Part shown: in pieces, positions 1 to 36,907 of the stretch
How the letters are laid out: each line of letters opens with the position of its first letter
How positions within the stretch are numbered: position 1 is the first letter of the stretch
NCBI GenBank assembly: GCA_023475025.1
Contig: JAMCWB010000068.1
Location: forward strand, 1-36,907
DNA: 36,907 nucleotides
Direction of reading: 5' to 3'
From: Gammaproteobacteria bacterium
Lineage (GTDB): Bacteria > Pseudomonadota > Gammaproteobacteria > Pseudomonadales > Pseudomonadaceae
The notes under the pieces: generated by a model
Told to the model about the DNA's origin: nothing
Databases searched by the model: none
What the model saw: the letters and a program-made list of their open reading frames with translations, nothing else
Program-made: the position numbers and the translations under genes

Positions 1-1011
1 CTCCAGGGCCAGCCCCAGATGGTAAAGGGTAGTGCTGTTGTCTGGCTGCTGTTCCAGCGCTTGCTCCAGGTAAAGAATCGCCAGATCAGCTTGCTGGTTT
101 TCCAGGCTGATCAGGCCCAGGGTAAGAATCAGGTCGTGATCGTCCGGATTCTGTTCCAGCAGGCGACCAAACTGGCTGGCGGCAGCGTCGAGCTCTTCAG
201 TGCCCAGTAACAGGCGAGCCAGTTGCAGGCGCAGGCGACTGTCATCCGGGTGAAGCTGCAAACTGGCATGCAGCAGGTCGATCGCTTGCTGCGGCTGCTC
301 AAGTTGCTCCAGCAGGTTGGCTTGCAGTAGCAGTGCTCCGGCTTGCTGCTGCTCGACGGGCTGTTGTTGCAGGATATCCAGCGCCTGTTGTGGCTCGTTT
401 TCATGCAGCACCAGGGCGCGGGCAAAGGCCAGTTGACGATTATTCGGGTAGTCCTGCTGCAATTGTTGCAGGGTATCGAGTAAGGCGTTTCGGGTTGTTG
501 CATCGCTCTGGCTGGCAGCAACAGCGAGGAAGTCAAAATGTGCCTCGCCGCTCATTTCCAGCACTTTACGCATACTGGCGGTGGCTGGCTCGATCTGACC
601 GGCGCGGGCCTGCTGCAAGGCAGCTGCGCGGTGCGCTTCGACATCATTCGGCGCAACCTGGGTCCAGAGGGTGGCCATTTCCAGCGCGGGTTGCTCGGCA
701 CCAAGAAACTCGGCCACGCGCAAGGCGCGTTCCACCACGCCGGGATCGCGGGTCTGCTCGGCCTGGCGTAGGTAGTTACCCAGCGCCAGGTCAAAGCGAT
801 TGCGCTGGCCGGCCATTTCCGCTGCCAGCAGCTCGAACAGGGTATCCTTGGGGAAAGGGCGTGGTGATACTGCCGGCAGAGTGGTGATCTGTTCGGGCAC
901 CGGTTCGACGGTTGCTGTCGTCGGGCCGTCGACCTGCGACCGGTTGGCGCAGGCAGTGACCAACAGGCTCAGGCTGATGACCAGCAAGGTGCGTTGAAAG
1001 GTTGGTGTCAT
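1..1011 (-). CDS. TPR-repeat lipoprotein, 3' end cut by window edge
   Basis: The reading frame stays open from the ATG at 1011 to the window edge (337 codons), so the C-terminus is missing. The N-terminus is a lipoprotein signal: a short basic start, a hydrophobic stretch and a lipobox ending LVTAC, with the lipidated Cys near residue 22. The rest is helical and rich in Leu, Ala and Gln. Repeated units such as 'ALLLQANLLEQLEQPQQAIDL' and 'LGRLLEQNPDDHDLIL' have the spacing of tetratricopeptide repeats, which bind proteins. It is divergent from hemA, the same position as PA4667 in P. aeruginosa, where lolB follows. The probable role is an outer-membrane-anchored scaffold; the partner is unknown. 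Confident that it is a TPR lipoprotein, not about function. Confidence 0.85.
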   Translation of the reverse strand, partial: MTPTFQRTLLVISLSLLVTACANRSQVDGPTTATVEPVPEQITTLPAVSPRPFPKDTLFELLAAEMAGQRNRFDLALGNYLRQAEQTRDPGVVERALRVAEFLGAEQPALEMATLWTQVAPNDVEAHRAAALQQARAGQIEPATASMRKVLEMSGEAHFDFLAVAASQSDATTRNALLDTLQQLQQDYPNNRQLAFARALVLHENEPQQALDILQQQPVEQQQAGALLLQANLLEQLEQPQQAIDLLHASLQLHPDDSRLRLQLARLLLGTEELDAAASQFGRLLEQNPDDHDLILTLGLISLENQQADLAILYLEQALEQQPDNSTTLYHLGLALE

Positions 1012-1162
1012 GGCGTTCCGCAACAGCGTTCAGATAAGGATGATGATGCCACAGGATCCAGCGTAAACACACCGGGCGCCCCTGAGGAATTGATTGGCGC
1101 AGATATACATAGGACAATTAGGGGTTTGAATCATTCCGCAGTCCCTCGCACAAAGAGGCATC

Positions 1163-2455
1163 ATGGGTTTTCTGGCAATCGGCATCAATCACAAGACGGC
1201 AGCCGTCGACGTCCGCGAGCGGGTGGCATTCTCGCCCGAGCAGCTGGGCGAGGCACTGCAACGCATGCGTGTCGATACCGCGACGCAGGAGGTAGCCATC
1301 CTGTCTACCTGTAACCGCACAGAAATCTATTGCAGTCAGGATGCACCGGATGCCGAACGGGTGCTGCGCTGGCTGGCTGAATTCCATGGCTTGCCGGCGG
1401 AGCAGCTGACTGGTAGCAGCTATCACTACCAGGAGTCGGCGGCGGTGCGCCATATGATGCGGGTGGCGGCCGGGCTCGACTCCATGGTACTTGGCGAGCC
1501 GCAGATTCTCGGTCAGATGAAGGATGCCTGGCAGGCGGCGCGCACCGCCGGCACCCTGGGTCCGCAACTCGATCGCTTGTTCCAGAGCACCTTCAATACC
1601 GTCAAGCAGGTGCGCACCGACACCGCCATTGGCGAAAATCCGGTCTCCGTGGCCTTTGCTGCGGTCAGCCTGTCGCGGCAGATCTTTTCTGATTTGCGCC
1701 GCAGCACGGCCTTGTTGATCGGTGCCGGCGAGACCATCACCCTGGTTGCCCGCCACCTGCATCAGCAGGGCGTGAGCAAGATCATTGTCGCCAACCGGAC
1801 GCTGGAGCGCGCGCAGGTGTTGAGCGACGAGCTGAGCGGGCGAGCAATAGTGTTGAACCAGATTCCCGAGGTGTTGCCGGAATGCGACATCGTTATCAGC
1901 TCGACCGCCAGTCCCTTGCCGATTCTGGGCAAGGGTGCCGTCGAGCGTGCCCTGCGCCAGCGCCGGCACAAGCCCATGTTCATGGTCGATATTGCAGTGC
2001 CGCGGGACATCGAACCGGAAGTAGGGCGTCTGGCGGATGTCTATCTGTATACCGTGGATGACCTGCATGAGGTGATCGAAGAAAACCTGCGCTCACGCCA
2101 GGGCGCCGCCGATGCGGCCGAGCGCATGATCGAGCTGGGTACGGATGAGTTCATGCAGCGCCTGCGTGCGCTGGCCGCGGTTGATGTGCTGCGCCGTTAC
2201 CGGCAAAAAGCCGAAGCCCTGCGTGATCAGGAGCTCACGCGGGCACTGGGCCGCTTGCAGCGCGGCGGTGATCCGGCGGCAATCATGACCGAAATGGCGC
2301 GCACGCTGACCAACAAGCTGCTGCATGATCCCAGTGTGCAGCTCAAACAGATGACCGCTGACGGCCGCGCCGATGCACTGGCGCTGGCGCAGGAGCTGTT
2401 TGCGCTGGAGCCGGATCAGGCGCCGACCCTTACACCACCACAAGGCAAATCATGA
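1163..2455 (+). CDS. hemA: Glutamyl-tRNA reductase
   Basis: This enzyme reduces glutamyl-tRNA(Glu) with NADPH to glutamate-1-semialdehyde, the first committed step of C5-pathway tetrapyrrole synthesis in the cytosol. The 430-residue length is normal. The N-terminus [13 protein letters not shown] is typical, and the catalytic cysteine is Cys50 in [12 protein letters not shown]. The NADPH domain follows around residues 175-300 ([16 protein letters not shown]), and a helical dimerisation domain ends the protein. The start at 1163 has a GAGG four bases upstream. The stop overlaps the prfA start as ATGA, so the two are translationally coupled. A second haem gene, hemH, lies 15 kb downstream. Confidence 0.97.
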
Positions 2456-3537
2456 AGGCATCATTGCTCAACCGTCTGGATACCCTCAAGGACCGTTTTG
2501 AAGAGCTGTCCGCGTTGCTCAGCGATGCGGAGGTGATCAGCGATCAGGCACGTTTTCGTGAGTACTCGAAAGAGTATGCCGAGCTGGAAACCACCATGGA
2601 CTGCTATCAGCAGTGGCGCAGTGTGCAGGCCGACCTGGAAGAAGCGCGCACTCTGCTCAAGGACAGTGACGCCGACATGCGCGCCATGGCCGAGGAGGAT
2701 CTGGCCAGCGGCAGCGAGCAACTGGAGCAGCTGGAAGTGACCCTGAACCAGTTGTTGCTGCCGAAAGATCCTGATGACGAGCGTAATGTGTTTCTGGAAG
2801 TACGTGCCGGTACCGGTGGCGACGAGGCAGCGCTCTTTGCCGGTGATCTGTTTCGCATGTATTCGCGTTACGCCGAACAGCAAGGCTGGCAGCTGGAGGT
2901 GCTGTCGGAAAATGCCGGCGAACATGGGGGCTACAAAGAGATTATTGCGCGCATTGACGGCGCCAGCGTTTATGCCCGGCTGAAGTTCGAGTCCGGCGCC
3001 CATCGCGTGCAGCGGGTGCCGGAAACCGAATCCCAGGGGCGTATCCATACCTCGGCCTGTACCGTGGCGGTATTGCCGGAAATGGACGAGCAAGCAGCGA
3101 TTGATATCAATCCTGCCGATTTGCGTGTGGACACTTTCCGCGCCTCCGGTGCCGGCGGGCAGCATATCAACAAGACCGATTCCGCAATTCGACTGACTCA
3201 CCTGCCCAGCGGCATGGTGGTGGAGTGTCAGGAAGAGCGCTCGCAGCACAAGAACCGCGCCAAGGCGATGAGCCTGTTGCAGTCGCGTCTGGCTAATCAG
3301 CAGCGTGAGGCGCAGGAGAAGCAACTATCGGATACGCGTCGTTTGCTGGTCGGCTCGGGTGATAGGTCCGAGCGCATCCGCACCTACAACTTCCCTCAGG
3401 GCCGGGTCACTGATCACCGTATCAACCTGACCCTGTACAGCCTGGATGAGGTGATTCAGGGTGGCCTGGACGCGGTGATTGAACCCCTGCGGCGTGAATA
3501 CCAGGCCGACCAGATGGCTGCACTGGATGCGCATTGA
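2452..3537 (+). CDS. prfA: Peptide chain release factor 1
   Basis: RF1 recognises UAA and UAG stop codons and triggers peptidyl-tRNA hydrolysis on the ribosome. The 361-residue length matches the family. The catalytic GGQ is at residues 235-237 within [10 protein letters not shown]. The stop-codon-reading loop is PET within [22 protein letters not shown], which fits the RF1 P-x-T pattern rather than the SPF of RF2. The gene overlaps hemA by four bases. The next gene encodes the methyltransferase that modifies the GGQ glutamine, the usual arrangement. Confidence 0.97.
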
Positions 3538-4348
3538 TCAGGCATTGACCGCAGCTGAGTTGCCGGACTCAGACAGTCCGCGGCTGGATGCCGAATTGCT
3601 GCTGGCAGCGGTGTTGGACAAGCCGCGCAGCTATCTGCGGACCTGGCCGGAATATGAGCTGACAAAGCCACAACTGGAGCGCTATCAGGCGCTGCTTGCA
3701 CGCCGCCGCGCCGGTGAGCCGGTGGCTTATCTGCTCGGTCGCCAGGGTTTCTGGTCGCTGGACCTGGCGGTGGCGCCCAGCACCCTGATACCGCGTCCGG
3801 ATACCGAGCGGCTGGTCGAGCTGGCGCTGGAGCTGGGTCCGATAGGCGCTGCACGGGTGCTGGATCTGGGTACTGGCAGTGGGGCGATTGCCCTGGCCCT
3901 GGCCAATGAGCGGCCGCACTGGCAGCTTACTGGTGTTGACCGGGTGAGCGATGCCGTGACGCTGGCGACGCGCAATGCCGATGAACTGGGCCTGCGCAAT
4001 GTCAGCTTTCAGCGCAGCGACTGGTTTGCCGGGCTGAGTGGCCAGCGGTTTGATCTGGTGGTCAGTAACCCGCCCTATATTGCCAGTGATGATCCGCACC
4101 TCAGTCAGGGGGATCTGCGCTTTGAGCCCAGCAGTGCTCTGGTCAGTGGCAGCGATGGCCTGCAGGATATGCGCCGGATCATCAGCGAATCCCGCGCGCA
4201 CCTGCAGGGTTGGCTATTATTGGAACACGGCTGGCAGCAGGCCAAGGCAGTGCAGACCCTGTTGCGCGAACAGGGCTATCAGGCCGTAGCTTCGTGGCAG
4301 GATCTGGCCGGACAGACGCGGGTAACCGGAGGGCAGTGGCATGGATGA
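3527..4348 (+). CDS. prmC: Release-factor glutamine N5-methyltransferase
   Basis: PrmC methylates the glutamine of the GGQ motif in RF1 and RF2, using S-adenosylmethionine. The protein has a small helical N-terminal substrate domain ([20 protein letters not shown]) and then a Rossmann methyltransferase domain with SAM motif [16 protein letters not shown]. The signature NPPY is at residues 181-184. I chose the ATG at 3527 (273 aa): it overlaps prfA by 11 bases and gives the N-terminus expected for the family. A further upstream in-frame start at 3479 would add 16 residues of unlike sequence inside prfA. Confidence 0.95.
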
Positions 4349-5090
4349 TCAGCAGCTGTTGCGCTACAGCCGACAGATTCTGCTGGCGCAGGTGGACATC
4401 GACGGCCAGCAACGCCTGCTCGACAGTCATGTCCTCATTGTCGGTCTTGGCGGACTGGGCTCCCCGGTTGCGCTCTATCTGGCTGCTGCCGGGGTCGGTC
4501 AGATGACCCTGGCTGACCCGGACCAGGTGGACCTGAGCAACTTGCAACGCCAGGTTATTCATCATCAGGCCGATCTGGGGCGTGACAAGGTCGCATCAGC
4601 CCATGACCGTTTACAGGCGTTGAACCCCCGGGTGCAGATACATAGCCTGCCTCAGGCGCTGTCCGGACAGGCGCTGACCGATGCGGTAGCTGCGGTGGAC
4701 CTGGTGCTCGATTGCACGGATAACTTTACTACCCGGCAGGCGGTGAACCGCGCCTGTGTAGCGGCGCGCAAGCCATTGGTCTCCGGAGCCGCTATTCGCC
4801 TGGAAGGTCAGCTCAGCGTATTTGACCCGCGCCGTGCCGATAGTCCCTGTTATCAATGCCTGTATGGTGATGGTGAAGAGACCGCCCTGAGCTGCAGTGA
4901 AGCCGGCGTGCTGGGGCCGCTGGTGGGTACCATCGGCAGCCTGCAGGCGCTGGAAGCGCTCAAATTGTTGGCGGGATTTGGCACCCCTCTGGTGGGCCGC
5001 CTGCTGTTACTCGATGCGCTGGATGGGCGGTTCCGTGAATTGCGCATACCACGTGATCCTGCCTGTGCATGTTGCGGTGCTGGGGCATGA
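4341..5090 (+). CDS. moeB: Molybdopterin-synthase adenylyltransferase (MoeB/ThiF family)
   Basis: This is an E1-like enzyme that adenylates the C-terminal glycine of a small sulfur-carrier protein (MoaD, possibly ThiS). It has 249 residues. The nucleotide-binding loop VGLGGLGS is at residues 34-41, and LDCTDNF around 123-129 carries the conserved Asp. Zinc is expected at the CxxC pairs Cys170/Cys173 and Cys242/Cys245. Cys185 in LSCSEAG sits where the family has its conserved cysteine. The gene overlaps prmC by eight bases and murI by four. No rhodanese domain is fused, so it is MoeB rather than MoeZ. Confidence 0.92.
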
Positions 5091-5878
5091 GCTGTGCGCC
5101 TGTTGGGGTATTTGACTCCGGCCTGGGCGGCCTTTCGGTACTCAATGAAATTCGCCAGCAGTTGCCGCAGGAAAGCCTGCTCTATGTGGCTGATTGCGGC
5201 TACGTACCCTATGGCGACAAGCCACCCGAACTGATTCGCCAGCGCAGTCGGCTGATCGCGGACTTTCTGCTGGCGCAGGGAGCCAAGGCCCTGGTGGTGG
5301 CCTGTAATACCGCAACGGCTGCTGCCATCAACGATTTGCGCAGCTGTCATGACCTGCCGATTATCGGCATGGAGCCAGCGGTCAAACCGGCCACCAAGGC
5401 CACACGCAGTGGCGTAGTCGGTGTGCTGGCGACTACCGGCACCTTACAGAGTGCCAAGTTTGCTGCCCTGCTGGATCGTTTTGCCCGCGACGTCGAGGTT
5501 ATTACCCAGCCCTGTCCGGGGCTGGTCGAGTGCGTGGAGCGTGGTGAGCTGGACAGCCCGGCGACCCGAGCGTTGCTGCAACGCTATGTGGCTCCGTTAT
5601 TGGCCGCCGGCTGCGATACGCTGATTCTGGGCTGCACCCATTACCCGTTCTTGCGCCCCTTGCTGGCTGAGCTGGTACCTGCGGATGTTGCGTTGATTGA
5701 TACCGCTGCAGCAGTTGCCCGGCAGTTGGGTGAGCGCTTGCAGGCCGCCGGTATGCTGGCTACTGCACAATGCCCGGTAAGCGCCGGATTCTGGACCACG
5801 GGCCAGGTCAACAGCATGCAACAGAGTATGCCCGTTTTATGGGGTTGCCCGGTCAGGGTGCAGCCCTTACCCCTGTGA
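5087..5878 (+). CDS. murI: Glutamate racemase
   Basis: MurI interconverts L- and D-glutamate, supplying D-glutamate for peptidoglycan. The two catalytic cysteines are visible: Cys73 in VACNTATA and Cys183 in LGCTHYPFL. The N-terminal Asp10-Ser11 in [12 protein letters not shown] is also conserved. The start at 5087 overlaps the moeB stop as ATGA and gives 263 residues, the family size. An upstream in-frame start at 5069 would lie inside moeB and adds only six residues. It is the last gene of the hemA-to-murI overlapping run; pagL follows after a 26-base gap. Confidence 0.96.
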
Positions 5879-5904
5879 CGCTTGACTTGATAAGGAAGAG
5901 ATCC

Positions 5905-6432
5905 ATGAAGAAGGCACTGCTTGTCAGCACGCTTACGCTAGGCGGGTTACTGGTATCACCGCACAGTCTGGCACTGGATTCGGTGAGCCTGGATGTGGGC
6001 CACAGCTCGGAATCCACCACTACGATGCGCCTGGGCGCGCAGTGGGATTTTGGTCAGACACTGTGGGAGAACCGTGGCGGTGATCTACGCCTGGATGGTT
6101 ACTGGGATATCGCCGCCACCGACTGGGGCAGTCTGAACACCACCAGTGTGGATGCATCACCCGTTTTGCGGCTTAACTTCGGTAGTGGTCAGGCAACGCC
6201 ACACTTGTATCTTGAAGCGGGTATCGGGGTAGCCTGGTTCAGCCGTTCACGGCTGGCGCCGGGCACCAATCTGGGCTCCAGTCTGCAGTTTGCCGACCGC
6301 ATCGGGCTAGGTTTGCGCCTGGCCAATGGCAATGATGTTGGTCTGCGTTTCTTTCATTACTCCAATGCCGGCTTCAATCGGCGCAATAGCGGGGTGGAGA
6401 CTGTTGCCTTGCACTACCGGCTCAATCTCTGA
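5905..6432 (+). CDS. pagL: PagL-type lipid A 3-O-deacylase, outer membrane
   Basis: PagL removes the 3-O-linked acyl chain of lipid A in the outer membrane. The 175-residue protein has a signal peptide (MKKALL, hydrophobic core, cleavage near residue 23 after SLA) and amphipathic beta strands fitting an eight-strand barrel. His151, Ser153 and Glu165 lie in HYSNAG and GVETVALHY. The His-to-Ser (+2) and His-to-Glu (+14) spacing equals that of the known P. aeruginosa triad His126/Ser128/Glu140. I chose 5905 because of the signal peptide and the AAGGAAGAG upstream; an earlier in-frame start at 5770 lies inside murI. It converges with and overlaps the DUF2878 gene by 11 bases. Confidence 0.9.
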   Translation: MKKALLVSTLTLGGLLVSPHSLALDSVSLDVGHSSESTTTMRLGAQWDFGQTLWENRGGDLRLDGYWDIAATDWGSLNTTSVDASPVLRLNFGSGQATPHLYLEAGIGVAWFSRSRLAPGTNLGSSLQFADRIGLGLRLANGNDVGLRFFHYSNAGFNRRNSGVETVALHYRLNL

Positions 6433-6964
6433 CCCTGTTGGCTTGCTGCTCGGCCAGCTGGCGCTGCCGGTATTGCTCACGATACAGATGGGCAAAGCCA
6501 TGCAATACCGGCAGCACCACAGCCCAGATGGCGGCGAGGATAGCCACGCTGGGCCATAGGCCAAGGGGCAGCTCAACATCGGCCAGGGCGGCCCCGGCGA
6601 CATAGGAGACCGGGGCTGCAGCCGCACCGACCATGGCTGCCAACCACCAGCGTTGGCTCCAGGCCAGGCAGTGATTGAGTGTGGTCGCCAGCAGGGCCCA
6701 GAGCAGGGCCAGCCAGAGGGGGACCAGATCGGACTCGCCGGGGAAGTGAAATACACCCAGATGCATCAGGAAGGAATCCAGTGCGGCGCCGGCAAAAAAC
6801 ACCGTCATCACCAGCTTGCCCTCAGCTGCCCAGCTGCTGGTCCAGGTGAAATGCACCAGCAGTACGCCGAGGGGGATCAACAGCCAGAACGAACTGCCGC
6901 CAAGTACCGCTGCGAACCAGCCCAACTGGAACAGGACGGCATTGGCAATCAGTTTGATCGGCAT
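6422..6964 (-). CDS. DUF2878 family membrane protein
   Basis: This 180-residue protein is almost wholly hydrophobic, with about five or six likely membrane helices (for example LIPLGVLLVHFTW, LVPLWLALLWALLATTLNH, SVAILAAIWAVVLPVLHGF). It fits the DUF2878 family of inner-membrane proteins, whose function is not known to me. The start at 6964 is one base beyond the stop of the cfa-like gene, so the two are coupled. It is the last gene of the long photolyase operon. In related operons a small membrane protein of this kind accompanies the CFA-like enzyme. The start is set by context; a longer in-frame extension into the cfa-like gene exists but is unlikely. Confidence 0.75.
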   Translation of the reverse strand: MPIKLIANAVLFQLGWFAAVLGGSSFWLLIPLGVLLVHFTWTSSWAAEGKLVMTVFFAGAALDSFLMHLGVFHFPGESDLVPLWLALLWALLATTLNHCLAWSQRWWLAAMVGAAAAPVSYVAGAALADVELPLGLWPSVAILAAIWAVVLPVLHGFAHLYREQYRQRQLAEQQANRVRD

Positions 6965-6965
6965 C

Positions 6966-8318
6966 TCAGGCTCCCAGGGTGTGTAAGTGTAGGTCCGGTC
7001 GGGCGTCGGGTTTGCTGAACAGGATCTGTGCGGTACCGATCGAGCGCTCATCAAAGCCGCCTTCGCAGTAACACAGATAGAACTCCCAGAGCCGGAAAAA
7101 GTAGTCATCATACCCGAGTTGCTGCAGGTGGCTGCGTGCGTTTTTCAGGTTGCGGTACCAGTGGCGCAGGGTTTCTGCGTAATGCAGGCCAATATCTTCC
7201 AGGTGCAGCATGGCTAGATCGGTATGCTTGCGCGTCAGTTCGCCAATCAGGCTGACCGAGGGCAGCGAGCCGCCGGGGAACACGTAGCGCTGGATAAAGT
7301 CCACGCTCTTGCGTGCCTGCTCATAGCGCTGATCACGGATGGTAATGGCTTGCAGCAACATCAGGCCATGGGGTTTCAGGCGCCGGGCACAATGCTCGAA
7401 ATAGGTGCGGAAGTAATTGTGCCCGACCGCTTCGACCATTTCGATCGAGACCAGCTTGTCGTATTCCCCGGTCAGTTCGCGGTAATCCTTGAGCAGCAGG
7501 GTAATACGGTCCTCCAGTCCCAGCTCGATTACCTTGTCGCGGGCGAAGGCGTACTGCTCTTGTGACAGGGTGGTGGTGGTGACGCGGCAGCCGTAATGCT
7601 GCGCGGCATAAATGGCCATACTGCCCCACCCGGTGCCAATTTCCAGCAGATGGTCATCCGGCTTGAGTTCCAGTTTGCGGCAGATGCGTTCGAGTTTGTG
7701 CTGCTGGGCCTGCTCAAGATTATCGCACTGGGGTGGGAAAATAGCCGCCGAGTACATCATGCTCGGGTCGAGAAAGTTCTCGAACAGGTCATTGCCGAGG
7801 TCGTAGTGCGCCTGGATATTGCGCCGCGAGCCCTTCAGTGTGTTGCGGTTCAGCCAGTGAATCCACTTCAGTGCCGGGCGTCCGAGGCGCGCCATACCCT
7901 GTTCCATGGCGTCGAGCACATCCAGGTTACGCACGAACAGTCGGGTGACTGCACTGAGGTCGGGCGTGGTCCAGAAGCCGTGAATATAGGATTCGCCGGC
8001 ACCCACGCTGCCACTACCGGCGACCATGGGATAGGCCGCGGCGCTGTGTAGATAGACATCAGCATGCAGGCCATCGCTGTCAGGCTGCCCGAATTGCAGG
8101 GCCTCACCGTTTTCATGCAGGGTCAGGGTGCCGAAGCGCAGGGCTTTGAGCTGGGCCAGTACCAGGCGGCGGGACAGCGACTGCATCCAGTTGGGCCGCT
8201 CGGCGACTTGCTCCGCGCGGGCGCGGGTCTTGCCCAGCAGTTGACTGGCGCGCTCATCGGATACTGTCTGGTCGTCGGGGTAACAGACCAGCAGCTCGTC
8301 TTGGCTAATGCTTTTCAT
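6966..8318 (-). CDS. Cyclopropane-fatty-acid-synthase-like SAM methyltransferase (UfaM-like)
   Basis: This 450-residue protein has an N-terminal lipid-binding region (about 1-165) and a C-terminal SAM domain with motif LEIGTGWGSMA at 225-235. It aligns well with CFA synthases (HYDLGNDLF, LDPSMMYS, FPGGSLPSV). In E. coli Cfa, bicarbonate is held by Cys139, Glu239, His266, Ile268 and Tyr317. Here Glu296, Ile325 and Tyr380 are kept, but the Cys and His positions are Ala191 (MYSAAIF) and Gln323 (LLQAI). That argues against ordinary cyclopropanation. It fits the idea of a UfaM-type enzyme that methylates an unsaturated acyl chain on the way to furan fatty acids. It overlaps DUF1365 by 14 bases. 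Family call firm; reaction inferred. Confidence 0.9.
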   Translation of the reverse strand: MKSISQDELLVCYPDDQTVSDERASQLLGKTRARAEQVAERPNWMQSLSRRLVLAQLKALRFGTLTLHENGEALQFGQPDSDGLHADVYLHSAAAYPMVAGSGSVGAGESYIHGFWTTPDLSAVTRLFVRNLDVLDAMEQGMARLGRPALKWIHWLNRNTLKGSRRNIQAHYDLGNDLFENFLDPSMMYSAAIFPPQCDNLEQAQQHKLERICRKLELKPDDHLLEIGTGWGSMAIYAAQHYGCRVTTTTLSQEQYAFARDKVIELGLEDRITLLLKDYRELTGEYDKLVSIEMVEAVGHNYFRTYFEHCARRLKPHGLMLLQAITIRDQRYEQARKSVDFIQRYVFPGGSLPSVSLIGELTRKHTDLAMLHLEDIGLHYAETLRHWYRNLKNARSHLQQLGYDDYFFRLWEFYLCYCEGGFDERSIGTAQILFSKPDARPDLHLHTLGA

Positions 8319-9117
8319 CTGAGGACTCCTTGACCTTGATAGCGGTGGCCGCCGTGGTGATCTGCACGGGTGCGGTATGATCGAAAATTGGAATGCGTTT
8401 GAGTGCCAGGCGCAGTGCCTGCCAGTAAATACCGGTGATGGTTTTCAGCACCATAAAGGGAAAGCTGACCGCTTCACGTCGCAGCAGGCTCTTGCTCAAT
8501 GGCTGGCGCGCCAGGTTGAGCGTGGCATCGAACAGCTTTTCATGTGCTTGCCAGTCTTCCATATGAATCAGCAAGGTGCGCCCCGGTTGGCTGAAGCGCA
8601 TGCGGTAATCCACCTCACTGGGCAGGAAGGGTGATACCTGGAATGACTTGGCGACCTGAAAATTCTGCGTGCGCTGCTCCGGATCGGTTTTCATCACATA
8701 GCAGTAGCGCTCCAGCCAGGGCGTATTACTGACTTCGGTAATGATGGCTCGCAGCTTGTGCGCCTGATCGTAGCAATAGAAAAAGGAGGCCGGATTGAAC
8801 ACCAGGCCGAAACTGCGTACCTGCGTCAGTAGGCAGACCGGGCCGTTCAGCTGCAAGCCCAACTGTTCCTGCACCAGGCGCTGCGCGGTTTGCTGCAGGC
8901 TTTCATCCTCGCGGGCATGGTGGCGCAGATAATCGCCCGGGCGAAAGCGCATGGGTGACCACCAGCGACCGGACCACAGGCTGCTCAGCTTGAACACCTC
9001 GGCTTGCTCGTCGAGGTTCAACCACAACAGGCTCAAGCGGTAGGTGAAGTTGTGTGTCTTCGGGGCGTAACGGCGATGCCGTATCCAGCCGCGATAGAGG
9101 GCGCTTGACGGGTTCAT
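8305..9117 (-). CDS. DUF1365 family protein
   Basis: This 270-residue protein starts MNPSSALYRGWIRHRRYAP, the standard DUF1365 opening with its conserved R-H-R and 'FTYRLSLLWLNLDE' segments. FGLVFNPASFFYCYD in the middle is a further family hallmark. There is no signal peptide or clear membrane helix. Its biochemical function is not established. The gene is repeatedly found between a flavin oxidoreductase and a CFA-like enzyme, as here, so a role in membrane fatty-acid modification is the best inference. It overlaps the FAD gene upstream by four bases and the cfa-like gene downstream by 14. Confidence 0.88.
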   Translation of the reverse strand: MNPSSALYRGWIRHRRYAPKTHNFTYRLSLLWLNLDEQAEVFKLSSLWSGRWWSPMRFRPGDYLRHHAREDESLQQTAQRLVQEQLGLQLNGPVCLLTQVRSFGLVFNPASFFYCYDQAHKLRAIITEVSNTPWLERYCYVMKTDPEQRTQNFQVAKSFQVSPFLPSEVDYRMRFSQPGRTLLIHMEDWQAHEKLFDATLNLARQPLSKSLLRREAVSFPFMVLKTITGIYWQALRLALKRIPIFDHTAPVQITTAATAIKVKESSDEKH

Positions 9118-10364
9118 GCGGAATCCTCCTGCAATGCCTCAACCACACGCAGGGCGCTGACCACGCCATCTTCATGAAAGCCATTGGCCCAGTAGGCGCC
9201 ACAGAAGTAGCTGTGCCGGGTGCCGAGCAATTCGCGCCAGCGCTGCTGGGCCTGTTGCGCTGGCAAGCTGAATTGCGGGTGAGCATAGTTGAAGCGGGCG
9301 AGAATCTTGTCAGGATCAATGGCCGCGGTCTGGTTCAGGCTGACACAGAAGGTCTCAGGCGCCTGAATACCCTGCAGTATGTTCATGTTGTAGGTCACTG
9401 CCGCCGGTTGCTGGTGGTCGCCGCCCAGGCGGTAGTTCCAGCTGGCCCAGGCCAGTTTGCGATCAGGCAGCAGACGGGTATCGGTGTGCAGTACGACATC
9501 GTTGTCGGCGTAGCCGATGGCGCCCAGAATGGCCAGCTCCTGCTCACTGGGCTCACTGAGCAAGGCCAGCGCCTGATCGCTGTGACAGGCAAAGATCACC
9601 TTGTCGAAATGTTCACTGCTGGCCGCACTGTGCAGGGTAACGCCTGCGGTGGTGCGCTCAACCCGCTGCACCGGGCAATTCAGCCGGATGCGATCGGCAA
9701 AGGCCGCGCTCAGGGGGGCAACATAACTGCGTGAGCCGCCTTGAATGACTCGCCACTGCGGCCGGTCACTGACCGACAGCAGGCCGTGATTACGGAAAAA
9801 GCGCACAAAGAACTGCAGCGGGAAAGCCAGCATGTCTGCCAGCGACATGGACCAGATCGCCGAGCCCATGGGGATGATGTAGTGATCAATAAAGCGCTGA
9901 CCGTACTTCTCGGCAACCAGATAGTCGCCCAGAGTCGTATCGGCACTGATGCGCTCCTCATGGAGGTCGCGCAGTGCCTGCTTGTTGAAGCGCAGGATAT
10001 CGCTGACCATGCCGAGAAAGCCGGGCGACAGCAGGTTGCGACGCTGGGCGAACAGGCTGTTGAGGTTGTTGCCGTTGTATTCCATGCGGCTGACCGGGTC
10101 ATGTACGGAAAAGCTCATTTCGGTCGGCTGTGAACTCACCCCGATATCATTCATCAACTGGATAAAGTTGGGGTAGGTCCAGTCGTTGAAGACAATAAAC
10201 CCGGTGTCGATGGCATAGGGCTGGCCCTGGACTTCTACGTCGACGGTGTGGGTGTGTCCGCCGACCCAGTCAGCAGCTTCGAACAGGGTCAGTTCGTGCT
10301 GGGCAGCCAGCTTGTAGCCGCAGACCAGGCCGGAAATACCACTACCGATAATGGCGATTCGCAT
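9114..10364 (-). CDS. NAD(P)/FAD-dependent oxidoreductase (flavin amine-oxidase fold)
   Basis: This 416-residue protein has the dinucleotide-binding loop GSGISG at residues 7-12, then the acidic end FEAADWVGGHTHT, characteristic of flavin amine-oxidase/phytoene-desaturase-like enzymes. FVVFND-like segment GFIVFNDWTYPNF and the C-terminal FCGAYWANGFHEDG are typical of the subgroup that travels with DUF1365 and CFA-like genes. A plausible role is oxidation or desaturation of a phospholipid acyl chain, but that is inference. The start shares one base with the SDR stop (TGATG), and the end overlaps DUF1365 by four bases. Confidence 0.88.
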   Translation of the reverse strand: MRIAIIGSGISGLVCGYKLAAQHELTLFEAADWVGGHTHTVDVEVQGQPYAIDTGFIVFNDWTYPNFIQLMNDIGVSSQPTEMSFSVHDPVSRMEYNGNNLNSLFAQRRNLLSPGFLGMVSDILRFNKQALRDLHEERISADTTLGDYLVAEKYGQRFIDHYIIPMGSAIWSMSLADMLAFPLQFFVRFFRNHGLLSVSDRPQWRVIQGGSRSYVAPLSAAFADRIRLNCPVQRVERTTAGVTLHSAASSEHFDKVIFACHSDQALALLSEPSEQELAILGAIGYADNDVVLHTDTRLLPDRKLAWASWNYRLGGDHQQPAAVTYNMNILQGIQAPETFCVSLNQTAAIDPDKILARFNYAHPQFSLPAQQAQQRWRELLGTRHSYFCGAYWANGFHEDGVVSALRVVEALQEDSA

Positions 10365-11131
10365 CAGTTAGAACCTCTATTATCGGGTCGGGCCATGCCC
10401 TTGGTCAGGGCGAAACGCACACTGTTGGGCAAACTGCCAAGCAGGCGCAGAAAGCCGATGAACAGGCCAGGGAAGCGAATTTCCCGTTGGCCGCGGGCAA
10501 TGCCTTTGACGATCTTGCGTGCAGCCTGTTCGCTGCTGACCTGCATCGGCATGGGGAAATCATTCTGTGCGGTCAGCGGCGTTTCGACAAAACCGGGGCT
10601 AACCAGACTGACGCCGATATTCCACTGCGCCAGATCCAGTTCCAGTGACTGGAACAGATAACGCATGGCGGCCTTGGATGCACCGTAGGCCTCGGCACGT
10701 GGCAGCGGGCAGAAGGTTACACTGCTGCCAACCCCGACCAGCCGGGGTTGGTTACCCTTTCGCAGCAAGGGCAGAGCAGCTTCGATGCAGTGCACCGTGC
10801 CCTGAACATTGGCTGCCATGACGCGGGCAAAGAGCGTAGAGTCAAACTGGGCCACATCCACATACTCGCAGGTGCCAGCGTTGAGAATCGCCAGATCCAG
10901 TGCGCCCCATTTGTCATCGAGTGCCTGGCCGACGGCCAGGACCTGGTCGAGCTCAGTCATATCGGCCGGCAGCACCTCGATCTGACCGGGAAACTCGGCG
11001 GCCAGTTCTTCCAGGGGCTCGCGGCGCCGGGCAGTCAGCGCCAGCTGATGACCGGCAGCAGCCAGTTCACGGGCCAGCGCCTGACCGATACCGCTGGAGG
11101 CGCCAGTCAGCCAGATTCGTTGCGGTGTCAT
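10364..11131 (-). CDS. Short-chain dehydrogenase/reductase (SDR)
   Basis: This is a classical SDR of 255 residues. The cofactor loop TGASSGIG is at 9-16, the NAG motif at 84-86, and the catalytic residues are Ser136/Ser137, Tyr149 and Lys153 (YGASK). The PGFVETPLT segment follows. I chose ATG 11131 because it overlaps the SnoaL stop (ATGA) and has AAGGAG seven bases upstream; the upstream in-frame start at 11152 lacks such a site. It likely uses NADP(H) on a carbonyl or alcohol. The substrate is unknown, but the operon suggests a lipid-derived molecule. Confidence 0.88.
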   Translation of the reverse strand: MTPQRIWLTGASSGIGQALARELAAAGHQLALTARRREPLEELAAEFPGQIEVLPADMTELDQVLAVGQALDDKWGALDLAILNAGTCEYVDVAQFDSTLFARVMAANVQGTVHCIEAALPLLRKGNQPRLVGVGSSVTFCPLPRAEAYGASKAAMRYLFQSLELDLAQWNIGVSLVSPGFVETPLTAQNDFPMPMQVSSEQAARKIVKGIARGQREIRFPGLFIGFLRLLGSLPNSVRFALTKGMARPDNRGSN

Positions 11132-11556
11132 GCCAATCTCCTTTTCAGCCACGCAATCAGCCGGCCAAGCAGTGGCAAGTGCTCGTAGAGCAGGGCACCG
11201 GCATCAAAATAGTCACGGTGACGGTACACCTTGTCGCCACGGAACTGCAGAAAACTACAGCCTTCGACCGCAATCGGTTGGCCGCGTTGCAGGCGGGGAT
11301 GTTGAAAGGTCATGGTCCAGCGCAGCACGACTTCAGTATCACTGAGCTGCTGGCAGTGGTGAAAGGTAAAGTCGATATGACGCACATTGGCATAGAGGTT
11401 GGCGCAGTAATCGCGCATGGCCGCCAACCCCTGGATGGTATGCAAGGGGTCAGTAAACACCATGTCATCGTGATACAGCTCAGCCAGCTGCTCAAGGTTG
11501 TTCTTGTTGAGTGCGGCAAAGCCCTGGGCGAATCGTTCGGCAGCGGTCATGGTCAT
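11128..11556 (-). CDS. SnoaL/NTF2-like protein
   Basis: This 142-residue protein fits the NTF2-like alpha+beta barrel: MTAAERFAQGFAALNKNNLEQLAELYHDDMVFTDPLHTIQG is the usual opening with the Asp-Pro turn, followed by strands LRWTMTF and VEGCSFLQFRGDKVYRHRDYFD. Such proteins bind small hydrophobic molecules or act as isomerases, dehydratases or hydroxylases. I cannot assign a reaction. The start at 11556 overlaps the photolyase stop as ATGA. The frame could be extended far upstream, but only inside the photolyase gene. Members sit next to phr in related light-induced operons. Confidence 0.82.
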   Translation of the reverse strand: MTMTAAERFAQGFAALNKNNLEQLAELYHDDMVFTDPLHTIQGLAAMRDYCANLYANVRHIDFTFHHCQQLSDTEVVLRWTMTFQHPRLQRGQPIAVEGCSFLQFRGDKVYRHRDYFDAGALLYEHLPLLGRLIAWLKRRLA

Positions 11557-12980
11557 GTGCTTTCCCCCAGGGATTTGAAGACATCGAGGGCTCGTTGTCG
11601 GGTCTGTTTCAGGTCGACAATGGCGGTGGGGTAGTCGATCGCACTGAACAGGTCGGCCCTGACCGGTTGATGAATCTGCTTGCCCTTGAGGCCAGCCAGT
11701 TCCGGCAGCCACTGGCGGATAAAGTCGCCCTGGGGGTCGAATTTTTCCGATTGGGTCAGTGGGTTGAAGATGCGGAAATAGGGCGCAGCATCGGTGCCAG
11801 TGGACGCACTCCACTGCCAGCCACCATTGTTGGCGGCGAGGTCGCCATCAATCAGGTGTTGCATAAACCAGCGCTCGCCTTCACGCCAGTCAATCAACAG
11901 GTTCTTGGTCAGGAACATGGCACTGAGCATGCGCAGGCGGTTGTGCATCCAGCCGGTTGCCAGCAGCTGACGCATGGCTGCATCCAGAATCGGGAAGCCG
12001 GTCTTGCCCTGTTGCCAGGCCTTGAGCGCGGCGGCATCGGTGCGCCAGGGCACGCTGTCCATCTCCAGACGAAAAGCCTGATGCCTTGAGACCCGTGGGT
12101 AGCAGACCAGAATATGCTTGTAGAACTCGCGCCAGAGTAATTCGTTGATCCAGCTGACGGCGCCTGGTTGACCACTGTCGAATTCGCCCTGGTTGCAGGC
12201 CAGTGCGGCATGCAGGCACTGGCGCACGGAGAGCACACCGCCAGTCAGGTAGGCTGACAGGCGGCTGGTGCCGTCGATATCGGGACGATTTCGTTGCTCG
12301 TCATAATCAGCCATGATCCGTTCGCAGAACAGGTTAAGGCGTTCAGTGGCGGCATCTTCGCCGGCTGGCCAGAGTGCGCGCTGGCTATCGCTGGCGCGAA
12401 AGTCTTCCAGCTCGGTCGGTACCGGGTCGCTGGCACAGGGAGCCTGTTGTTGGGCCTTGATGCGCGGCAGGCAGGCGGGGGTACGCTGGTGCAGCTGCCG
12501 GTAGGCAAGGCGGCGGAACTGACTGTAGACCTTGAACATGCTGCCGGCCTGAGTCAGCAGGCTTCCAGGTTTGAATAGCAATTGATCGGTGTAGCGCTGA
12601 CAGACCAGATCGGCATCGTCAAAGGCTGCAGCAACAGCATCATCGCGTTGCTGCTCATGAAGGCCGTATTCGTCATTAAAATGCAGGCATTGTGCATCCA
12701 GCGAATCAGCCAGTTGCAACAGTGCTGTGGGCGCATCTTTCCAGTCCGGCACATCAAGGATGCGCAGAGGGATATTCAGCGCCTGCAGCGCGTGACTCAG
12801 GTTGGCCAGGTTGCGCAGCCAGAAGTCCATCTTGATCGCTGCGTCGTCGTGGGCTTGCCAGGTAGCCGGGCTGAGCAGGCAGACCACGACAACTGGACCT
12901 TGCTCACGGGCATGCCAGAGGGCGTGGTTATCGCTCAGGCGCAAATCATTGCGCAGCCAGCAGAGCTGCAGTGCGCTCAT
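11553..12980 (-). CDS. phrB: Deoxyribodipyrimidine photolyase (class I CPD)
   Basis: This flavoenzyme uses blue light to split cyclobutane pyrimidine dimers. It has 475 residues, close to E. coli PhrB. The N-terminal antenna domain (LCWLRNDLRLSDNHAL) is followed by the FAD-binding domain: 'TSRLSAYLTGGVLS', 'WINELLWREFYKHIL', 'WMHNRLRMLSAMFLTKNLLIDWR' and 'GGWQWSASTGTDAAPYFRIFNP'. This pattern is that of a repair photolyase rather than a cryptochrome. The ATG at 12980 overlaps the regulator stop and has GGAGG four bases upstream. Light induction is expected from the operon's promoter sites. Confidence 0.96.
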   Translation of the reverse strand: MSALQLCWLRNDLRLSDNHALWHAREQGPVVVVCLLSPATWQAHDDAAIKMDFWLRNLANLSHALQALNIPLRILDVPDWKDAPTALLQLADSLDAQCLHFNDEYGLHEQQRDDAVAAAFDDADLVCQRYTDQLLFKPGSLLTQAGSMFKVYSQFRRLAYRQLHQRTPACLPRIKAQQQAPCASDPVPTELEDFRASDSQRALWPAGEDAATERLNLFCERIMADYDEQRNRPDIDGTSRLSAYLTGGVLSVRQCLHAALACNQGEFDSGQPGAVSWINELLWREFYKHILVCYPRVSRHQAFRLEMDSVPWRTDAAALKAWQQGKTGFPILDAAMRQLLATGWMHNRLRMLSAMFLTKNLLIDWREGERWFMQHLIDGDLAANNGGWQWSASTGTDAAPYFRIFNPLTQSEKFDPQGDFIRQWLPELAGLKGKQIHQPVRADLFSAIDYPTAIVDLKQTRQRALDVFKSLGEST

Positions 12981-13873
12981 ATGGCCTCCTGCAACCAGCT
13001 CAGCAAGCGGCTGTGCGCTCGGCTGGGCAGGTCGGCCAGCGGCTGGATGCCGAGTGTGGTCAGTTCCTCGCCATGGATGAGGGCAGCGGGGCCAGCCATG
13101 AACAGGGGGGTGTCGTGATGGTCACTCAATTTTGGCAACTGCCGGCGCAGCTGAGCGGCTGGCAGGGCCTGGCTGCTGAACATGATCAGCGCCTGGGCCT
13201 GGTTATGTTCACACAGCAGGCCGAGCTCGCTGGCGGGCACTTCCCATTCAAGCAGATTGATATGATAGCCCTCGTTGCTCAGCAGTAGTGCCAGTAACCA
13301 GAGACCCGGTTCACAGTGCTGGTCTGACAGGCTGGCCAGCGCCAGCCGCGGGCCATGCGCGTGGCAATTGTTGTGATACAGCCGGGTGGCCAACTTGCTG
13401 CGCAGCCAGGTATGGGCGAAAACCTGTTCCAGTTGGCTGCCGAACTGGCCTTGCCAGCGCTGTTCGAGCTGTTGCAGTAGCGGTTCGAGCAGTTGGGTGC
13501 ACAGGGTCCGAACCGGGTAGTGTGCGGCGGCATGGTTATAGATCTGTTCCAGCTGGATTGGGTCGAACGCCAGCAAGGCATTGAGCAGGTCTTGCTGTGC
13601 CTGTTGCCAGGGGCTGTCTATCATCGGGCGTGAGGGGTTAGGGCGTTCCAGTAGTTCCTTGACCTGACTCACGGCGACGCCACGTTCCAGCCAGGTCAGG
13701 ATTGACTGTATCTGCGCCAGATGACGATCAGAATACAAGCGGTGGCCCTTGGGCGTACGGTGTGGCTTGATCAATCCGTAGCGACGCTCCCAGGCACGCA
13801 GAGTGACGGCATTGACGCCGGTCATGCGCGACACTTCGCGGATAGGCAGCATGGCGGATTCATTGGTTGGCAT
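12977..13873 (-). CDS. MerR-family light-response regulator (LitR/CarH-like, PplR1 type)
   Basis: This 298-residue protein has an N-terminal MerR winged helix (LPIREVSRMTGVNAVTLRAWERRYGL, residues 9-34; TPKGHRLYSD, 40-49). A helical bundle and a cobalamin-binding-like Rossmann region (about 175-298) follow. DQHCEPG at 184-190 resembles the ExHxxG motif but with one extra residue. Against CarH as I recall it, Trp140 is retained, while the Glu/His pair that contacts adenosylcobalamin appears to be Gln150/Val151. P. putida class II LitR proteins act with a LOV photoreceptor rather than B12. The start is ATG 13873 with AGGAG seven bases upstream; the TTG at 13879 has its AGGAG too close. It probably represses its own operon in the dark. 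Confidence 0.87.
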   Translation of the reverse strand: MPTNESAMLPIREVSRMTGVNAVTLRAWERRYGLIKPHRTPKGHRLYSDRHLAQIQSILTWLERGVAVSQVKELLERPNPSRPMIDSPWQQAQQDLLNALLAFDPIQLEQIYNHAAAHYPVRTLCTQLLEPLLQQLEQRWQGQFGSQLEQVFAHTWLRSKLATRLYHNNCHAHGPRLALASLSDQHCEPGLWLLALLLSNEGYHINLLEWEVPASELGLLCEHNQAQALIMFSSQALPAAQLRRQLPKLSDHHDTPLFMAGPAALIHGEELTTLGIQPLADLPSRAHSRLLSWLQEAI

Positions 13874-13894
13874 GGGCAATCTCCTGGGCCATGG

Positions 13895-14851
13895 TCAGAT
13901 GGCGTTACGCAGGCTGAGCCCGGGCGGGTGAGGTTGCAGGTAAGCCTGTTGGTGCAGGTAACCGTCAGGGTGCTTCATCAGGTGATGCTTCAGTAAGGTG
14001 AGCGGGACGATCAAGGGCACCTGCCCCTGCCGGTATTCTGCGATTAGGGAGTCCATTTCCTGGCGTTCATCACTGCTCAGCACACGTTTGAAATGACCGG
14101 CAATATGCGCCAGTACATTGCTGTGTGTGCCGCGATTGGCCACTTTTTTCAGGCTGACCATGAGCAGCTCGAAATAAGCCTCGGCAATGGCGGACAGGTC
14201 AGTGGTTGAGAGGTTGGCGAGCAACTGGCCCATGCGCTGATAATGCGCCGGGTGGTGGGCCAGTAGCAGGTATTTGTGCCGGGCATGGAATGTGAGCAGG
14301 CTTCTGGCCGTCAACCCGTCGGCTGTCATTTGCTGCCAGGCGGCATACACCATGACCCGGGTCACAAAGTTCTCGCGGAGTACCGGGTCATGCAGGCGAC
14401 CTTCTTCTTCAACCGGCAACAAGGGGTGCTGGCGCATCAGTTCCGCGGCAAAAGCACCTGCTGCCGTGCCCTGGGCGGGGTGTCCGTTGGCTTGATAGAC
14501 CTTGACCCTTTCCATGCCGCAACTCGGCGACTTCTGCATCAAGATAAAACCGCACAGTTGGGTTTGCTCGTCGGCGACCTTGCGGGCGTAGCGGTGCAGT
14601 TCGTCGGTCACATCCAGGCTGGCTGTCTTGCTACCTACTACCCGAGGCTGGCTCGGCTCTCCAACCAGGCGGATAGGTTCGCGGGGTGTGCCCAGGCCAA
14701 TGCTGACTTCCGGGCAGAACGGCACCAGCGAAAAACTGTCACCCAGTTGAACGGTGCACAGGCGTGAGTGCTTGTGCCCGCCGTTGAAACGGACTGGACT
14801 TCCCAGCAAGCATTGGCTGATGCCAATAGGGATGCGCTGTGAATCAAGCAT
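13895..14851 (-). CDS. DUF523 (TudS-like) plus DUF1722 fusion protein
   Basis: This 318-residue protein joins two domains. The first (about 1-165) is DUF523: IGISQCLLGSPVRFNGGHK, PFCPEVSIGLGTPREP and SPSCGMERVKVY. Cys14, Cys46 and Cys111 are the likely ligands of a [4Fe-4S] cluster, as in the thiouracil desulfidase TudS. The second (about 185-300) is DUF1722 (HARHKYLLLAHHPAHYQRMGQLLA, then a His- and Lys-rich helical part), of unknown function. The YbgA-type fusion often accompanies phr, suggesting a role in nucleic-acid damage or thionucleobase detoxification; that is inference. It is the first gene of the operon, 15 bases ahead of the regulator. Confidence 0.88.
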   Translation of the reverse strand: MLDSQRIPIGISQCLLGSPVRFNGGHKHSRLCTVQLGDSFSLVPFCPEVSIGLGTPREPIRLVGEPSQPRVVGSKTASLDVTDELHRYARKVADEQTQLCGFILMQKSPSCGMERVKVYQANGHPAQGTAAGAFAAELMRQHPLLPVEEEGRLHDPVLRENFVTRVMVYAAWQQMTADGLTARSLLTFHARHKYLLLAHHPAHYQRMGQLLANLSTTDLSAIAEAYFELLMVSLKKVANRGTHSNVLAHIAGHFKRVLSSDERQEMDSLIAEYRQGQVPLIVPLTLLKHHLMKHPDGYLHQQAYLQPHPPGLSLRNAI

Positions 14852-14864
14852 GGCCTGTACCTCT

Positions 14865-14921
14865 TATACAGTAACAAGGTTGTGTACAAGAATTAGTGTA
14901 CACAAGTCTCATATTTGTACA
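14865..14921. promoter_or_regulatory. Putative PplR1/LitR operator cluster upstream of the photolyase operon
   Basis: TATACA (14865-14870), exactly 12 bases, then TGTACA (14883-14888) fits the P. putida PplR1 site T(G/A)TACA-N12-TGTA(C/T)A as I recall it. Two more TGTACA boxes follow at 14897-14902 and 14916-14921, eight and 13 bases apart from their neighbours. The array starts 14 bases before the ATG of the DUF523-DUF1722 gene and lies in the gap that also ends the Trp-rich gene. Box positions are read directly; the binding protein is inferred. Confidence 0.75.
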
Positions 14922-14959
14922 AGTATTATAAAGGTCACGCAAGTTGATTTGTGCTGCGG

Positions 14960-15175
14960 TCAGCGCCAGCCCATCAGCCAGCGATCGTCATCACGCAGCT
15001 GTCGCCAGTCCAATCGTTGCGAGCGCCGGGTCAGCACGGCTTCCAGCTCAACGGCCTGGATCTGCTCCAGTTCATCGCGGTACAGGGCCGTCACCATGAA
15101 GTGGCGTTCACGTTGCACCGGATGCTTGGCCGTCCATTTTGAGTGCAGCATCTTTTCCGGGTTCAGTCGGTGCAT
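14960..15175 (-). CDS. Small Trp-rich protein (TIGR02450 family)
   Basis: This 71-residue protein, MHRLNPEKMLHSKWTA and onward, matches the small TIGR02450 family: a conserved LNP-K-LLHSKWTA start, 'REKHF'-like REREHF segment (RERHFMVTALYRDE), and a Trp-rich tail ending WLMGWR. Its function is not known. It begins four bases after the upstream flavin oxidoreductase gene ends, so the two form one unit. It stops about 40 bases before the operator cluster of the photolyase operon. Confidence 0.82.
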   Translation of the reverse strand: MHRLNPEKMLHSKWTAKHPVQRERHFMVTALYRDELEQIQAVELEAVLTRRSQRLDWRQLRDDDRWLMGWR

Positions 15176-15179
15176 AGTG

Positions 15180-16169
15180 TCAGTGTTTGCTCATCAGGGT
15201 TTTCGCTGCTTGCTGGCCACTGAGCCAGGCATTCTCGACCCGGCCCCCAAGGCACCAGTCGCCACAGGCATAGAGCCCGAGTTCGGGGGCGGCGAGAGCC
15301 CCCCATTCACACTGTTGTCCGGGGCGAGCATAGAGCCAGCGATGCAGATGGCTGAACTGAGCGGGCGGCAGATCCATGCCGAGCACCTCCGCGAAAGCGG
15401 ACAACAGGCCCTGGCTGACATCGGCTTTGTCGGTCTCCAGGTTCATCTGGGCCCAGCCGGGTGTTGACTGCAGGACCCAGGTGTCAGCTTGCTCACGCCC
15501 GGGTTTACTGCTGTTGCGGGAGATCCAGTCAAGCGGGCCTTCGCGTACAAAGCAAGCTTCTACCTGTGTGTCCAGAGGTTCGCTAAAGCTCAGGGCCAAT
15601 GTCCAGCCAGGCAACATCTCAACCTGGCGGGCGGCATGCGCCAACTGACTGGCTGGCTCCAGTAAAGGCGCCGCTTGCGGCGCAGGTGTGGCAACGATGA
15701 CCCGGTCAAAGGCGCCATACTCCTGGTTCTGGTCATCTACCAGCAACCACTGCCCATCAGCCTGAGGCTGAAGCTTTTCGATTCGGGTACTGCTGATCAA
15801 TTCCAGACCTTCCAGCAAGGCGCGCGACCAGGCTGACATGCGCGGGTAACCCACAAATCGCTGCTGGTCATCGGTGGAGCGGCGCAAGCCGGACTGGTCA
15901 TATTGATAGACGCGCGGTGTCCACTCCTCGACGTAGCCGGCATCCAGCCAGCCCTTGAGTTCCTGGCGAAAACCATGATCGCGGGCAGTGAAATACTGTG
16001 CCCCCATATCGAAATTGCCAAAATCGGTGCGCTTGCTGCTCAGGCGCCCACCACTACCGCGACTCTTGTCGAACAGGGTGACGGCGTGACCAGCTGAAGC
16101 CAGGCTGCGGGCGGCACTGATACCGGCCAGTCCGGCACCTATGATGGCGATGTTTAGCACGTGCGACAT
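15180..16169 (-). CDS. NAD(P)/FAD-dependent oxidoreductase (renalase-like)
   Basis: This 329-residue protein begins MSHVLNIAIIGAGLAG, with the Rossmann loop GAGLAG at 11-16, then FDKSRGSGGRLSSKR and 'FDMGAQYFTARD', hallmarks of the bacterial renalase-like flavin oxidoreductases. The C-terminal YACGDWCLGGRVENAWLSG is the second FAD-binding segment. The natural substrate is not established for most relatives. I chose ATG 16169 because the Rossmann motif starts at once; the reading frame runs 58 codons further upstream without resemblance to the family. A light-regulator-type operator sits 53-76 bases upstream of this start. Confidence 0.86.
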   Translation of the reverse strand: MSHVLNIAIIGAGLAGISAARSLASAGHAVTLFDKSRGSGGRLSSKRTDFGNFDMGAQYFTARDHGFRQELKGWLDAGYVEEWTPRVYQYDQSGLRRSTDDQQRFVGYPRMSAWSRALLEGLELISSTRIEKLQPQADGQWLLVDDQNQEYGAFDRVIVATPAPQAAPLLEPASQLAHAARQVEMLPGWTLALSFSEPLDTQVEACFVREGPLDWISRNSSKPGREQADTWVLQSTPGWAQMNLETDKADVSQGLLSAFAEVLGMDLPPAQFSHLHRWLYARPGQQCEWGALAAPELGLYACGDWCLGGRVENAWLSGQQAAKTLMSKH

Positions 16170-16221
16170 GGGGAAGTCAGACTCCGTTACGGATTGGATA
16201 CAGAATTGGCTCGACAAAACT

Positions 16222-16245
16222 TGTACATGGCAAAAAGTGTGTATA
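16222..16245. promoter_or_regulatory. Putative PplR1/LitR operator upstream of the flavin oxidoreductase
   Basis: TGTACA (16222-16227), exactly 12 bases, then TGTATA (16240-16245) is a full match to the T(G/A)TACA-N12-TGTA(C/T)A consensus. It lies in the 233-base gap between the divergent flavin oxidoreductase (ATG 16169) and the TIGR01777 gene (ATG 16403). Its distance suits control of the former. Confidence 0.72.
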
Positions 16246-16402
16246 GCATCGCTCAATCTGATGGTGGCTGCAAGCATCTGACAGCGCGATAGCTTAGACT
16301 GATTCAGCAGAATCATATCCTTCCTGTGAAACCAGCTGCGCACAGGTATGGCAATTCAGCCATTGTTGCTTGCAGTACAGGCACATAACCAGGAGAGACG
16401 GC

Positions 16403-17299
16403 ATGCATATCTTGCTCACCGGTGGGACCGGGTTGATCGGGCGCGCCTTGTGTAAACACCTGGCTGCAGAGGGTCATCAGCTGACTGTCTGGAGCCGGCG
16501 ACCGGATCAGGTTGCTGCTTTGTGCGGGGCGCAAGTGCAAGGCGTGGCCAGTTTGCAACAGCTTGATGGTCAGCCTGTGGATGCGATTATCAATCTGGCC
16601 GGCGCGCCTATTGCTGATCGCCCCTGGACAGCCAAGCGTAAAGCGGTTCTCTGGGCTAGTCGGGTTGGTTTGACCGAGCAGCTGGTCGAGTGGCTGGGCC
16701 AGCAAGCGCATAAGCCGATGGTGTTGATCAGTGGGTCGGCTGTTGGCTGGTACGGTGATGGCGGCGATACCCTGGTGACCGAGCAGAGCCCACCCAATCT
16801 GGAATATACCCATACCCTGTGTGATGCCTGGGAGGCCGCTGCCCGCCGTGCCAGCGCCCATGGTATCCGCGTTTGCCTGCTACGCACCGGCCTGGTGCTG
16901 GCGCCGGACGGCGGCTTTCTGTCGCGCCTGCTGTTACCTTTCAAGCTCGGCCTTGGCGGGCCGATCGGCAAGGGTCAGCACTTTATGCCCTGGGTGCATC
17001 GCGACGACATGGTCGGGGTTATCATACACCTGCTGCACAACGCCGATGCCAAGGGCGCCTTCAATGCGGTGGCGCCCAACCCGGTCAGTAATCGTGAATT
17101 TGCCCGCACGCTGGGTAAGGCGCTCAAGCGCCCCGCTGTTTTGCCCTTGCCGGCTCCACTGCTCAAGCTGGGATTGGGTGAAATGTCGCGCTTGCTGCTG
17201 ACCGGTCAGCGTGCCGTACCGGAAAAAATACTTGAGCAGGGCTATTCATTTAAATTCAGCGACCTGGAAACGGCGTTGAATGATGTTATCAATCACTGA
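16403..17299 (+). CDS. TIGR01777 family NAD(P)-dependent epimerase/oxidoreductase (YfcH-like)
   Basis: This 298-residue protein has the extended-SDR nucleotide loop GGTGLIG at 7-13, INLAGAPIADRPWT around residues 64-77 and 'SGSAVGWYGD' with the YG-D signature of the family. DUF1731-type residues (ALKRPAVLPLPAPLLKLGLGEMS, LLTGQRAVPEKILEQGYSF) end the protein. The reaction is not established. AGGAG lies seven bases before ATG 16403, which decides the start over an in-frame one at 16370. It is 15 bases ahead of hemH, so both probably share a transcript. Confidence 0.9.
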   Translation: MHILLTGGTGLIGRALCKHLAAEGHQLTVWSRRPDQVAALCGAQVQGVASLQQLDGQPVDAIINLAGAPIADRPWTAKRKAVLWASRVGLTEQLVEWLGQQAHKPMVLISGSAVGWYGDGGDTLVTEQSPPNLEYTHTLCDAWEAAARRASAHGIRVCLLRTGLVLAPDGGFLSRLLLPFKLGLGGPIGKGQHFMPWVHRDDMVGVIIHLLHNADAKGAFNAVAPNPVSNREFARTLGKALKRPAVLPLPAPLLKLGLGEMSRLLLTGQRAVPEKILEQGYSFKFSDLETALNDVINH

Positions 17300-17314
17300 C
17301 AGTCGGGAGTTTTC

Positions 17315-18334
17315 ATGTCATCACGTGGGGTATTGCTGGTCAATCTGGGGTCGCCAGAAAGCACTGAAGTGGCGGACGTCAAACGCTACCTGAATCAGTT
17401 TTTGATGGATCCTTATGTGATTGACCTGCCCTGGCCGGCGCGTCGCTTGCTGGTCAGTCTGATTCTGCTGCTCAGGCCGAAGAAATCCGCCGAGGCCTAC
17501 GCCTCGATCTGGTGGGACGAGGGCTCGCCCTTGATCGTGATCAGTCGCCGTGTGCACCAGGCGGTTCAGGCGCAACTGGATATGCCGGTTGAACTGGCCA
17601 TGCGCTATGCGGAGCCTTCGATTGAGCGGGGCATTCTCGCGCTGGCGAAACAGGGGGTGAGTGAGATCCTGTTCATGCCGCAATATCCCCAGCATGCCGA
17701 CAGCACCATTACCACTTCGGTCAAGGAAGCGGAGCGTGTTATCCGTGAGCATCAGCTGTCGGTCAAGCTGACCGTGGTACCGGCCTTCTACCAGCGCAAG
17801 GAGTATATGGATGCCCTGGTTGCCAGTGCCCAGGAGTACTTCGAGCAGCCCTTTGACCACCTGTTGATGAGTTATCACGGGCTGCCGGAGCGACATCTGC
17901 GTAAAGCCGATCCAACCGGTCAGCACTGCCTCAAATCTCCGGATTGCTGCGAGCGTCCTTCGCCGGCGCATGTCACCTGCTACCGGGCGCAATGCACTGC
18001 TGTCAGTAAAGCCTTTGCTGAGCGTATGGGGCTGAGTGATGGTCAGTGGTCACAGGCTTTCCAGTCACGTCTGGGCAAGGACAAGTGGATTGAACCCTAC
18101 ACCGATGCGCGGGTTGATGAGCTGGCGGCACAGGGGGTCAAGCGTCTGATCGTCATGTGCCCAGCTTTTGTGGCTGACTGTATCGAAACGCTGGAAGAGA
18201 TTGGCGACGAGTTGCGCGAGCAGTTCATTGCAGCCGGCGGTGAAGAGCTGAGACTGGTACCTTGTCTGAATGACCATCCGCAATGGATCGAGGCCCTGGT
18301 GCACTGGAGCCGAACCGAGCCTGAAGCGGCCTGA
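17315..18334 (+). CDS. hemH: Ferrochelatase
   Basis: Ferrochelatase inserts Fe2+ into protoporphyrin IX, the last step of protohaem synthesis. The 339-residue length is typical. The catalytic His188 lies in [10 protein letters not shown] and the conserved acidic residue Glu291 in [10 protein letters not shown]. Cys residues around 205-212 and 222-227 ([17 protein letters not shown]) are common in the pseudomonad enzymes. It follows the TIGR01777 gene by 15 bases. Pilus genes start 116 bases downstream, whereas uraA follows hemH in P. putida. Confidence 0.97.
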
Positions 18335-18348
18335 GTGAGGGAATTTTT

Positions 18349-18379
18349 GTGCCGTTATGTGACGGTATTGGCACTTTTT
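18349..18379 (+). terminator. Possible hemH terminator
   Basis: GTGCC (18349-18353) pairs with GGCAC (18370-18374), followed at once by five T. A nested CCGT/ACGG stem could form inside. The stem is only five pairs, so this is a weak call, but its place 15 bases after the hemH stop fits. Confidence 0.4.
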
Positions 18380-18450
18380 CCCTACTTTGTGACTTGTCAG
18401 TGCTGTATCACTGAGTAAAGTGTAATTTTGCCACTGCCAAGGTGCACGGA

Positions 18451-18978
18451 ATGCACATCAGGGTTGGTCGGACAGGAAAGTCTGACGTTCTAAGGGCTGT
18501 ACAATGGGTTGTGCAGCCACCTATCTTTCGACGCCCGTTGTTGCCTGCGCAACAGGGCGTCAGTCTGCTCGAAGTCCTGATCGCTGTGCTGGTGCTGGCC
18601 ATTGGTGTGCTCGGTGCTGCCGCCCTGCAGCTCAATGCTTTGCGCTTCAATGCCAGCGCTGCGCACACCACCCAGGCCAGCTTTATAGCCTATGACATGC
18701 TCGACCGTATGCGGGCCAATGCTGCCAATCTGGCCAGCTACGCCACGACGGTGGAGAGTTGCCCGGCTACCAGTCTGGCGCCGGGGAGTATTGGTGCTAC
18801 CGATCTGGCTGACTTTGCCCGGGCGGTTGGCTGTCAGCTGCCCAATGGGTCGGGCTCGATAGCCATCAATGGCGGTCGTGCCACTGTGACGATTCGTTGG
18901 TCGGAAGCCCGCATCCAGGCCGAGGAACCGGATCGGGAGTTTGTTGTGTCCAGCCTGATCCGGAATCTTGCGCCATGA
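18451..18978 (+). CDS. pilV: Type IV pilus minor pilin PilV
   Basis: The prepilin site is AQQG followed by VSLLEVLIAVLVLAIGVLGAAALQ: Gly at -1 and Glu at +5, for cleavage by PilD. The rest is a PilV-like periplasmic domain with two Cys residues (ESCPATS and AVGCQLP), and the protein ends IRNLAP. It belongs to the priming complex at the pilus tip. The start at 18451 has AAGGTG six bases upstream and gives an unusually long leader of 36 residues before the cleavage Gly's successor; no later start has a good ribosome site. The stop overlaps pilW as ATGA. 175 residues. Confidence 0.88.
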   Translation: MHIRVGRTGKSDVLRAVQWVVQPPIFRRPLLPAQQGVSLLEVLIAVLVLAIGVLGAAALQLNALRFNASAAHTTQASFIAYDMLDRMRANAANLASYATTVESCPATSLAPGSIGATDLADFARAVGCQLPNGSGSIAINGGRATVTIRWSEARIQAEEPDREFVVSSLIRNLAP

Positions 18979-19763
18979 GGCCTGTACCGCAGCAGGGCAG
19001 CGAATCACAGCGCGGTCTGAGCCTGGTCGAGTTGATGATTGCCCTGGTGCTGGGCTTGATCCTGGTGCTTGGCGTAGTGCAGGTGTTTCTTGCCAGCCAG
19101 CAGACCTTCAGCCTGCAACAACGCGCCTCTGCGTTGCAGGAGGATGCACGCTTTGTGCTCAGCCGACTGTCCAGCGAACTCCGTATGGTGAACATGTTTG
19201 GCTGCCTGAATCTGGCCCGCCTGCCGGCATCGGTGCGTGATCAGTTGCCCGCGGAGCTGGATCAGCCAATCCGCTTTGAGGCCGGGGTGCTGACCCTGGT
19301 GACTGCCGATCCCAATACCGAGCTTTTTGCCAGCAGTACCTCGCGTTCGGTCAGCGATTACGGTGCCCAGTGGTTGCTGGCTACCAATTGCCGCAACCAA
19401 GTGCGTATGGCCAGCAGTGGCCAGGTCAGCGTGGCGCCAGGGGACGTCCTTATTCCGCTGCGTCAGTTGCAATACCGGGTGCACAACCATCAGCTACAGG
19501 TGCGCAGCAATGCTGCCGGCAGCTATGAAACCCTGATCGAAGGTGTGGCCGGGTTTGAGGTCAGCTTCGGCCTGGCGGCTTCGGCCGCTGAGCCGGGGGT
19601 TCAGGGTCACTATGTCAGCAGTGTGGACAGTACTGATGCCGGCCGCATTCGCAGCGTGCGCCTGGCGTTGCAGTTGAGTGATAGTCCGGCTGACACCCAG
19701 GCAGCCCGGGTACAGCCACGTGACTATACCCTGGTTGCAACCTTGCGTAATCGCAGCGACTGA
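18975..19763 (+). CDS. pilW: Type IV pilus minor pilin PilW
   Basis: The 262-residue protein has the prepilin motif SQRG followed by LSLVELMIALVLGLILVLGVVQVFL, with Glu at +5. The large C-terminal domain (RFVLSRLSSELRMVNMFGCLN, later 'VSFGLAASAAEPGVQGHYVSS') is PilW-like. PilW joins PilV, PilX and PilY1 in the tip complex that starts pilus assembly. The ATG at 18975 overlaps the pilV stop by four bases. A longer in-frame start at 18897 falls inside pilV and is rejected. Confidence 0.9.
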   Translation: MRPVPQQGSESQRGLSLVELMIALVLGLILVLGVVQVFLASQQTFSLQQRASALQEDARFVLSRLSSELRMVNMFGCLNLARLPASVRDQLPAELDQPIRFEAGVLTLVTADPNTELFASSTSRSVSDYGAQWLLATNCRNQVRMASSGQVSVAPGDVLIPLRQLQYRVHNHQLQVRSNAAGSYETLIEGVAGFEVSFGLAASAAEPGVQGHYVSSVDSTDAGRIRSVRLALQLSDSPADTQAARVQPRDYTLVATLRNRSD

Positions 19764-19776
19764 GCGAGGAGTGAAC

Positions 19777-20271
19777 ATGCTGATAGCCCAAAGCGACCGA
19801 CAGCGTGGTGCCGCCCTGGCGGTCAGTCTGATTTTTTTGCTGTTGATGACACTCGCGGCGGTGACTGCGGTACAGGGCTCGGCGAGTCAGGAGCGCATGG
19901 CCGCGAATATCCAATTCAAGAATGACAGTTTTCAGGCTGCCGAAGCGGGGCTACGTCAGGCTGAAGCCGACTTGCTGGATAATCTTGCTCATTTCGCTGT
20001 GCCCTGTAGCGGTGCCGGCTGCAATGTGGAGCAGAGTATTTTTGATCTGTCTTCGCACTCAAGGCCCAGCGCCGACTGGGTGAAAATCAGTCCATCCGTA
20101 CACACCAATGATATGACGGTGTGGTATCGGGTAATCAATCTCGGGCAAGCCAGTGCGCCGGTACAGAGTCCGCTTGCAGCCCCCGGAACCCTGTATCGAG
20201 TTGTGGTGGTGGCCTTTCGAGGCTCGACCCGAACCGTGCTGGAGAGTGTCTATGTGCGCACTGAGGCGTGA
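19777..20271 (+). CDS. pilX: Type IV pilus minor pilin PilX
   Basis: The 164-residue protein has RQRG followed by AALAVSLIFLLLMTLAAVTAVQGS. There is Val, not Glu, at +5. The family's PilX/GspK-type members also lack this Glu, which suits a tip-most subunit. 'FQAAEAGLRQAEADLLDNLA' is the characteristic helix of PilX. The start has GAGGAG a few bases upstream, 13 bases after the pilW stop. The end overlaps pilY1 by 20 bases. Confidence 0.88.
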   Translation: MLIAQSDRQRGAALAVSLIFLLLMTLAAVTAVQGSASQERMAANIQFKNDSFQAAEAGLRQAEADLLDNLAHFAVPCSGAGCNVEQSIFDLSSHSRPSADWVKISPSVHTNDMTVWYRVINLGQASAPVQSPLAAPGTLYRVVVVAFRGSTRTVLESVYVRTEA

Positions 20272-23164
20272 TGTGATCAGGTCGGGCTTCAGCGCAGTGT
20301 CTGTGCGCCTGCTGGGTGTGGTTGTCGGTTTATTGCTGGCCGAGTCAGCCGTGGCCTTTTCGCCCAGGCCCGGTGCCATGCTGGCCGGCGCCAATGTGCC
20401 AGCTAATGTGGTGGTGTTGCTGGATAATTCCACCAGCATGCGGCGTACAGTGACCGGCGAACTCACCGCTGACGATGAGCGCAGGCGAATCAGCATTGCT
20501 CGCAAGGCCACCCGCTCTGTGCTGGCCCAGAACCGTGGCGCCAACTACGGACTCTTTGTCTACAACCCGGCTACCGCCAACAACCGTGCCCCGGGTGGTC
20601 GTATGCTGTTGCCCGTAGCATCGGTGGCACCGGGGATGGGGGATGCGCACTTCAATGCCTTGTTACAGCATATTGAACAGATCGACCCGCCGCCATCACC
20701 GATTACCTACACGCCACTGGGCGAGACCTACTATGAAATAACCCGGTATATGCGTGGCCTGAAACCACACTATGCGGGCAGTGGCGTCAGCCGCTTTACC
20801 AGCCCGATCGAGTATCGCTGCCAGCGTAATTTTGCCCTGGTGGTGACTGATGGCCTACCAACTCATGACTTTGATCAAGCCAGTGATATGCCGCCAGAGG
20901 CGGCGGGCGAGCGCGACCCTGATGGCAACAACCCCGATACCGCGGGTGACTTCAATTTGCCCAATTGGCGTGGCGCCAAGGCGCCTTTTTACCTGGCCGA
21001 ACTGGCCAGCTTTGCCAATGAAACAGACTTACGAAACCCTAGCCGCCACGGCATTACTCTGGATGCGGCGGGGCGCTCCTGGGCTGATCCGGCATTTCCC
21101 CGTCAGACCATGCAGACCTATGTGATTGGTTTTGCCCTGGCGGCCGAGCAGGCTCAGGGTGATGCAGCTACCAACCCGTTGGCCGCTGCCGCCAGTGCCG
21201 GCGGTGGTCGCTACTTTGCCGCTGATTCTGCAGCAGAGCTGAGCACAGCCATGCGCGAGGTTTTGCGTGAGATCAATGCCTCTGCAGGTTCTGGCGGCAG
21301 CAGTGCAGCGAGCTCGTCCAGTCTGGTGCCAGGTGACACGCTGTTCTATCGCACCCGCTATGACCCGGATGGCTGGGTTGGCGCTGTTGAGGCGCTGACG
21401 CTTGATGCTCAGGGGCGTATCGCCAGTCAGGAGTGGACGACAGATGCAACCTACACGCCGACGCAGCGTGGCCTGTTCCAGACCTATAGCCAGTCTGCCA
21501 ATCAGGTCGTCAACATTACCGGGGCAACGCCGGCAGCCAACCTGAGCGCTACCCAGCGTGAGCAGCTGAGGGCTGAAGGCCATAGGGCAGGTCTGAGCGT
21601 CGACGCTGCTAATGATGCAGCGGATAGCATGCTCAACTGGGTGCGTGGCAATACGCCGGTCCCTGCAGCGCTGCGGTCACGCAACCGCCTGATGGGCGAC
21701 ATCATCAATTCACCATTGCGCCACTCAACTACTGACACCCAGTCGGCAAACGATGCCAGCGAGGCTTATCAAGCCTACCGGGAGCTGCGGCTGAACCAGA
21801 TGACGCCCTCGCTGGTTGTTGGCGCCAATGATGGTTTGCTGCATGTGCTGAACGCGGAAAACGGAGCCCATCGTCTGGCCTATCTGCCGGTCAGCGCCTT
21901 CAGCAACCTGGGGAGCAAGGCCAGAGCCGATTATGGTGGTGGGTATTATGTGCCGGGTGTCGATGGCCCTGTGCAGCTGGCGGACGTGCATTTGTCCACT
22001 GGATGGTCAACCGTGGCCCTGGCGGGTATGGGCCCGGGCGGGCGTTCATTGATCGCGCTCAGGCTGTTCGATCAGAGTAGGCACAATGCTGCTCTTGGAG
22101 CACTGTGGGAGCGCGGGCCTGATAATACGGGATGGGAGAATCTGGGCTACACCTATGCCACGCCGGTATTTGGCCGGCTGGCTGACGGCACGGCTGTTAT
22201 GCTGATCGGCAATGGCTATGGCAGTGCAAACGGGCTGGCATCGCTGATTGTTGCTAGCGTTGACAGCGGTCAGGTGATTCGTGAATTTGTTGTCGATGGC
22301 CGGGTCGGGGGCCATGACCACAATGGTCTGTCTTCACCCCAGCTGGTTGTAGATAGCCAGGGTGTTGTGCAGCGAGCCTATGCGGGTGACCTGCACGGGC
22401 AACTATGGGCCTTTGACCTGTCTGCCGACAATCCTTTTGATTGGTCTGTGGCCTTTGCCGGTCAGCCCCTGTTCCGCGCTGCAGCCAATCAGCCAATCAC
22501 CGTACCGCCCCAGGTGATCGATCACCCTGAGGCCGGGTATCTGGTGTTGTTCGGGACCGGTAAGCTGCTCGAGCAGCTGGATCTTGCCACAACTGACCTG
22601 CAAGCCTTTTATGCAGTATGGGATAAACCGGGCAGTGCCGGGCAGCTGTCTGCCGATCGCCTGCGCTCACAGCACATTCTCAGTCAGCCGACGGTCAATG
22701 GGCAGCGTCATCGCATTCTGACCCAGCACCCGGTTGACTGGCGTACCCACAAGGGCTGGTATCTGCCTCTGAGTCATGCCGGTGAGCAGCGCGGTGAGCG
22801 GGTTATCCGGCCTTTTCTGTTACGTAACAGCCGGGTGATTTTCACGACTGCTCTGGTCGATAGCAGCAGTAACGATGATCCCTGTGAAGGACTTGCTGGC
22901 GATGGCTGGCTGATGGCGCTGGATCTTTACTCCGGCGGCATGCTGGCCTATCCGGTGCTGGATACCAACCAGGATGCGGTAGTGGATGGGGCTGACCGGC
23001 TGACGGCCGGTATCGGCCTTGATGTCGGCTTGCCAGGTGATATTACAGTCGTCCGTGGTGAGCAGGCCGAGCACTACCTGATTGACGGGTCTGCCGGCAC
23101 AGACACCATCAGCGGCCTGGTCTGGTCGGTGTTTCGTCGCATCATGTGGCGTCAGTTAATGTAA
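20252..23164 (+). CDS. pilY1: Type IV pilus tip adhesin/assembly factor PilY1
   Basis: The 970-residue protein has a signal peptide (hydrophobic 14-32, cleavage after AVA near 35) and a von Willebrand A domain with MIDAS-type D-N-S-T-S at 58-62. A conserved PilY1 beta-propeller region follows (NDGLLHVLNAENG, GNGYGSANGLASLIVAS, AGDLHGQLWAFDLS). DTNQDAVVD at 904-912 looks like a calcium-binding loop, as the one controlling extension and retraction in P. aeruginosa. It is about 190 residues shorter than that protein. ATG 20252 has GGAGAG five bases upstream; GTG 20273 with GAGG is an alternative. Confidence 0.9.
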   Translation: MCALRRDVIRSGFSAVSVRLLGVVVGLLLAESAVAFSPRPGAMLAGANVPANVVVLLDNSTSMRRTVTGELTADDERRRISIARKATRSVLAQNRGANYGLFVYNPATANNRAPGGRMLLPVASVAPGMGDAHFNALLQHIEQIDPPPSPITYTPLGETYYEITRYMRGLKPHYAGSGVSRFTSPIEYRCQRNFALVVTDGLPTHDFDQASDMPPEAAGERDPDGNNPDTAGDFNLPNWRGAKAPFYLAELASFANETDLRNPSRHGITLDAAGRSWADPAFPRQTMQTYVIGFALAAEQAQGDAATNPLAAAASAGGGRYFAADSAAELSTAMREVLREINASAGSGGSSAASSSSLVPGDTLFYRTRYDPDGWVGAVEALTLDAQGRIASQEWTTDATYTPTQRGLFQTYSQSANQVVNITGATPAANLSATQREQLRAEGHRAGLSVDAANDAADSMLNWVRGNTPVPAALRSRNRLMGDIINSPLRHSTTDTQSANDASEAYQAYRELRLNQMTPSLVVGANDGLLHVLNAENGAHRLAYLPVSAFSNLGSKARADYGGGYYVPGVDGPVQLADVHLSTGWSTVALAGMGPGGRSLIALRLFDQSRHNAALGALWERGPDNTGWENLGYTYATPVFGRLADGTAVMLIGNGYGSANGLASLIVASVDSGQVIREFVVDGRVGGHDHNGLSSPQLVVDSQGVVQRAYAGDLHGQLWAFDLSADNPFDWSVAFAGQPLFRAAANQPITVPPQVIDHPEAGYLVLFGTGKLLEQLDLATTDLQAFYAVWDKPGSAGQLSADRLRSQHILSQPTVNGQRHRILTQHPVDWRTHKGWYLPLSHAGEQRGERVIRPFLLRNSRVIFTTALVDSSSNDDPCEGLAGDGWLMALDLYSGGMLAYPVLDTNQDAVVDGADRLTAGIGLDVGLPGDITVVRGEQAEHYLIDGSAGTDTISGLVWSVFRRIMWRQLM

Positions 23165-23173
23165 GGAGGCGGC

Positions 23174-23578
23174 ATGCCGGGCGGCAAGCAGATCGGTTTT
23201 ACCCTGATTGAATTGATGGTGGCAGTGGCTATTGTCGGTATTCTGGCGGCGGTGGCTTACCCGGCCTACAGCGAATACGTGAAATCTACACGACGGGCGG
23301 AGGTGAGTACGCTGCTACTGGAGAATGCGCACCTGCTGGAGCGCCACTATACCCGTACTGGCAGTTATGCCGAGGGTGCGGTGAACGGCCTGTCCATGCA
23401 GAGCCCGGCAGCCGGCATGGCGCTCTTTACCATTACAGTCACGCGCAATGCCGAAGACTTCCTGTTGCAGGCAACCGCGGTTACCGGCGGTATGATGGCA
23501 GGAGATGCCTGCGCTACCTATACATTGAACCATCTGGGGCAGCGTACGCCGGTGGATGCCAGGTGTTGGCGGCGTTGA
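23174..23578 (+). CDS. pilE: Type IV pilus minor pilin PilE
   Basis: The 134-residue prepilin has a short leader, cleavage after KQIG, then [24 protein letters not shown] with Phe at +1 and Glu at +5. Two late cysteines (GDACATY and DARCWRR) would form the C-terminal disulfide loop. GGAGG lies next to the pilY1 stop, six bases before the ATG. PilE links the tip complex to the PilA shaft. The last gene of the cluster; its stop lies in the loop of a strong hairpin. Confidence 0.9.
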
Positions 23579-23590
23579 GGCAACGCCGCC
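23568..23590. terminator. Hairpin at the pilE/uraA convergence
   Basis: GGCGGCGTT (23568-23576), loop of five bases, AACGCCGCC (23582-23590): a perfect nine-pair stem. There is no T run on either side, so it may be a weak or bidirectional terminator or an mRNA-stabilising end. The pilE stop codon (23576-23578) starts at the last stem base and enters the loop. Confidence 0.6.
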
Positions 23591-23596
23591 TGCTGA

Positions 23597-24838
23597 TCAG
23601 TGCTCTTGGTTGGCTGCTGGGTGGGGCAGGATCAGGTTAAGTGCTATAGCGACCACACCACAGAGGCTGATCCCCTGCAGGCTGAAGCTCTGGTTGCCGA
23701 TCATCAGACCGCCAATACCAAACACCAGCGTGACCGAGACAATGCACAGGTTGCGTGGCTGAGTCAGGTCGACCTGGTTCTTGATCAGGGTATTCATGCC
23801 GACCACGGCAATCGAGCCAAACAGCAAGCAGAGGATGCCGCCCATGACCGGCGTCGGAATGCTCAGCAAAATGGCGCCGAACTTGTCGATAAAGGCCAGG
23901 CCAATGGCAAAGCAGGCAGCCCAGATCATCACGTTGGGATTGAAATTGCGTGTCAGCATCACCGCACCGGTAACTTCGGAATAGGTGGTATTCGGTGGGC
24001 CGCCAAACATGGCAGCCGTTGACGTGGCGATACCGTCACCCAGCAAGGTGCGTTGCAGGCCTGGCTTGCGGATATAGTCCTTGCCGGTTACCGAGCCGAT
24101 GGCCAGTACATCGCCGATATGCTCGATTGCCGGGGCAATGGCTACCGGGATCATGAACAGGATTGCCGCCAGCTTGAATTCCGGGGTCACAAAGCCGGGA
24201 ACCGCCAGCCAGCTGGCTTCGCCAACGCTGGAGAACTCGACAATACCCAGTGCCCAGGACAGGCTGTAGCCGACAATCACCCCAGCCAGAATGGGCACCA
24301 GGCGAAACAGGCCCTTGGCAAAGATAGCGACGGCAATAGTGGTCGCCAACGACAGCATGGCGATGCTGATGGCAATCGGGTAATCAATGATCTGCTCGGC
24401 ACCGTCACCGGTTTTGCCCATGGCCATATTCACGGCCACTGAAGCCAGTCCGAGGCCAATCACCATGATCACCGGACCAACCACAATGGGCGGCAGCAGA
24501 CGCTGGATAAAGCCGGGCCCGCGCAGGCGCACCAGCAGGCTCAGGAGTATGTACATGATCCCCGCAGCCAGCAGCCCGCCAAGCGTAGCTGCCAGCCCCC
24601 AGGTCTGGTTGCTGTACATGATCGGGGCGATAAAGGCGAAGCTGGAGGCGAGAAAAATCGGCACCTGACGCTGGGTAGTAAACTGGAACATCAGGGTGCC
24701 AATGCCGGCGGTGAACAGGGCCACACTGGGATCCATGCCGGTGATCAGCGGCATCAGCACCAACGCACCGAAGGCGACAAAGAGCATTTGTGACCCGGCC
24801 AGGGCGCTGCGCCAGCCGCGCGTTTCCAGGGCTTCCAT
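23597..24838 (-). CDS. uraA: Uracil permease (UraA, NCS2 family)
   Basis: This inner-membrane uracil:H+ symporter has 413 residues and about 14 membrane segments. The NCS2 signature 'APAIEHIGDVLAIGSVTGKDY' holds the conserved Glu, and 'MFGGPPNTTYSEVTGAVMLTRNFNP' carries the second substrate-binding Glu region. The gene's ATG shares one base with the upp stop, so transport and salvage are coupled. The start at 24838 is the only one in place. Confidence 0.94.
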   Translation of the reverse strand: MEALETRGWRSALAGSQMLFVAFGALVLMPLITGMDPSVALFTAGIGTLMFQFTTQRQVPIFLASSFAFIAPIMYSNQTWGLAATLGGLLAAGIMYILLSLLVRLRGPGFIQRLLPPIVVGPVIMVIGLGLASVAVNMAMGKTGDGAEQIIDYPIAISIAMLSLATTIAVAIFAKGLFRLVPILAGVIVGYSLSWALGIVEFSSVGEASWLAVPGFVTPEFKLAAILFMIPVAIAPAIEHIGDVLAIGSVTGKDYIRKPGLQRTLLGDGIATSTAAMFGGPPNTTYSEVTGAVMLTRNFNPNVMIWAACFAIGLAFIDKFGAILLSIPTPVMGGILCLLFGSIAVVGMNTLIKNQVDLTQPRNLCIVSVTLVFGIGGLMIGNQSFSLQGISLCGVVAIALNLILPHPAANQEH

Positions 24839-25479
24839 CAGATAATATCCTTCTGTTTGGTGCCGAAGATCTTGTCGCCGGCATCACCCAGGCCCGGGAT
24901 GATGTAGCCCTGCTCATTCAGGCGCTGGTCCACCGAGGCAGTATAGATGCAGACGTCCGGGTGGGTGCGGTTGACGCGTTCGATGCCTTCGGGCGCGGCG
25001 ACCAGCACCAGCGCGCGAATTTCCCGGGCACCGGCCTTTTTCAACATGTCGATGGTGGCGATCATCGAGCCACCGGTAGCCAGCATGGGGTCAATGATCA
25101 GTGCCATGCGTTGATTCATGTCACCGACCAGTTTTTCCAGGTAGGTATCGGCTTCCAGGGTTTCTTCGTTGCGGGCCAGGCCGATCACACTGACCTTGGC
25201 GCTGGGAATCAGACTGAGCACGCCATCGAGCATCCCCAGGCCGGCACGCAGGATGGGCACGACAGTAATTTTCTTGCCGGACAGCTTTTCCACTTCCACG
25301 TCACCGCACCAGCCATCGATGGTGTAGTTTTCCACCGCCAGGTCCTGGGTCGCTTCGTAGGTCAGCAGGGCAGCTACTTCCTGTGCCAGCTGGCGGAAGT
25401 TCTTGGTGCTGATGTCGGCGCGGCGCATCAGGCCGAGTTTGTGGCGGATCAGGGGATGACGGATTTCTTGCACATTCAT
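24838..25479 (-). CDS. upp: Uracil phosphoribosyltransferase
   Basis: Upp makes UMP from uracil and PRPP in the cytosol. The 213-residue length and start [19 protein letters not shown] are typical. The PRPP-binding motif is [17 protein letters not shown]; '[14 protein letters not shown]' and the uracil-contacting C-terminal '[16 protein letters not shown]' are conserved. It precedes uraA in one unit and diverges from hpt across 163 bases. Confidence 0.96.
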
Positions 25480-25576
25480 GGCGAAAGGTCTCTGCTGGCA
25501 CGGATTTAACCGCCATAGCCTAAACTATCCGGGGTTGTGCGGTCATCCGTAAATCGTCAGGCAGGTGCTGAAAGAC

Positions 25577-25605
25577 TTGCCTTCCTGTCGTAAGCTGAGT
25601 ACTTT
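25577..25605 (+). promoter_or_regulatory. Probable sigma-70 promoter of hpt
   Basis: TTGCCT (25577-25582), a 17-base spacer and TACTTT (25600-25605) lie 38 bases before the hpt ATG. The match is by eye only. Confidence 0.5.
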
Positions 25606-25642
25606 TCGCCCCCTTTTTTGCAATTAACTCTTGAGGTCACGC

Positions 25643-26200
25643 ATGGCAATTGATCTGCAACACGCCAAGCAAGTCATGGATGAGGCCGACTGCCTGTTCT
25701 CTCAGGCTGAGGTTGAAGCGGCAATGGACCGTATGGCTGCCGCCATTACTGCTGAACTGGCCGAGGCCAATCCGCTGGTCTACAGCGTGATGAATGGCGG
25801 GCTGGTGATTGCCGGTCAACTGGTTACCCGCTTACCCTTTCCAATGGAGGTGGGCTACCTGCACGCCACGCGCTACCGCAACAAGTTGTCCGGTGGCGAG
25901 CTGTTCTGGAAGGCCCGTGCCGAGCATTCGCTGGTTGGCCGTAATGTGTTGATCCTGGACGATATTCTGGATGAAGGGCACACACTGGCGGCGATTGTCG
26001 AGTACTGCAAGGATGCGGGAGCCGAGTCAGTGAAAACCGCGGTATTGCTGGACAAGCAACATGACCGCAAGGCCTATGCGGGGATGCGTGCCGATTACAC
26101 CGGGCTGGATGTCGAAGATCGCTACATCTTTGGCTTCGGGCTCGACTACAAGGGTTACTGGCGCAATGCTGCGGGTATCTATGCGCTGAAAGGCCATTGA
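25643..26200 (+). CDS. hpt: Hypoxanthine(-guanine) phosphoribosyltransferase
   Basis: This purine salvage enzyme makes IMP (and GMP) from the base and PRPP. It has 185 residues. VLILDDILDEGHTL at 102-115 is the PRPP-binding motif with its two acidic residues, and 'YLHATRYRNKLSGGE' is the flexible loop. The C-terminal 'DRYIFGFGLDYKGYWRN' binds the purine. I chose ATG 25643 with GAGG upstream; the TTG at 25631 would put the ribosome site inside the coding region. Confidence 0.94.
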   Translation: MAIDLQHAKQVMDEADCLFSQAEVEAAMDRMAAAITAELAEANPLVYSVMNGGLVIAGQLVTRLPFPMEVGYLHATRYRNKLSGGELFWKARAEHSLVGRNVLILDDILDEGHTLAAIVEYCKDAGAESVKTAVLLDKQHDRKAYAGMRADYTGLDVEDRYIFGFGLDYKGYWRNAAGIYALKGH

Positions 26201-26275
26201 GACGACTGGTTCCTGCTCGGCTGGCTGGGTACAATGCCGGCCTTAAATGATTGCTAGCCCTGCTGTGAGGTGAAT

Positions 26276-26569
26276 GTGCGCAAAGACAAGAAAAAGGTGA
26301 TTGGTGAGCCAATGACGGACGAGCAGATAGCTGCGTTTCTCGACGCGCGCCCGCATGCTGATGAGTCTGTTGAGTTACACCTGTTGACCCGCGCCTATAG
26401 AGGACTGCGTGTTGAAGACTTCGAGCGCTTTGTGGCCATGTTTCAGGCAGCCGGCCACGACCTCAATGCCGCAGTGGATGCCAACGGCAAGAGTTTCCTG
26501 ACCGAGTTGCGCGCTCATGATCAGGCCAGCGATTACGTCGCCATCCTGGAACAGGCCGGCGCTCGCTGA
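26276..26569 (+). CDS. PA4642-family small protein
   Basis: This 97-residue soluble protein starts with a very basic RKDKKKVIGEP, then helical 'AYRGLRVEDFERFVAMFQAAGHDLNA' and 'GKSFLTELRAHDQASDYVAILEQAGA'. The latter half resembles a degenerate ankyrin-like unit ('AAGHDLNAAVDANGKSFLTEL'). It matches my memory of PA4642, unknown function. The start is GTG 26276 with GAGG five bases upstream; GTG 26270 sits inside that site. A TACAAT -10-like element lies at 26230-26235. Confidence 0.75.
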   Translation: MRKDKKKVIGEPMTDEQIAAFLDARPHADESVELHLLTRAYRGLRVEDFERFVAMFQAAGHDLNAAVDANGKSFLTELRAHDQASDYVAILEQAGAR

Positions 26570-26787
26570 GCCTGCAGTTGAAAGCCCCGGGGCGGGCGAT
26601 GATATCCGCTCACCGGGGTCAGCTGATCAGCGGTTAACCCGATCTGACGGCTATCCAGATCCTTGACTTCAACCCAGTGCTGACCCTCTGGACAGCTGTC
26701 AAGCCGCCACAGCGCCAGGCAGCGACCCCGGCTGTCCAGTTTGGCGTAACAGCGTGCTTTGCTGTTATTGCGTTTCCACCAGCGCAT
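26533..26787 (-). CDS. Small hypothetical protein, convergent with the PA4642-type gene
   Basis: This 84-residue protein (MRWWKRNNSKARCYAKLDSRGRCLALWRLD, then HWVEVKDLDSRQIGLTADQLTP) is basic and Trp-rich, with two Cys in a C-Y-A-K-L-D-x-x-G-R-C pattern. I do not know its function. It has GAGGAG eight bases before ATG 26787, and codon use looks natural, which supports a real gene. Its last 37 bases overlap the end of the opposite gene. Confidence 0.6.
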   Translation of the reverse strand: MRWWKRNNSKARCYAKLDSRGRCLALWRLDSCPEGQHWVEVKDLDSRQIGLTADQLTPVSGYHRPPRGFQLQAQRAPACSRMAT

Positions 26788-26948
26788 AGCTTCGTCTCCT
26801 CTTTTTTATCTTCCCCAGATTAGGCCCTGCAAGTTGCTGTTTGATGACAGGAACCCAGGCCCTGACGACCGGTCAAAAGCGCTGCCGCCGGGCGTCGGCA
26901 ATGCTATGCTCGCGGCTTTCAAGTTCCTTGTTAGCGGAGAGTGCAGCA

Positions 26949-27533
26949 ATGTTGAAGCGATTGGCGTGGCCGTTGTTGGTTGGCAGCTTGTTGGTGCTGG
27001 TGGGGTGCGCGCATAGCCCGCAGACGCTCGATGTGCGCCCGGCGCTGGAGTCCCAGCCTGCGCGCCTGGGCAACCAGCAGCCGGTGGTGGTTGTGGTGAC
27101 CGATACCCGCGCGGAAAAGACCCTGGGAACGCGGGGCGGGATCTACCCGCAAACCAGTAGTCTGAGCCTGAGTGATCAGGTGCTGCCGCGCCTGCGTCAG
27201 GAAGTGGACAGCGCTGTGCGCGCACTGGGCTATACCCCGGTGCCTGAAGGGACGCCGAATGCAGGCCAGTTGACGGTCAGCCTGGCGGAGTTGACCTATC
27301 AGGTGCCGGGCAATGTGGCCTATGTCACCGAGGCTAACCTGACGGCGGCCTTTACTGCCCAGGCGCGCAAGGGCGGTGAGCAGTACCGCGGCCGTTACAG
27401 TGCCTCAGCCAACCACCGTTTTGGTTATGCGCCCAACCAGGCGACCAATACCCGGCTGGTTACCGAGGTAATGAACGATGCCTTGACCCGCTTGTTCAAG
27501 GATCCGGCGATTGCCGAGGTACTTGGGCGCTGA
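26949..27533 (+). CDS. YajG-like lipoprotein
   Basis: This 194-residue protein begins MLKRLAWPLLVGSLLVLVGC, a type II signal with lipobox LVGC and lipid-modified Cys20. The mature part has 'VVVVVTDTRAEKTLGTRGG', 'SLSDQVLPRLRQEVDSAVRALGYTP' and an acidic/aromatic tail ('RLFKDPAIAEVLGR'), the pattern of the YajG family of outer-membrane lipoproteins. Function unknown. The start at 26949 is decided by the signal sequence; the frame is open 36 codons further upstream. A terminator follows. Confidence 0.85.
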   Translation: MLKRLAWPLLVGSLLVLVGCAHSPQTLDVRPALESQPARLGNQQPVVVVVTDTRAEKTLGTRGGIYPQTSSLSLSDQVLPRLRQEVDSAVRALGYTPVPEGTPNAGQLTVSLAELTYQVPGNVAYVTEANLTAAFTAQARKGGEQYRGRYSASANHRFGYAPNQATNTRLVTEVMNDALTRLFKDPAIAEVLGR

Positions 27534-27558
27534 CAGCAGCTTGCCCTGGTCAGATAAC

Positions 27559-27584
27559 AAAACAGCCCCGATCGGGGCTGTTTT
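27559..27584. terminator. Bidirectional Rho-independent terminator
   Basis: AAAACAGCCCCGA (27559-27571) pairs without a mismatch with TCGGGGCTGTTTT (27572-27584): GC-rich core, A tract on one side and T tract on the other. It lies between the convergent YajG-like and BCCT genes and should end both. Confidence 0.92.
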
Positions 27585-27599
27585 GCGTTTGGTTAGCAG

Positions 27600-29675
27600 T
27601 TAACTCTTGGCCGGCGGCGGATCACCTTCCGGCGGTGTGGGTTGCTGCAGCATGTCGTCATGCTCGGCCATATTCCAGGGCAGGGTGCCGGGCGAGATGT
27701 GCAGGAAGTGCAGGTACTTCTCGAACTGGTCCAGCACATCAGCGATGATCTCCTGCTCGTCGTAGCCAAAGATATCGTAGGCCTGGCCGCCGCGGCGCAG
27801 GAAGACCTCGGCGCGGTAATGGTGTTCATCACCCTCGCGGCTGCGGTCCATTTCCGGATAGGCAAAGCTTGGTCGGTTGTGTTCGACCATGCGGATTTCA
27901 TAGATAAAGTCGACTTCACCCGGGCGCACGATCTCCAGCCAGGCACGGCAGCCTTCAGGGTCATGCTCCACCTTGGCGGGCCAGCCACTGTCTTTCAGCC
28001 CTTCACCGACATGGTGCAGGCTGTCCATTACCGTATCGGCAATGAAGTGACTCACAGAGTCACGATCAGCAAAATGCAGCAGGCTTTGCAGACGCTTCTT
28101 CCAGCTGCGCGGCACTGACTCATTGGCTGAGCGAGTATGCAAGCCTTCGACCAGACTGGTATCGCGGTGCCCTTCGATGATCAAGGCGCGCCACAAGCCG
28201 ATGGCGGCAATGATCATGATGATGGCAAAGGGCAGGGCGCTGGCAATGGTCATGGTTTGCAGTGCGCCCAGTCCACCGGCCAGCAGCAGTACTGAGGCCA
28301 GTACACCTTCGAGAATGGCCCAGAAGGCACGCTGCCAGGCCGGCGTATGCAGGGCGCCACCGGAGGCCAGCGAGTCAATCACCAGTGAGCCCGAATCTGA
28401 TGAGGTCACGAAGAAGGTGATGATCAGGATGACCGTGATAAAGGACACAATAGAGGACAGCGGCAGCTGTTCATACAAACGGAACAACGCAACAGCGTTG
28501 TTTTCCTGTACCTCACCAATCAGCGCGGTGTAACCCTGGTTCATGATCATGTTCAGCGCAGTGTCACCAAAGATGGAGAACCACAGGAAGGTGAACATGG
28601 TCGGCACAAACATGACGCCGAAAACAAACTGGCGAATGGTGCGACCACGGCTGATCTTGGCAATAAAGAGCCCGACAAAGGGTGCCCAGGCGATGGTCCA
28701 GCCAAAGATGAACAGGGTCCAGTTACCGATCCAGTCAGAGCGTGAGTAGGCCTGCAGGTTGAAGGTCCGTTCGACAATATTGTTCAGGTAACTGCCGGTA
28801 TTCTGCAGGAAGGTCTCCAGAATCAGGATGGATGGCCCGACTACGAACACGAACAGCATCAGCGAAACGGCAAGGAACATATTGAGGATGGAAAGGCGTT
28901 TGACCCCCTTGTCCAGACCGGCCACAACCGAAATCAGCGCCAGTGCTGTGATCACCGCAATGGCAATGATCTGAACCGTGACGTTGACCGGAATAGCTGG
29001 CCACAGGTAGTTGATGCCGGCATTGATCTGGTTGACCGACAGACCCAGCGTGGTGGCAATGCCGAACAGGGTACCGAGGATGGCAAAGGTGTCCACGGTG
29101 TGGCCGATAGGGCCGTAGATACGGTCACCGATCAAGGGGTAGAGCGCCGAGCGGATCGACAGCGGCAGGCCGTGACGGAAAGAGAAATAGGCCAATACCA
29201 GGCCCACCAGGCCGTAGATCGCCCAGATATGGAAGCCCCAGTGAAAAAAGGCAATCTGCATGGCCTGTTTGGCGGCGTCGACAGTTTCTGCGGCACCATC
29301 CGGTGGTGCTGCGTAATGCAGGACCGGTTCAGCTACCCCAAAAAACAGCAGCGCGATACCGTAACCGGCAGAAAACAGCATGGCGAACCAGGCCGGGAAG
29401 CTGTATTGCGCCTCGGCATGATCCGGGCCCAGTTTGATATTGCCCCATTTGCTGATGGCGATGACCACAATAAACACCAGGAACATCGCCACCGCCAGCA
29501 TGTAGAACCAGCCGAAGGTCTCGGTGATAAAGGCCAGGGTGGAGGCAAAGGCCGATCCGGCCAGTTCAGGGTTGCTGATAGTGCCGATGACCAGTAGCAA
29601 GGTCACGATGACGGCGGGGGCAAACACCGGAAGCAGAATGGTGGTTTTCCATGCTGACGGGTTGGCTGTGCTCAT
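27600..29675 (-). CDS. betT: BCCT-family betaine/choline transporter (BetT-like)
   Basis: This 691-residue inner-membrane transporter has about 12 helices (to residue ~500), including the BCCT signature 'WTLFIFGWTIAWAPFVGLFIAKISRGRTIRQF' and 'FFHWGFHIWAIYGLVG' in TM3-TM4. A hydrophilic C-terminal tail of about 180 residues follows, the feature of the osmotically sensed BetT type (choline; glycine betaine also possible). The substrate is inferred. No BetI repressor gene is adjacent. AAGGA lies nine bases before ATG. Confidence 0.86.
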   Translation of the reverse strand: MSTANPSAWKTTILLPVFAPAVIVTLLLVIGTISNPELAGSAFASTLAFITETFGWFYMLAVAMFLVFIVVIAISKWGNIKLGPDHAEAQYSFPAWFAMLFSAGYGIALLFFGVAEPVLHYAAPPDGAAETVDAAKQAMQIAFFHWGFHIWAIYGLVGLVLAYFSFRHGLPLSIRSALYPLIGDRIYGPIGHTVDTFAILGTLFGIATTLGLSVNQINAGINYLWPAIPVNVTVQIIAIAVITALALISVVAGLDKGVKRLSILNMFLAVSLMLFVFVVGPSILILETFLQNTGSYLNNIVERTFNLQAYSRSDWIGNWTLFIFGWTIAWAPFVGLFIAKISRGRTIRQFVFGVMFVPTMFTFLWFSIFGDTALNMIMNQGYTALIGEVQENNAVALFRLYEQLPLSSIVSFITVILIITFFVTSSDSGSLVIDSLASGGALHTPAWQRAFWAILEGVLASVLLLAGGLGALQTMTIASALPFAIIMIIAAIGLWRALIIEGHRDTSLVEGLHTRSANESVPRSWKKRLQSLLHFADRDSVSHFIADTVMDSLHHVGEGLKDSGWPAKVEHDPEGCRAWLEIVRPGEVDFIYEIRMVEHNRPSFAYPEMDRSREGDEHHYRAEVFLRRGGQAYDIFGYDEQEIIADVLDQFEKYLHFLHISPGTLPWNMAEHDDMLQQPTPPEGDPPPAKS

Positions 29676-29713
29676 TGGCTCAAGTCCTTATTAGTTTATT
29701 AGCTCCGTATTCC

Positions 29714-29741
29714 AGTATAGAGGTTATACGCGTTGAGCCAA
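29714..29741 (-). promoter_or_regulatory. Probable sigma-70 promoter of the BCCT gene
   Basis: On the minus strand TTGGCT (29741-29736), a 16-base spacer and TATACT (29719-29714), 38 bases before the ATG at 29675. Confidence 0.55.
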
Positions 29742-29794
29742 GCAAGCTAACGTGTCCAGAGTCGGTACAGATTTTCGTGGCAGCAGGAAGGGGG

Positions 29795-29827
29795 GCCGTC
29801 AGCCCACGGTTGTCGGGGGCTGACGGC
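29795..29827 (-). terminator. Hairpin after gatB
   Basis: GCCGTCAGCCC (29795-29805) and GGGCTGACGGC (29817-29827) form a perfect 11-pair stem with an 11-base loop, 17 bases past the gatB stop. No T run follows on the minus strand, so termination may be Rho-assisted. Confidence 0.6.
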
Positions 29828-29843
29828 AGTCAGGGTGAGGGCA

Positions 29844-31292
29844 TCAGGGCAGCAGTTTTTTCTTCAAGAGTTCGTTGACCTGTTGCGGGTTGGCTTTGCC
29901 TTTCGAGGCTTTCATCGCCTGACCGACAAAAAAGCCGAACATTTTGCCGCGTTTGGCTTCATCGCTGCTGCGGTATTGTTCAACCTGCTCGGCGTTGGCA
30001 GCCAGTACCTCATCCAGCAGGGCCTCGATAGCGCCGCTATCGGTCACCTGTTTCAGCCCCTTGGCCTCGATCACTGCGTCGGCAGATTCGCCCTCGCCGT
30101 TAGCCAGTGCTTCAAAGACCATCTTGGCGATCTTGCCGGAAATGGTGTTGTCCTTGATGCGCTGTATCAGCCCGCCCAGTTGTGCGGCGCTGACCGGTGA
30201 GGCGCTGATATCCAGGTCTGATTTGTTGAGCAGGCTGGACAGTTCGCCCATGACCCAGTTGGCAGCCAGTTTGGCGTCGCCACAGACCTGTTGCACAGAC
30301 TCGAAGTAGTCAGCCATTTCACGCTGGGCCGAGAGAACACTGGCATCATAGGCCGACAGCCCGAATTCGCGCTCGAAGCGCTCGCGCTTCTCCTGTGGCA
30401 ATTCCGGTAGCTCGCTGCGCACCTGCTCGATAAAGGCCGGTTCGATGACCACAGGCAGCAGGTCGGGGTCGGGGAAGTAGCGGTAATCGTTGGCTTCTTC
30501 CTTGCTGCGCATGGAGCGGGTTTCGTCCTTGTTCGGATCGTACAGGCGGGTTTCCTGAATGACCTTGCCGCCGTCCTCGATCAGCTCGATCTGGCGCTGC
30601 ACTTCGGTGTTGATTGCCTTCTCGATAAAGCGGAAGGAGTTGACGTTCTTGATCTCGCAGCGGGTGCCGAACTCGGTCTGGCCCTTGGGGCGCACCGACA
30701 CGTTACAGTCACAGCGCAGTGAGCCTTCGGCCATGTTGCCGTCGCAGATGCCGAGATAACGCACCAGTGAATGGATGGTCTTGGCGTAGGCCACAGCTTC
30801 CTTGGCGCTGCGCATGTCAGGCTCGGAAACGATTTCCAGAAGGGGAGTGCCGGCCCGGTTGAGGTCTATGCCACTCATGCCGTGGAAGTCTTCATGCAGG
30901 CTCTTGCCGGCGTCTTCTTCCAGGTGCGCCCGGGTTACGCCAACGCGTTTGATGCTGCCGTCATCCAGGGTGATATCCAGAAAGCCCTGGCCGACAATCG
31001 GCAGATCCATCTGGCTGATCTGGTAGCCCTTGGGCAGGTCCGGGTAAAAATAGTTCTTGCGCGCAAAAACGTTGGTCATGCCGATGTCGGCATTGATAGC
31101 CAGGCCGAACTTGATGGCATTCTTCACCGCTTGGGCATTGAGCACCGGCAAGGTGCCGGGCATACCCAGATCAACCAGGCTGGCCTGGGTGTTGGGTTCG
31201 GCGCCAAAGGTAGTGGCGCTGCCGGAGAAGATCTTCGAGGCGGTGGTCAGCTGGGCATGGATTTCCAGGCCGATGACGATTTCCCATTGCAT
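29844..31292 (-). CDS. gatB: Aspartyl/glutamyl-tRNA amidotransferase subunit B
   Basis: GatB is the kinase-like subunit of GatCAB, which activates misacylated Glu-tRNA(Gln) or Asp-tRNA(Asn) and binds its acceptor stem. The 482-residue length fits. The start [15 protein letters not shown] and '[14 protein letters not shown]', '[13 protein letters not shown]' are conserved. The C-terminal helical YqeY-like part ('[41 protein letters not shown]') is complete. It is last in the gatC-gatA-gatB unit, 17 bases from gatA. Confidence 0.97.
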
Positions 31293-31309
31293 GTTATGTA
31301 TTCCTCGCC

Positions 31310-32761
31310 TTAGAAGCCGTCAGGGGTGCGCGCATGCCAATCCGTCACCTGTTGGTACTGGTGTGCGATATTCAGCAGGCGTGCTTCACTGAAATAAGGG
31401 CCGAGCAGCTGCATGCCGATCGGTAGGCCATTGGCAAAGCCAGCCGGCAGGGCAATGCCCGGCACACCGGCCAGGTTGGCGGTAATGGTGTAGATATCGG
31501 TCAGGTACAGGCTGACCGGGTCGTCGATTTTCTCACCGATGCGGAAGGCCGGGGTTGGTGAGGTCGGGCACAGAATGACATCAACCTGCTCGTAGGCAGC
31601 AATAAAGTCGTTCTTGATCAGGCGACGAATTTTCTGTGCCTGCAGGTAATAGGCGTCGTAATAACCGGCGGACAAGGCATAGGCACCAACCATGATGCGC
31701 CGCTTGACCTCGGCACCAAAGCCTTCGGCACGCGAACGCTTGTACAGATCGGTCAGGTCGGCCGGATTCTCGCAGCGATAGCCGAAGCGCACACCATCAA
31801 AGCGCGACAGGTTGGAGGAGGCTTCCGCCGGCGCGATCACGTAATAGGCCGGAATAGCCAGCTCGGCATTCGGCAGGCTGATCTCGCGCACGTCGGCACC
31901 CAGCTCACGGAACTGCTGGCAGGCCGCGTCGATAGCAGCGGCGGTGGCACCGTCCAGCCCGCTGGCAAAATATTCCTTGGGCAAACCAATGCGCAGGCCC
32001 TTGAGCGGGGCGTTCAGGCTGGCCCGGTAGTCATCGACCGGGTGATCCACGCTGGTTGAATCTTGCGGGTCAAACCCGGCCATGCTCTGGAGCAAGAGGG
32101 CGCAATCTTCAGCACTGCGAGCCATCGGGCCGCCCTGGTCGAGGCTGGACGCGTAGGCGATCATGCCCCAGCGCGAGACACGGCCATAGGTTGGCTTGAG
32201 CCCGGTCAGGGCGGTAAAGCCAGCCGGTTGGCGGATCGAACCACCGGTGTCGGTGCCGGTGGCTGCGGCGCACAGGCGTGCAGCTACCGCAGTAGCGGAG
32301 CCGCCAGATGAGCCGCCGGGTACGTGCTCGAGATGCCAGGGGTTGCGGGTCGGTCCGTAGAAGCTCGACTCGGTGGATGAGCCCATGGCGAACTCGTCCA
32401 TATTGGTCTTGCCCAGGGTTACCGCGCCGGCAGCATTGAAGCGCGCGGTAACGGTGGATTCGTAGGGCGCGACAAAGTTGTCGAGCATTTTCGAGCCACA
32501 GCTGGTGCGCACGCCCTGGGTACAGAAAACATCCTTGTGGGCCAGGGGAATACCGGTCAGCGGGCTGGCATCACCGGCAGCCAAGCGGGCGTCAGCCGCT
32601 TTTGCCTGGGCGCGGGCCAGCTCCGGCGTCACCGTGATGAAACTGTTGAGTTGCGCGTCATGGCGTTCGATGCGCTGTAAATAGTGCTCGGTCAGCTCGA
32701 CGCTGGATATCGCTTTGCTGTGCAGGGCCCGGGAAAGCTCGGCCAAGGTTTTCTCATGCAT
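31310..32761 (-). CDS. gatA: Aspartyl/glutamyl-tRNA amidotransferase subunit A
   Basis: GatA is the amidase-signature subunit that frees ammonia from glutamine for GatB. It has 483 residues. The Ser-cisSer-Lys triad is visible: Lys in IPLAHKDVF, Ser in [13 protein letters not shown], and the nucleophile in [14 protein letters not shown]. The gene sits 24 bases after gatC and 17 before gatB. Confidence 0.97.
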
Positions 32762-32785
32762 GGAAAGAATCTCGTCGCGGCGGGT

Positions 32786-33073
32786 TTATTCGATCACCTT
32801 GGGTACCAGATACAGCCCGGCTTCAGTAGCCGGCGCGATCTGCTGGTAGGTATCACGCTGATTGTGTTCGCTGACTTCGTCGGCGCGCAGGCGCTGGGTG
32901 GTTTCCAGCGGGTGTGCCAGCGGCTCGATGCCGGTGGTATGGACGGCCTGCATCTTGTCGATCAGATCGAGGATGCTGGACAGTTTGGCCGTGGTGGCCG
33001 GCACATCCTCGTCGCTGAGGGCGATTCGCGCCAGGTGGGCGATCTTTTCCACCTCGTTGCGGTCTAAGGCCAT
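32786..33073 (-). CDS. gatC: Aspartyl/glutamyl-tRNA amidotransferase subunit C
   Basis: This 95-residue protein wraps around the GatA-GatB interface. [19 protein letters not shown] is the standard start, and the C-terminal '[33 protein letters not shown]' is typical. I chose ATG 33073, with GGAG eight bases upstream, over a start at 33109. It is the first gene of the unit and diverges from mreB across 327 bases. Confidence 0.94.
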
Positions 33074-34438
<1,365 letters not shown>

Positions 34439-34456
34439 GTCGACAGGCGTCGTCGG

Positions 34457-34518
34457 CAACCCGGCCGGGTTGTCGCGCGGCCTGACCGGGTTGTAGTTGC
34501 CGGGACTGCCTTGCAGTC
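34457..34518 (+). other. Two inverted repeats between mreB and mreC
   Basis: CAACCCGGCCGGGTTG (34457-34472) is a perfect 16-base palindrome and GACTGC-CTT-GCAGTC (34504-34518) a six-pair hairpin. Neither is followed by a T run. They may set mRNA processing or stability in the mreB-mreC gap (137 bases). Confidence 0.5.
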
Positions 34519-34575
34519 GCCGGTCAATTGCCGTGAATTTGCCTGGCCGCATGGCGGAAACCAGTCAAAGGAGCC

Positions 34576-35442
34576 TTGAGCATCAAACCGTTATTCATCA
34601 AAGGCCCGTCGCTGGGTATACGTCTGTTTGCGTTGACCGTGCTGTCACTGGTCCTGATGGTGGTGGATGCCCGTTTTGCGGCCTTGCAGCCGGTGCGTGC
34701 CCAGCTGGGCCTGGTGCTGTCGCCCTTGTTCTATGTGGCTGATTTGCCGGCGCGGGGCTGGGCCAGCGTCAGTGTGCTGACTGCCAGCCGATCGGATCTG
34801 ATCGCAGAAAACCAGCGGCTGCAATCGGAGGCCTTGCTGGCCCAGCGTCAACTGCAGAAACTGGCTGCGTTGACCGAACAGAATGTGCGTCTGCGCGAGC
34901 TGCTCAATTCCGCCTCACTGGTCGATGAGCGGGTGCTGGTGGCCGAGCTCATCGGCGTCGATCCCAATCCCTTCAGTCAGCGCGTGATGCTCAACAAGGG
35001 CGAGCGTGACGGTGTTTTTCTCGGGCAGCCTGTTCTCGATGCCACTGGCCTGATGGGGCAGGTAGTCGAAGTCATGCCGCATACGGCACGGGTGCTGTTG
35101 ATCACCGATGCATCCCACAGCCTGCCAGTACAGGTCAACCGTAATGGGTTACGCGCCATTGCCAGTGGCAACGGCAGCAATGAGTGGCTGGAGTTACGCT
35201 ATGTTGGCGACACGGCCGACGTGCGCATCAATGATCTGGTGGTCAGCTCGGGCCTGGGGCAGCGCTTTCCGGCGGGTTATCCGGTGGGCAGGGTAACAGC
35301 GGTTGAACGTGACCCTGGCCAGCCCTTTGCTGAGGTGCGTATTGCGCCCAGTGCGCAATTGAACCGCAGTCGATACCTGCTTCTGGTGTTCAGCCCGGAC
35401 AGCGGCTATGGCCAGCATCTGGAGGCGGACGATGCGCAGTAG
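34576..35442 (+). CDS. mreC: Rod-shape-determining protein MreC
   Basis: MreC is a bitopic protein that links cytoplasmic MreB to the periplasmic wall synthases. The 288-residue reading has one membrane helix (about 16-38), a coiled coil (about 72-110: NQRLQSEALLAQRQLQKLAALTEQNVRLRELL) and a beta-rich domain (VLVAELIGVDP, DGVFLGQPVL, AGYPVGRVTAVE). The annotated TTG at 34576 is only two bases from AAGGAG. The ATC at 34582 lies eight bases from it and gives the IKPLF start seen in Pseudomonas. mreD overlaps by 11 bases. Confidence 0.93.
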   Translation: MSIKPLFIKGPSLGIRLFALTVLSLVLMVVDARFAALQPVRAQLGLVLSPLFYVADLPARGWASVSVLTASRSDLIAENQRLQSEALLAQRQLQKLAALTEQNVRLRELLNSASLVDERVLVAELIGVDPNPFSQRVMLNKGERDGVFLGQPVLDATGLMGQVVEVMPHTARVLLITDASHSLPVQVNRNGLRAIASGNGSNEWLELRYVGDTADVRINDLVVSSGLGQRFPAGYPVGRVTAVERDPGQPFAEVRIAPSAQLNRSRYLLLVFSPDSGYGQHLEADDAQ

Positions 35443-35905
35443 TCTGGTGATTACCCTGAGTATTCTGGTGGCATTGTTGCTCAGTATCATGCCAATGCCC
35501 TCGAGTATCGAATTTGCCCGTCCGCTCTGGTTGTCGATGGTGATTGCTTACTGGGTCATGGCCTTGCCGCATCGGGTCGGTCTGTTCACCGCCTGGGCCA
35601 GTGGCCTGGCCATGGATGTGCTTTACGGCGAACTCTTTGGCCAGTACGCGTTGGTGGTGATGCTGGTCGCCTGGCTGGTGCTGGTGCTGCATCAGCGCAT
35701 TCGGCGTTTCCCCCTGTGGCAGCAAAGCCTGGTCATGCTGCCGGTGCTGGGCACCGCACAAATGCTCTTGTTGTGGCTCAACAGTCTGACTGGTAACCGG
35801 CCACCCTTGCTGCTGTTCTTGTTGCCGGTCCTGGTGAGCGCTTTCTTCTGGCCCTGGCTGGTGGCGGTGCTCAGCGTAGTTCGCAGGCGTTTTCATGTGG
35901 TCTGA
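35432..35905 (+). CDS. mreD: Rod-shape-determining protein MreD
   Basis: MreD is an integral inner-membrane protein of 157 residues with about five helices (for example '[19 protein letters not shown]', '[15 protein letters not shown]', '[19 protein letters not shown]'). GGAGG is six bases before ATG 35432, which supports this start over an upstream one at 35408 inside mreC. It overlaps mreC by 11 bases and maf by 11. It acts with MreB and MreC in the elongasome. Confidence 0.92.
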
Positions 35906-36485
35906 GGCACCGGTTTATCTGGCCTCGGCTTCGCCGCGTCGGCGGGAACTGCTGGCGCAGATCGGCGTCCCATGCAGTCAGGCAGCGACGCATATCGATG
36001 AACAGGTCAAGGCGGGTGAGTCCGCGGCGGACTATGTACAGCGCATTGCTGCGGAAAAGGCCGCCGCTGGCCTGCAGGCCGCCCCGTCCAGCGCTGTGGT
36101 ACTTGCCGCCGATACTGCGGTGGTGGTTGATCAGCAGATTCTTGGCAAGCCGGTGGATGCCGCTGATGCAGCGCGCATGCTGGCGCTGCTCTCGGCGCGC
36201 AGTCATCAGGTAATGACTGCAGTCAGCCTTGCCCGTGGCGCTGAACAGGCGCAGTGCCTGGTCAGTACCGCGGTGCGCTTTCGTGCCATAACGGCGGCCG
36301 AGATGGCAGCATACTGGCAAACCGGTGAGCCGCAGGACAAGGCTGGCGGCTATGCCATTCAGGGGCTGGGAGCGGTTTTCGTCGCTGGTATTCAGGGCAG
36401 CTACAGTGCCGTGGTCGGCTTGCCGCTGCGGGAAACTGCCGACCTTCTGGCCCGCTTTGGGGTATCCTGCTGGCAGTCTATCTGA
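35895..36485 (+). CDS. maf: Maf-family nucleotide pyrophosphatase (YhdE-type dTTP/UTP)
   Basis: The 196-residue protein has the Maf signature [12 protein letters not shown] at 9-20 and the second conserved set '[19 protein letters not shown]' and '[28 protein letters not shown]'. These enzymes hydrolyse non-canonical or excess nucleoside triphosphates. YhdE-type substrate choice is inferred. It overlaps mreD by 11 bases and comes before rng, as in most gammaproteobacteria. Confidence 0.94.
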
Positions 36486-36517
36486 AAGGACCCTTTGTAA
36501 ACTTCGATGGATTGCCC

Positions 36518-36907
36518 ATGAGTGAAGAAATTCTGATCAACGTTACCCCGATGGAAACCCGTGTCGCCCTGGTGGAAAACGGGGTGCTGCAGGAAGTGCA
36601 TATCGAACGCACCCTGCGCCGGGGTATCGTGGGAAATATCTACAAAGGCAAGGTCGTGCGGGTTCTGCCCGGTATGCAAGCCGCCTTTGTCGATATCGGA
36701 CTTGAGCGCGCTGCTTTTATTCATGCCTCGGAAATTTCCCAGCGTGAAGGCTCGGCCGTCGAGCCCATCAGTGCGCTGGTACATGAAGCCCAGTCCATCA
36801 TCGTGCAGGTGACCAAGGACCCTATCGGTACCAAGGGCGCGCGCCTGACCACCCATCTGTCGGTGCCGTCACGCTATCTGGTCTACATGCCGCGCACTTT
36901 TTCGATC
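36518..36907 (+). CDS. rng: Ribonuclease G, 3' end cut by window edge
   Basis: Only the first 130 residues are present. The start MSEEILINVTPMETRVALVENG and the S1 RNA-binding domain from about residue 35 (RRGIVGNIYKGKVVRVLPGMQAAFVDIGLERAAFIHASEI) identify RNase G rather than RNase E. It matures 16S rRNA 5' ends and turns over mRNAs. It is 32 bases after maf with only a weak ribosome site. Confidence 0.93.
   Translation, partial: MSEEILINVTPMETRVALVENGVLQEVHIERTLRRGIVGNIYKGKVVRVLPGMQAAFVDIGLERAAFIHASEISQREGSAVEPISALVHEAQSIIVQVTKDPIGTKGARLTTHLSVPSRYLVYMPRTFSI

Follow-up and report, generated by a model that had tools for sequence, protein, structure and literature searches.

Two minus-strand gene units, each headed by an exact copy of the motif TRTACA-N12-TGTAYA, lie in the window, by which the whole 36,907-nucleotide stretch of DNA analysed here is meant (Table 1). 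Nine closely packed genes, running from 14851 down to 6422 behind operator A, form the litR operon, and two further genes (unit B) follow operator B. The preliminary description had claimed two exact sites with a 12-base spacing, no other such pair, and eleven genes behind them, with a photolyase and a MerR/LitR-type regulator in one of the units. Both sites and their spacing were found in the window sequence, an exact pattern scan of the window returned operators A and B and no further match, each site indeed lies just ahead of a minus-strand unit, the one behind operator A holding the photolyase and the regulator, and the eleven genes were recovered as nine plus two. The consensus given there for PplR1, T(G/A)TACA-N12-TGTA(C/T)A, equals the published one (PMC9758184).

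Table 1. Features of the two operator-headed units and of the LitR2/short LOV locus
Feature	Location	Strand	Basis or remark
Operator A, TATACA-N12-TGTACA	14865..14888		exact; 13 bases 5' of the first start codon of the litR operon
Predicted litR-operon promoter, TTGTAC-N16-TACACT	14895..14922	-	conservation among 18 promoters
Extra TGTACA hexamer	14897..14902	-	overlaps predicted -10 TACACT (14900-14895)
Extra TGTACA hexamer	14916..14921	-	overlaps predicted -35 TTGTAC (14922-14917)
DUF523 (2-thiour_desulf)/DUF1722 protein, first litR-operon gene	13895..14851	-	Pfam PF04463, PF08349
LitR1, class II LitR-type MerR regulator	12977..13873	-	MerR_1 8.9e-18, B12-binding_2 (PF02607) 2.5e-6; start taken as ATG 13873 from start context
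DNA photolyase PhrB	11553..12980	-	NF007955 534.9 bits, cut-off 506
SnoaL-like protein	11128..11557	-	PF12680 1.7e-21; start context
Short-chain dehydrogenase (SDR)	10364..11131	-	PF00106 3.1e-43; start context
FAD-dependent oxidoreductase 1 (Amino_oxidase)	9114..10364	-	PF01593 2.1e-26
DUF1365 protein	8305..9117	-	PF07103 1.1e-73
CMAS-family methyltransferase, ufaM-like	6966..8318	-	PF02353 1.7e-86
DUF2878 protein, last litR-operon gene	6422..6964	-	PF11086 2.1e-39; start context
Operator B, TGTACA-N12-TGTATA	16222..16245		exact
FAD-dependent oxidoreductase 2 (Amino_oxidase), first gene of unit B	15180..16169	-	PF01593; start by conservation
TIGR02450/DUF2389 tryptophan-rich protein, second gene of unit B	14960..15175	-	71 residues; TIGR02450 70.4 bits, cut-off 36.85; PF09493
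LitR2	contig C41, L037:7717-8679		MerR helix-turn-helix match
Short LOV protein (P0003), 146 residues, Cys53	contig C41, L037:8884-9324		PAS-type Pfam matches only

Operator B falls inside the longest open reading frame of the FAD oxidoreductase 2 gene (15180-16343). The start was taken as ATG 16169 because this codon is conserved in L079 and L080, and operator B therefore lies 52 bases upstream of the gene. On its other side, the operator is flanked by a divergent epimerase gene (yfcH-like) and then a ferrochelatase gene (window 16222-18334), with matches in 69 and 66, respectively, of the 80 named loci (the best 80 of at least 586). Farther along the plus strand, the stretch 18897-23164 has a match of the N-methylation/PilW type at 18897-19763 and, at 20153-23164, an open reading frame of 1003 residues; these genes are perhaps type IV pilus minor pilins.

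The methyltransferase of the litR operon scored below the cyclopropane synthase cut-offs and is provisionally termed ufaM-like by position and family only; UfaM of Rhodobacter carries out the first step of furan fatty acid synthesis (PMC7380195).

Promoter Architecture

The minus-strand layout of the litR promoter is TGTACA-N13-TGTACA-N8-TGTACA-N12-TGTATA, in which the first two hexamers overlap the predicted -35 and -10 boxes and operator A follows, downstream of the predicted transcription start and ahead of the start codon. The TTGTAC-N16-TACACT form occurred once in the window and was present with spacer 16 in 15 of 18 litR promoters (the window and 17 relatives); L095 matched in another register only, with spacer 15, and L092 and L094 gave no match to this form. 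A generic promoter scan called nothing at operator A or operator B. At operator B, a weak extended -10 element, TGC-TATACA, can be read on the minus strand.

Distribution and Conservation of the Operator Sites

The preliminary description had named a genome motif scan and shuffled sequences as checks, and both bore it out. Three exact TRTACA-N12-TGTAYA sites were found in the genome assembly (3,100,910 bases, 71 contigs, 91.43% complete) against one for the backwards-pattern control, and 100 dinucleotide shuffles of the window contained none. Allowing one mismatch added 12 sites, nine of which lay wholly within mechanically called open reading frames of at least 100 residues and were set aside; the other three were located ahead of folE, at C12:5966 ahead of a GNAT-family gene, and at C60:17873. 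With up to two mismatches, 154 matches were obtained versus 111 in the backwards control, so that such loose sites carry little meaning. Since the site is a palindrome, its sequence reads as a direct and as an inverted repeat alike. One particular 24-base palindrome, TATACATGCCAGCATGCATGTATA (read on either strand), was observed at G011:C24:57170, G031:C62:1341 and G032:C1:3128823, and with one mismatch at C60:17873 of the present genome (G000); it may be a different element, because its spacer is conserved across several genomes.

Comparison of the LitR1 neighbourhood in 17 genomes of the same genus revealed an exact operator ahead of FAD oxidoreductase 2 in all 14 relatives having the gene and at the litR-operon promoter in 14 of the 17, the remaining three (L090, L091 and L093) keeping three hexamers with the N13 and N8 spacings at the litR operon without an exact N12 pair. 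Across these relatives the operator hexamers were preserved and the spacer sequence varied. Two additional loci, L236 (G028) and L246 (G019), show the photolyase gene directly after the DUF523/1722 gene without litR1 in between, and the operators are still present there.

A wider comparison used named loci from a genome-contig scan, namely the best 80 of at least 586 confirmed relatives (1,428,507 bases). Among these best 80, spacer 12 gave 139 exact pairs in 79 loci, each other spacer from 4 to 20 gave 0-6 exact pairs, and spacer 21 gave 30. Reading the spacer-21 pairs as gaps between tandem sites was rejected: in L128, hexamer two of the FAD-oxidoreductase site is paired with a further TGTACA downstream of it, and 12 of the spacer-21 cases have the stretch of L128 in common, L128 alone being traced to the gene start. 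By promoter, again within the best 80 of at least 586, exact sites stood ahead of the litR operon in 75 of 79 named loci and ahead of the FAD-oxidoreductase gene in 12 of 67; allowing one mismatch raised the latter figure to 66 of 67. When this one-mismatch test of the FAD-oxidoreductase promoter was run with each remaining spacer between 8 and 16, matches were obtained in 1/67 at N8, in 3/67 at N10 and in none at the rest.

These spacer and position controls indicate that the operator sites are under selection, and they bring the operator footprint into clear view, with the hexamers and the 12-base spacing retained and the spacer sequence free to change. They also bear on the explanation that the pairs arose by chance or by promoter composition, AT-rich promoters being places where palindromic hexamers can occur. 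The litR promoter offers this explanation a foothold, its first two hexamers coinciding with the predicted -35 and -10 boxes; however, the sharp preference for spacer 12 and the retention of hexamers beside a drifting spacer sequence make it hardly credible.

LitR Paralogs and the Putative Light Sensor

LitR1 combines an N-terminal MerR helix-turn-helix with a B12-binding_2 match (Table 1) and gave no PF02310 (B12-binding) match at E 0.001. The second paralog, LitR2, has a MerR helix-turn-helix (4.3e-17) nearly identical in this region to that of LitR1, and matched neither PF02607 nor PF02310 at E 0.001. The CarH model NF052513 scored 100.6 bits for LitR1 and 75.6 bits for LitR2, under its cut-off of 400. 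By domain make-up, both proteins are assigned to class II LitR and not to class I LitR/CarH.

The likely light sensor is a short LOV protein whose gene neighbours that of LitR2 on contig C41, where genes for a DCC1-like protein, FolE and FolM are also found; the genome-wide PAS_9 search gave no match on the contig of the window. It is a LOV/PAS protein without effector domain, of the kind and size (about 150 residues) classed as short LOV (SB-LOV), its best structure matches are named sensory box proteins, and Cys53 occupies the position given for the flavin-adduct cysteine of SB-LOV (PMC9758184). Short LOV proteins have been recorded in the Halopseudomonas lineage (PMC6922532). The one-mismatch operator on C41 lies 101 bases ahead of folE, and a fol-gene operator within one mismatch was present in 7 of 17 relatives (L206, L207, L208, L209, L210, L212 and L214), the other 10 having no such site ahead of the fol genes. 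A 573-residue open frame contains a further LOV-like domain (G000:C12:11796-12170), which shares 48% identity with the short LOV protein and could be another light input. A PF04244 profile search of the genome gave no match; the published cryB is presumably a member of this family.

Co-occurrence of LitR, Short LOV Proteins and Operators

In a set of 58 genomes, with LitR called at E ≤ 1e-30 and short LOV at E ≤ 1e-58, LitR was present in 32 and short LOV in 31, all 31 belonging to the LitR-positive 32. The one LitR genome lacking short LOV, G038, is 75% complete, and G057, likewise without short LOV, matched LitR more weakly (1.1e-19). Among the 37 same-genus genomes, the 30 that were LitR-positive contained 58 exact sites and the seven that were LitR-negative contained none, with six sites over all 37 for the backwards-pattern control; at least one exact site occurred in 24 of the 30 and none in the other six, and 36 of the 58 sites fell in the photolyase/FAD-oxidoreductase cluster. 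The 19 other-genus genomes without LitR nevertheless held 13 exact sites, spread over seven of them, so a lone exact site proves little and the 0/7 contrast is weak.

Such LitR-free occurrences, together with TGTACA being a common palindromic half-site, are what could be said for assigning the sites to some other TGTACA-palindrome regulator unrelated to light. This is very unlikely: both within the genus and in named Pseudomonas, litR, photolyase and fol genes have the spacer-12 pair in front of them, and the pair is identical to the site footprinted for PplR1/PmlR2 (PMC9758184).

Four genomes (G006, G018, G028 and G033) encode a LitR2-type and no LitR1-type protein and have kept an exact operator in front of the FAD oxidoreductase gene, a survival of operators that bears on which LitR paralog represses.

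Proposed Mechanism

The two sites are very probably class II LitR operators, through which LitR would repress in the dark, the short LOV protein would relieve repression in blue light, and the eleven genes would be induced. The published light-induced gene set, the class II LitR assignment and the spacer and position controls support the LitR-type light-regulon reading of the preliminary description at the sequence level, and binding, repression, LOV-LitR contact and light induction are extrapolated from P. mendocina and P. putida. In the dark, LitR1 and/or LitR2 would sit on both operators, covering the transcription start just behind the TTGTAC-N16-TACACT promoter at the litR operon and being bound near the promoter at the FAD oxidoreductase 2 gene. 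Blue light would produce a cysteine-flavin adduct in the short LOV protein, which in the adduct state would bind LitR and remove it from DNA, following which the photolyase, LitR1 itself, and the lipid-modifying and redox enzymes among the eleven genes would be expressed.

It is also conceivable that the operators belong to LitR and the light input does not come from the short LOV protein, LitR1 sensing light alone or via another photoreceptor. The LOV contact in P. mendocina was shown for PmlR2, not PmlR1 (PMC9758184), the genome has the further LOV-like domain on C12, and LitR1, unlike LitR2 at E 0.001, still matches B12-binding_2. Against it stand the missing PF02310 match of LitR1, the joint presence of LitR and short LOV in 31 of 32 LitR genomes and the operators retained in LitR2-type-only genomes, which leave this alternative improbable. 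For the preferred reading, in which the short LOV protein relieves LitR repression, the regulator, the sensor and the targets of a LitR/LOV blue-light regulon are located together in one genome.

A Candidate Signalling Branch

The light regulon probably extends past the eleven genes. The third exact site of the genome (L003, G000:C53:47666-47689) lies ahead of a globin-PAS-GGDEF-EAL gene, and the ortholog of this gene in G029 (82% identity) is likewise preceded by an exact site, C1:153539-153562, whose spacer sequence differs. In the present genome the longest open reading frame of this gene covers the site, though stop codons early in the reading of the G029 ortholog point to a later start. 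The test covered 29 of 31 loci, with L228 and L314 left out; the 27 more distant homologs had no site within one mismatch, and the third site is shared with one sister genome only (G029), the G027 homolog being just 46% identical. The covering frame, the distant homologs lacking a site and the single sister genome count against a signalling role, and the third site is put forward as a candidate light-to-c-di-GMP branch.

In relatives, an exact operator precedes a 4HB_MCP_1-type chemoreceptor (methyl-accepting chemotaxis) gene in G011, G019, G023 and G030 (L231, L234, L243 and L245), that is, in 4 of 12 same-genus orthologs, with eight lacking it; spacer 13 likewise yielded three exact pairs in the chemoreceptor promoters, and the ortholog search in the present genome returned none at E 1e-40. 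In G011, G014, G020 and G031 (L235, L240, L247 and L276; 4/30), a DUF6436 gene and a GGDEF gene have another exact site between them. Including the one-mismatch sites of G023, G026 and G030, the pair has a site in 7 of 30 cases, at -189 to -196, and no site within one mismatch in the other 23; matches in G019 and G035 lay outside the test, and none of five LitR-negative genomes with the pair had a site. The DUF6436 gene may be the target, because the L235 site is nearer its start. In G031 (L239), a site also precedes a cryptochrome/photolyase pair.

That the LitR/LOV regulon of this genus reaches signalling and motility, blue light tuning c-di-GMP turnover and chemoreceptor supply via one common repressor, is a tentative proposal from these sites, with the chances slightly against it. 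The globin-coupled c-di-GMP gene and, in relatives, the chemoreceptor gene are its predicted further members. Literature on LitR, light, chemotaxis, diguanylate cyclase and Halopseudomonas, at the level of titles and abstracts and apart from the P. putida gene list, described no such branch. Overall, the newer points are modest and comprise the operator footprint, the operators kept in LitR2-type-only genomes, and the candidate branch towards c-di-GMP and chemoreceptor genes.

Comparison with Known Systems

By its sequence features, the system is one already known, the class II LitR/short-LOV blue-light regulon of Pseudomonas (PMC9758184). In P. mendocina, where PmlR1/PmlR2 and PmSB-LOV have the same operator consensus and spacing as found here, the mechanism, including light-dependent LOV-LitR binding, was worked out with PmlR2 and PmSB-LOV by footprinting, run-off transcription and surface plasmon resonance (PMC9758184). 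Nine genes there, PME6650 to PME6610, including pmlR1, phrB and ufaM, were predicted as one light-induced unit, similar to the nine-gene operon with litR, phrB and a ufaM-like gene in the window, and LitR2, short LOV and the fol neighbourhood are likewise placed away from the operon, with TGTACA-N12-GGTATA ahead of folM (PMC9758184). The P6650 promoter, with a -35/-10 spacer of 16, has Site 2 between transcription start and start codon, as operator A is placed here, but it contains two N12 sites, whereas the litR promoter of the window has one exact N12 site and an N13 pair over the predicted -35 and -10 boxes (PMC9758184). Compared with P. mendocina, the window has in addition the exact site ahead of FAD oxidoreductase 2 and the TIGR02450 gene, the gene going unmentioned in the part of the P. 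mendocina account used for comparison (PMC9758184).

The PplR1-PplR3 regulon of P. putida KT2440 (PMC9758184, PMC8508746, PMC11014904) agrees in class II LitR and operator consensus, and its light-induced phrB, ufaM and folE match gene types found here, within a PplR list of 19 genes that was compared in part. A light link has been discussed for the gene cluster that runs up to PP_0742 and includes the photolyase PP_0739 and PplR1 (PP_0740) (PMC11014904). P. putida has three LitR and two short LOV proteins, whereas two LitR and one short LOV were found here. The class I LitR/CarH proteins, adenosyl-B12 sensors, are similarly MerR-type repressors of light-induced genes but carry a B12-binding domain, in contrast to LitR1 and LitR2 with no PF02310 match. 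The BluR/BluF pair of E. coli, set side by side by description, resembles the proposed system in that repression by a MerR-type protein is lifted by a second protein, a blue-light receptor; the receptor is of the BLUF type there and a LOV protein here (PMC9758184).
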